Shown here: positions 1 through 64,000 of the stretch, piece by piece
Numbering within the stretch: position 1 is the stretch's first letter
Layout of the letters: the number at the start of each line of letters is the position of its first letter
Source: Gonium pectorale
Lineage: Eukaryota; Chlorophyta; Chlorophyceae; Chlamydomonadales; Volvocaceae
DNA length: 64,000 nt
Assembly (NCBI GenBank): GCA_001584585.1
Contig: LSYV01000037.1
Coordinates: 547,738 to 611,737, forward strand
Reading direction: 5' to 3'
The notes under the pieces: generated by a model
What the model was told of the DNA's origin: nothing
What the model saw: the letters and a program-made list of their open reading frames with translations, nothing else
Database searches by the model: none
Program-made: the position numbers and the translations under genes

Positions 1-3000
1 GTGGCGGCGGCGCCGCCACCGTTGCCGCCGCCGCCTGCGCTGCTGGCTGGCTGCGGTCGCTGGGGCACGCGCAGGTGGCCGCGTTCGCGGGCGGGCTGGC
101 GTTCCGCACGCCGGCAGCGTTCGTGGCGACGGCGGAGCGCGGCGGCGGCTGGGCGGCGCTGGCGGTGCTGGGAGGGGACGTGACGGGCTGGGCGGGCCGG
201 CGGTTTAGCCGGGGGCTGCGGGCGGCACCGCCTCCGCCGCCTCCGCCGCCGGGGCTGCAGCAGGTGCGGCCCAGCGCTGCCTGGGGCGAGACGGAGGGCG
301 ACGCGGGAACAGAAGACGGGAGAGGAAAAACGGGGCAGGATAGGAACAGCCGTTTGCTGGGTCGGGGCTCAAAATAACCCAGGACCGGAGTGCAGGACAC
401 GTATCGGGGAGGGGTGAGGGGTTTCAGGCCGCGCCACGTGGGCGCTCTCGCCGCCGCCTCCTGGTCGTGGGCTGGCGCCGGCCGGGTGGCAAGTAGCACG
501 TAGATATGGCCGCATACGCGTCCTGCGGCCGGGGCCCCATTTGGCCGGCCTTGGGTGCCATGCCGCGATGCAAGCGCGTCTGAAACTGACCGCCGCTCCC
601 TTCGTACGGCGCAGTTGTACGAGAACGGCACCATCAGCCGCTACATCCTCGACGCGGGGCTGCTCTCCGCGACGCCGTACCTCCTGTACGGCGCGGTTAC
701 CAGCGGCGGCGGCGGCGGCGGCTCCAATGCGACCGCCCCCAGCCTGCAGCCCTCGCCGCTGCTCAACTACTCGGTGGGGCTGGCGTGGAACGTCAGCCGC
801 GGCACCGACCCACGGATCGCCCTGGCCGCTGCGTGGGACGACGCCGTCAGCGCCGCGCTGCTGGCGGCGGGCTTGCTCCTGGTGGCTGCCGTCGCGCACG
901 CCGGTGAGTTGCGCGGGCCGACATTGTGGGCTAGAAGCGGTTCTGGTAGCGTTGCCAGCGGCTCCGAGGGACCAGACGCGCATCCCCTTGGCCCTATCCC
1001 CAGCCCCAGATCCCTCACGCTGGCCTCACCCCCCTGCCCCCCCCCCCGCTTGCAAACCCCACTGTTCCACGCCAACGCCAACGCCGATGCACAGCCATCG
1101 CCTACACCGCCGACCGAGACATGCGCGCGCTGGGCTTCTCCGTGTACGCAGCGTGGCCCAAGCTGCTGCTGATGGCAGCGGCGGCGACCGGCCCGCCGCT
1201 GCTGTTCGCGGCGGCGCGGCTGCTCAGCCTGGAGGCGAGCCGCTGCGGCGGTGCGCGCGCGGTGGGCGCCGCGCCGTGGCTGCTGCTGGGGGTGGCCGGC
1301 GGGGTGGCACTGGCGGCGCTGGCCTGGCTGGCCTACGTGGCGCTGGTGGCGGCGCGGCGCGTGGTAGGCAGCAGCTGGGCCCGTCCGGCGCATCCCTCAC
1401 GCACCTGTCTTTGCAGGTTCATGTATTGTTAGATGAAAGGCCGCTGCTCACCGGCAGCCAAGCCCCGCCGGTGCCCCTGCGCAGCGGCCGGACCCTGTCA
1501 TGCTGGATTTTGGCGGCGTGGTGTTGGCGGCGTGGTGTTGGCGGCATGGTGTTGGCCGCAGCCAAGCGGCCCTGGAATCAACGCCACGACAGGCCGCCTC
1601 ACCATGGCCCATGCCGCCACGTCCACATCCTGCCGGTTTTGTCGCCCTGCCCCTATCGCTCGATGCCCTCTGCCCACCGCCAGCCCTCACCACCACCACC
1701 ACCACGTCGTGAAATGATTATAGCCCCCCTCCCGCCCCTGGGACCTCCCGTCCAGCGCCTGCTCACCCGCGACAGTCCCCCACCCTCTCAGCCCGCCATA
1801 CCATCGCACCGACCCTCCGCCCCCCTTCCACTCAATCATGCTTGCAGCTGCCCGACCCGGAGCCCGAACCCGCGCCACGGGTGGAGACCGGGCCGCCCGC
1901 CATGGTGGAGGCCTGGCCGGACCCCGCCGCTGGCCCCGCCGCCCCGTCTGAACACGGACTGGGTCCCGAAGGTGACGGAGGACAGGGCTTGGGCGCAGCG
2001 TCCAGCCGGCGACTGCGGACGGCGGGCACAGTTGCGGGGTCGACGCGAGGGACGCCACCGCCGCCACCGCACATGACACCCGACGAGTCAGCGGGCATGG
2101 CGGCGACTGGACCCTGGCCGCCGCGGCGCGGGTCCGGCGGCGGGGCCCCCGGCGAGGGACAGGCCGGAGCTGGCAATCAGCTCCTGTTCTATTCCCGTGG
2201 CTCGACCGCCGAGTCAAGAGCGGCGGAGGCGGCGGCCGGTACGGCCGGCGTGGCTGCGGCGGCGCCGCCGTTGCATGTCACGGAGCTGGACGGGGACGCG
2301 GGAACGGCAGCGGCAGCGGTACGGCCTCCCGTGCCACTGCCGATGCACTTGGCGCAGTGGTCACGACCCATGGTTCCGCCGTACATGTACGGCGGTGGCG
2401 GCGGCTACGCGGGGATGATGCTTGGCGGCGGCATGATGCGGCCCCGCATGCCCTACCCGGGCTACCCCTCCATGGGAGGCGGGGGGCTGGCGGGTGGGGG
2501 GCTGATGGGGGGAGGCGTGCCCGGGGGAGGCGTGTATGGAGGCGGCGGCATGGCGGGTGCGGGCATGGTGGGCGGCGGGATGATGGGCCCGCAGATGCCG
2601 TACATGCCGTCTCCGTACGGCGCACCCAGCGGAGGCATGTTCCCGCCCCAGTTCGGTGGCTTCGGCGGCGTGCCGTCGCCGCAGGCTCTCGCAGCGGCGG
2701 GCGGCGGGGGCGGGCCCCAGAATCCGTTCAATCCGTACGGCGTGCTCACAACGTTTGGGGGCGCTGGCGGCTCGCAGCCACAGCCGCTGGCCGCCAGCTA
2801 TCCGTCTCAGCAGCCGCCAGCGGCCGCTGGCATGCCGCCGCCGCCGCGCGCGCCCCTGCCGCCGCCTCCTGCGCCGCCGCCGCTGCCGCCGCTTCCAAGC
2901 CCGCGGCCTTCTCCGATGTCCCCGCCATCAGTTGATGCGGGGGACGGGGAGGGGGAGCCGAAGGCGCGGCTGCAACCCAGCCAGGCCGCATCCGTGGGGG

Positions 3001-4778
3001 CAGGGCCGAGCGGGACATGGGGCTGGCCGCAGCTGACGGCTGAACGCGGCGGCTGGTGGCGCCACAGCCCCGATACCACTGCTACCGCTGCCGCTGCTGC
3101 CGCTGCTGCTTCGGGCTCCCCTGCGGGCCACAGCCAGCGTGCGCCCATCACTGGGGCTGGTGGGCCTGCGGCGGCGGAAGCAGCCGGCGCCGCCGGCACT
3201 GCCCGCGGAAGGCGACCAGCCCAAGGCCGGGGTCGGGTCCCGGGGCCGGGCCGCGTTGCGACCGATGCGCCGTCTGGTGGCGAGCGAGGCGGATGCGGGG
3301 CGGGTGGACGGGGTGCGGGAAAGGGCCTCGACGCTGAACGGGGCGCGAGCAAGCGCCGGCGGCGCGGCTCGCCCCTACCCGGGGCAAGCGACGGCCGCAG
3401 TGGCAACAGCAGCAGCAGCAGCGCTGGCAGCGGCAGCGGCACCGGCCGGGGCGGCGGAGAGCCGTCGGGAAGGACGGAAGGAGGAAGCGCCCCGACGGTT
3501 TCCGGGCGTGACGCAGCATCCCCGCGCAGCGGCACTGCCTCCTCCGCCCGACGGGCTGCGCACATAGAGCGGGTGTCGCCCCGGGGACACGGCCAGCCGC
3601 AGCTGCTCTCCCGCCCCTCCTCCACATCCACATTAGCATCCGCAACGGCGCTGACCGAGCTGCCGGGAGGCTTGCCGGGCCAGGTGCCGGAGCCTGCGGC
3701 GTGCACCGCTACCGCCGTCGTCGCCGCCGCGGGCCCGGTGGCGGAGGGCCGCGAGCAGGCGGACTTCCCTGGCAGCGGCGGCGGCGGTGGCGAGGAGGAG
3801 GGCGAGCCCGGCCGCGCCAGGAGGGTGGGCCGGGTGCGAGCCGCGCGCCGCCGCGCGCGAGATGCGCTGGCAGGCGTGTCTCCAGCCGCCGCAGCCGCAG
3901 CCCCAGGCTGGGGCCAGGCCGGGGCTCTGGGGGCGGCGGCTGTGGGGTACGCAGCGTCGAGTGCGCCGCTGCCGATCGGCCACATGTGGCCCGACGCGGC
4001 GCCGATGCTGGCGCCGCCGCTGGGGCGCCCGTCGGCGCTCAACTGGCTCCGGGCCGGCGGGGCAGGAGGCGGGGGCGGCGGCTGGGGCTTGGGCGGGCTG
4101 GGCCGCGGGGCCGCGGGTCGCATGCCGGGTCCCCGCCGGGTGCACAAGGCCGACCCGCGCTCCCTCTTCCGCGTCAGGTACGGCTGGGTCGTGGCGGACA
4201 CCATATGCAAACCCGCCGCAGCCGACGCCGCAGCCGGGCACAGAGACGCTGCCGTCGCCGACGCCAGCGCGTTGGCCGCAGCTAGGGCCGCGGCGGAAGC
4301 GGAGGCGGCGGCGGCGGAGTCGCACCGCGCGCGGCAGCGGCGGTACCTGTGCGCCAACTGGCTGTCGCTGCTCCGCGCGGTGCTGCTCGCGGGCCTGATG
4401 GGCGGCTGGGCGGCGGACGCCGCGGAGGGCCGCATGGCGCAGTGCGCGGCGGCGCTGGCGGTCGCCGCCGCCTGGCTGTCGTACCTCGTGGCTGTGCGGC
4501 CGTACGCGCAGGTGTGGGTGCTGGCGGCGGAGGCGGCGATGAGCGGCCTCGAGTGCGCCGTGGCGGCGCTGGCGGTGGTGGCGCAGGCGGGCGTGCGGAT
4601 GAGCCCGCCGGCCGCGACCCTGGCCACGGTGGCGCTGTTGCTGCTGCTGGGCTCGGTGGTGGTGGTGGAGGCGGTTCGGGCGGTGCTGACTGGGAGGAGC
4701 GTGTGGCGGCGTCTGAGGGCGGAGGCGGAGCGGCAGGCGGAGGCCGAGGTGGCGGGGGCCAAGCGCGGCGCCTCGTGA
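1..4778 (+). CDS. Polytopic membrane protein with long disordered linker (5' end outside window)
   Basis: Exons: <1-263, 615-903, 1095-1363, 1848-4778; phases agree across all three introns. The first visible exon is Ala/Gly-rich and ends in a proline tract. The second carries four N-glycosylation sequons (NGT, NAT, NYS, NVS) followed by a membrane segment, so this loop probably faces outside or a lumen. The third holds two more strongly hydrophobic segments (around 1160-1360). The last exon has about 750 residues of Gly/Met, Pro and Ala/Ser low complexity, then at about 4330-4710 four hydrophobic helices with the motif YLVAVRPY, and a short charged tail. The arrangement recalls TRP-like or other polycystin-style algal membrane proteins, but no diagnostic motif is visible, so no function is assigned. 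The stop TGA is at 4776-4778. The last exon is open over 2.9 kb; short in-frame introns within the linker cannot be excluded. Confidence 0.7.
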
Positions 4779-6671
4779 GGCGCTTTTTGTGTACGATCGT
4801 ACGACAGCCAAGGCGGTGCACGTGCCTTGGCTTGGTTTGAACGGTCGCTTTCACCCTTCGTCTGCGAAATGTTATGAGACGGGTTTTATTTGCCCGAAAG
4901 GTAAGGAGGAGCATGCTGGGATCAAGCTGTACGAATGCGGCTCCCGTGGCATGGAGGAGGTCCTCGCCGGCCCCCCACTCATCCTGACCCGTCATCAGTC
5001 ATTAATCCAATGTTGGATGCTCGTGCGCGCTGGCATGTGTTCATTGACAGATACATTGCAGATACAGATACTGAGTCCGATGGCATTGGATGGTCACGCA
5101 GCGTAGCAGGAAGCGTGCACGACGGCCATTACGTGGCTGTCACTTCGTACCTGCGGGCGTGGCTCATCCCAGGGCTGCATCTGAACGGCGCACTGCATTC
5201 ATGATCGGTATTCTTCGTGTTTTAATCGTAGGGGCGCGTGCCGCTTCGGCAGCGGCTTGAAGGCTGCCCGTGACTCCTAGGAGTAAGCTTGAGGCACTGG
5301 GCTGGGCCCGATGGCGTCTTTGCGCGTCGTGGAGATGCGCATCCATTGAGTACGGCCCCCAAAGGCCCGTTCGGGTGTAATCGGCTCGATGGCTGTGACC
5401 GCGGCTCATCCGCGTGCTGGCCCTGCAACTTCCTGGCATATTTGCGCAGGGCAACAATCATACACACGGTGTCCAAGAGCAAATCCCTTCCAAGTTCCAA
5501 CCACAGCGACGTCAGTGAGTACCTCTTGTCGTGCCCTCGTCGGTCATTGCGCGGCCATGTGCCAAGTGCCGTGGTTGAACCAGAAGGCATCGCCACTCAG
5601 CACCCAGGAAGACGCCGCAAACGGTGCCAGCGGGGCGTCAGCGTTCTCGACTGCAGGTCCCCGTCGTTGCTGTCTCGAGCCGCATACTACAGTAGCATTT
5701 TGGTACTTCCTGTCCCAGCACCCGCGCAGAACCTGCACCACGAAGTACACCTTTGGTCAAACATGTGGGTGCCCTTGCCACCGAAGTCGCACCACCTGAC
5801 GAGACTCTTCACCGGGAGATGCATCGTCCGCCAGCGTACAGGCGAGATGCATCCCAAGCTCCTGGCCACAGGCATGCATCGCCAATGCCTACACCCCACC
5901 TGGCCAGTAGCCCACGCGTCCGCGCACACTCCTACCCGCTAGGTCCCTGCGCCTTGCCCGGCGCGCCAGTGCTCAGTTCAGGTGTTCAGTTCTGCACGCG
6001 GGGGCACCGACCGAGAGCCCGCCCAACCAATGAACCACAACTCCTGCAGCGCTAGAAGACCGCCGGGCGCCAGCATCGCGCACAATCAGTTTGCAGTGCT
6101 TTCCGTACATACAGCCCCTGCACCCATGCCTAAACACACACGACGCCAGCCGCACAGCGCCCCAACACGACAACGGCGCCGGCTGCACCGGGACTACAAC
6201 GCGCGCTGCTGCTTGCGTGTTCCTATGCACGGCCCGACACGGCCAGTCGGTAATGCCTGCCTGTCTGTGTGCCTGCGTGCCTCCGTGTGACTACCGGTAC
6301 CTGCCGCCCGCAGAGCGCACAAATCTGCACGTGCCAATGCACAGGCAGCAAGCACACGGTCCTCCCCACCCTGCGGCCTTCCGCTGACCGCGCAACGGCT
6401 GCACCCCACTGGCCGAGATGCAGAGGTCGGGCAGCACCCCTTGACACGCAAGTTGCATCCCCAACCGCCGCGCGCCGTAACCGGCCGGACGGAGGCGGAT
6501 GGCACTGCAGGTGGGGCGCAGCTGCCGCACGTCCCACCGACGTCCCGGCGCCTCCCCAGCATCGCGGGGCAACACACTGCCTCGCAAAGGGGTAAGAAAG
6601 CGAAGGTCCGTGCGCCGCGCTCCGCCTGTGGCAAGTGAGCTCCCCGCCTGCTGCCCGCCCGCCGCCCGCGT
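4779..6671. other. Intergenic, convergent 3' ends
   Basis: This region lies between the stop of the membrane-protein gene (+) and the stop of CFAP58 (-). Its base composition is less GC-rich than the exons. No open frame here looks like protein. It probably holds both 3' UTRs. Confidence 0.6.
5376..5380 (+). terminator. TGTAA polyadenylation signal candidate
   Basis: TGTAA is the usual volvocine polyadenylation signal. This copy lies about 600 nt after the stop at 4778, a normal 3' UTR length for these algae. The pentamer alone is weak evidence. Confidence 0.4.
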
Positions 6672-9600
6672 CTACTGCGCCAGCGAGAAGCCGCCGCCCG
6701 TGAAGCGCGGCTGGCTGGCGTTGGGCGCCGCCGGCGCGGGCGCCTTGACGGTCCGCTCCCGTTCCATCTGGTCTCGCCGCTTGCTCTCAAAGTACTTCCG
6801 CTTCATCTCGTTGAGCTCGCGCACCAGGCGCTCGATCTCGTACTTGTACTCGTTCACCTGCGCCTGGTACATGTTGAGCTCGCTGGCCATGGCCTTCATC
6901 TGCTTCGTCTTCTCGCGCAGGTTGGCCTGGGGGCGGTGGATGTAGGGGGAGGATGGGGGAGGGGGGTGACTCATCCCTGTCTACAGGAACGCATCAGCAT
7001 CCTGCTACAGTCTATCAACCGGCGTCCAACCCATGGGGGGGAAAGGGAGCAGCGGGCAGCCACGGGACGTTGAAAGTGACAAGGGACCAGGGCGACGAGA
7101 GGGAGGCGGCTGCTACCCGCGTCGGCCGAAAGGATAGCCGGCGAGCATCTCTGACGCAGCAGCAGCTGAACGGCACCGCGCGTAGATGGTGAGGGGGGTA
7201 AGCGAGTCAACTCTGAACCCTGCTGGAACCCTGCCTCGAAGCCGTAGGCGAGGCGCCGCTAACGTTTCGCGAACATGTGCCTTGTTGCAGCCACACTGGA
7301 CTACAGTATCCATCAAACAGCTGACGCACCTGGTATATGCTGAGCTGCTCCGCCACCTCGGGCCCGGGTTGCCGCGCCAGGATGTTTTTGAGCTCCATGT
7401 ACAGCTTCTCCTTCTCCTGCGCGCACGTAGCACAAGCGGAAAGAGGAACAGGCCGTAGTAAGCCAAACGCTAGTGGCCACCGCAGCGTGCCCTACATACC
7501 CCGGGAACCTTGCCCACATTCCGGCCGAAAAGCCTCACAGCTCTCTTTCCCCGGCATCCCGGCCCTTCACGCCACTCGACACACATACCAGCTCCCGCCC
7601 GCCCGCCCCCTCTCGCCCCTCCACCCCACGCACCTGGATAAGCAGGTCCTTCTCCACCACCTCCTCCGTCTTGGCGATCAGCCGCTTCTGCAGCGTCTGG
7701 ATCTTCTGGATCATCTCGTACGTGCCTGGGTCGCTGCCCTCCAGCTTGCGCCAGCGGTGCACGTTGAGCGGGTTCTCCAGCTCCTCGCTCAGCGCCTTGA
7801 CCTTGGTGCGCTCCTGCAGCAGCTCACGGCCCAGCTGGTGCACCTCCCGCTTCAGCACGTCGATGTTGGCCACGCTGGACTTGAGAATGTGCAGCTCGCG
7901 CTTCAGGTCCGCGAGCTTGACCTGTGCGCGTGTGTGTGTGTGTGTGGGATGGGGTGGGTTGCAGGGCGGGGCGGGAGGGGGGGCGAAGCTGGGGGGGGGC
8001 AGGCGATGAGGCGCGGAGGAGGAGAGCAATAGAGGGCCAAGCGCCAGTCGCCACGCACGTGTGACACGCAACGGGGGAATCTGGTGAGGCAAGTGACGGG
8101 CGCTGGTCGCCCAGGAGGCTAGGGGCCGCAACCGAGAACGAACCCGCCGCTGTGTTGAGCCGGGTGGAACCACGCCCCCGTCATCCTCCCGCACCACGTA
8201 GTCCGCCGGCACAGCTCACCTTGAGCACGCGAATCTCGTTGAGGCGGTCGCGGTACTGGATCTGGCCCTTTGACAGCGTGGACTGCTGGATCTTGATCTT
8301 CTCGTAGAGAAGCGCCAGCTCGTCGTTGCGGCGCACCAGCTGCGGAGCGCGACCCAACCAGGGTGCGAGGGGAGGGGGGCGGTTAGCACCGATGCCCGTT
8401 CTCGGCCCTGCTCTAGGATTCTTCCCGGCTCGCCACCACCACCCATGCCCAGACATGTGATACAATGGCACTTATGTTGCTGCGAGGCTCCGATACCCGC
8501 TGTGATGCCGTACGATGCCGTACCTGCGTTCCGAGGATGTCCCGCTCGTTCACCACGATGTCGTACTCCTTCTTCTGCCGGATGCGCTCCTGGTCGGCCT
8601 CGTTGATGATGTGGTTGAGCTTGTCGATCTCGGCCTTCTGGCTGGCAATGGCCGCGTCCGCCTCCTTGATCTGCGCCTTGGACTTGTCCAGCTCGGCGCG
8701 GAGCAGGTCCTTCTCCTTGATCACCTGCGGATCAGGGGGGGCGGAAGCGCGCAGAGGGGCATGGGGTGGGCGTTGGCCAGAGGCATGGGCAGGGGCGCAC
8801 AGATCAGGCCAGCGTCGGGCCCTTGTAACGAGTCTTGGGTAAGTGACACGGTGCGACCAGTGGGTCGTGTCCCTCCCGTCATCCCAATTGGTTCACCACG
8901 TGCGCCACTCCCCTCCACTCCCCACCCCGCCCTGGTCCTCCCCTCCTCTCCCCTCCCATTGCCCCCGCCACCTGCCTTCTGGTGGTCAAAGTGCTCCTTG
9001 AGCAGATACAGGTCCTTGCCAGTGATCTCCTCCTTGAGCTGCTCAATCTGGTGCTGCATGATCTTAAACTTGCGCTTCATCTCCTGGATCTCGTCCTGCG
9101 CCTCGATAAGGTTCTTGCTGTACAGGTTGCGGTCCGCGCGCACCGCCTCGTACAGGTTCTGCTGCTGCTTTAGCTTGGCCTCGCCCTCCGCGATGCGCTT
9201 CTGCAGGTCGATGATTGCCATCTCGCGCAGCTTCACCTCCTCCAGGGCCTGGGCGGGGGAGGGGAGGCGACGAGGCAGCGCAGAGGTTGGGGGCCGGAAC
9301 AGGACAGGGAGGCGGTTGGAAGCAGCGCGGGATGGGCTTAGGGAGGCTGGCAGCGAGGTGAAGGCGGGATGAGAGGTCGAGGGCGGGGGAGGGATTACAA
9401 GTTGGGTGACAGCACTAGAGGACCGCAAGACGCAGGACCAAGGGCGTGCTTGCGGCCGGGCACGGGCGCTTGCTGAGATGGGGGGCTCTCCAGATCCGAC
9501 GGTGAAGGCTAAGGCGGGAGCTCAACTCAGGGTGGCTCGCAGCTCAGGAGCAGTTGATTACGCCCGCGTGTATTTCCCCTTGCCCACTGCCCTCGTACAG

Positions 9601-12368
9601 CGCCCCTTAGCCCTGCCCTGTCTAGCATGGCCCCGCGGATCCGCGTCCTTGCCCCATCCGCCGCCCCGTCGCACCTGCATGTACTTCGCGGAAGCCTCGC
9701 TGGCCTCAATGCTGTACTTCTCGCGCTCCTTCTCCAGCTGGTAGATCAGCTTGGACTGCTTCTGCGCCTCCGTCTTGTAGCCCTGGATCTCCTGCTCCAG
9801 ATTCCGCTTGGTGTTCTCGTTGATTTTAATCAGATCCATTTGCTTCTGGGTGGAGTTCTCGGCCTAAAGGGGAAGGGTGGGTAGGGAGGGGGGAGGGCGG
9901 ACAAGGGTTTAGGTTAGGAGGGTGACCCCGGGGCGGGCTGGGGTGAGTGCGGAGGGAGGTGGAAGCCCGCTAGCCACCAATGAATCGCGCGCAGTTTACA
10001 CTGTTGCGCCTGAACCGTGCTGCTCGGCGGCTGCCCCAACGCTCCAAGCGCCGGGTCCATCATGGTAAACATCCCAGCCCTAGCATCCCGGAAACCCCCC
10101 CAACCCTCAGCAGGGGGCCCACGGCACGCGCAACCTGAGCTGAGACCAGCCCAAACCAAGCGCGCGCAGCAGTGGAACTGCCTCACACACCGCATGCAGC
10201 AGCGCTGTGAGCTCCCTCCCCGATAAACCCTCCCCGATAGAACCGCGTGTCCGATTGCCAGCTTGGATTGGGATTCTGTGCCGTGATGCCGCGATCATCA
10301 CAGCCTCAACCAATGGCGGGTAGGTGCACCGCGCGTAGGTTCGCACGGCTCCACCTAGGCTTTCCGTCGTGGGTCCCCTTGCTGGACGAATTTGATGCAC
10401 TTTGCATAATTGCTTGCCCCCGCAGCGCTCCGCAACTCTCAGGCGTCGCATATTGCGCGCCAACCCTGGCGACCGCCCCGCCCCGCCCCAAAAGGCGCCG
10501 CCTCCAGGCTATGCCCATTTGTGCCCCGCTCCCGAGCCCGTCCCCGAAACCAGCTGCTCCCAACCCCAGCCCCGCCCCAAAAGGCGCCGCCTCCAGGCTA
10601 TGCCCATTTGCGCCCCGCTCCCGAGCCCGTCCCCGAAACCAGCTGCGCCCAACCCCAGCCCAAGCCACTAAGGTGCGGCCGCCCCCACGGCCTCAATAGC
10701 TCAGCCTCCACCCTCCTGCAGCCTGTGAACCTCAGTCCCCTCCATTGATCGTTGTCGGCGTGCAGCCCTCGCGTGGATACGCACCACCTTCCGTCTCCAC
10801 CCCTAGCCGCCACTTCCGACATACCAACTGCCCTTTGGCCCCGACACCACCCTTGCCGCCAACCCTCTGCTGACAGCGAGCCCCCACCTGTGAGCGCAGC
10901 TTTGTGAGCACGTCCCGCTCGCGCATCAGCTCCTCCAGCTTCTTGCGCTCCGTGTCCACCTCCTTCTGCTTCGCCTCCAGATCCCGCTCCAGTGCGGACA
11001 GCTCGCCCCGGAGCGTGTCCCGCTCCCGCTCCACCTCGGCGCGCTGCTCCTCCAGCTGCTTGGTCTTCTTCATGGTCTGCTCGCGGAGCTTGTTGACCCG
11101 GGAGGCCTCCTGCTTGATGGCGGCGATCTCCTCCTCCTTGACCTTGAGCTCCACCTGCTTGGCCGAGTTCTCCGCCAGCAGCTGCGTGTTGGTGTGGATC
11201 TGCTCCTCAAGGTCATGGTGCAGCTTCTGCATCTTTTCATTGAGCATGTTGTACTCCTTCTGCACCTTCTCCGTGGCCAGCTTGGACTCCCGGAGCATCT
11301 GCTCCAGCTTGCCAACCTGCTCCTCGGTGGTGGTGACCTGCATCTGCTTCTGCTTGATCTCCGAGCTGCGGACCTCAAGCTGCTGCCGCAGCTCCTTCAT
11401 CTCCTTCTCCATGCGCTCCTTCTTGCGGATCTCCCGCTCCGCCTCCGCCTTCTTCTCCGCCACCGCGTCCTTGAGCTGCTGGATGTCCATCTCTGCCTGC
11501 AGCTTATCCGTCTCCGCTGCGCGCAGCTTCTCCTGGGTCTCCATCAGGTCCCCACGCAGGGCCATGATCTGGTCCACCTGCGCGTCGCGCTCGCGAACGA
11601 GCTCCTCCTTCTGCTTGAGAAGCTCGTTGAGCGTGGTCTCCTCGCCAATGGCCAGCCCAGCGCCCTGCTCCACCAGCCGCGTGAGGTTGGCTATCTCTAT
11701 CTTAAGCTGCTGGATGGTCTCCTTAGCCTTGGCCTCCTTCTCGTGGCTGGCGTCCACCATCTTCCAGGCCTTCTCAATCTCCTTTTTGAGCGCCGTGATG
11801 GTCTGCTGGTCCTCCTCATTGAGCTTGAGGGCGGTCTGGACCTTTGCGGCATTGGCCACAATCTCCGCGTTTAGCTCGCGGCATTTCTTGATTAACCGCT
11901 TTTCGCTCTCTACAGGATGCAGAAAAGAGGGAAGGGATTGGAAGGGAGGTCACGATGGCTGGGATGGCCACCAGGGTAATGCCCGCCCCGGCCAAACCCG
12001 CACGGGCCCCACACGACCCATGCACGCACCGTGCGATTTCTTTAGAGCCCGATGCAGCTTTTCATACTCTATCCGGAACCGCTCCAAGCTCTTGTCGCCC
12101 ACGAGCTCTTGAAGCACCTGCGGGCGCGGGCCAGCGGATGCAATCTCGTTAAATGCGCGCCGCGGCCACCGACGCAACAAAACAGATGGCCCGAAACGTG
12201 CACAAGGTATAAACATGAAAACATTTTGTGGGCCATGGCGTGGGCTGCCTCCGCTGAAAAGTCCGCGGGAACTTAGTACAGGCCCACCTCCTGAAAGTCC
12301 CGCTCCAGCGCCTCATACGCCCGGTTCTCCAGCTCCTCACTAGGCTTTGCAGCCGCGTCGTCCGCCAT
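6672..12368 (-). CDS. CFAP58: Cilia- and flagella-associated protein 58 (CFAP58/FAP58)
   Basis: Ten exons (transcript order): 12368-12288, 12117-12030, 11909-10888, 9863-9675, 9248-8976, 8724-8524, 8339-8220, 7921-7634, 7416-7330, 6926-6672. They sum to 867 codons plus stop, against about 872 aa for the human protein. The product is coiled coil almost throughout. It matches the animal CFAP58/CCDC147 family along its whole length: GDKSLERFRIEYEKLH near the N-terminus, EIEKAWKMVD, KLKQQQNLYEAVR, LVRRNDELALLYEKIKIQQS, NPLNVHRWRKLE, ARQPGPE, and a C-terminal FTGGGF motif. The start is the ATG at 12368 (MADDAAAKPSEELENRAYEA). In the family, CFAP58 is an axonemal protein needed for motile cilia and for the sperm midpiece in animals. 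Intron 5 uses a GC donor (8975-8974): only that site keeps phase and alignment. Introns 3 and 7 carry repeats. Confidence 0.95.
7931..7946. repeat. (TG)n microsatellite in CFAP58 intron
   Basis: Eight perfect TG units just inside the intron upstream of the 7921-7634 exon (transcript sense), beside the acceptor. Confidence 0.9.
10482..10659. repeat. 89-bp tandem duplication in CFAP58 intron 3
   Basis: Two adjacent copies (10482-10570 and 10571-10659), each starting CCCGCCCCAAAAGGCG and containing the CTCCAGGCTATGCCCATTTG segment. They differ at only a few positions. The copies lie inside the 1,024-bp intron between exons 3 and 4 of CFAP58. Confidence 0.85.
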
Positions 12369-12619
12369 GCTTGCTGCTGGACTGGGAGCGGAATACAAGG
12401 CCTATTCTTGCATATAAGTAATTGTTTAACTGTGTAAGTATTAATGGCCTTACAAAGTTGTCGTTATAGGCGTGAATGCAGGGCTGCATGCGTAAGCCGA
12501 GGGAACGAGCTTAAGCCGTACGGCGCTGGGTGAGAGAGGGGCCAATCCCGCTGCTGCCCTTCACTTTTCACCTCTGCCATAAGTTGCAGAGATTGTGGTC
12601 AGACGCTCCAAAGCCAACG
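12369..12619. promoter_or_regulatory. Shared divergent promoter region
   Basis: Only 251 bp separate the CFAP58 ATG (-) from the proposed ATG of the plastid-type gene (+). It includes an AT-rich patch around 12405-12450, unlike the GC-rich flanks, with a TATA-like CATATAAG near 12411. The promoters must overlap or be shared. The exact elements are not determined. Confidence 0.5.
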
Positions 12620-15600
12620 ATGGCCACCGCAACGAGACTTGCAAGCTCGGCGCACTCCAGGTGCCAACGCTTATAGATACACACATTTATCTCGCCATAA
12701 TTGATTTGCTTGGAATTCACATACTGACGCAGGACGGCGTGCCAGCCCTCCACCTCGGGGCGACACTTGCTCTACGCGCCTCCCTCATCATGCCGGCGAC
12801 TGCCAGCGCGGCGCCTAAGCCACCACATCCGGTAATTACAGTCGAGCGTCGTCGGGCAGCGAGAGGGCCGCGTCTCTCCGCAGCTGACCCACGCCAACGC
12901 CGTTTGGACCGGTCGCAGGGCCGCCGCAGGCGGCGACTACATGTCAGAGCGCCGCGCCGATGAGGAATACATGAAGGTCCGGCTGCTGCGCTTCTGGGCG
13001 GGTGTTGCAGCCCTTCTTGGACCGTCCTCCCGGGCGCCGCTGGCTACCGCCGCGGCGGTTGTCTGCTGCTCGCCGCCCGAGCCGCTCCCCCTCCATGTGC
13101 CCCCTCCTCCCACAGGAGTATCAGGGCCTGAAGGACCAGCTCATGGACAACACGCGGAAAAGCGGCGCCGTGGTGGCCGCGTACCTGCTGCTCACGGTGG
13201 ACGGGCAGGTGGGGCGGCCCCAGCGGGGCCGGGCCGGCTCGACAGTGGCAGCTGACGGGACGGCATGCAGCATCCTCAGCCCCTGGCGCCGGTGCCTTGG
13301 TAGCCGCCTGGCAAGCGCTTGCTCGCTGCATGGGTCTGCAGCGGGACTTCACGGCGGGCCCCTGCGCCGGGTGGTGGGGTGGGCTGGGGGCCTCGGCCGC
13401 CGCACGGGCCTCCGAGGCTGTGCAGCTCTGCCGCCGTCTCCACACACCCCCTCGCGACCCCGTCAGCCACGTGCGGCGCCTGGGTGCGCGGGCTCTGTCA
13501 CGCCGCTGCTCTCCTCCGGTGCTCACACTGTGCGCGCCGCCCGCCCGCCCGCCCGCCCGCCCGCGTACGGGTCCCCCGTGGAGGCCGCCGCCAGAGCCAT
13601 CCTTATACCCCACCACCCGCATGTGCCTCCGTCATTTGCTCCCCGCCCCGCCCTTGGGGCCACTTGGCCCGGAATGCGAGGGGACGCTGGGAACCGCTCG
13701 CCGCTGAGCCTTTCACAAATCGCAACGACGTGCGCCTGCATCCCTTATCCACTGACAATGCCTTCCAACCCCATGGCATCGCCGCGCCTGTCCTGGCCGC
13801 GGCCCCCTCCCAATCCAGGCTATTGAGAATGCCTTCCAAACCCACTACCCCCTAATCCAGGCTGCTCTGTGCACGCTGCTGGGCACCGCCGCCAGCTACG
13901 CCTACCTGTCCTGGCTGTACCGGGACGTCGACAGCTACACGGCCGACACGGTGGTGCCCATGATGGAGGCGGAAAAGGTGGAGCCTGGGTGGTGTGTGGG
14001 GCGGCGGGAGGAGACGTGCGGGAGGGTGGGCTCGAGGCCGGGGGGGGGACGGGCAGCGCAGGCGGGACCGACGCGAGGCGGGGCATCGATCGATCCTCGC
14101 GCTGCAGTCAGGAGCACTGTCGGCGTGCGTTGCGTGGGGGCTGGAGGGGTGGAGAGGAGGGATGGAGGTGGAGCCACCCGGCAGCTGTCCGGCTGTGCCC
14201 GTGTTCAAATGGAACGACGCATACGACGAGCGTAAGCGCGAAAATGGTGGTGTAATCGTAGGACCCAGCTCCAGAGGGATTCGAAGGGGTGATGTCCCTG
14301 CATATTAGTTCGGTGGCGACCACCACCGTAGCCCCCGATGCGGACTAGAATTCTCTCTGGGATGACCCTATGCAATGCCGTGCTGGGATGCACCTAGTCT
14401 GGCCTACGTGCATCGCATGCGGGCTGGTGCATGTCTCCCGGCCACCGGCCCACCCAGCCCCCCAGCTGTGCCCGTGTGTGCGACACAGGCGGATGCCTCG
14501 GGACGCGTCCTCGCCCTTCCCGCCCTCCCCGTCACAGCTCCTTCACCTCGCCCCACCTCACCCCTAGCCCCTGCCCCCAAATCCCCGCTCCCCTCCTAGA
14601 TCGAGAACACGCTGCTCCGCCGCCTGGCCAAGCTGGGCTGCGCCTACCGCCAGGCGCTGCAGCCGCGGCTGCTGGTGCCGGTGGCGCTGGCGGCCGGCTG
14701 CGCGGCCTACAACCGGCTGGTGGGGCCGGAGGCGTCGCTTGACACGCTGCACCAGGGCTGCCTGCTGGGCGGCTTCCTGGCCTACAAGCTGGCGCTGGTG
14801 GTCAAGGTGGCGGATGACCTGACACCCAAGGTGGGGATGTGGGATGGAGGGGTGGGGGCGCAATGCTGGCCGGGGGGTTAGTAAAGGAGAAAGGGGTCCC
14901 CGTCGCGATGCGGGGTGCCGAACCGCAATTCGAGGTTGAGATGCTGGCGCTCGGCGCATGCCAGCCAGCCAGCTATCTCCCAGACTGCATGCTGTGTTGG
15001 CGCACGCCAGGCCGCTGGACGTAGCCGGCAGCCGTGAGGTCAGCTAAGTTGGTGAGGGGACGCGCGAGGCGCAGGGGCCAAAGCCGCCGCGCCGTGGGCC
15101 TTTAATCGATCGCTGTTTTGGCGAGGCGTTGAGCCCCGGCCCTTCCGGCCTGCGGCGCTGCGAGGTCACCAAGGGGCTCCCCATGGCCACCGGACCCGGG
15201 GGGGGGGGGAGGGGAAGGGCGGGGATCTCGCCCCGAACGGCGGTAATACGGTATGGCAGGGCGGGAAAGCGGTACCGGCGCGGGGGGGTGGACATGCTGC
15301 GGAGCGTCTCGGCTGCGAATCCGAATGCACCCAAGGGAGAGATGGGCCGTGGCCTTCGGTGCGCCCGCGTGGCGGCCCGCATGCAGGGGTCGAAACGGCG
15401 CCCTCGCTCGCCGCGTAGATGCCGCGCGGCATGTCCTCTGGCGCTCTGGGCTCATCTCGCACATATTTACCCACGTAAGCGGCCTTCCACCAAGCCATTT
15501 CGGGTCTGTCTTATCAGATGCCTCCGGCCCCTCCTAACGTGCTGTCCCGCTACCAACAAGACCCAACCAACCCGCTCCCACAACCCAACACCCGTACTCA

Positions 15601-15896
15601 ACTCCCGAACCCACGCACAACGCTCAACGCCCACACACACAACGCCCCGCTCCCGCACCCGCCAGACCTACGCGGACGCGGCGGAGAGCCGGCCCCGCGT
15701 GGAGCCCATCGAGGACGAGCTGGACATGTTCGGCCGCCCCAAGCGCCGCACGGTGCGGATGCCCACAGAGGCGCTGCCCGAGGGCGCGGAGCCGGAGAAA
15801 ATGCCCCTCGCGGGGCTTATACTGGCGGCGGAGGGCTCGGAAGCGGCGGCGGAGGGCGAGTCGGCGGGGAAGCAGGTGCTGGAGCCGCGGCGGTGA
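12620..15896 (+). CDS. Probable plastid membrane protein, four hydrophobic segments
   Basis: Seven exons: 12620-12660, 12733-12831, 12919-13003, 13116-13208, 13861-13977, 14600-14830, 15666-15896; 298 aa, all phases consistent. Residues 1-47 are rich in Ala/Ser/Arg/His without acids (MATATRLASSAHSR start), typical of a chloroplast transit peptide. The mature part begins with an acidic/basic helix (SERRADEEYMKVRLLRFWAG). Two hydrophobic helices follow (around 83-130), with WLYRDVDSYTADTVVPM between the pairs, then two more (around 170-215) ending KVADDLTPK, and a polar tail with EPIEDELDMFGRPKRR. The size and helix count recall AtpI/UncI-like green-lineage proteins (the CGL160/CGLD22 sort), but this is a weak recollection, not a motif match. 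The donor of intron 3 (GTTGCA) is poor; it is the only nearby one that keeps the frame. The N-terminal two exons rest on splice logic only. Confidence 0.7.
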
Positions 15897-18141
15897 ACGG
15901 AGCCGGCGGGGAGGGATGAGAAAGGCAAGGGGGGCCGGCTGCCGGGCATTGCGGTATGGTTATTAAGGGAGGCAGGGAGGGAGAGGGGATTCGCGGTAGC
16001 GCTCGGTACCGAACGAAGGCTTTGAAGGCCCTGAAGAATTGGGAGCTGCGAACGGGAGGGTCCTTGTTGTCGGGAGCAAATCTGTCGCGGGTGGGCAGGG
16101 TTCCCTGCTTTGGGCCGGAAGGCCGGTGCTGCACTTCACGGGCAGCATGCACGTGCACGGGCACGCGCGGAAGGTGTCTGTCGTTGGCTGGTGGCGGCAG
16201 GTGAGGGCGGCAGAGGGGGGTGCGTGAGCAAGTCCAAGTCGGTGGGCGCCATCGCAGGTTGTTGTTATTGTGGCTTTCCACTGGAGTTTTCTGTGATGTC
16301 GCCCGCTGGTGAGCAGTCGTGGCTTTTCAGGCGATTGACTTATGCAGTTTGTTACACCGTAGCCGTGCGGGCGTGGAGCCGCCGCTGTTGATAACCCGGG
16401 TCGGTGCGGAGCAGGTGGCGGTCGGTGCGCGCGGCGGCCGCGTTTGTCGACGATGGTGCGCCTCTGGGGCCAGGCATGAGGCATGACGCACGAGGGGTGC
16501 TCGAACGCAGCAGCGAGCTGCGCGAGCTGGGCCCTTTGGCTGCCTGCTGCGCTTCGTACGTCGAGGACGCAACCTTGCCCATGTGCCAGGCACATGCGGT
16601 ACACAGACCAGGCGATGGCGCAAGCCCGGCCATGTAGCGGAAACTGTAGCGGCGAACGAAACCAGGGTGCATTGAGCATCTCGCCTTCATGCCCCGGCAG
16701 GGACTGGGGACCAGGCCCCTCAGAACGTCGCCAGTAACCCGCCCCGGTGACCATAAGGAGCTTCTGAGCCCATGGCCGCCGTGACCCTCCCCAAGCTGGC
16801 TCACGTATTTGTGACGAACGACGCGTTCGCCGATGTCCGAGCACCGGCCTAAGGAGGGAGGGATGCAGAGGCTGCGAGCTCGCACACGCCACATGGTCAA
16901 CAACGGAATGGCACATTCGGCGTAAGATCTTGGGCACATGGGTTGGCGGGGTGCACGCACGTGGGTCTGTCGGCCTGCCAGGGGCGTCACGCTGATCTGC
17001 AACGGACCTGCAGGCCGCCCGCCTGGCAGCCCCGCAGCGGTCAGCAGGACTTCCATGGCGACCATCACCGACCACGACATCGCCCTTCCTGGCACGGGTG
17101 CGGGTGCAACGGACCTGACCACCTGCAACGGTCAAGGTGTGGCTATTGCAAGAGAGACGGTACGGCAAGAGACGCGGTACTCTGCGGTTACAGAGGGCTC
17201 GAGTGTATACAAGGCAAGCGTGGAACATATGTTAAAAAGGAAAACATGTGTGTTGGCGTGCGCATGATGGATGCGCACGGCGCTGTACTGCGTAAAGGAC
17301 GTGTTCGGGATCGATGGTCGCTTGCATATTAGGAATCAAACGCAGATGAAACACAAAGGCATGGCGTGCGCAGATCACAAGCTCCGCAACCATGATCACG
17401 TACCGGCAACATGCCGCACCCAGTTGGCTGCTGGCATTAGACAAGACGCGCGAAGCAAACGATCCATTTATGGGATTGTAGGACGAGATGCGCAGCACAG
17501 TTTCTCCATTTATGGGATATAAAGACGAAAAGCGCAGCAGCAGCACAGTCTATTGACATTGGACGAACATATGTACGACGAGCCCACGTTGGGTAGACGA
17601 TCCTACACATTCAGAGCAGGGCCAGAATTCCCGCCGTAGCGGCTACAACCCGGTAATTAACACCGCTCGCCAAGGGCGGCGCATCAGTAAGCATATATCG
17701 CAATGCGATCACCGCAAACTCGGCTCCGTGTACGGCAACTTGTTCATCGTGCAGCATGGCGACATGGCTGCATTCGTACCGTCGCATTGCAACCGTACGG
17801 CGCCACAGGTGGGAAGTCGCATGGGTAACCCCACAAGAAGTGGAGGTCGTGGCAAGCTCCCTTCGGCGTGCCGGTATGCACGTAAAGGCACCAGAGACCC
17901 ATGCTACTCCGCATCCCACACCTGGAGTGCGAAGAAAGACGAAAGAACCGATCACAGCCCATTTGACACCTCAAAACGAAAGCCTCCACCAGCAGCGCTG
18001 TGCGGCGATCCAGGGCGCACAGGCTGCACAGCTCCCGTGGGTACACCGGGCGAGGAGCCTTCGGGGGAGCCGGCGCACAACGCCGCCCGCTGCCTCTTCC
18101 TCGTCCTCCCCCACCCAGAGTGACCCGTGGGTCGCTGCCAC
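15897..18141. other. Intergenic, convergent 3' ends
   Basis: About 2.2 kb between two convergent genes. I see no convincing coding frame. A TGTAA for the minus-strand gene sits at 17188-17192. Confidence 0.55.
17188..17192 (-). terminator. TGTAA polyadenylation signal candidate
   Basis: On the minus strand, about 950 nt past the stop of the glutaredoxin/anion-channel gene. It is the first such pentamer I found downstream of that stop. Confidence 0.3.
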
Positions 18142-21100
18142 TCAGTAGTAGCGCTCCCACACCGCACTGACGCCGCGCGGGACGATCTCGGGCAGCTCGG
18201 CCGTGATGCGGCGCCAGTTGACCGCGTCCACACCCTACAATTGGGTAAGCAGGGCGGACAGGCGGCAAGACAGGGAGACGCAGCGTGTTGGTTACGTGCA
18301 TTCCGGCCCGTGCGAGTTGACTGAATGGGGCCGGCAGCAGCAGCGGCGCCCGGAAGCAGCTAGCAACAAGCCCGTCCAGGAAAGGTGTCGTAAGCAACGT
18401 CGCGCGCTGACTCGCCGCACAGCACCCACGGCACGCGGAGGCAGCAGGGACCTCAGGGCAGACCGGAGCCCGCGCACAGCCCCCCCACGCGCACCTTGGC
18501 GAGGATGAGCCCGAAATGGTGGCAGCGCTCGGGCATGGCCCACAGCAGCGTCTTGATGAAGCGCACGCGCTGGTGCAGCATGGGCATCGACTCCACCAGC
18601 AGCGGCAGCAGCACGTGCCACGTGTCGGCGGGCGTGGCGACCCAGCACTGCGCAGGGCAAGGGCGGGTGCAGGGAGCTGTGGAGCGGCGATGCGGGTGCA
18701 ACGCAAGAGGACAAGACGACGTCACTTCAGGGAACTCCCCATCCCAAGGCGGACGGGCTCGCTCAAAAGCTCTGTCGGGGCTCTGTCACATGCAGTCGGC
18801 GGGACCGGTTCAGAAAACACACGCCTGCCCAGGTCATGCCAAAGCCGGGCGCAGGGGCGGAAGGTCTTGGGCCAAGCCCTCCCGCAAGCCCCTGGACACG
18901 CTGGCACGTTGCCGCCCGCCCCGCACCCACATCGCGGATGATCTGCTTGGCCAGCGCCAGGGGGATGTACTTGCGCGGCATGTTCTGCAGGTGGTCCTCC
19001 TCCCAGCGCAGGTGTGCCGCGATGGCGGTGCCGTACGCCTCGATGGCCGCGGTGATCTCGGACGCCGCGGGGCCGCTGACGGCGGAGCCAGCGGCAGCGA
19101 GCATGCGGTCGACGCTGCGGGTGGGGTATAGGGTGGTGTGTGTTGAGGGGTATGAGGGTGGGGGTGCGGTCCAGCAGACAAGGATGTCGAGACCCCGGAG
19201 CACCGCCGTGCGCATCCACACACGCACTCCCCTCGTACCCCTCGCTCGTCCCCGGTGCCTACCTGCCCTGTCCGCACGCCCGCCCGCGCGCCTGCCCAAT
19301 GCACTTTGGCCCCCACTGCCTCCGGCCTCCCACCACCTACTTCTCGACGGTGCGCTCCAGGTCCTGGTGCTGCACATCCGCCTCATGGGTGAGCGCGGGG
19401 AAGAACTCGTTGTAGGTCTTGAAGATGACGTCGTCCTCGTGGCGGCCGTGCTCCAGGTGGGCCATCGACACGGCGGCCCAGGTGGCGCTGCGGGGAGGTA
19501 ACCGGACAGGCCGGGCTCACTCGCGTGTACGCCGTTTCATACATATATGGACGCAGCGCCATGGAGCCATGGCGGCAGTGGTGAAGTGGAGCCAACGTCG
19601 CGGGAGTTCCTGCACCACGTGGAGTGAACCTGGGCCCTCTGGCCCCGGGTCGGCTTACCATGAGCTGCCGGCGGCTCAGGGTGGCATGCCTGCTCGCGCC
19701 TCTTTCGCAGTGGTACACTGCACACATCGAGCACGCGTTTCGCCTTCCCAACACGCCGTTGGCATTCCCAGCAGCAGCCCCGCCGCGCGCCGTTCGCGGC
19801 CTGCCGCACCCACCGCAGCGACGCCAGCGATGCCTCGTTGTGTCCGCAGTCCTTGGCCTCGGCCAGCAGCTTGGGCAGCACGCCGCGGAGGGCCTCGTGG
19901 GTGAGGCGCATGAACGACATGGGTCCCCACTTGTAGTCGGGAGTGAACACCTGCGGATGCGCGCGGGGCGGCGCCGAGGGGAGAAGGGACAGGCGCTCGA
20001 AGTCCGCGCCCGTACCTTCAAGTCCAAACGACTAGTGGCATCGTGACGTTTTTTTCGGAGATACCGTTACAGGGCCGGGCACCAACGGCGGCGCCTGCTT
20101 GTACGCAAATGAAGAGTGTCTCACGAAGGAGGGAGTACGTGGGTGGCTTGCAGCTACGGGGCGGCGGCCACGCGTGCGCACGGGCTGCGCACCTGGCGGC
20201 GGACCAGCGCGGCGAGGGTCTGCATCAGTAGGTTGGCGTGCAGCCAGCTGGTGATGAAGAGTGTGGCGTAGGCAATGGCCTCCTGCGGGGTCAAGGCCGT
20301 AGTGGGGAACACCAAGGCCGGAGAGGGGGTAGGGGTAAGGAAGACACAGGGCTGTCCGCCAGAGTTGCCTGGGCCATGCCCGCCACCCGTTCCTCGCCAG
20401 ATGCTCCACTGGTCAGTCGCCAGTAGGCTACTCAGTGCCCCTGCGAGCGGAAGGCAGTGGCGCACTGCCGCTGCAGTCACCGCTTGGCTCAATGCCCGCT
20501 CCTAATCCTCCACCGTCGTACCCTCTCGGCACGCATATCCTGTTGCGCGCCCCTTACCCAGACTTCGTCTGTTCGACACGCAACCCGGCGCCACCGCGCG
20601 TGCTGGGAGGCCACTCTCTCATCCGACCGCCCGTAGTCACACGCCGTCAGGCGATACCCCTGGCCGCTGGCCACATCCTTGGACCCCCACGCACGTACCG
20701 ACAGGTCGCCCGGCTTGAGGAGGTTGTAATAGATGGCGCACATGGACATGGCAGCCGAGGGGAAGCCGGCAGCCCAGTACGACATATCGAAGCGCAGGCG
20801 ACCAAAGTACGGCCTGAGCAGCAGCAAGCATACACAGGGGCGGGCGGGCCTGTCAGTAGCACGGCGGATACGCTGACGTGAGCAGGCTGGCTGCGGGGTC
20901 CCGAGAGCGGCGACGGCTCGCGACAGACACCCACGCCACCCGACCCAACCCTACCCTGTCGTGGCTAGATGTAGTGCGCGTTCCGTTCCCTTTCGGCGCC
21001 CTTTGTGGCTTGCACCTCCAGGGCCTCTCACCGGAAGAAGCAGAAGAGCAGCACGACCGCAAGCGCAATGGCCATCCAGTGCATGTTGATGAAGATGAAG

Positions 21101-24100
21101 TCGTTGAAGCCGTTGCCCAGGGCGCCCTGGCCCATGGCCAGCACCTCCACCACCGGGCCGTAGCACGACAGGTAGGCGATGGCGCCGATGGCGGGGGCGG
21201 CCACCCACACAGCCAGCATGGGCCGCACTCGGTCGTCTGGCGGTGACGGGGTTGTGTGCGAGGGGAGGGGAGGGGTGGCCCAGGGGCGGGGTCTTGTCAG
21301 TCCGGGAGCAGACCTGGGTGGTCTTGAGGGGTGGGAGTGGCGCACAAGGGAGTGCAGTTGGATAGGCCAGCAGGTCGGTTGGCGGGTGTCGGCTGGCCGG
21401 AGGTCGCCCCTGCCCATGCACGCCGCTTGCCAGCGCGTTGTTAAAGCTCGAGTGGAACAGCCGCCACCCGCCCTTGCCTGCGCCCTCCACGGCTCCAACC
21501 ACCCCCACCCCGGCCTCCTTGCCTCACCGTAGTCGGGCATTACGAAGGCCTTGTACAGAGTGATGGCGAACAGGGCGACCCACATCAGGAAGGCGAACGC
21601 AAACCTGTCGCAACAAAGGACAGCGAGCGGCGTGTTGAGAGCGGGTCCGGGACGCAGTCGCAGTGCGCTAAGTGGCCTCATCCCCCAGCACCACCGCCAC
21701 CCAGAGCGGACGACCAAATGGCCCCAAGCCCCCGGTTTGCCACATGCCTAGTCCCGAAGCACCATTATCCCAGTCCCGAAGCACCCTTGGCTCCGCCCCC
21801 CCCCCCGCCGCCGTCTCACCATAGCTGCATGGCGTCCCGGTAGGCGCTGTCCAGCATGGGCCCCACAGCGGCCGCTACGAAGTTGCCAACCGGCATCATC
21901 ATCCAGCTGGCGTTCACGTGCTCCAGCTCCTTCTTGAGCGCAATCCAGCCTGCCACCTGCACGGGGGAGGCCAAGCGGGTTGCCGGCGGGTGAGACGGCC
22001 TGAGAGCCCGGGATGCAATCATGAAGACTGCGCTCCGCAATCGTAGGGTTGCGTTCGACGCGTCGTAAGCACGAGCTCGTGCATACGGGCCCATGCACGG
22101 TCCGCCGCCAGAGAGGGGGCTGAGGACTCACCCAGATGATGGAGATGAGGAGCGAGGTGGGGGCGCCGATCCAGAACAGCACCTTGGCAAACGCGGGGTC
22201 ACGCTCGCGCTCGATGAAGGCGAACAGGACCAGGGTTACCTGTCGGGCAGGGCCGGCAGGAAGGCGGTCGGTTGGTTGGCGGCATGGCAGGGGACGGGGG
22301 AAATGGAGTGGGCTGGGGCGGGGGAGGAACGCGCATCACAGCGCGTGCGCCCGCATACGGACACGGCATGCCTCGGCCCTCGCTGCGTCGAGCCGCAACG
22401 CGCAGCGCCCGAGGCGAGATGGGGGTTTGAGGTCTGAGCTCGACTTACCCAGGGCAGGGCGAAGCAGTTGCCATTGATGTTGTGCGCCAACTCCTTTGCG
22501 ACCTGCAACACACACAGGTGGGCAGGGGAGCGTCCGGAGGCGGAAGACACCGTGACCTTTCAGACCTGTCCAGGCGCCGGCGAGGCTCTTACGCATCATA
22601 CCCGGCCCGCCTGCCATCTCCCCCCACACACACACACAACATGACCACGTACACATACACCCCTGCCCCTCACCTTGCGCGGGTACATCACCATCTTGAG
22701 CAGGTACAGCACCACCCACAGGAAGTACCAGATGGCGGATGCGATGCCGACAGAGTACCACACGGCGGCCGGCACGCCCAGCCCGCTGTGTACTGGGTCG
22801 GCGGCGTTCCAGGCGCACGCCAGGCCCACAAAGCCCAGGTGCATCACAAAGTGGGTCAGCTTGACGTGCTTGATGGGGTGGAAGTCCTCGCGGGTCATGT
22901 CGTCGGTCTGGGGGTGCGGGGTTGGTTCAGGGATGGGTCGGGGAGGGAAATGGCAGGAGGGGGCAGGGAACAATGAGCAAGCAGTGGCGGGATCACAGCT
23001 GCGGGTGACATGACAAGTGGTGCAAAGCTTCACGGTACAACAGAGCGCTCTGCACTGGAGAGGCTCATAAGGGTTAAGCGGATGAGTGCGAGGCGCATGT
23101 GGTCGGCATGAGTGGGCAGGGAAGGAGCGCGGCGGGGGAGCAGGAATGGCCACATCGGTGAGGTTCAGGGTGGGCGCGGACGCCAGCCCGTCCGCCAGCC
23201 ACCAGCCCGCGCACCGATGCCGCTACAGCTTGCACGACCCGGGCGCTTCGCGGTACTGCGGGTACTGTACGGCGACAGCAAAACCTGGATCTTATCGTGC
23301 AGCACACACACAACCGTACCTTGGTCTTGTACTTGTAGTCGATGACCAGCGGGTTCGCGTCATCAAAGTGCCTGATCAGGATCTGTGGCGCGCCCTCGTT
23401 TAGGCGCTTGTTCATGTCGTCGTAAGTGTACTCGACCTGGGGATAAGGGGTGGGCCGGAAACACAGCCTTACTTACCGAAACAGGCTCAAGGGGGCATGG
23501 CAGTAGTAGCGAGCGCAGCCAGGGAGCCCGAGTAACAGACGTTTGGATCCCGAGGGTTCCAACCGTGTCAGCGCTGACGTGTGCGACTGGTGGCAGGCAG
23601 CAGACTCTCGGCAGCGCGGAGAGGGAAGTGGCGATGAACGAAGTAAGCCCCACCGTCGGAATGGGAACACGGCTGCGTACATGCGAAGGCCGCCCTCCCT
23701 GCCTCCCAACGGCGCGGGCAGGCCCGGGTGGGCCTGCCGCCCGAAGGCCCTGACGGGCACCGTTTGCCTTGCCCGCCCCCTCCGGCGACCCAGACAGACC
23801 CATCGCAAAGAGGAGACGCCGCAGCCTGGCTGTCCGCCTCACCTCGGCCTTGCTGTCAATGAAGGTCTGGTAGACCGTGTCGCTGACGAGGCCGAAGCGG
23901 ATCATGAGGCCGAACATCCAGCAGCCCAGGCAGAAGTCGACCACGGAGTCCAGCAGCGCCGCCATGCCGAACGCGCACGTGAAGGCCAGGCCGACGTTGA
24001 CCAGCTGCGGTTGGAGCGGCAGACGAGCGGGGGCCAGCACAGGGGCGGGCAGAATGCTCAGTCCAGAAGGCAGAGGCTCAGTCCAGAGGGCAGAGTGCTA

Positions 24101-26905
24101 AGTCCAGAGGGCAGAGTGCTCAGTCCAGTCCAAAAGTGTGGAGAGTATCCGAGAGTGAGAAGCCTCGTTGGGTTCAAACGAGGATGGGCGACAATGTACA
24201 GGCAGCGGAGTGGAGCAGGGGGAGGGCGGCAGAGGAAGCGATGGGAGAGAGGCACGGGAGCGGGGACCGGCCCTGCAGTGCAGGGGCGCGCAGAGATAAG
24301 GCGGGGGTGGCGATGGGGCGGGCGACAGGACTCTGGAGGCCCCGGTTGCGCCACCAAGGAGCTGGCAGCATCATGTCACAGCAAACGCCGTGTCCGCACC
24401 AAGCGTGCCCACCTTGCCCTCATGGTCCGAGACAAGGAAGAAGAAGAAGGCGAGGGCGCCGAACATGACGGCGCAGAATGAGGCGAATTGCTTGGGCGCG
24501 CCTGCGGAGTGGAGAGGTGCCGTGGCGGCCGCGCGTGTCACCGGCGCCCTCGTGTGTTTTTGCAGCTGGCAGCTGGGTCACTGGGCTACGTGGATATGTA
24601 TGTTGTGCGTTATCATGTTGCAAGCGGTATTGCTCATTGGCGATCTGCATCCATCGGCGCATACCTCATGGGCACACACTACCGTGGGCGGCACATACAC
24701 CGGGCATGACGGGCGGCGGCGGCGGTAGCCCGCACCAGCCGCACTCAAAGGAACCCGCGGCCATGGCGGCCCCCGAAGCTTCTATTTTGAAGCCCCCATC
24801 CCACGGCTGTCAGTGCTGCGGCATTGCAGCGAAGGACCCCCGAGCACGCCCGCCCGCCCGCCGCGGTGCAGGGCACGCCCAGCGATGCCGCCCTTGGGCT
24901 CCAGCGACAGCGCTACCCTAGTACCATTAATTGAAGTCGCGTTAAAGCGCGAGATCCCGTTAGCTCACCGCCAACGAACTTGGGCCTCGACCCAAACTGG
25001 TCGGCGACGGCGGTAACCAGCTGCGAGAGGCCGCCCAGCGGGCCGGCGTTGCTGCCGCCCAGCAGGCGAGCGACGCACTGCGCTCATTTGGCAAAGCAAA
25101 GCAGGCGGCGGGTGAGTGTTGCCATGTTAAAAATGAGGGGAAGGGCTCTCCAGGGAACCCGCGTCCCCGCCCCCTCATGCAGGCTAGGTGAACACCCCGC
25201 CGGAGCGCAAGGTGTCGTGCCCTCTCCACCAACAGGCCTTGCCACTGGGCTGTACACGCTCCGTGCGTTCCCCTCATCTCAACCCCAAGGACGGCGTGCT
25301 GTCACCGGAGCTTATTCACCTCCACCATCAGGCCGCCCATCACCCAGTGCGCCGCCGTCTCCTTGTAGTAGATGGCGACCAGCAGGCAGATCACAAACGT
25401 CTGGCGGCCAGAAGATGCCGCATGGCAACACGGGCGAGAGGCAACGGGCGGGCGGCCGTGAGTTGCCGACGTCTGCGCTCTCTGTTGGGGAGGCCTGCTA
25501 TGTGTGGCACGATAGCCTAGCTCAGCGCTTGCCCAGGTTTGCTTCTGCTCCGCTTGGGCTGCCGGTGCCCCTTTGGCCCACGCCGAGGCGGTCGTGAGCA
25601 CCGGTGCCAGGCGTCCAGGCGCGCACCAGGCCGCCTGGACACCTCCAGGCGCGCAACAAACCACGCATGGGCGCGTGTCCCGCGGCTGCTCCCATCCCAG
25701 GTGCGACACGCAGCCACCCGGAGCCTGGCGCTGCCTGCGCTCGCCGCAAGCGCCTGCCGCCGGGGACACACGGCACTCACCCAGAAGCCGTTCAGGCGCA
25801 CGATGCGGTTGTCCACGACCTCGGGGAAATGGAACATGGTGCCGCCGGCGGCCGAGCCGCCCTCGCGCACGCCGCTCCTGCGCACGGAAGCAAACGGCGC
25901 GGCGCAGCTCGGGCGACGGCGCTCAAAACAAGGCACCCACCCACTAGGCAGCAGAGGCCAGAGGCCGGAGAGCAGGGGCCCGGAGCTTGTTGTTCAGCGA
26001 CCCCTACCGGGCGAGCCTGGCTCCGGTGTTGGCGGGCGAAACCAGCACGGCCTTTACGCCGGCGGCGGCCAGGGCCCGCCCCAGCTCGCCGTTGGACTGC
26101 ATGCGCTTGGTCGCGTCGCAGCCGCCTACCATCACCTGCCGCGAACGACGGACGCGCGGGAAATGCGGTGAACGCACGTCTTGCAGATGGAGCTTCAGAA
26201 ACGGGCGTGACGTGAAAGGGATTTACCCTGGAGTTGGAGGCGGGGGGCATGCGCACGGCGTGAGCGATACGGCACGCACGGGAGGCAGTATATAGGAGAT
26301 GTTTTATACATCCGCTTCTTGCAGCGTATCTTTCCTCCCGCCCCCCGCCGGGCCAAGCAATTGTCGCCGTGCATCACACGCGTCGCTCCCTCAGCCTCTC
26401 CACAACTGTACACCACCCCAAAGCCACAATCCGCACGCAGGTAGTAAGTAAAGTTATGAACGCCCAACCTTGTCAACGTAGACGTACGGCACCGTCTTCT
26501 GGGGGCTGTGCAGCTTCTTGAGCGTGTCCCACACATCGCTTCCGTTTGACATCACATCCACATTGAAATCGAGTGTCTGCATGCGCATCAGGGGCGCACA
26601 GTTTACGGCTGCTGACAGCAAGGCTGGCCCGGGGGGGGGGTCAATAGGTTGGTTACTCACCGGAACTCCGAGCTGGCTGAACAGGCGACGAACCTCGACG
26701 CAAAAAGGGCAGTGCTGCTTGCCAAAAATGACCACCCTGCGCAAAGAAAGCCTGGTAAACGGAGAGCACGGCCGACATGACAGCAGCGCATCCATGTTCA
26801 AACTCACGGTGCTGACTCGACGGCGCTGGCAATCTTGCTGCTCAGGTCGTCACCCTTGTACTTATCCAAGTCATTGCCGCCGCCGCTTTCGACGTCCGAC
26901 GACAT
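18142..26905 (-). CDS. Glutaredoxin - DUF4395 - SLAC1/TehA anion channel - hemerythrin fusion protein
   Basis: Twenty-three exons: 26905-26808, 26736-26661, 26576-26469, 26135-26008, 25877-25781, 25400-25320, 25077-24969, 24501-24413, 24004-23843, 23436-23320, 22907-22674, 22502-22449, 22239-22132, 21956-21820, 21604-21528, 21236-21032, 20813-20699, 20282-20193, 19950-19814, 19487-19341, 19114-18931, 18647-18495, 18234-18142; 932 aa, every junction in phase. Residues 34-125: glutaredoxin with CPFC (42-45), TVPYVYVD (86-93) and GGCD (98-101). Residues 155-305: DUF4395 membrane domain (VVDNRIVRLNGFW, APKQF, FCLGC with Cys 287/290). Residues about 368-690: TDT/SLAC1 channel of roughly ten helices, with ASWMMMPVGNFVAA and SYWAAGFPSAAM. 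Residues about 705-850: hemerythrin-like helices with candidate ligands His713, His754, His757/Glu758, His775, His824/Glu828. Families: the Grx domain reduces or glutathionylates thiols, TDT proteins pass anions (malate, nitrate, chloride, sulfite), HHE domains bind iron/O2. A redox- or gas-responsive anion channel is inference. The start could lie further upstream if a 5' exon is missed. Confidence 0.88.
24051..24131. repeat. About 20-bp imperfect tandem repeat in an intron
   Basis: Four units built on CAGAGTGCTCAGTCCAGAGG within the intron between the exons 24501-24413 and 24004-23843 of the fusion gene. Units differ by one or two bases or by a single-base indel. Confidence 0.8.
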
Positions 26906-29900
26906 CTGCACAGTGCGGCGGATGGGCGCGACTCAGGCAGCTCAGGCTGGCGTTCGCCTTTTCCGAATTCACGGTGGGGCGCTGCCAGACGGGCAATGCC
27001 GAAGTAGAGGGCGTCCCGGTCCAAATTGCCAGGTCACACAACCAAGTCTCGAAGGGCGGCCCCGCGGGAAACCAACACGCTGCTGTCAAGGTAGTGCCCT
27101 AGCAATTGCCTCCTTCAGAACGTGGAAAGGGAGAGCTGTCGCAGGCCTTCCGGCCACCGGAGTTGAAGTTGACTATCACGACAACTACTAGAACGTGCGC
27201 AAGCGGAAAGCAATATACATTGGCCATGACGCACGCACCTTCTTCCCTGCTGTGCGGTGTTGGGCTTTGCGTAAAAACAGCGGCCAAGGGGAAGTCTCGA
27301 CAAAGTCAGCAGGCGAAGTGCTCTGGTCCTTGAAGAGAAGCCCGTGTAGGCAGGTGTTGGCCCGGCTGTTTTGAGGTTGTCGCTTCGTGCTGCTCAAGTA
27401 TGAGCGCCAACCGTAGCCACCTGCCCGTACGCTGTTGTCCGGTACTGTTGTGTTCTTGGCCGTTGCACCCAAGCGAAGTGTGCCGGTATTATTAGCTCAG
27501 GAGATGGCGAGGCAACGCTGCACCAGGGGCCAGTCACGGTTGGTTCGACTCGACTCGGCACACAGCACCTGCCACAGCCCATACAGCTTGGAATTAATTG
27601 ATCTATATTGTTGTTTTAACAGGGCAAAGTCGGAGAGATGTTCGCCTCAACCGTCGTCACAACATCGCGAGTTCTCCACACTATGGCTTAGGAAATGGCT
27701 ATGAGGGTGCTCACAGGACGCTTTTGATTTACATGTATAGAGGCATGTGCGCTTCACAATGGACAGCTGGCATACCGACGGTGCCGAAGTGCGCGTGGCG
27801 TTCGGGCGCGCTCAGACAAAGACACGCACATGCATACCTACTTGCCACGCGACCCGCCACGCCCGATGAACACGTTTCCAGCCCAGCCCAGTTCGGCTTA
27901 GTATAGCACACCGGTTGTCATGTATGCATAATACGGAAGAATCATGATGGCGGCGGCTGCGGCGAAGACGGGGGCGTGCGGGCGTCATGGCCCAGGACAC
28001 TCCCGGGAGCTGCAGGATGAGTACGGTACGGCCAATAACCGTCACGCCGTTGCTGAGCCATGTGTGCCGCACGACTGCCTATTGCGCGGGCAACCGGTTG
28101 CGAAGGCCTGCTGTTGCTGGCCTGCTGTTGCTCGCTCGATTCTGACGCTATCTCAATCTGCAGGGTCGTCTCGGCAATCACGCGCAGTTTGGACCCTGGA
28201 CGACAGGCGCTCTAGACGGCGGGAAGTGTCAGGGAAACGCAAGCTCGGGTAAGAACGGGGACGAGGGCAGATGCGCAGAGGAGGTGACAGCCCTGAGGCT
28301 AAGGACCAAGCCACGGGTCAGCACCGAATGGCACAGATAGACACCGACCGACCCACCGCTCGCGTAGTGTGAGATGATGATAAAAAAGAGAAACCTGCAT
28401 AGAAAGAGATGATGATAGAAAAAAAACGGAAAGAAACAGCTGGAAGGCAGCGCCTGTTCCTTTTTGTTCCCCGCAGTAGGTGCTTTCTCTACCACGGCTT
28501 GCAGCTGGGCGCATGGATGCACTGGGCGCCAAGGTTGGGGGTGCGGTCACCGGGAGGGCCCGCCAGCTCGTCTCCCTCGGCCGCCATGCCCTGTACTCGG
28601 CGCCCTGCCGGAAACATCGCACCCCCGGTGTGTATGACCGTAGAGGCTGCCTTCTCCTGTTTCCTTTTCACGCTATTACGGTGTGAAAAAAAAGAGAACC
28701 AGAAACGGGGTGTGCCGTACGACATACTGTGTGCAGTGGGCGAGGTCGGTATTTTGGCAGTGAGATTTCGGTAATCGCTGAGGCTGGCGGGCTCCTCGAC
28801 TCCACGCGAATGGCGGTACGAGCTGCAGCGTTCCAATTTTTCGATCCCAGTAGATGCTCCAACGAGGAACGCGGCAGGAGGCTGAGGCGATTGCTAAATA
28901 GGCTGGATCCGCTCGGGACGTGCCAAGAGTGCAAGGCCTGGCCGTCGTGACAATCGATGCTGATTGCGAGAAGACGGTTACCCAATCGTTGGCATGCCAG
29001 GGCATGACCTTGAGACGAATTGCCGGCTCCGATTCGTGCACATGTCATTTTACCGTCACTGTCATGTGCCAGAACGGGCATGATGCTGTCGCTGCCATCG
29101 GACATGACATCACCTGCCTTCGCATGTTGCGTTAGCTTGGTTTACCGTCGTGTTGCAATGCTTCCGTAAATCCGTGATCGTCAGTGCGTTGCATTGGCAT
29201 GCATCTCTATCGGTGTTTAGTCGGTTTGTTCCGTTTGGTGCAGGGGTTGGTGGTTCCTGATCGCCGTACCAGTCGCGTTTTAGGCCGAGGCAGCGCTTGT
29301 TGCCGCTGTTTCGTCCTGCTCTTGGGCACTAGGCCCATGAGCAGCTAGCGGACCCCTTTCGCTTGGGCGACCGACTAGCGGAAGGTCGTGTAAGCTTCTC
29401 GCCGTCATCCTTAAGTTTACATCACTGATATCTCCTCCCCTGACACCGAGGGTTCATTTGTGTTAGCACCTAGCCTACACCAAATGCGCAGGCGCTTTCA
29501 GCTTTCGTCTGTAAAAAGGTTGCATGGGGAGAGGCTAGAAAGGGCGCAGCAAGCGGGAGGGACACACAGCCGTCCCGTGCCGACCGCAACCCTGTCCGTC
29601 CCTGTCGTTGCTGGGTTGCTGATGGACGTAACACGGAAGTAAACCGTGCCAAAGGGCGGACTAGGTGTGAAGCAGACATGCAACGAGAGTTGTCTCTAGG
29701 TGCAGGGATCCTCCTCGTCGTGTGCGTGCCGTCAGTGTTTGGTCTTGGCTGCCGTGGTTCGCTTCAGTTAGAGCAGAAGTACGGTGGTTCTCGTCACGGG
29801 AGGGCTATCTGCCCCTTCCGATGTCTGCACCCTTTCTCGCCTCTCACACTGCATCCGTTCCGCTGCTACCGGTACAGGTCAAGACAGATGCAGGGGCGGG

Positions 29901-31553
29901 CGTCACCCCCATTCCCTGATTTCTCTAAGACCCCGCTTTCTTGGCTATCCGGTTGGTGGGACTTCGCTCTGTGAGCACCGTGGAAGGTGTCTTGCAGCGC
30001 AAGCACCGAGCATGACTACAAGCATGAAGGAAGCCTCGTCCGCAGCGCTGGCCAAGCTTAAATCCTGATCTGGGAGCAGATTAGGTGGGCCGTTGTGGCA
30101 CATGCCCCACGTGTGGCGGCCAGACCATTTGGCCAGACTGGCAGCGGCTATCGGCCGGTGACATGAAAATGTGGCGCTAGCCCTTCGCACCGTGAACGGC
30201 GGGTTGTGGTGTTGACCCCGACCACACGAAACTTCAAATGCCGTAAGATCCAGGTTCGACGTAGCCCCGTATAGCGCTCTAAGGCAAAATGGGAGAGGGG
30301 GGAGGCCCCTTCGTCCCCGCCGAGAACATCGTACCCACCGACACGCACTGAACCGTTTGCGGATGGGCGGGAACCAAAGCACCTAAACGCCGCATGGTCT
30401 CCCAACATCCCGCCATGCCGTACGTGGATGGGGACTAGAGTTCCGAGGGCCGCCCTCAGCGCACTGCAAACGTCCTAGCCAGTTCCCGTGGGGTATGGGA
30501 TCCGAAAAAAGAGAAATCTGCAATGGGATCCGATTGGACGACGATCGTGTTGGTAGCACTGGAGAAAACTGTTTGCAATATTGCAACCCGCATGATGCGG
30601 AGAGGCGAGCCCCACTTTTGGCACAGCCGGCAGCTTGGCACGTGCTCAACGGTACCGCTGAGCGGCTCATGGGCACACACCCAGGCATGGCGCAACCCAG
30701 GTTCGCATGGCGTAACGCACCCAGGTATCTCGCAGCGGCCGCCTCGGCGTCTCCGTTACAAATGAACCGCACCCATCCTCCTGTTATGGCTCGGGCCATG
30801 GTGACCCGACATCATTCCCCACCGTCTGAAGCACTTGTTTTGCTCTTACCTCGGTTGCCACCTAACTGACGTACACTGCAGTCAGTCATATGACTTTCCG
30901 CCATCTATCTACTGTACGCATCGGGCTCAACGTTTGAAGGGCGACGACCGGCAGCTTACCAACCCAAGGCCGCACGTGCACGCATGCGTCGTCCCAATGT
31001 GAGGGGTCGTCTCCACATTGTCGGCCACGGGCACTGACGACACCCTCCCAACCTTACTATCACGCCTTACATGGCGCCATATGCTTCCCCACGAGCCAGG
31101 GGCGAAGACCATTCGTTGGAAATGCTCCTCCAGCGCGAGGATGACATATCCTGGTGTGTGCAGTCGCGAAGATACGCGTTATGATCCGTAGTACCAAGCC
31201 TTGGCGGGCATGACCCCGGACCAAACTAGAGGGTGGGGAAGAGGCCGGCTAGGACCGACTTGCACAACCGTACGGTAAGGTTGTGACTTGGCTGTGCTCT
31301 TCCTGCCGGTATGCCACAGCTCTGCTGACGACAGCGCATTAACATCATTTACACGTTTTTAACTTGGCTGCTGCCTAAAGCTTTTCGTCTTCGCGACCGC
31401 AACATTAACTCGCCTTTGGTAATCCAAAACAACCCCTTCCGGCAGCACCCTGGCTATGCCATGGGCCCATTCGCCAGCGCCTGTTCTTGCAGTGCTGGGT
31501 AAAAGGGGGCACTGACCTGTGACAGGGGGCCGCCGCCCAGCTAGGGGCACGGA
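26906..31553. other. Gene-poor intergenic region
   Basis: About 4.6 kb between two divergently transcribed genes, visibly less GC-rich than the flanking exons, with A-runs near 28380-28440 and 28685. I translated the longer frames on both strands and recognised none. It must contain the 5' regions of both neighbours. It holds one copy of a dispersed repeat (29735-29845). Confidence 0.55.
29735..29845 (+). repeat. Dispersed repeat, copy 1
   Basis: Shares several near-identical blocks with 60509-60657 in the same order: GTGTTTGGTCTTGGCTGCCG, the GGGCTATCTG block and CGATGTCTGC followed by CCCTTTCTCGCCTCTC. Copy 2 carries about 38 additional bases in the middle. Probably a fragment of a transposable element. 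Confidence 0.75.
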
Positions 31554-34500
31554 ATGGTATTTGCATGTTGCTTTGGCGGTGGAGATGGAGGCGTTGTGGT
31601 CCAAGAGCGGCCGCACGCCTACGCGGAGGCAAAAACTGAAAAAAAAGAGTTCAGTGAGCTCCAAGGTGGCCACAAGACTGGCTCAACCTTCCTCACGGGA
31701 ACCACTACACTTAGCGCAGCGACGACCGCGGACAACAGCGCAGCGCACCATGTGAGTACATTGTGTCTGGGAGGTTGCCATTGCGGGGGGAGCCTTGCGC
31801 CCTGAGCTCCAAGATGCGTGCCATGCATGAACTCACGAGTCCTCGCTGCTTCCTGCTCCAATTTGGCCCCTGAGACGTGCATGCTGTCCCTGCCCGCCCT
31901 GTTAGCTTAATACGCTAAACGCTGCGCTGGTGGGGCTTTCCGGTAGCTGGTATGAACGAATTGCTGCTGCTGCATCCCGGCTCGCAAGCGTGTCTGGGGC
32001 ATCGCTCTGTACCGTTTCCATCTTGGACTCGGCGCACGAACGATTTACGGTCGTGCAAGTCGCTGGAAAGGATCCTGCACACTCGGCTGCCACTCCGCCG
32101 GGGTCCCAGCTCCCAGCACTCCAATCGGCAGCGCCATCTGCGCCTCTCTCTCCCGCCACTGTGGGGGGAGGGCTGCGATACAACAGCTTGCAGGTTCTCC
32201 AGCTGCTGCAGGTGGGCCAGCTTGGATGTGTCAACAGGAGGGAAATGTGGGGTGGGGCGCGAGAGCGACGGGGGTAGCGTGCAGCGCGTGCCTCCTGGGT
32301 TTGCACGAACTCGCAATACATGCCCTCCCCTCCTTGCCAGATGGCACGCCAACCGTTTGAGCACAACACGCCTTACTTGCTTGCTCGTTGCGCTTGGTCT
32401 GGATTCCGCATGCCTGCGGTAACTAAATGCCCCGGACCTATGTGAACGGGCCGCAGGCACCATTCCTCTACTCGTTCTGGGACCCGGCGCATGCATCACT
32501 GGAGCACAATCAGCCGCCACACGACTGGCAAGCGCTGCACGAGGAGCACGGGCTTTCGGACTTCTGTGCGCTGCCCCTTACGCACAATAAAGCCATTGTC
32601 GGGGCCGTCACTCTTGCATTCGTCGGGCCCTCGGACCGCGGGAGCGCACAGCCGCAACGGCAGTCGGGACAGCAGCAACGCAGCACAGCGCCGGGAGCCG
32701 GCGCTTCCCGTGCGGCGTCGCCGCTAATGGCGTGCGACGAGCAGTCGATCCGGACGCTCGGGTATATGCTGTCCGTCCTTCTGATAGGGCAGGACCTGCA
32801 GCTGGCGCAGCAGGTAGGCGCCTGTTTGAACGGAGCTTATTGCATGGGGAGGGTTGCAAGGGGAGGGTTACGCGAGTGCATGCCGATGAAGGCATTGACG
32901 TCAACTCGGTGTGCTGTGTGGGTGCTGTTTACCATGACGAGCATATCGGGCGTTCGGCATGCCGCATTATGGCTTCTGCCCAGGGCTACACAAGCAATGT
33001 CCTGGTTTCTCTACTTCCTGTCATCTCCATCCCAGGGTGCGGCCAGGCTGTAGGCCTTCAGTGCTTCCACGTGGGATTCGCCCGTGTGGAAGGGACGGGG
33101 AGGCATGCGCGCCAGAGCTCGCCCATTCAGCAGTCTTCCTACCTGTACACAACTACCCTTATCCCGCAGACCACGGAGGTGCTCGCTGGCGTGCACGACT
33201 CGCGCAATCTGCAGCAGGTGGTCAGCGCCGTTACCGGCGGCGCCGAACAGGTGCTCCGTCTGACCACCCGCGTCATGGTCGCAACCAACATAGCAGTGCT
33301 GGTGGGCTCAAGCTCCGCCAGCATCCCCGGTCCGGGCTCAGGCGCGGGCTTGGGCACGGGAACCAGCGGCGCGGTGTCCACCACGGGCGGGCGCGCCATC
33401 TTCTTCGAGGAGCGCGGCGGCTCTAGTGGCAGCCGCGCGGACGGCAGCGCGCCGGGCGTGAGCGGACTGCGTGCAGTGCCCAGCTTCACGGACACGGCTG
33501 CGTCGGGCTCCTACGCAGGCACCAACCGTTCACGGCTCCAGAGGTGCGTGTTGTAAGGCAGGAACTTGCGCTTGCGACGGAACTTCTCTGGCGAGTTTCT
33601 CGGCTTGCGTGTGTGTTGTTGGAAAGGGGCCGTTGGCTTGTGGTGCCCCTTGTTCGGCAGGGACGTCGGTTTGTAGCGTGCTGTGTCGGCTCCTTGGCGC
33701 TCCTACTGACTTCTCCGTCGCGATCACAGGGCTAACACGTCCAACACGGAGGCCGTGCCCGGATCAAACCCACCATCGAACGTCCTTTCACAGCGCACGC
33801 GTGGTGCAGTCGGGGCGTCCCGGGCGGGGACCATGTCAGCATCGCACGACAGCGGCAACGCCTCGCAGGGGCTGCTGTGGCAAGCAGGGCAGGTGCAGGT
33901 GCGTGGGGCCGCGCATGGTTACCGCCGGACAAGGGTTACCGGGTCTCTGGATAATGCCTTTCCGGTCGGTGTGTTTGATCGTCTGCTCAGCTGCCATGCC
34001 CGAGATGCGCCTTGTAGCGTAGGCTATACGCTGCCTGCACGTTACACGCGCCAGCCATGTTACTTGGCCGTTTTTTGTGGATCTGTAAGCACAACAGTAT
34101 CAGGAGATGAGGAGCGATCAGCCCATTATATCTCCCGCCCCAGTCCTGCAATCCCCAGTCCTGCAAAATTGTCCTGAATTGTACTCCCAAATGCACTTCC
34201 TGCACCCTCAACCCTCCGGATTGGCACCACGCAGGCTCGTGTCTTGGGCCTGCGCCACACGCTGCTCGCGAATTTGCCCAGCACCGGCACGGTCGTCCAC
34301 GACTGCGCCTCCTACATGCAGCAAGTGGGCTGCCCCAAGCGGGACCTCTACCTGCTGTCCACCTGCCAGGGCGCGCCGCCCTTCTCCCTCGTCATCGTGC
34401 CCGCCCCGCTCAAGGAGGGAGACCCTGCCCAGCTTGTCCTGTACGTGGCGGTCGCCACCCGGCTGCCCATGGAGTTCCTCTCTGAGGTCCTCTCCCAGGC

Positions 34501-37500
34501 GCAGCAGCTAGCTCAGCACGTCCTTGCGCCCTTGCTGCAGCGCAAGCTCGTGTCGGGTAGCCTGGCAGAGGAGTGGGCGCTGCTACTGGGCAAGTGCTCC
34601 TCAGGCCGCGCGCCCGCAGGCGCGGTTGCAGCGGGCGGAGCCGCTGAACAGCGGACAAGCACCTCGGCCATTGGAAGCCTCCCGGGCGGCGCAGGCTCCA
34701 TTGGGCCCGGCGCCAAGGATGGGGGCTCGAACGGCCTCCAGCAGGGCGGCAGCGGCGGTGTGGACGGGCATGGAGGCAGCAGCCCGGGCAACAGCGAGTA
34801 CGGGCCGGGCCAGAACAGCACTACCACGCCCAGCGTGGCGGGGACGACGCAGACCGGGCAGCGCCAACGGTCCCTGCCACCGGGCCTGCTCACTCAGGGC
34901 TCGGAAGCGTCGCCGTCGCCGAGCCGGGCGGGAACGACGCAGACGCCCTCGGGAGTGGGCGGCAGCCGGGTGCTGGCGGGCATGGCTGGGACGCAAGACT
35001 CGCAGGCAACGGTGCTGAGTACCGCGCTGGGTGGCGCCTTCGCTGGCGACACTCGCACGCACATGGGCATGCTGGTGTCCTCGTTCAAGGAGACCATCAA
35101 CGGCCTGCAGGCCGTCAGGTAAGGCTGCGGGCGTCGGCTGCGCTAACGCTGAGCTACACGGATAGGAGGCACAGCCTCACCGCTTACGGCGCTCGGAAGT
35201 CCTGGGTCAAAGGATCCCAGGTTGGCGCACTGCTGTACTGCTCATGCGCTTGCAAGGCCCCCCCGGTAACATCAGGCAGGGGTGAGCCTCGGTACTCCTG
35301 CTGAGCTCCACCGCAGTTTACTTGCACCTCGCATTGCTTGCTTGTAGCGCATCCGCGAGGCCTATGAACCACGGTCGTCCCCGCGCACTTGATATACGCA
35401 GGGCCGAGGAGGCCGAGGAGCTGTCGGTGCTTAAGCTGGGCAAGGTGCTTGGCCGCGGCGGCAGTGGGCTGGTGTTCCAGGGATACCTCCACCTGGGGCT
35501 GGAGGTTGCGGTAAAGCTCTTCGAGAACCCAGATGACACGGACCCCGATGCCATGTCGGGGGACGGCAGCCACACGCACGCGCGCGCCCTGGACGGCTCT
35601 AGCAACGGCAACGACCTCACGGGCGGGGGCGAGACGCACTCAACTGGCAAGGCCTCGGCCAGCAAGGGCGGCGGCGATGCGTCCACCAGCGGCGCCGCAG
35701 CGGGCGCCGGCGGTTCCACTGCGGGGGCCGGCACATCCAAGACCGCGGGCTCAACCAAGGAGAAGGACTCGAGGGACAAGTCCAACCAGGCCCGGGCCGC
35801 GGCCCAGATGACAAAGCGGCAGAGGGACCTCCTGCGCAACGCGCTGGAGCTGGGCGTCACGTCGTCGCTGTCGCACCCCAACATCGTGCAGGGCTACTGC
35901 CACTGGGTGAACGTGGTGCTCATGCAGGACGCATCGCTCAACCGCTGCTGGCTGATGGGGCAAGCCGAGTACATGGCGCTCGCGCCGCCGGGCTCACCGC
36001 CGCCGCCGCTCTGCTCGGCGCTTGTCATGGAGTACTGCGACATGGTGCGTGTGTTGTGGGTGGAAAGGGATTGCCGGGTCGGACAGGGACGCGTGAAAGG
36101 GGGTTGTCACGTGAAAGATCCGGCACTTCGGTGCTGCACCTGTCGCTTGCAAGCGAAGAGATGTGCCGCCACCGGAAGCAGGCATGGAGTTTAGCGCCAA
36201 TGCTGCTTGGCCTGGTGCAGAAACATGTGTCCTGACGCGTCGTCTGCGCGCACGTTGTCCGCAGGCTAGGGCGGGGACGTGCTGATAGCGCTGTGGGCGG
36301 GCGGCCTTTGACCGGGCGGTCTAGCTGTTCGATGTGATGTGAATGCATGCGTGCCGTGACCTGTACTTGCAGGGCTCCCTCATCCACGCCATCAAGCGCG
36401 GCACCTTCACGGCCCCCGACAGCAAGCCGAACATGGAGGTACGGAATAAGTAGCGCTGCAGGGACCACACCAGCGAGTGCTGCCTACCGTACGTCCCGGC
36501 CCCGGCTTGCACTGTCTTCTCGCGGCTCCGCACCGACTCGTGGTTGCCGGCGGTTCCCACGTACCCTTCCCCGTCAGCTTCCTAGCTCAGCTGGCACCTA
36601 AGGCCTTTCCTTGTGTAGAATTGCAGTATTATCACAGGCAATGCCGTGCCATGTTTGCCGCTGCAGTTTATCTACATGTGCCTGCTGGAGATTGCCCTTG
36701 CGCTTCGCCACCTGCACACCGCGCGGTTGGCGCACTGCGACCTGAAGCCGGGCAACGTGCTGCTGCGCTCCAGCCCGCGCGACCCACGCAGCTTCGTGTG
36801 CAAGCTGGGTGACTTCGGGTGAGAACTTTGCGGCCGGAACTTTGCGGCCCGACATGCAAGTCGCTTATCTTGTCGTTGTCTACGCATGGTTTCACCTGTG
36901 CGCAAGAGGCTTTGCCTCCTCACCTCCCAGCGCCCGAGCTGCGGTTTGACCGCGCATGCCTGTGTGTCTCCCGTGGGCCCCTCCTAACCTTGTTAATGCT
37001 CACAGCGTGGGCCTTGCACCGCCCCCTTCCCTTGACGCCTGCCTCCGCAGGTACGCCGCGATCCTAAAGGACGGGCTGCTGCCCGGGCGGCCCGCGGTGC
37101 TGCCCGACGAGGCGTGCGGCACGCTGCAGTACATGGCTCCGGAGCTGTTCGTGGCAGGCAGGCCCGTGGACGCCAGCATCGACATATACGCATTCGGTGG
37201 GTGGAGCTGGCTGTGCCTTGCGGGTCGCCCTCCTGCTCTTTTGCAGCTTCGAAGCAAGGAGGCCGTCACGACCCGAAGCGCCACAGTCCTCGTCGTGCAG
37301 GAGCGCAGCCGTGGCGGAGACCGCCTTGAATACACAAGCGCGAACCACTGGTTTCATGGCTACAGAGGATGCCTATGGGCCGTGCCGTTGTGTTTTCCTC
37401 AAGCAGTGCTTTCAATCATCGCAATGCCCTGTTTCCCTGCAGGCATGCTGATGTGGGAGCTGATCACGGGCAAGACCCCGTACAGCGAGAACGACTACGG

Positions 37501-37962
37501 CAGTCGGGCGCTCATGAAGGCCGTGTACCACGGCAAGCGGCCGACATTCCCGGAGAACACGCTGCAAGCATACAAGTGCGCATTACAATGACCGCTCGCT
37601 TTGCAATAGATTGTTTTAAAACCTATGCGCAGCCCGCAGCTGCTTATTTTCTGTGGATACTTGTATGCTTTCTGTGGGATGTGCGGACAGGCTGCTGGCT
37701 TTCCTTCAATGCATATTCGTGAATGAGGCGACCTCCTTGACTCCGCGGTCTTGGCTCCCGCTGCTCTAGCGACCCCATACTGTTAACCGGCCCCCTACTT
37801 TGCATGTGCGCCTCCAGGAACCTCGCTATGTGTTGCTGGTCAGGCGACCCCACATCGCGGCCCAGCGCGGTGGTGCTCGTGCGGCTGCTGCGCAACCAGC
37901 TCGAAAGCCTGAAGCACTCGGGCAGCGGCAGCTCGGGATCCAACACAAGCACGCGGGCCTGA
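31554..37962 (+). CDS. GAF-domain protein kinase (TKL-like, non-RD catalytic loop)
   Basis: Twelve exons: 31554-31751, 31906-32211, 32457-32813, 33170-33543, 33730-33898, 34235-35118, 35402-36044, 36373-36438, 36667-36818, 37051-37196, 37443-37575, 37818-37962; 1190 aa. The N-terminus is MVFACCFGGG. Residues about 67-285 form a GAF-like sensor (LCTVSILDSAHERFTV, YSFWDPAHASLEHNQPPHDW). A second GAF-like region (about 288-330 and 469-570) is split by roughly 130 disordered residues. The kinase domain starts near 771: glycine loop GRGGSG (780-785), VAVK Lys801, a long Ser/Gly insertion before the C helix, HCDLKPGN (Asp1024), DFG (1048-1050), APE (1079-1081), IDIYAFG, and WSGDPTSRPS near the end. 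Arg of the usual HRD is Cys. Large GAF kinases are common in volvocine algae; ligand and substrates are unknown. The start of exon 7 is ambiguous: an acceptor at 35347 would add 18 residues in frame. Confidence 0.85.
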
Positions 37963-39987
37963 GCCTTCGGGATGCGGGCAGCAGGCACGCGGGCGTGTGC
38001 CCATGGGAGAGCGGGCCCGAGCACGCGGGCCTGAGCGCCAGCGCCATCTCGTGTATGGAATGGCGGTCGGGCAGCAGAGGGCTGTACGCGCTGTCCCACG
38101 AGCAACTACGTGCGGGTGCGCTGCGACCGTGTCCCCGCGGGATCGGTGCCCGGTGCCTCCTGTGTGGCCGGCTGCGAGTCGGCACGATGCATGCGGGCAG
38201 CCTCCAGCTCGTGGCGCCCGTGTGTCCAGGGGCAACTTCACGCGGGCACCTCCCCGGAGTCCGCCTTGATAGCGTTTTCCTGTTAGCTGACCCTCTGTGC
38301 GGTCTAGGCGTTAGGTCTTACCTAGCCGGTGATCTCTACAGCTGAGTTCGCTGATGAGCGACAAGCCCTGCCCCACGGCAGGTAGCAGGCAGGGGCATGC
38401 ATTCTGCGTATGTCTAGGATGCGTTATGTCATCCTCGGTAGCTCTAAGCAGGGTTCGAGTTGCGCGTTGTCGCACGCTTGCGGATTTGTACGGATTTTCA
38501 GGTGCATTGTGTTGTCATGTCGAGCGCATGCCGTTAGGGCAGGCTATGTAGCGTGCAGGGTAAAGGGGACACATTGCTGATCCGTTGTGACGAGCGCTGA
38601 CCGCCCCGAGGGTACGGGACAACAGCCGCCGCTCGGCCGGCAGTGCTGCGCCGCATCGCGCTCTAGGTGCCTGGAGAGTAGGCTGAATACACAGCAGGTT
38701 GTCAAAGACGTGCATCAATTATTATGTATTCACATTGCAAGGCCTGGTGGCGGACAAAATTTGAGGTTGGAGGTGAGCTGTCAATTCTCGGTACATGAAC
38801 TACCACACGCGTGGTGCTGGAAAACCTACGGCGGTGCCTGCCCGTCCGGCTGGGCGGGGAAGGGGCGTTACCCGGCATGGGAAGGCCCTGCCTTTCACTG
38901 CTCCTTGCCGCCGCCGCTGGCTCTGCGCGTTAATGCACGCAACGGAACGGCGTGCGTGCATGCCAGCGGGCTGTGTCCATAAGCGTGTCATAACTCCCTT
39001 GCTTGCGGTGCGTAGAAGGAGTATGGCGCGACGCAGGGCTTCGTGATTGCATCGGCTCATGGTGCGGAGCATACGTTCTGCGGCAACGGCATGCATGCTG
39101 CTTCCCAGCACTGCTGCGTGGCCCATGTGGGGGAGTATGGAAGTGCCTGGGGTTTAAGTTGTGCATCAGGTGCGGTTGGTGGCACGGGCCGGGACGGTGG
39201 ACTTCGAATAGGTGCATTGCATGTCATTTTTCACGCAAATTGCTCTTGACATCCTCATCGTGTGCTCGGGGACGAGCGACTCCTGGCACTGGAAGGGTGA
39301 GAGCCGAAGGCAAACCTGCCGCATACAACTTGTATTCATTGGGCTTGGTCGTGCTGTCCTTTGCTCGGGGCCCCTGCGGATCAGCCATGCAGGAGGATGC
39401 GCGAGCGGCGAAGGAAGCAACGTACGTAAGGACTATTTTCACAGCCTATGCACAGCCTACGGGAAAGCTCCTGTTGCGTTCCAGATGTGCACACGCCGGC
39501 GATCTCTCTCTACAGGAGAATACGGTACATAGCACGAAAGTTGATCCGATGTCTTGGCCGGGAACCGATGCTTCAGCAAAGTCGGTTGACATGCCCAAGT
39601 TCCCGCTTGCTGTACAACTTTGTGCGAGCGAATGCGTGTGTTATGCATCGCTTACCGTCAGATTTCTGAACAACAGATACGTTGTGTGTGTACGTCGCCA
39701 ACGATTCGCAGCACATAAACCCGTGGTGTCAAAACACACCCTTGCCACAGCCGTACGGCTGCTGGCGAGAGAACTTCTGAAAGGTTCGTAAGAACTGTAA
39801 TCCATAATTCATGGATGACTGCCTTTCCCCAGATGCTCAGCCCAGTCGACTGGGAAGTCGTCGCGCGAAATGGGTCAGTCCACGTCCCGCTTGGCGGCTG
39901 CTCCTCTAGCAAATGTTATACCGGAGTGGTAAGGATACTTCGCGCTAGGGAGCAGCCGGCTGGTTTGCTGCCATGCCCAATTAACTG
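37963..39987. other. Intergenic / long 3' UTR
   Basis: Downstream of the kinase stop. A motif of about 17 bp containing GCACGCGGGCCTGAGC overlaps the stop (37948-37964) and recurs at 38018-38034. A 263-codon open frame (39003-39791) is Cys/Trp/Arg-rich and unlike the local genes in codon use; I do not call it a gene. The only TGTAA found is at 39796-39800. Confidence 0.5.
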
Positions 39988-42900
39988 ATGCCCGGCCTGG
40001 GTTATCCTATCTTCTTCACGCAGATACGTCATTTATCGCGAAGGCTAGTGGCGAGAAATTTTTGCGCTTCTGGAGCTTGTGGTGGCAGTTGTGCAGCGCG
40101 CTCAGCCGTCTGCAGCCAAGCGCACCGCAGCTGGGGTGCCTCTAGAGATAAAGCTCATTACTTGGCGCACGTTTCTGATGGGTCGAAAGGGCGGCGCGTT
40201 GGTCCGCTCAGGGCTGTGGCGCAACGCCCTTCCTCGCTGGACAGCAAGCAATTGGTTGGGACTACGTCTGCCCACTTTGAACATGAGCTCGACGTCGCAT
40301 CTGCACTGTCGTCCGATGAGCCCGCGGTGCTATCCAACGCGACGCAAGGGGAGGTGCCCCTGTCGGCGTCGACGATGCTGCGGGAAAACGTGACCGGCCC
40401 GCGACGTACCGCCAGAACCAAAGTTGTGCCCGCATTGACGCCCAAATCGCGGCTCGAGAGCGGCTCAGAGGCGTCCGCTTCGCAAGGAAACAGGAGGGAT
40501 GGCTCGGTCTGGACAGGCCCACTTAGGCGCAGGCACGGCAAAGGCAGGAGCCGACAGCGCAAACCGGGGCGCTCCTCTCCTAACGCCGCCACCGCTGCGG
40601 TGCATGAACGAAGTGCTGCCGCGCCAGCAGCATCAAAGGGCGCGCCCTCGCCTTCAATCCCCGTCTCAGCAAGCGCAGGCCAGCAGCTGCCGCCGCCGCC
40701 GCCGCCGCCGCCGTCGCCGCAGGAGCAGCAACAGGAGCCGCAGCGGCAGGAGCAGGAGCAGGGTGCACCGCTCCCTGTTGCCTCCCAGCCCACCTTCGCT
40801 CCACACCCACAATGTGCGGTAGCAGCCACGGAGGCGGTCGCTGCCACGTCGGATTCAGCGGCCGCCGCGCCTTCAGAGGGGCCCGCCCCGGCGGCTGCCA
40901 AGGCACCCCGGGCGCACGGCTCCAAACCTCAGCGCAAGCGGGTTGCCAAGTTGCGGCCGGCGCTGGGCGGGCCCATCCCGCCGCAGCTGCTCACCGCCAT
41001 CCTGCGCGATGCCAAGACGGTGCCGCAGCTCACGCGCCACGTGTACCGCTACGGCCCGCAGTTCAACCACCGGCACGTCGGCTGCTGCCTGAACCGCCTG
41101 GCCAAGGCCATGGACGCGACGGAGCCGGGCAGGGGCGGCGGGCTGACCGAGGGCGCGCAGGAGCTGCTGCTCAGCCTGGACCGCATGCTGGCGGAGCGGG
41201 CGGCCGCCTGCACGGCGCGGGAGCTGTGCAACGCGCTGTGGGTGTGGGCCAAGCTGGGGCACGTGCCGGAGCCGGCCACGTGGGCGGCGGTGCGGCGCGC
41301 GCTGTTCGGCGAGGAGGCGCGGAGCGAGGGGGCGGAGGCGGAGGGGCGGGAGGGCGCGGCGGACGCGGACGCAGGGGCGGAGACGGGGCCTGCGCGGTCG
41401 CAGCCGATTGGACCCGCATGCTGCGATTTTGCCGGCGGCTCTCCGGGCTTCCAGGCCGACGGAGTGGACGGTAGAGCCGGGCTGCGGAGCGGGGACGACA
41501 GGCCGCCGGCGCCGGTGGGCTTGCCGTCGGCCGTGCCGTCCCTGTCGGGCGCCACGCCGCAGGGGCTGTCCAACGCCGCGTGGGCGCTGGCTCGCCTGGG
41601 CTGCACCGACCGCTTCGCATGGCTGCGCATCGCCGAGCACTCGCTCAGGATGCTGCCGTCGTACAGCCCGTACGACATCAGCAACACCGCGTACGCGTTC
41701 GCGGCGGCGCGCCAGCAGAAGGCGCACCCGACGCACGTCGCGCTGATGGAGGCGCTCGCGGCGGCGGCGGTGGCGCAGATAGGCAGCTTCTGCCCGCAGG
41801 ACCTGTCCAACATGCTGTGGGCCTACGCGCGCGGCGGCATGCCGCAGCCGGCGCTCTTCGCTGCCGCGTCGCCGGCGGTGCGACGCACGCTGCCCGGGTT
41901 CTCCCATGCCGGCATGGTGCAGGTGCTGTGGGCGTACGCCACGCTGCGCGTCCGTGACGCCGCGCTGCTGGGCGACCTGGCGCGCGCCATGCTGCCGCAG
42001 CTGCCCCGGCTCGACGCGCGCAACCTGGCGTTGCTGACTTGGGCGCTGGCCCGCCTGGTGGTCAGCGGCTCCGTCGCCGCCAGCGCCGCCGCGGCTGCGG
42101 CCACGGCCGGCGCCGATGACGGCGGCGCCGCCGGCACAGGCGGAAGGCTGTCGGACATGCCGCTCGGCAACTATCCCTTCTCGCTGGCGCTGGCGGCCCG
42201 GGTTCGGGCGGGCTTCAAAGACCCGCTTGCAAAGTACTACGAGCAGGGGGGCAGCGCGACCGCGGCCGCCGCCGCAGCGGCGGCGGCGACGGCGACGGTG
42301 GAGGCGTTCGGCACCAGCAGCCCTTCACCGCCGCCGTCGGGTGACGAGGAAGCGCGCCTTGGGGAGGCGACCGAGGGCGATCGTACGGCCGCCTTCGCAT
42401 GGTCGGCTCGGGCGGCGGTGCTGCCGGAGGTGGAGCTGGACCTCCCATCCGACTCGGAATTCGAAGCGGGCGCAGCGGCGCTGCTGGTGGAGGCGCACGC
42501 CGACGCGGCAGCGGAGGCGGCCGTGGCGCCGTCGGGTGCCGTTGGCGCCGCCGACGCCTATGACGCGTCGACGTACCCGACGGGCATGGCGGCGGCCGCC
42601 GCCAGCATGGCGCAGCCGCAGGTGAATGCCGCCGCCGCCGCGTCGGCGGCGGCGGAGGCTGTGTTGGCGCACGCGCCGCCGCAGCTCCTCTCCTCCATCA
42701 CCAGCTCCGCGCTGTCCCGCCTCGACTCCCTGGACACCCGCCACCTCACCGTCCTCATCTGGAGCATGACCTCCCTGGGCAACGCCGACCCCGCGCTCTT
42801 CGCCACCGCCGCTGCCGTGCTGACGCGCCGCCTGCGCAGCCCGCGCGGCGTGTCCCCGCCCTGTCTCTCCCACATCGCCTGGTCATATGCCGTTGTGGGC

Positions 42901-45900
42901 CACTACGACGCCGACCTGTACGACGCCCTCGCCGCCGCCGCCCGCCAGGCCGCCGGCGGCTGGCGGCCCTCCGACGTGTCGCTTGCTGTCGCCAACGTGC
43001 TGTGGGCGCTGGGCCGCGCGGGGCACTACGACCCGCAGGTGTTCGCCTCCGCCTCGCGAGTGGTCCTCGCCGCGGCGCTCGACGGCGTCGCCAGCGGAGC
43101 CGGTGCCGGCGGCGTCAACCAGCTGGCGCTGGTGATGCTAGCGTGTGCCTTCGTGGGCCACGACGACCCGGAGCTGTACGCGGGCGTGGCGGCGGCGGTG
43201 CGGGGTGCCGGGGCGGCGTCCATGCGCGACAGCAGCCTGGCCAACATCTGCTGGAGCATGGCGGTGCTGGACCATCGGGACCTGGGGCTGCTGGCGGAGC
43301 TGTTCAGGGACGTGGCGGAGCGGCGCGCGGAGGTGATCGGCGCGCGCGGCTGCACGCAGCTATTTCACTGCTGCCTGTGGCTGCAGGTGCGCGGGGCCGG
43401 GGNNNNNNNNNNNNNNNNNNNNNNNNNNNNNNNNNNNNNNNNNNNNNNNNNNNNNNNNNNNNNNNNNNNNNNNNNNNNNNNNNNNNNNNNNNNNNNNNNN
43501 NNNNNNNNNNNNNNNNNNNNNNNNNNNNNNNNNNNNNNNNNNNNNNNNNNNNNNNNNNNNNNNNNNNNNNNNNNNNNNNNNNNNNNNNNNNNNNNNNNNN
43601 NNNNNNNNNNNNNNNNNNNNNNNNNNNNNNNNNNNNNNNNNNNNNNNNNNNNNNNNNNNNNNNNNNNNNNNNNNNNNNNNNNNNNNNNNNNNNNNNNNNN
43701 NNNNNNNNNNNNNNNNNNNNNNNNNNNNNNNNNNNNNNNNNNNNNNNNNNNNNNNNNNNNNNNNNNNNNCGAAGGGCTGGTGTTCGTTGGGCGCTGGAAG
43801 GGGGGAGTGGGGAGCGGGTGTTTCTGCTAACATGTGTACGTGTAAACATGAGCTGTGTGCGTAAAAGCATGTATGTGTTACGTATGCGTGTGGATTTTGT
43901 GCGCGGCATGGAGGGGCAGCCTGCGGGGGCTGTGTGAAAGAGGCTAGGCGGGGTGTGTGCATTGCAAGTAGCGCGGTGGAGGGCGAAGGGGCAGTGGGCA
44001 GTGGAGGTCGCATCGCAGGTGTCACGGGGGGGGGTGCTGGGCTGGGCGGGGCTGGGAGTCACACGGTCGGAGCGGCTGCCCAAGGACTGAACCCGTCCCA
44101 CAAATTCCTCCGCCACCACCACCACGTGCCTCTTCCCTCCAGGACCTAGTGCCCGGCGGCTCGGAGCTGGTCGACCTGCTGCCGCCTCGGGTGCTGCAAG
44201 TGGGACGGGCGGCCTTCCTGCAGCTGGCCAAGGACCCCAGCATCTCGGACTTCCAGAGCCAGGTGTTCAGGTGGGTGCGCGGGCGGGTGGGTGCACCGGG
44301 GAAGCGGTTGCGAAGGGAATGAGGAGGGTTCTGCGGTTCTGGTCGGGCGGTTGCACCGACCTGCCGGTGGACGGGTGGGGGCCTTGGACGGAGCGGACGG
44401 CGGTGTGGACGAACCGCCGGCGTGGACGCTCGTCTGGGCAGGCTGGGCTGCGTGGACTGCCACACCGCAGACCACAGCGTACCACCGTCATGCCGACTCG
44501 CGTCGCATCCAAGAGGATAGAGGAGGGGCGCAGGGGAGGGTGGAGGAGGGGCGCAGGGTCCGCCGTCATCGCACATCACTCCACGCCCTCCGCCCCGCGT
44601 GCACCACGTGGCTCTTGATGCAGTTCCTCTTGACGCCGTTGAACACTCTCGACGCGACGCCCCCCGCCCCCGCTCCCGCCCGCCAGGGCTCTCGAGTCGC
44701 TCGGCCTGCGGCCCGCAATGGAGCTCAAGACGCCCGACCGGCTGTTCTCCCTGGACAGCGTGATCCAGCTGGGGGGCGTCAGCCTGGCGGTTGAATCCAA
44801 CGGGCCGCAGCACTACCTGCGGACGCACCCCAAGGTGCGGCCGGCAGGGGGGGAGGCGGCAGGGGCGAAGGCGCGTGCGTCTGTTCGCGGAGCGTGTTCG
44901 GATGCGCGGGTAGTGGCGTGCGTGGTGGGAGGGGTTGGGGCCACGGCGAGGGGCAAACGTTGACGGGGCTGATAACACAGGACCTCATCACACCGCCCCA
45001 ACAGCCTGCCCCCGTCCCCGCCCCAGCCCCCATCTGTCATGCCTGCTCACCTGGCGATATGAGTGGTCCGTGTCGGGTCGGGGTGGCTCCTCCCTCCCGC
45101 TCTCTGACAAGCACGCTACCCTCTTCGCCTATTCTGTCAGACACTGCTTCTCAAACCCCCGTCCCCATCCCCCTCCCCGCCGCCCTGCCCGCAGGCCTTC
45201 TCCGGCAGCTCCCGCCTGCGCCACGCGCTGCTGCGGCACCGCGGCTTCCACCTGACGCACATCAACTGGCGGCAGTGGGAGGCGCTAGGAGGCGACACGG
45301 CCCGGCAGCGCCTCTTTCTGCGCGGGCTGCTGGCGGAGGCGGCGGAGCGGCTGGCGCTTCAGGTGGTGCGGGGTTGGGATGGGCGGACTAAAAGGGCCGG
45401 AGAGTCTGGGGACGGACGCGGCGGAGCGGCCTGCACGGGTATCCCCCCTGCTTAATACACGCCATAAGTCTGACTTCGCATTCAGCTGGGCGTCCTTCCT
45501 CATTATTAGGTATGCTAAGCGGGGTTCACAATAAGTCCGGTGTTGAGTCGTGCTGCAGCCATGCCCGCCGAGATGTTGTAAGATGGGGTCGCGCCGGCTG
45601 CAGGTGCCGCGGGAGCTGCTGACGCCGACGGCCGAGGAGCAAGAGGCGGAGGAGTGGGCACGCGGTGCACCGGGGGCGGCGGCGCAGCGGATGGCGGCGG
45701 CTGAGCGCGCCAGGGCGATGGGAACAGCGGGCGGCGAGGCTGGGAGGGTCCCCGTGAGGCCGCCCGCGGCGTCGACGGAGCCGGAGCGGGGCAATCCGGT
45801 CGCCGCTGGAGTGCTGGCAGATGGTGGCGGCATGGAGAGCGAGGCCACCAGCGACGAGAGAGGGCGAGGACACCAGGCGTTGCAAGAGCGGGAGCAGGCG

Positions 45901-46098
45901 GGGTTCGGCGAGGCGCCTAGGTCGCAGTCCCGGGGGGCGGGTCAGGTGGCGGGCAGCCAGCACGGAAGCCGTGAGCTGCGGCCGCGCCCGCCGCCGCTGG
46001 CGGTTGGACCCATGCCGAAGCAGCTTATGACGGTGCGGGCCGAGGCCGGGCGCGCGGAGGCGCGGGTAGAGCGGCTTGGTGAGGGGCGCAACGCGTAG
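39988..46098 (+). CDS. Octotricopeptide-repeat (OPR) protein with C-terminal RAP domain
   Basis: Five exons: 39988-43386, 44143-44270, 44687-44834, 45195-45362, 45604-46098; 1445 aa, phases consistent. The Arg/Ser/Cys-rich N-terminus (MPGLGYPIFFTQIRHLSRRL) could be an organelle targeting sequence. Residues up to about 310 are disordered, with poly-Pro and Gln/Glu tracts. Helical repeats follow, with the OPR/FASTK-like signature PQGLSNAAWALARLG, PYDISNTAYAFA, PQDLSNMLWAYARGG, ARNLALLTWALARL, LSHIAWSYAVVGHYD and NICWSMAVLDH. Exons 3-4 form a RAP domain (LAVESNGPQHYLR, RHALLRHRGFHLTHINWRQW). Exon 5 is a charged low-complexity tail. OPR/RAP proteins bind specific organellar RNAs and control their stability, splicing or translation; the target cannot be read from the sequence. 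The start is uncertain: a strong acceptor lies at 40023 inside exon 1, so an upstream exon may replace its first residues. Intron 1 contains an assembly gap. Confidence 0.88.
43403..43769. other. Assembly gap (367 N)
   Basis: A run of N inside intron 1 of the OPR/RAP gene, 16 bases after the donor. The intron is otherwise in phase from 43386 to 44143, so no exon is required in the gap, though a cryptic one cannot be excluded. Confidence 0.98.
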
Positions 46099-47658
46099 GG
46101 GTGGGGAGGGTGCCGTGGGGTGGTGCTGCGAGGTGCTCCGCGGGGAAGGGGGGGCTGCATGGCCGGGGGTGACGAAGAAAGGAAACGGGTCGGCCGGGGC
46201 GATTGCAGCGTAGCGGCGCATGGTGTGTTGGCGCCCGTCCCGGCACCCGGCGTGATCTGCCGCGAGGGCAGCACGAAGCGGATATGCTCGACTCGTGGAA
46301 GGGCCTTGCCGAGCGAGAGCGCGAGCATCAGACACGAGGCTGGTGGGGGGTCACGTGTGCGTACCGGCGAGCACCGAACTGCGCCTGCCATGTATGTGCT
46401 ATGTATCTATTGGTGGTGGTCGAGCGCAGGCGCTGTTCGAGAGTTAGATTAGCTTGACTGCGCGTGAGACGCACGAGCAGTCCTTACGAGTGCCGATGGG
46501 TGCTAACCCTAGATAGGACGCAGCGTGACTTTTGAGTTGTGTCCGCGTTCCCGGTGATGCGGGGGTTCCATTGAGATGCCCCGAACCCCAAAGCACCAAT
46601 GCATGTCAGGAGACGCGTGAGCGCCCTGAGGCAAGGGCGTCAGGTCCACATGGCGACGCCGTGGAAGTGTGCATGGGTGCTTTTGTGCTACCGTGGCGCA
46701 TTTTGGATCATCATGAGTCAAGTGATGTGGCCAATACTGCGTGGCTCCGTCTGCCCGGGGGCTGAGGGCGAGGGCCGCCACCCATCACAAGAGGTGGCGA
46801 GAGGCTGGTCCGCGAAGAGGCGTTGTGTGTGGCCGGGGCCGGGGCCAACCAAACGGGCGCTGCTTTAGTGATGTGGGTGTGCGCGTCGTGTCCCGTGGGA
46901 TGGTGAGTGTGTGGCGGGGGCAGTTTGCCTGCGGGGGACGTGTGGCGACAACTGCTGACGCTGCACGGTCGGCCGCACCGCGGACGCTGGCACCACAGCA
47001 GAGCGAAGCGCTGGAACCGCCTGGACCCGGCTTGCCGCGAGGGTGGCACGCCGCAAAGTTGTGACACACTCGGTCCCTGCTCGTCCCGACATTGGAGGCA
47101 TGCCGGCGGTCCACCAGCGCAGCTGCGGCGGCACAGCAGCCGCCTCGTCTGGCCATGTCGGGTCCCACTCACAATCACAGTGTTGGCCGCCTGCCCGCCA
47201 GCATCTCATGCGATCCTGGATTGCTCATCCGCCCAGCATGCATGTGCCTCGGTTGCAGCCTTGCTATCTTCATCGGGAGGGAATCAGGAGCCCGCGTAAC
47301 TCCCACCCGCAGAAAGGGCCTACCTGGGATGTTCATGGAGCACGTATCCAGGGGCATTTTACTAGGGACCCGCGTACTTCGCCTCCCCCTGGACTTTCGT
47401 TTTATTCAAACCCGTGCAATTCCCCCCTGTCCCCAACTAGGGAATACGGTCCCAAACCGGAAAATTTCAAGTGCCTAATACAGAGCATCGATTCCACAAA
47501 CTCGTCCCGCGCGCGTGCTTCTGCCTCCTCACCAATCCCCTATCAACAACGACCAGTAGCGCTCGGGTGCCCAGAGGTGTCCTAGGGCCGGCGTCTTGGC
47601 ACTCCGACTGCGCCCAAGCTGCAAATGGCACATGTATCAATACCAACTACCGGTAACC
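46099..47658. other. Intergenic, convergent 3' ends
   Basis: About 1.6 kb between the OPR/RAP stop and the stop of the first glycosyltransferase-like gene. No coding frame I would support, and no TGTAA on either strand that I noticed. Confidence 0.5.
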
Positions 47659-50600
47659 CTAGGCTGACGGCACCAGCTGCCCCCGCGCCGCCTGCACCTC
47701 GGCGACCGACACCGCGCCCCGCAGGACGGCCGCCGCCTGCTGGCCCAACCGCTGCCGCAGCGCGCACAGCGCCCGGCGCTTCCCGAAGATGGTCGCGTCG
47801 TCCAGCCCCAACACCCGGAGCATCGCGTCCGCCTCCTCCTCCCCGGGCAGCTGCAGGAACACGTGGTCCTCGCTGCGATCGGGCGATGCGGGCCGCGTTA
47901 TGAGTCAAACTGACGCAAGGGAAGGCCGCACCGGGCATACGGGCGGAAGCGGGCGGCTGGTTGGGACCGCGCGGTTCGGTGCGCGCTATGGGCAATGGGC
48001 TGCAGCCCCCAGTCGCCCAAGCCCGCGGAGTAGCCCATCCGCTAGTGGTGGTCAGCAGGGTGGAAGGATGGGCACAGCTGGGTTGCCGGCCCATGCGGTC
48101 GCCCCCTCGGGGTCGGTCTTCAGGGAGACTGGGACTGTCCGGCGGCCTCCTGGGGCGGCCACGGACCTACGCATTTATCAACCCTGGCACGTTGTGCCTT
48201 GGGTTGGGTGCGCACTTGGTCCTCTTGGAAGAGCGTTTACGGAGGGCCATACTAGTGCGGCCTGGAGACTCCCGGCCTCTCCCTCTCAGCGTCCCAGGTG
48301 CCCCGCCGGACTCACCGACCCGCGGGTCGTCAAGGCCGTTGGCAAACTGCCCCATGCACGGGCCAGCCGGACAGCGGCTCACGCGGCGCAGAGTGCTGCA
48401 GCTTAGGACCGATACACTTTGGCACAATCTACATCTGGCCGGGGCCTGGATGACTAGGCCACCACAAGGTTGTCACGACACATCGTGTGATTGACAGATC
48501 GTGTGCTAGGACGGAGGAATATCGGGCGAGAAGGCTCGACCTGAGCTTGGTGTTGCCCTGGTATGGCTGGTGTACGTGTGTGCTGCGCACGATCTCGTAC
48601 GACACCGGTGTACGGTAGGCGCTGGCGAGGTATTTAGGCCTTGCTTGCACTGGTCGAGCTGTCGCTCGACACGTTTGCTCTAGCGGACACACACATATGT
48701 CGCATGCACTGTTATGACCTTTAGGGCTACGGTGCAGAGCTTGTGTAAGAGCTGACCACTCATCGTCATGTAGCGTCGAGCCGGGGCCGCGCCGCCGCTT
48801 CCAGGCGCGCCGCCTGTGCACACTGCACTCGCGCTACACTACGCACTCCGCGCTGTGCGCTTTCCTTTGTCAGTGTGCGCCAGCGGTCCTCCGCATGCAC
48901 ATCACACGATACGTCGTGACAAGGTCACACCACCAGGTCCCACCTCAGGAATGAGTGGGCATCCAGGAACTCTCGGGTGGCTATGATGGGCACGCAGGTG
49001 GTGAGGGAGGCCAGCACCGTGGAGCTCAGCCGCGTGGTCAGGTACTGCGGGAAGGAGGGGGGGAAGGGCAGGTTTGGCGGTTGGGGGATTGCAGGTTGAT
49101 TCCAGTAGGGGACGGAGGCTGGGACTAGGGCCCAAATAGTACGTGTCCTGTTGCATTGTTCCCTCATTTGCTTCGACCTTGAGCCTTCCGGGCACTGTGT
49201 GCCGTGCCATACCGGCAGCGTGCGCTTACAGAGCGCCCGCCCGTCCGCCCGCCCGACGACCGCACCTGGCTGTTGCCGAAAGCGGGGACCAGGGCGTAGC
49301 TGTTGTAAATCTTGTGCCAGAAGGCCTATACAAGGAGGGGGTGAAGGTAAGGCCAACCGGAAGGCAGGCATTCAAGGAAACCCGTGGCTCGTGCACACGC
49401 CGAGACACACACCCCACGGGCGACGGGCCCTTCAGGCTGCCGAAACCAGATGACGCCGGTGACGCCCCCACGGCTCGTCCAGGCCTGGCCCAGGCCCTGC
49501 CCATCGCTTCGCGCGCGGAGCTCAGCCGGCCTGGGCGGCGCCTTCCCCGCCTTCCCGAGCATTTCCGTCCGCGGAGGCACACCCGCATCGCGCTTGGCCA
49601 CGCCCGCCTCTCCGACATACGAATTTACTGAGTTGGCCGACCAGCCTCCTCCCCCTTTAAACATACACACACACGTCATTCCATTTCAACACACACACAC
49701 ACACGTTCGACTGTTTGCCTCGCCTCGCTCGCCTTCCTCGCCGAGTCTGTTTGCATTGTCTGTTTGCTTGCAGCATGTTCACAAGCACGCACGCATATTC
49801 GCACGACGTAACACACACACGTCGTTTCATTTCAACGCACACACACGCACACACAAACATACATAACACACAAACACGCACCCACCCACGCTACCGCCTA
49901 TGGTACCACCCACGCCACCACCATCCAAACCAACCCACGGAGCCACCGAACCAATCAAGGGACCACCAACTTCATCCGCCAGACCTAACCCACCGGATAG
50001 GCCAGTCCGCAGTGGAAGGTAACCCTGCTCTCCACATTTGCGGGTATCCCCAGGTCAGCCCGCGACCCCCAGCCCAGGACCGTGACGCTGAGCCGCTCCG
50101 CGCCCGGCCGCTGCAGCTGCGCCCACAGGCCGGTGAAATTGTGCGCCATGCCCGAGCTGCCCTTGGTCGCCCACTTGCGCACCAGGCCCTGCGGGGAGTG
50201 GGTGAGTTACAATTGTAAAAGTTACGGTCACAGTTGCAGGCCCTGGGCGTACGGCGAACCCGGTATTTTGAAACGCTTTGAGCGGGAGTGCGGAGGATCA
50301 TTTAGAAAGCAAGCCGCAGACGCTTAGGACGGGATACTGGGTTGTGTGCGTCACACACAGGCAATGTACGGCGAGGCGCAAGGGACAGCGGTAAGGCGCA
50401 TGGCGGATAATGAAGGAAACCATTCGCGATGGTGGCCTGGTCACAGGGACACGAGGCGGGTGGGGCGCACAGTGGCCAGAGTGGGCGAGTGGGCATGATC
50501 ACGGCCAGAACCACGTGGCGTGGGTGTGGCGTGGGTGGGGCACGCGAGGGCGAGACCACAGGGGCAACTGCGCGGCCTATCCCGCATGCACGGAAACGCC

Positions 50601-53005
50601 CCATTGTTGGTTGGTGTACCGGGCTCGGTATGTCGGGCGCCTTCCTTCCCACGCTGTGCAGGCTACTGTTAGCAACGCTTAGGACCCCCCCCTTTGTAAT
50701 GTGGAACAAAGGGATCTATGTGTACATTTGCCCGGCAGCGCACAGCACGGCATGTATGGGGCGCTGGGGCCGGGAGCGATACAATGTGCCGTGGACCATG
50801 GGTGTAAGGCAGATGGCGAATGGGATCCGTGCGAATGCGTGGCGGGCCGACCGCCCGAACCAACTGGCGCGCTTGGGTTTGCAAGGGGGCGGCACCGCTT
50901 ACCGCACCGGCTCCACCACAACCCCGGTGCCCCTGCCGCCACACCCAGGCTCCCAGAGTACCGCACCAGTGAGCATAAGCTACCGTCCTCCCCGCCTCAC
51001 GCACCTGCACCGTGAATCCCTGAAGACAGGCGCGCGAGGTGCAAGGCTGGGCCGGCTCGAACGGGGCCGCCAGCGTGGCCACACCCACCGGCATCCGCAG
51101 CCGCTTGCTGCGAGGGCGCACACACCAGGTGGGTGGGGATGCTGGGCATGTGGAGGACCCGCTGGCAGGGATGCGCAAGGAGGCCAGCCGAACGTACACA
51201 TCAAGAGAGGCGGGCGTGGGCGGGGCGGGGGATGCGATGGAGCTCAGATGTACAGATAGATACAGATGTACTGGTACGGAGAGGGTTATGGGCAAGGTGG
51301 GGTCATGGCTCATGGGGGCGTGCGAGCGGGGCGCGTACGATGGGGCGGGACAGGACAGCCGCGCGTGCAGGTTGCGATACTTGTCCGCAGCGGGCGAGTC
51401 CACACACCAGCCTGGCTATCTTCCGGGGCGATTCGTTCGGCTTGAAGTTCGACAAGTTGTTTAGTCCGGGAACGCCCTTTGGCTGGGCATTCCCGTCCGC
51501 TCCCTACGCGGAGTCACTTTCAGAGGCTTGTTTTTTCTATAAAACGTTAATTAACCAGCACGCCACACACCATCGCAACTTGTCCCGGCCCGAAACTCAC
51601 CTTCCGACGACCGTGCATAGATGTGCGCCCTGTGCGCCGGCCCACCCCGCGCCATGCCCCGGCCTTCTCTCCGGGGAGCCCGTCCCCCCACCGCCCATCC
51701 CGCACCTGACTGCCAAGCTGACGCGGGGCGAGAGGGCAACCAAGGTCAACGGCGCGGGCGGGCTCCGAAAGTAGCGCGCGCCGCGGTTGAGCATGTCGGC
51801 GCGGTAGACCACCGCCACGATGGTCCGCGCCCGGAGCACGGAGGCGGCGGCCATGCAGCCCTGCGGTTGGGGGCGGATAGGGCGGAAGGGTGAAGGGGTG
51901 AAGGGGTGAAGGGGTGAAGGGGTGAAGGATTTGCATAGCGTGCAGGCCCGGGTGGAGGGCGGGCGGTAAGGGAAGGGGGCGCGGAAGGCGGAGAGGGAGC
52001 ACATGATGACGGCGCGGGTGATTGGCGGCTCCTACAGTAGCGGCAGCTAGTTCCCCAGTTCCACGCCTTAAGGGGCTGCGCTGCCCCGCCCCTCGCCCGC
52101 CCCTCGCTCTCCATAGCCGCAACGCCGTGATCCGCACCCGCCGACTGTCCAGCTCGGGCGACACGCAGACCAGCAGGTCGATGGGCCCCCAGGTCAGCTC
52201 CCCGCGGATCTGGTCGGCGGGGGCGGGGGCGCCGGGCGTGGTGTCCACTTGGAAATAGTGCCTGCGGACGTCGTGGCGGGCGTTCAGGCAGCACTACGTG
52301 GGCGAAGTTCTTTGGAAAGGGTGCTTTTACAGTGGGAGAAGTTGAAACGGCGGTTGTAGCAAATGGACGCTTGGGAATGGCAGCCGTACGGAAGCATTTG
52401 TGCACGGGCTGAGAGAGCGGCTGCACTGGTTCAGCCCCCGCTGCTGCTGAATACAAGCAGGGAGCGTCGCCGCTACTCTTGTTCGAATTCGATTGCATAA
52501 ACGCAACGATGCAGTGCTTCAGATTTTGCGTACCAGGTTTGGAGGGTGTCATTGGTGTCTCCGAGCCAAGATTGCAGGCCGAAGGGTGGCGGCCGCTGGC
52601 GCCGCTTCGTCGCGAGCGGTAGTGGAGGGGAGGCAACAACAGCAGCGGAGGGCGCGCCCACACTGCGGCGGATGTTTGAGGCCATTACTACTCGGGGGTT
52701 GACGCCGAGATACGTACGGACGGTGGCGACGACCCCCGCGAGGACCTGGATGTGCGCCCGGGCAATTCGACGGTTACGGAGGTTGCAACGGGCATTCTTC
52801 CCCATCTCAAGGCTGTGTTGATAGCATTACAGAGATTGCGTACCTCGAAGTGTGCCGGGGCATCATTGTAGACCGTAATGCTCACGGACCCGGACCCACG
52901 GACATCGCAGATGGCGATTAGGCTGGCCAAGACAAGCAGCGACCAGCTAGAACAGACAGAGCGTTTAAAACTGCATAAGTGTGACGAATGCCTGGAAGTA
53001 GACAT
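47659..53005 (-). CDS. Glycosyltransferase-like type II membrane protein, tandem copy A
   Basis: Nine exons: 53005-52844, 52745-52534, 52261-52138, 51860-51706, 51107-51005, 50188-49994, 49325-49266, 49044-48944, 47872-47659; 441 aa. A signal anchor at about 20-33 (WSLLVLASLIAI) is followed by ITVYNDAPAHFE, a typical start of an N-terminal GT half. Then come GELTWGPIDLLVCVSPELD, the conserved PFEPAQPCTSRACLQGFTVQ and the C-terminal half: RKWATKGSSGMAHNFTGLW, VTVLGWGSRADLGIP, FWHKIYNSYALVPAFGN, SSTVLASLTTCVPIIATREF and an EDHVFLQLPGEEEADAML tail. The layout resembles GT1/GT4-type (GT-B fold) glycosyltransferases found in green algae; donor and acceptor are unknown, and no classical catalytic motif is proven. 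Paralogue of the gene at 54806-58996 with identical intron positions and phases. Introns hold a MITE copy, CA repeats and an 8-bp minisatellite. Confidence 0.85.
48958..49061. repeat. 104-bp block identical to 55598-55701
   Basis: Covers most of exon 8 of glycosyltransferase copy A and 17 intron bases beyond its acceptor. It is base-for-base identical with the matching part of copy B, while exon 7 of the two genes has many differences. Confidence 0.9.
49661..49857. repeat. CA-rich repeat pair in an intron of copy A
   Basis: Two related blocks (about 49661-49707 and 49809-49857), each made of CA runs around a core CGTCRTTYCATTTCAAC. They lie in the intron between exons 50188-49994 and 49325-49266. 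Confidence 0.8.
51408..51562 (-). mobile_element. hAT-like MITE, copy 1 (internally deleted)
   Basis: 155 bp starting CAGCCTGGCTATCTTCC and ending in AAACGTTAATTAACCAGCACG. It aligns in reverse orientation with the element at 60698-60936 over most of its length (GGGGCGATTCGTT, GGGCATTCCCGTCCGCTCC against GGGCATTTTCCGTCCGCTCC). Flanked on both sides by CCACACAC, a possible 8-bp target duplication, as made by hAT transposases. The element sits in the intron between exons 51860-51706 and 51107-51005 of glycosyltransferase copy A. Confidence 0.7.
51891..51928. repeat. 8-bp minisatellite (TGAAGGGG)
   Basis: Four full TGAAGGGG units plus a partial fifth, in the intron just upstream (transcript sense) of exon 51860-51706 of glycosyltransferase copy A. 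Confidence 0.9.
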
Positions 53006-53082
53006 GTCAGTTTGTCTGCATCTTGCGGTATGGAGGACTCACTGTTCCATGGCCAGTCCGAAAGACAGCGAAACCGGCCAGA

Positions 53083-53091
53083 AATATAAAT
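53083..53091 (-). promoter_or_regulatory. TATA-like element of copy A
   Basis: ATTTATATT on the minus strand, about 80 nt upstream of the ATG at 53005, in an otherwise mixed-composition stretch. Confidence 0.35.
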
Positions 53092-53131
53092 CCAAAATGC
53101 ATGAAGCACACGCTGATACGCGTGTTATCGC

Positions 53132-53147
53132 CTTGCCTCGAAATGAC
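53132..53147. promoter_or_regulatory. Conserved upstream element of copy A
   Basis: CTTGCCTCGAAATGAC, 127 bp upstream of the copy A ATG. Copy B has CTTGCCTCGAAACGAC 128 bp upstream of its ATG (59124-59139), with a single difference. Confidence 0.5.
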
Positions 53148-54402
53148 AAGATATAACTCCCAACGGAAACTCTCAACTGTACCAACTCGGCCGTTGGCCC
53201 GCTGCACAGCGCTCACCGCGCCGCCTCAGAAGCCAGTCAGAGAAGAACTGAGCAGCTGCTCGTCGATATATGCGTGTGCATTTCGGGTCAAAGTCCGCCC
53301 AGAGGCCATGCTAAAAAGGATGCATGCAGAGCGGCTTTTGGAGGGGCGTTTGGAGGGGCTTTTTGAGGGGCCGGTGCAGGGGGCCAGCTGGTACCACCCC
53401 GCCCTGCTTGGTGTTCTGCCGACCGTTGACTGCGGACACTGGTCCAATGGTGTGTCCACCGCAGCTGGTACGGCTCGCACGGGGCGGCGGGAGCCTGTAT
53501 TGGATCAAGGTTCCTGGGATGCGGAGTGCAGTGGGAGAGGCGAAGGGTGGGCCTCCGAAGCGCCTGGCATCAGTGCTGCACGAGGGCACCAGGGCTGAGG
53601 GAGTAGCCAGCGGCGGCACATTGTGTGGTCAGTGCAGACAGATGACACAGCCCAGTAGCGCTGATACGTGTGAGTTCCCCAGGGGCGGCCAGAGGCCCAG
53701 AATGCGGCCAGCCCAACACGTGCATATTGTCAAGGCGTTACGTGCCCCGAGGCTGTTTAGCTCCCCTCAGCTGGCGACCTTGTGCACGTCCGGCACCCTG
53801 GGCCTCCCCGCCAATGGTCGAGCATCCATGGAGCATCCGCGACTTCGGGTTTTGCTGCCGATTGGGCTCCCCTGGCTGCCGCCGAGAGAGAGGCTCTGAC
53901 ATTCTCTAACCTCCCCAAGTCCCCATCCCACGGACGGGGGTAAGGTGCTGCTGGGCATGCTGGATATGTGGTGATGCTACGGCGTTGGAAGACAAACTGC
54001 AAAGTGCGTTGCGAATCCCTGATTTCGCAATCATTTCAAAGGTGAAATCATAATCACTGTTGAGAACGAGGCCCCACCCGCCGTGGTGCCCGGTAGGCTA
54101 GCCTGCAGACTGTCTGGCATGGCCGACCATACTTGGGTGTCAAGGCTCTGAATTGGGATACAGACGGCGATCACGACCATCAACCCCACCACCCTACTCG
54201 CAACTCGCCCAAAGCCATTTGCATTTTTTTTGGCCCCCTCAGCTTTGACGAACGCGTAACACGTCTCCCGATCTCAAAGTCTTCGCACCAGGCCCTTCCG
54301 AGACACATCGATCCTACACGGTCAGCAACTGGGACTACCGGTAAAGCCTCGCTGACGAGTTCCCTGTGCTCAGATGCTCACATGCGACCCACGGGTCTTG
54401 AT

Positions 54403-54407
54403 TACAG
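54403..54407 (-). terminator. TGTAA polyadenylation signal candidate (copy B)
   Basis: TGTAA on the minus strand about 400 nt beyond the copy B stop at 54806, a usual distance for volvocine genes. Confidence 0.5.
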
Positions 54408-54805
54408 TGCGGGTCATCACCAGCCACGCTAGCTTTATTAGTTCGTACGAAAGATGTGCCGTTTTGGTGGTCTAGGATGAACACCTAAGCCCCCCCCGTT
54501 GAACGAGCGGCAGGGCCCTGGCAGCGGGCGGAACGAAAGATATCGCCCGCATGGCGGGCCACGTCCGGCCGCTCCCACGAGTGCGCCGGTGAGCGTCCAG
54601 GCGCCTTGCGGTCACGGGCCCCAATGTTCGCAATTCTTCCATGCCCCCCCCCGGCTTTGACGGACGTGTAACCTGTAACCTGCGCCTTGCGGTCACTGGC
54701 GGCGGCATCGCCCCTTGCTGTGGCGAGGATGCGTCAAGGCTCGGCAACGCCGATGCTGCCGGCGGCGCCGCCCATATTGGCCATCGGCTGTGGCAGTATT
54801 GGGCC

Positions 54806-57800
54806 CTAGGCGGCCGGTTGCAGCTGCGTCAGTGCCGACTTCGCCCTGGCCACCGACACAGCGCCCCGCAGGACCGCCGCCGCCTGCTGGCCCAACCGCT
54901 GCCGCAGCGCGCACAGCGCCCGGCGCTTGCCGAAGATGGTCGCGTCGTCCAGCTCCAACACCCGGCGCATCACGTTCGCCTCTCTCTCCCCGGGATACTG
55001 CAGGAACACGTGGTCCTCACTGCGGGCGGGGGCAGCACGGGCGAAGGGGTTCGTTGTGATTATCGTCAGGAGGAGCCGTGGAGCACCGAACTGCTTGTGC
55101 TAGATGGCGTGTTTGTTGTGAGGACGTCATTGATCCCGATGTGGCGTATGTGGCTGAACGGCGCGTGCAACTGGGGAGGCCCATGACAAGCGTGGGGATG
55201 GGCGCAGAGCGGTCCTGTCATGGCTGACCTGTCGCAGACCTCGGCAGGTGCTCATGTTTTCAGATAGCTTAGTGGCTGCAGTCCCTTCTCTGACGCAGCA
55301 ATGCGCTGGCTCCACAGGCCAAAAGGGCCAGGCGCTAGGGAGGTGTCCGGGTTGTGTCGACTGGGGTCCATTCACGTCACACAAGGGCAGTTGCGCCTAC
55401 CGGCGGATCAACCGTACGAGAGGTGTCGGTCGAAGCCTTGTCCGGTCTTTAGCAACAGTCCAGACGTTGCTTAGGCCTCGTGTAGTTCGATTTGGCCTTT
55501 TGTAGTTCGAGATCGGTGTTGCGAAGCTGCAATGCATGCGCAGTGGCTCGCGGTCCGCCCATCCAGCAGGGGCCCCGTCCCACCTCAGGAAGGAGTAGGC
55601 ATCCAGGAACTCTCGGGTGGCTATGATGGGCACGCAGGTGGTGAGGGAGGCCAGCACCGTGGAGCTCAGCCGCGTGGTCAGGTACTGCGGGAAGGAGGGG
55701 GCGGTTAAGAGGTGGTAGGAGAGGCGGTTAGCTGTCGGTCCACAACGGGGAGGGGAAACGCCACCGCAACAAGCCACAAGGTCACGATGGGGGAGTCGGG
55801 CTTCTGCGCGTCCTGTTGCTGGATCGAGGCGGTGCATCTGCCGGTATGCATGCTTGCTTGACTCCTGCCCCAACCCACCTGGTTGTTGCCGAACGCAGGT
55901 ATGAGGGCGTAACTCGTGCACACTTTCTGCCAGAAGGCCTGTGAGCAGAGCATGGGTGAAGGGATGGCCAGGTGGGCAGGTGGGGAAGAGGTGAAGAAAG
56001 CACGCGGTGCCATTTCAAACACCTCGGACCCTTGGGACCGCTCGGCCCGGGGACGCCCTCTCCCTCCCGGCAGCCCTGGCGCAAGACCCCGCCCGCCCCA
56101 CACGCACCCCCACCGCACGCAACCCACGCCACGCCGCGCACGCCGCCTGAGCTGCACTCTCCCAATGCTGCGGCCGAGTCGTCAAACGCATGCCTCGTAC
56201 TCAGCACAGTCTGATCCCCCCTTCCCCGCCCTGCATATCGAACGTAGCCCTTCACATGCCCTTCACGTGCCGATCCTCAAGTGCGCGCATCCACGTACCG
56301 TACCTTGGCCCTCACCTCCCTCCCCGGGATTCCCGTAATGCACAAGGCTAAGCGACAAGCGCCCCAACACGTCCATCACGTGCCCGAATTTCAACCAATC
56401 ACCCAACCTACCGGGTACGGCAGCCCGCCGTAGAACTCCACCCGGCTGTCCAGCTGCGGCGGTATGTCCAGGTCCGCTCGCGAGCCCTTGCCCAGCACCG
56501 TGATGTTGACCCGCTCCGCACCCGGCCGCTGCAGCTGCTCCCACAGGCTGGTGAAGTTACGAATCAGACCGGAGCCGGAGCCGGTGCTCCACTTGCGCAG
56601 CGAGCCCTGAAGGGGCGGCAGTTGGGGGTCCAGGTCGAAGGAGCGGGTGGTCACGAAGGCTGGGTTTGCTACAGCGATTTAGCAATATGCCCCGCCGCCA
56701 ACGCGAGAGAGCCCATATAGACTCAGCGCGCACGCTTACTATCGTCCTACCTCGGCAATAGAAAGGACCCCAGCCTCCGCGCAGTCCTCGGCCCCGCACA
56801 CCTCACCTGCACCGTGAAACCCTGGAGACAGGCGCGTGAGGTGCACGGCTGGGCCGGCTCAAACGGCGCTACGAGCATCGCCCAACCCACGGTCAGGAAG
56901 CCCTTCATGCGTTTTCTGCGGGCACGCCAGAACACAGGAGCGGCAGCAGTGTGAACATGTGGAGCGGCTATTCCGGGCTGGCGCACGACAGGCGAATGGG
57001 GGCAGTGACGGCTGCGACGGGTGCAGACGCGTGAGATATGGAATGATTTGCAATCTGCTCTACGGGGACGGGCTCGCTTGTCTGCAGTGGCGGTGCCCGG
57101 GTGGAGGGAAGGACAGTGCAGGGGCCTCCGCCTCACCCCGCTGACCCGGAACCCGCCCAGCCAAGGCAGCCAAGGCGTCGTGCGCCCGGCCGCCCGCTCT
57201 CCCAGGATGCACGAGCCGTGCAAGATGTGCCGTACCATCCGTACGGCACGTACATATCGGCAGGAGGCGCGGCAGATATCCACCGTGTACGCGTCCCCCT
57301 CACCTGACTGGCTCCACTACGTGGGGTGACAGCGCTAAGAGGCTCAGCGGCGCGGGCGGCTCGGAGAAGTAGCGGCCGTTGGGACGGATCAGGTCGGCCC
57401 GGTGGACCAGCCCCACGATGGCGCCGGCATGGAGCGCCGCAGCGGCCGCCAGGCAGCCCTGCGGTGGGTGCGGTCGCGGCAAAGCAATCCATAGGTAGGC
57501 CAACAAGACGTCCCTCCCGGCGCGTGCTAATAAAATACCTTCACCACAGTCCGTTCGTTGTCAGACTGAATTTCCAGCATGCCTGTATCAGCTCTGTGCC
57601 GGATCAAGCACGACCCCTATGTAGCAGTTAATCACCTTCGTGCATCCGCCCAACCGGGCGCACGCACACGCACCCTCTGGTGGTCCAGCTCGGGCGAGAT
57701 GCAGACCAGCAGGTCGATGGGCCCCCAGGTCAGCTCCCAGAGCATCTGGTCGGCGGGGGCGGGCGCGCCGGGCGTGGTGTCCAACGCGAGGTAGTGCCTG

Positions 57801-58996
57801 CGGTGGAGGGGACCGTGACGATTGCGAAGCAGGATGAGGATGACTGGTGGATGATCCGAAATGGAGGATGATGGGAGTCTCCGTCCCTGGAATCGAGTTT
57901 TGTATGGTGCCGGCGGCGGTTGTGGACGAAGGGGCAGAACGGCAGGTCATGGAGTCATGGTGGCTGTCAAGGACATCAAAGCTGGAGAGCTGGCGGCCCC
58001 TCTCTGGGGAGCGCGCAATCTGTATCCGTGTCTTTTGGCGCCCTAGCCCCTAGGCGCGGAGTCGGAGGGAGATGCATGGTGCCTGGGCAGCGGCGAGTTG
58101 AGGAATGCATGCGGGCTTTGGGGAAAGTTGACGGGCCGTGAGCGAGCGGCCGCTGGCACGCAGGCAGTGCGTGTCAGTGTGTAGGTTGGCGAGTGCGGCG
58201 GGCCCGGGCATGATTCCCAAATGACGGCTTCGATGGAGACATGGGATCGGCGCTGCGGATCTGGACGCTCCAGCCAGTCAGCCAGTCGATCGATGCCGGA
58301 AGCCAGTTGGAAGGTGCTGGGGGCTTTGGGGTGAATCCATTGATAACATCCGCAACCTGCCTTACAGCGCCGCGCCACGTTCAGGGTTCGTACAGCACGC
58401 AGGTAACGTGCACCTTACAGACTTCGCGCACATTCCCGAACGTTGGCCACATGTTGCCAGCATATCAGGTCACGCATACACAGAGCGGGAGGCGATCAGC
58501 TGAAAACTGGACTTGCCATTTGCTAAGACCTTCATCGGTGTCTCCGAGCCAAGGCTGCAGGCCGAAGGGCGGCGGGCGCTGGCGCCTCTTGCTGGTCACC
58601 GGTGTGGAAGTGGAATTGGAGGGAGCGGGCGTACTCCCGCCGCGGCGAGTGGTCGAGGCCAGTACTATCTGCGGGCTGACGCCGAGGTGCGTCCGGACGG
58701 TGGAAACCGCTCCCGCAAGGACCTGGCGGCGCAGTGACGCGTGCAGAGGTGGTTTCATTCTGTCGCACCATCATGAACCGCAGCCAGTCGGAGTTTGCGC
58801 AGCACAACCCAGAGACGTCAGCATGAACAAGGTTTACCTCGAAGTGCGCTGGCACGTCATTATATACCGTCACGCGCAGGGGAGGCTCTCCCCCTGAACC
58901 ATGGATGCCGCCGATGGCAAAGACGAGGAGCAATAAAGTTGGTCGGACGGCTTGAAGAATCAGTTTTAAGTGTAAGGCGACCACAGTTAAAGTCAT
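54806..58996 (-). CDS. Glycosyltransferase-like type II membrane protein, tandem copy B
   Basis: Nine exons: 58996-58838, 58722-58517, 57797-57674, 57458-57304, 56915-56807, 56606-56412, 55938-55879, 55684-55584, 55019-54806; 440 aa. Signal anchor at about 17-32 (AVRPTLLLLVFAIGGI), then VTVYNDVPAHFE, VLAGAVSTVRTHLGV, ELTWGPIDLLVCISPELD, PFEPAQPCTSRACLQGFTVQ, RKWSTGSGSGLIRNFTSLW, ITVLGKGSRADLDIP, FWQKVCTSYALIPAFGN, SSTVLASLTTCVPIIATREF and EDHVFLQYPGEREANVM. Same intron positions and phases as copy A, so a tandem duplication. Intron 2 has a GC donor (58516-58515, TG|GCAAGT) where copy A has GT; only this keeps the shared frame. Likely a Golgi/ER enzyme; sugar and acceptor unknown. Confidence 0.85.
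55598..55701. repeat. 104-bp block identical to 48958-49061
   Basis: Exon 8 of copy B plus 17 intron bases beyond its acceptor, identical to the matching part of copy A. Confidence 0.9.
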
Positions 58997-59805
58997 GGCA
59001 GCTACGCCCGCGTCGTCAAGTGTTCATTCAACGCACGGCAGTTACGCAACGGCCAACACTGCGCTATGGTTGATTGTGGTTAATAATTTGCAGTAATTTG
59101 AGTGCAGTATTTTGTGTAGTTATCTTGCCTCGAAACGACGCGACTGCCCTAACCGCACAACCGCAAGCCCGCAACTGCCGCGGGGGGCCTATGTTGCTGA
59201 AGCAACATGATTCCACATGGCTACACATAACCAAATTATACAGTCATTCGATTTCTGGTCATGAATATGCGCCATCTTTGGGTTTAGTTGGCCAAATGGA
59301 TGGCAAAGGGCCATCAAGCCGCGAGCACAAGTTCGGCACGCGCCCCGAAACATAATACGACGTCGTTGGACAGAACTTAACGCGCCCATTTGGGGCCGCA
59401 GACGCAGGCCAGTGTGCAGTGGCGCTCAAGAACGCGCGGTTCCGGGCCAGAAAGACTGGCCCGCAATGTGTTTGAGATTAGGCCGGGCGGACTACGCCGT
59501 TGCGTTAGGCCTGGAGCGAAGCGCATTGGGCTGTACGCGGGCGTGTGCACCACACGTCGTGTACACCGTACACCAGTACGGACCCGACCACATACGCGGA
59601 CCGACCCTGACCGACAGGCCGCATCCGCGGCATCCCGTAAATGCAAAGGCATTCGGCACCGGCTATCTAGCCAGCGGTCGGTTCGCGTTGGCAACTCGAC
59701 GGGTGTCTATATGTGTACGGATGGCCGTACATGCTCACCGTACTTGTGTACCGCACGCACAGGTATGCGACGCTCTGCGGAATGCATGTGTGGCCGCATC
59801 GGGGT
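58997..59805. promoter_or_regulatory. Upstream region of copy B
   Basis: Contains CTTGCCTCGAAACGAC at 59124-59139, shared with copy A at the same distance from the ATG, and an AT-rich stretch at about 59065-59125. The rest (59200-59800) shows nothing recognisable. Confidence 0.45.
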
Positions 59806-60241
59806 GTAAACCCTAAAACCCAAGGAGCAGCGCCAGCGCCTCGCCCAGCAGCGTGGTTCATGGTCTCCAGCAGCAGCGACACTGACAGCGATGACTACGG
59901 TGCCATCGGGTATCGCCACTTGGCAGCCGCTGCACGGGGGCCCTCCCGAACCTCCCGGGCCTCGCCGCGGTCCCGTGGAAGCCCTTGCGCAACAGGCACT
60001 GTGAGAGCTCCACGCCATCAAGGTTTACCTGTGACAGGCTGGGAGGGACCTCGCCTACCTGCGCGCAGCACTGGCAGGACATGTGGTGCGGACCAGCCAG
60101 TCCAACGCGTTGTCGGCGGTGGCCCTTGGAGCATTGGCGGAGGCGGCTATAGAGCTTCAGAAGGCTTTCGATTTGCAGCAGGAGGCGGGAGGCAGGGTGG
60201 TAACCTGCGGGCCACGCGCACAATCGCAGGGCGCACGCTGA
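59806..60241 (+). pseudogene. Decayed coding frame with two in-frame TGA codons
   Basis: One frame reads as plausible protein for about 140 codons: KPKEQRQRLAQQRGSW, WQPLHGGPPEPPGPRRGPVE, then TGA at 60001-60003, ELHAIKVYL, TGA at 60034-60036, then RDLAYLRAALAGHVV and LAEAAIELQKAFDLQQE, ending at TGA 60239-60241. Both internal stops could be CGA-to-TGA changes. No family recognised; a transposon-derived or dead host gene is possible. An alternative reading with a 37-bp intron (60001-60037) from the overlapping frame starting at 59860 is less likely because the intron would be too short. Confidence 0.4.
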
Positions 60242-60508
60242 TCTTGGGGTTTGGGCTTGGAGTTCGGGGTGCGTGGTGGTTTTGGTGGTGGATTTGCGGG
60301 GTTGTGCGCTCTGGCGTGTTTCGCGGTGCTGCTCCTCTTTGCAGCCGGTGCCGTTTGTTGCTCTGTCTTTTTTGCACGGGGGTAGTGGCTCAGGATTCCG
60401 GCTTTTGCTAGGGGAGGAGGATTTCTTGCTCCACGTGCTCATCGAGTCCTTTTGGTCTGTATCTCTCTTGCCCTGGCCTTCGTCTCTTCTCCTTTGTTTC
60501 CATCGTTG

Positions 60509-60657
60509 GTGTTTGGTCTTGGCTGCCGTGGTGCGCTGAAGTTAGGGCAGTGTTTCGGTGGTTGCTTGTGCCAAAATCAAAATGTCTGGCGGAGGGGGGC
60601 TGTGTCCTAGGTGGGGCTATCTGTCCCTCCCGATGTCTGCGCCCTTTCTCGCCTCTC
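60509..60657 (+). repeat. Dispersed repeat, copy 2
   Basis: Same ordered blocks as 29735-29845 (GTGTTTGGTCTTGGCTGCCG, GGGGCTATCTG, CGATGTCTGC, CCCTTTCTCGCCTCTC) with a longer middle. It lies 40 bp before the MITE at 60698. Confidence 0.75.
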
Positions 60658-60697
60658 CGCCGAAACCAGAGGCGCGAGCTCTCCTCACATTACCTCC

Positions 60698-60936
60698 CAG
60701 TCTGGCTATCTTAAACGTTTTTTTCAAAAAAAAACCTTTCGGTGCGGGGCCAGACGAAAAATGGGGGCCGGAAGAAGGGGTGCTTTAGCGAAAAACCCGG
60801 CCCCTGAAAGGGGTTCCGTCTATGGAGCGGACGGAAAATGCCCATCCGGAGGGCGTCCCCGGACGAAAAACGTTTACGAAGTTTAAGCTTTTTCGTCGGG
60901 CCAAACGAATCGCCCCGACGGAAGATAGCCAGGCTG
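60698..60936 (+). mobile_element. hAT-like MITE, copy 2
   Basis: 239 bp with terminal inverted repeats: left CAGTCTGGCTATCTT, right end the reverse complement of CAGCCTGGCTATCTT. No coding capacity. A second, shorter copy in reverse orientation is at 51408-51562. The left flank TTACCTCC reappears 9 bp beyond the right end, so a target duplication is unclear here. CAG-starting ends fit the hAT superfamily. Confidence 0.75.
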
Positions 60937-63177
60937 AATACTTACTTACCTCCCGAATAACGTAACGCACGTGTGAGTCGCCGAGTACGATGTGGTCTGT
61001 ACCGGCAACTTCCCTGTCATACCGGTACTCTCGGCCTTCCTTCCCTCCCATCGCCGTCGGGTCGCCCTATGGCCTTGCCGGCCCACGCCTCAATGGTGCG
61101 CGGAGGCTGCAGGCAAAGCCGCACGCACTTGTGCCTCAGCATGCAGCGCCTGGTGCGGCGGGCGGACTTATGGGCAGCTCATGGGAAGCGACTGGCACAT
61201 TGGGGTGCGAGCGGTTCAGGCCCACCGATACGATTAGGGACCGAATAGCATATCCAGCCTGCACGATCCGTGAGAAGAACCCCGCCCTTGCTTGCCTGGC
61301 TGTGGACTAACCTCCTTCGCCACTGCCACCGCCTCGTCTCCTCGCTCTGGGCCGCGTCCGTGCGCCGCGTGAGAGTCCCTCGCACGTCGTACGCCGACCC
61401 ACCTGCGGCAGCTGGACTCATCCGAGCTGCCGGCACTGCGCCGCCTGGCGGGCTGCCTGGTCCGGCTGTGCCGCCAGAGCCGCTCACGCCGGCCGGCCCA
61501 TCTTCGACGCTGGAGCTGCTCAATCGGCACCCAAAGCATCTACGACGGGAGGCGACCGAGCGAGTGACGTTGAGCGCTACACATCGACCTTTGCCTCCAC
61601 AATAGCGCGGCTCACCTCTACCGCGCCCTCCTGCGCCACATGAGCCCATTGTTGTCTGCGGCATGCTCACACGCACAGTGCAGTAGACGCAGCAGCTGCC
61701 CGACACATATATAGCTGCGCACCACGCGCGCCCCGCTGCTGCGCGGGCACCGCTTGCTGGCCCCTCCATCACACCGCCTCGCGCCGACCGCATCCGTGTA
61801 GTGTTAGGACGGCGGGCCCATGCGATGCACGTCACCTTCACCCGGTGGCGGGCTTAGGGCGGTCGGGCGGTAGTTGTACGCTCGCTATGGTTGCCGTGCA
61901 ATCAACAAAGCGACGGAGCTGGCAGAGCTTTGGGCTGGCTGCTGGCGCCGCGCGCAGGCGCTTACTGTCGGTGTCCATGGCTCGTCCAAATTCCCGTCCG
62001 TACCGCCGTGCGTGCGTACAGCCGCCGTGCGTGCGTACAGCCGCCGCGCATGCGCCGAGGAACTAACCTCGTTCTCCAGGAAGGGCCCCGCCGCCCGGAC
62101 AGCAGCCCGCCGCGCGTACAAGGGCTCCCCCCTTGAGATAGCTGGGCTCCGCGGCACCTGAGGCCTGGGGCTCTGCGGGCGGGGGCTTTGGGGCGGTCGG
62201 GGGCGGCGTGGCGTTGTGGCAAGCAGTCAAGTAAGGCCCCGGACGGAGGCAATGCGAAAAGCACAAAGCGGGAACAGAGAAGTCACCTTTTTTCCGGGCA
62301 TGCATACTCGCCCGAAGGTGCGACGTTTATTTCCAGCAGGGCGCCTGGGAACGAGACAAGCCGTGGCTGGCGGCGAAGGCGCCGAGCAGACAGGCCCTCA
62401 CGGTTTGGGCCGCGGGCCAGCGGTGAAGTTACCTGGTAATATATAACAAGATGTGGCGGTGGATGGAAGGCCCGCCGGTGGGCGTTGTCGTTGAGCGTCA
62501 CCCGTCCATCGGCGTCCAGCAGCTATCTACGATGGACCCACGTGCATCATCAGCCCGCCCGCTCCAGAGCATCGCAGCTGCCCCGTTTGTACCGGTCCGG
62601 AAACCTGCTGCACCTGCCCTGTCCCCGGCGGGCCGCGCACGCAGAGGGCATGCATGGGCGTAAATTATTACTGCATGCATGGTGGTGAGCTTCTGCAGAC
62701 GCCCGTAATTAAGGCTTAGGCCTGGAGGGGCGAAGCCCCGGAAGGGCTAAGCAGAGTTCTGTACGGAAGTAGTACAGCTGTCCTGAGCTTAGCGCTGCTC
62801 GCTCTCCCTGTTCGGCATTCTGCCTTCACAGTTGAGAGCTTGCATCGCTTGCGAGCTGACTCACTTCCCTCCCGTCTTTCGCCGAGCCTCCCGGCTCTGT
62901 CCCACCCGTTCGCAGCCCTCGGAGCGGCGGCGCATCCGCACGGCGAGCCCCTTGCCGGACACCGGGCGCGGGTTTTGGGTCGGGGGGGGGGGCTTCGCGG
63001 GGGTTCCGGCGCGCCCGGGCGGACGGCCGTATGGTCCCCGCCCGGTTGGAGCGTGGCCGGTCGGGGGATGTGTAGTGGTCGGTCGCGGGCGCGCGCGAGA
63101 GAGCTGCGGGGAGGTTTTTTGAGTTTCGGCCCCGGGTCCAGTTTTTACTCCCCGCGCTAGCTCTCGCGCGCTTCGTT
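60937..63177. other. Repeat-rich region without a supported gene
   Basis: Contains a 19-bp unit (GCCGTGCGTGCGTACAGCC) repeated twice at 62005-62042 and small palindromes near 62715-62775 (GGGGCGAAGCCCC, CTGTAC with GTACAG). Open frames around 61270-61605 have some protein-like stretches but no clear start or splice structure. Confidence 0.45.
63093..63170. repeat. Imperfect inverted repeat
   Basis: Left arm CGCGCGAGAGAGCTGCGGGG (from 63093) pairs with the right arm ending at 63170 (CGCGCTAGCTCTCGCGCG) around a T-rich loop of about 35 bases. It could fold as a hairpin. Confidence 0.6.
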
Positions 63178-64000
63178 TCAGGAACCTGGGGTGGCCGGCG
63201 GGCCGCGCACCTGCCTGGTGCGCGGCGCGCGGCAGCCGCCGGTGCTGTCGGCTTGGGGTTCGGGTCGGCCGGTCTCTGCTGGCCGGTGGGTGTTCGGTCG
63301 GGCCTCGGGCGCGGGCGCCCGACGTCGTTGTTTCGCTTTGGCGCGCTGTTGCGCTGTGTGTGTGGCGCCGGCGGGTTCCGGCTGGTCGCGGCGGTCGGCT
63401 GCGTCCGGTTTTCCTGCTTGGCAGCCTGCGGGGGCGTTTGGCTCGACGCAGGCGCCACTGGGTTTTTTGGCTGGCTGCCGCTGTTGCGCTCGCCGCGCTT
63501 GCTGCGCTTGCTGCGCTTCTTGCGCTCGCTGCGCGTGTTTGCTCTCTCCTGCTGTGTAAAGGTCCTCGTCAATGCCTTGGGGTCCATTTGCCTCCACCGT
63601 GTCATCACCGCATTGCATTAAAGCGAGGGACAGCTTCTGTAGTACAGAACGTCACGGAGGAAGGCGGGGTGTACGCTGGGCACACAAACCCGACAGCGCG
63701 CGGGAGCGGGGCCCAGCCATATATAGCATCCGAACGAAGTAAGGAATGAAGGGCGGTGTATGTAGCGGACTGTCAGAGCGAGGCGATAAAGGCAGGGACC
63801 GCGCGCGGTAGTCCGGACATGTATGGTCGTAGAGGTGGGCTCCCTGCCCGCTCCTTTCTTTACAGATTTCTCTGATGACTTTTCGCAGTTGGCCGGGGAG
63901 CGAGGCTCCGCACGCAAGACGATGGACAAGTAAGGGCTGACACGAATCCAAACGAGGGCCTCGGGCACATCTTTTGCATGTAACTCACCCGTATCCTTCG
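63178..64000 (-). CDS. Possible 3' end of a gene running off the right edge
   Basis: A 153-codon open frame (63636-63178) starts after a good acceptor (pyrimidine-rich, TACTACAG). It begins KLSLALMQCGDDTVEANGPQ, continues with an acidic stretch and then AQQ/ARRAQQ repeats and a basic Pro/Ala-rich tail to the stop at 63178. A strong donor GTGAGT at 63988-63983 would join it, in phase 0, to an exon that leaves the window. The N-terminal 30 residues look like protein; the tail is low complexity. No family recognised, and the whole model may be spurious. Confidence 0.35.

Follow-up and report, generated by a model that had tools for sequence, protein, structure and literature searches.

A Gonium pectorale gene encoding glutaredoxin, DUF4395, SLAC1-type channel and hemerythrin-like domains in one protein

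The locus and the distribution of the fusion

The window is the whole stretch of DNA analysed here, 64,000 nt of Gonium pectorale contig LSYV01000037.1. On its minus strand, from 26905 to 18142, lies a gene of 23 exons in which all introns are GT-AG and the coding region (2799 nt including the stop codon) specifies a protein of 932 aa. The exon limits were set by hand, ahead of any database comparison, and a protein database search returned a 100% letter match, P0001 (GPECTOR_36g72, Gonium pectorale), annotated as 'hypothetical' and nothing more. In-frame stops are present inside 17 of the 22 introns; among the remaining five, three are frame-shifting, and the other two, introns 2 (84 nt) and 15 (291 nt), would allow read-through. 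Upstream, an in-frame stop is found 10 codons 5' of the ATG. Approximately 950 nt 3' of the stop codon is TGTAA, a poly-A signal in algae; this candidate (17188..17192, minus strand) corresponds to the sole TTACA on the plus strand between 16500 and 18200. An automatic gene model (35 exons, several of 1-18 nt) was dropped: it skipped the exon with the glutaredoxin active site and missed exons of weak codon bias.

When the whole protein was scanned against Pfam, four domains were above cut-off, i.e. glutaredoxin (PF00462), DUF4395 (PF14340), SLAC1/TDT (PF03595) and hemerythrin (PF01814), without failure for DUF4395 or hemerythrin. The single in-phase 23-exon, four-domain model proposed by the initial annotation is borne out by these matches, by the GT-AG exon set and by the identity with P0001. 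Transcripts ending or starting between the domains were not seen, and three relatives with transcript-type names (P0007, P0014 and P0020, from MMETSP) carry all four. The Gonium four-domain fusion gene is real.

Searches gave a set of 24 proteins; one of them, P0024, is a plain TDT and was set aside, which left 23 relatives. Precomputed Pfam matches to all four domains exist for 14, and 13 of these were used to build our own domain profiles. The profiles added P0017 (from Porphyridium, with a glutaredoxin E-value of 1.4e-19), P0022 (an Edaphochlamys paralogue) and P0015 (partial glutaredoxin), so that by Pfam or profile 17 of the 23 relatives have the four domains in one protein. Two others, P0013 and P0016, display DUF4395, channel and hemerythrin without glutaredoxin; in P0018, P0019, P0021 and P0023 the start falls within DUF4395 or within the channel, which suggests fragments. 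The 11 relatives with a named source are all from algae, 10 green and one red. The green sources are Gonium, Tetrabaena, Chlamydomonas incerta (P0004, representative of 4 member sequences), C. schloesseri, Chlamydomonas sp. UWO 241 (twice), Edaphochlamys (twice) and Pyramimonas (twice); the red one is Porphyridium, where the fusion was recognised by profile. The same domain order, which the initial annotation proposed to look for in other algae, is therefore present in other volvocines, in Pyramimonas and, by profile, in Porphyridium, and because it recurs there a mis-joining of neighbouring genes was rejected. That adjacent genes were merged into one model by mis-annotation has next to no probability, given the 17 relatives with all four domains, transcript-type names included, and given exon junctions that are every one in frame at GT-AG sites.

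Conserved residues of the four domains

The glutaredoxin domain (aa 25-122; 26052..26833, minus strand, as are all features of the gene) scored 38.0 bits in the whole-protein Pfam scan, for a cut-off of 22.9. Its CPFC active site (aa 42-45; 26700..26711) is unevenly conserved. The catalytic cysteine, C42, is kept in all 16 rows that cover this part of the alignment; the second cysteine, C45, is present in 10 of the 16, Gonium included, and replaced by Ser in three and by Thr in three. P88 and G99 are found in 18/18 rows and C100 in 17/18. A dithiol active site is thus not a feature of the whole family, and the loss of the second cysteine argues in favour of a monothiol, glutathione-type mechanism. 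Family membership is unaffected since monothiol glutaredoxins exist: of the CPFC glutaredoxin initially annotated, the domain and its catalytic cysteine stand and the conserved dithiol does not. The fold (as seen in the predicted model) and the GSH-site motifs are common to the glutaredoxins of wheat, poplar and Chlorella and to human Grx2. These are mostly free soluble proteins, whereas the algal domain is the N-terminal module of a membrane protein.

The DUF4395 membrane domain follows (aa 152-305; 23876..25834), with 80.8 bits for a cut-off of 24.5 and four helices predicted by the models. Its CLGC motif (aa 287-290; 23921..23932) is located where the last helix begins and agrees with the FCLGC ending initially described; C287 is conserved in 20/20 rows and C290 in 19/20, both cysteines being present together in 19 of 20. 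Modelled alone, the domain reached a pLDDT of 93.8, and comparison of this model with the PDB gave no confident fold match, a known fold being still possible. Shorter relatives of the glutaredoxin-DUF4395 half were looked for among 7999 scored candidates and none was found at E 1e-3, a negative of little weight because the length rule excluded the full-length parents and the majority of lone bacterial DUF4395 proteins. In the literature searched, as far as its available text goes, DUF4395 appears only as an entry in lists. A conserved linker (aa 306-368; 22869..23875), which contains VIDYKYKTKTDD..EDF in the alignment, joins the domain to the channel.

The SLAC1/TDT anion-channel domain (aa 369-700; 19936..22868) is flanked near each end by a phase-0 intron (one after aa 355, the other after aa 695) and scored 116 bits for a cut-off of 27.9. 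The predicted model of the whole protein (mean pLDDT 77.9, pTM 0.71) shows a ten-helix, SLAC1/TehA-like fold with a strong match to the SLAC1 fold. F644 (20762..20764) aligns with the gate residue F450 of Arabidopsis SLAC1; this position is Phe in 20 of 22 rows and Leu in two. Score, fold match and gate residue all agree with the TDT channel first annotated.

The hemerythrin-like domain (aa 701-835; 18979..19935) passed the Pfam cut-off narrowly, at 27.5 bits against 25.3, and scored 30.5 bits when the C-terminal part was scanned alone. The alignment of relatives points to six candidate iron ligands: H713 (19897..19899), H754 and E758 in an HxxxE motif (19436..19450), H781 (19367..19369), and H824 and E828 in a second HxxxE (19000..19014). 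Gonium and 20 of 22 relatives have six out of six, as befits the His/Glu-rich domain initially proposed; the two exceptions, P0015 and P0022, have lost all six. On the tree this loss needs two changes and is apparently separate in the two proteins, which are also the longest end branches, where placement is unsure. Selection on metal binding would be expected to give such an all-or-none loss. Edaphochlamys possesses two copies, P0006 and P0022, and the latter, devoid of the six ligands, of one DUF4395 cysteine and of the second glutaredoxin cysteine, is a natural variant. The H-HxxxE-H-HxxxE pattern is common to the hemerythrin-like domains of BRUTUS/HRZ and FBXL5; those sit in E3 ubiquitin ligases, whereas the algal one sits in a channel protein. 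The protein ends with a helical module (aa 836-932; 18145..18978) which is strongly conserved (PER and ELPEIIPRG in the alignment consensus) and for which the Pfam scan gave no match.

Kin of the channel and bacterial DUF4395 loci

Two trees were built with 14 algal channel domains, Arabidopsis SLAC1 and SLAH3, and 27 bacterial TDTs, the bacterial rows differing between them. For the first, 27 of 30 bacterial channel loci gave rows. For the second, the seven rows of a far group (L112-L118) were removed and 16 further loci were considered, of which eight had a profile match, seven of them of sufficient length. In both, the algal rows form one group next to plant SLAC1/SLAH3 (support 99/96 and 99/97), in trees that have long branches, two plant rows and bacterial rows chosen by an algal-plant profile, without Mae1, Ssu1 or other algal TDTs. 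Topology tests, with a group of eight bacterial rows (from L120-L129) picked after the first tree was seen, disfavoured the placing of the plant rows with that group (p-AU 0.019) and, more strongly, that of the algae (p-AU 5e-5). Pairwise scores read differently: for AtSLAH3 the match to bacterial L120 is worth 123 bits, that to the best-scoring algal row 80. In these trees, which include neither Ssu1 nor Mae1 themselves, the algal channel is far from the bacterial group that we take, by its motifs, to represent the Mae1/Ssu1 class.

The bacterial TehA/TDT transporters are stand-alone proteins, and those sampled fall outside the algal-plant group in the trees. To our knowledge, neither glutaredoxin nor DUF4395 nor hemerythrin accompanies the plant S-type channels SLAC1, SLAH1 and SLAH3. 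Among these, SLAC1 is activated through phosphorylation of its intracellular domains, according to the available text of PMC10645844.

DUF4395 occurs in 63 of the 198 Actinomycetota genomes searched and in 15 of 95 genomes of a second phylum; Corynebacterium glutamicum, used as a control genome, gave a match too. Its neighbourhood was examined at the 30 best-scoring Actinomycetota loci (from the 63 genomes), approximately 3.3 kb each. A thioredoxin profile, built from neighbours at seven of these 30, matches 19 of them, the seven profile-supplying loci included, and none of 30 control loci chosen for the membrane family PF04020. In the second phylum it matches two of 16 DUF4395 loci (L071, and L068 weakly), and in a third sample none of 21; the samples overlap by two genes (L031 repeats L010 and L037 repeats L029). 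The thioredoxin-DUF4395 association is thus bound to lineage. Pfam thioredoxin-family matches were obtained at L038, L042, L045, L057 and L058, and, some of them below cut-off, at L048, L051, L052, L059, L061, L066 and L071. At L051 and L071, DUF4395 and a thioredoxin-like domain (below the Pfam cut-off) share a single bacterial ORF, in the reverse of the algal order.

The bacterial proteins have, as in the alga, a four-helix membrane domain with CxGC, a motif invariant in the 24 bacterial DUF4395 proteins chosen for alignment. Part of the Actinomycetota have DUF4395 with a thioredoxin-fold partner adjoining or fused, whereas the algal DUF4395 is fused to a glutaredoxin; the algal pair therefore parallels what is seen in part of the bacteria. 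Profiles of the channel, of hemerythrin and of glutaredoxin gave no match near DUF4395 in 67 bacterial loci. Inspection by eye revealed no precedent for channel plus DUF4395 among the rows listed, the nearest pair on one contig being ~35 kb apart, and no operon with channel plus hemerythrin among the matches listed.

Possible functions of the fusion

No description of this domain order was found in the literature searched, mainly listings and the opening parts of abstracts, in line with the initial remark that it is not a described protein; nor did that literature yield anything on glutaredoxin, hemerythrin and SLAC1 together. The parts are known and the combination is already in databases: it is a protein of SLAC1/TDT kind with a new combination of domains.

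The reading we prefer, with a probability of roughly 0.4, is that of an anion channel which would be gated from the cytosol by the glutathione redox state and by a diiron sensor of O2 or peroxide. In SLAC-like channels both termini lie in the cytosol (PMC3509319, available text). With the four predicted helices of DUF4395, the glutaredoxin, the CxGC pair and the diiron domain are then all expected on the cytosolic side, a topology for which positive charges are weakly informative. Domains on the cytosolic side, together with the activation of SLAC1 through its own intracellular domains, are the reason for favouring gating by redox state and diiron. In BRUTUS, diiron centres with the H-HxxxE-H-HxxxE motif are oxidised by O2 and H2O2, and the reduction of BTSL2 by 3 mM glutathione proceeded 'at a very slow rate' (PMC12022348, accessible part); so slow a reduction leaves a role for a glutaredoxin.

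In the mechanism proposed, O2 or peroxide would oxidise the C-terminal diiron centre; glutathione, its action sped up by the attached glutaredoxin, would reset this centre and the CxxC pair of DUF4395; the change of state would be passed on to the adjoining channel helices and to the F644 gate, and the latter would open or close a path for anions of the Cl-/nitrate type. Metal binding, the ion, the direction of gating, the membrane and the physiological role are what we infer for the algal fusion. The redox- and O2-linked channel initially suggested fits the residues that are conserved, namely the Phe of the gate, the catalytic cysteine of the glutaredoxin, the DUF4395 CxxC and the six ligands of the diiron site; the glutaredoxin dithiol, however, is not conserved across the family, and the sulfite part is weak. 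Also in favour of this reading are the retention of the fusion across green algae and, by profile, in a red alga, the all-or-none pattern of the hemerythrin ligands, the thioredoxin-like neighbours and fusions of DUF4395 in part of the bacteria, and the channel fold. Several results count against it, namely the lack of bacterial precedent, among the matches listed, for the channel with hemerythrin or with DUF4395, the lineage-bound thioredoxin link, the lack of a confident fold match for DUF4395, and the pairwise closeness of AtSLAH3 to some bacterial TDTs.

Another reading starts from sulfur: the glutaredoxin and DUF4395 would transfer sulfane sulfur, or reduce a sulfur species, and the product (sulfite, thiosulfate) would leave or enter through the channel. 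Export of sulfite was the leading idea until the channel trees demoted it. What speaks for a sulfur function lies largely around bacterial DUF4395. At four of the 30 Actinomycetota loci a rhodanese is encoded 3' of DUF4395, in the order LmeA, thioredoxin, DUF4395, rhodanese (three of these loci supplied the rhodanese profile). One of them, L042, was scanned gene by gene and has DUF1416 after the rhodanese block, where the other three have related ORFs. A ThiS-ThiF-rhodanese ORF overlaps DUF4395 at L007, and a gene of the TauE sulfite-exporter family is located 44 nt upstream of it at L012, a layout shared by L013. Ssu1, the sulfite pump of yeast, has the SLAC1 Pfam motif (PMC6765260, available text). 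Against this, the algal channel groups in the trees with plant SLAC/SLAH and not with the TMGTG-type bacterial TDTs, no rhodanese domain was found by Pfam in the algal protein, and only two of 20 Pfam-scanned bacterial DUF4395 neighbours are of a sulfur kind, the other 18 being without sulfur theme (6 of them without Pfam match). The sulfite-exporter link initially drawn from the TDT family is thus weak for the channel, and sulfur stays possible by way of the rhodanese and TauE neighbours; as an account of the fusion we hold it to be unlikely.

An iron sensor is likewise unlikely. In that reading the diiron domain would detect iron, a role proposed for FBXL5/BRUTUS, possibly together with an Fe-S cluster carried by the glutaredoxin, and would govern the release of anions or organic acids under iron stress. 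Glutathione-bound Fe-S clusters are compatible with a glutaredoxin for which the first cysteine suffices, and the ligand pattern is that of the BRUTUS proteins, the iron of which becomes partly labile on reduction (PMC12022348, accessible part). The ubiquitin-ligase part of those proteins was not found by Pfam in the alga, and the reading leaves unexplained both the DUF4395 CxxC and the bacterial thioredoxin link. Still less probable is a redox or iron enzyme in which the channel domain is a mere membrane anchor or partner that conducts no ions: three of the four domains do suggest redox chemistry and the gate Phe is replaced by Leu in 2 of 22 rows, but the Phe is there in the other 20 and the match to the SLAC1 fold is strong.

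To return to the channel gated by redox state and diiron, its place in the history of plant channels is a more tentative matter. A 2012 study described algal TDTs as all Mae1-like, C. reinhardtii included, and as forming two groups; closer Chlorophyta relatives of the SLACs were, per that study, still to be found (PMC3509319, in the text available). An algal S-type channel with its own redox and diiron sensors may be the relative sought, an identification that is possible, if rather on the unlikely side. If it is true, guard-cell channels would derive from, or have a common ancestor with, a channel once under redox/O2 rather than ABA-kinase control. The question bears on how plant SLACs were controlled before kinases, since, according to a review, early-lineage SnRK2 kinases can activate the SLAC1 of Arabidopsis but fail to activate their own SLACs (PMC7367143, available text). 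The algal fusion is a concrete candidate for an ion channel wired directly to glutathione and O2/peroxide chemistry. It also offers a first testable handle on bacterial DUF4395, a domain without known function, as a membrane partner of thioredoxin-fold proteins.

Other features were noticed in the window. On the plus strand, a frame at 35403-35978 resembles by eye a protein-kinase glycine loop (LGRGGSGLVFQGY..AVKLFE) with no match in the Pfam scan, and 14600-14833 scores 25.4 bits for the C-terminal domain of CGL160, a weak match that falls short of the 34.2-bit cut-off. On the minus strand, 8976-9254 matches the central coiled coil of the cilium protein CFAP58 (117.9 bits), and further coiled-coil pieces between 6675 and 11892, the largest of which (10885-11892) has no match above cut-off, look like parts of the same gene. 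Finally, an open frame of 811 aa at 40960-43392 on the plus strand contains a FAST kinase-like subdomain 1 (45 bits), which occurs in octotricopeptide-repeat organelle RNA proteins.
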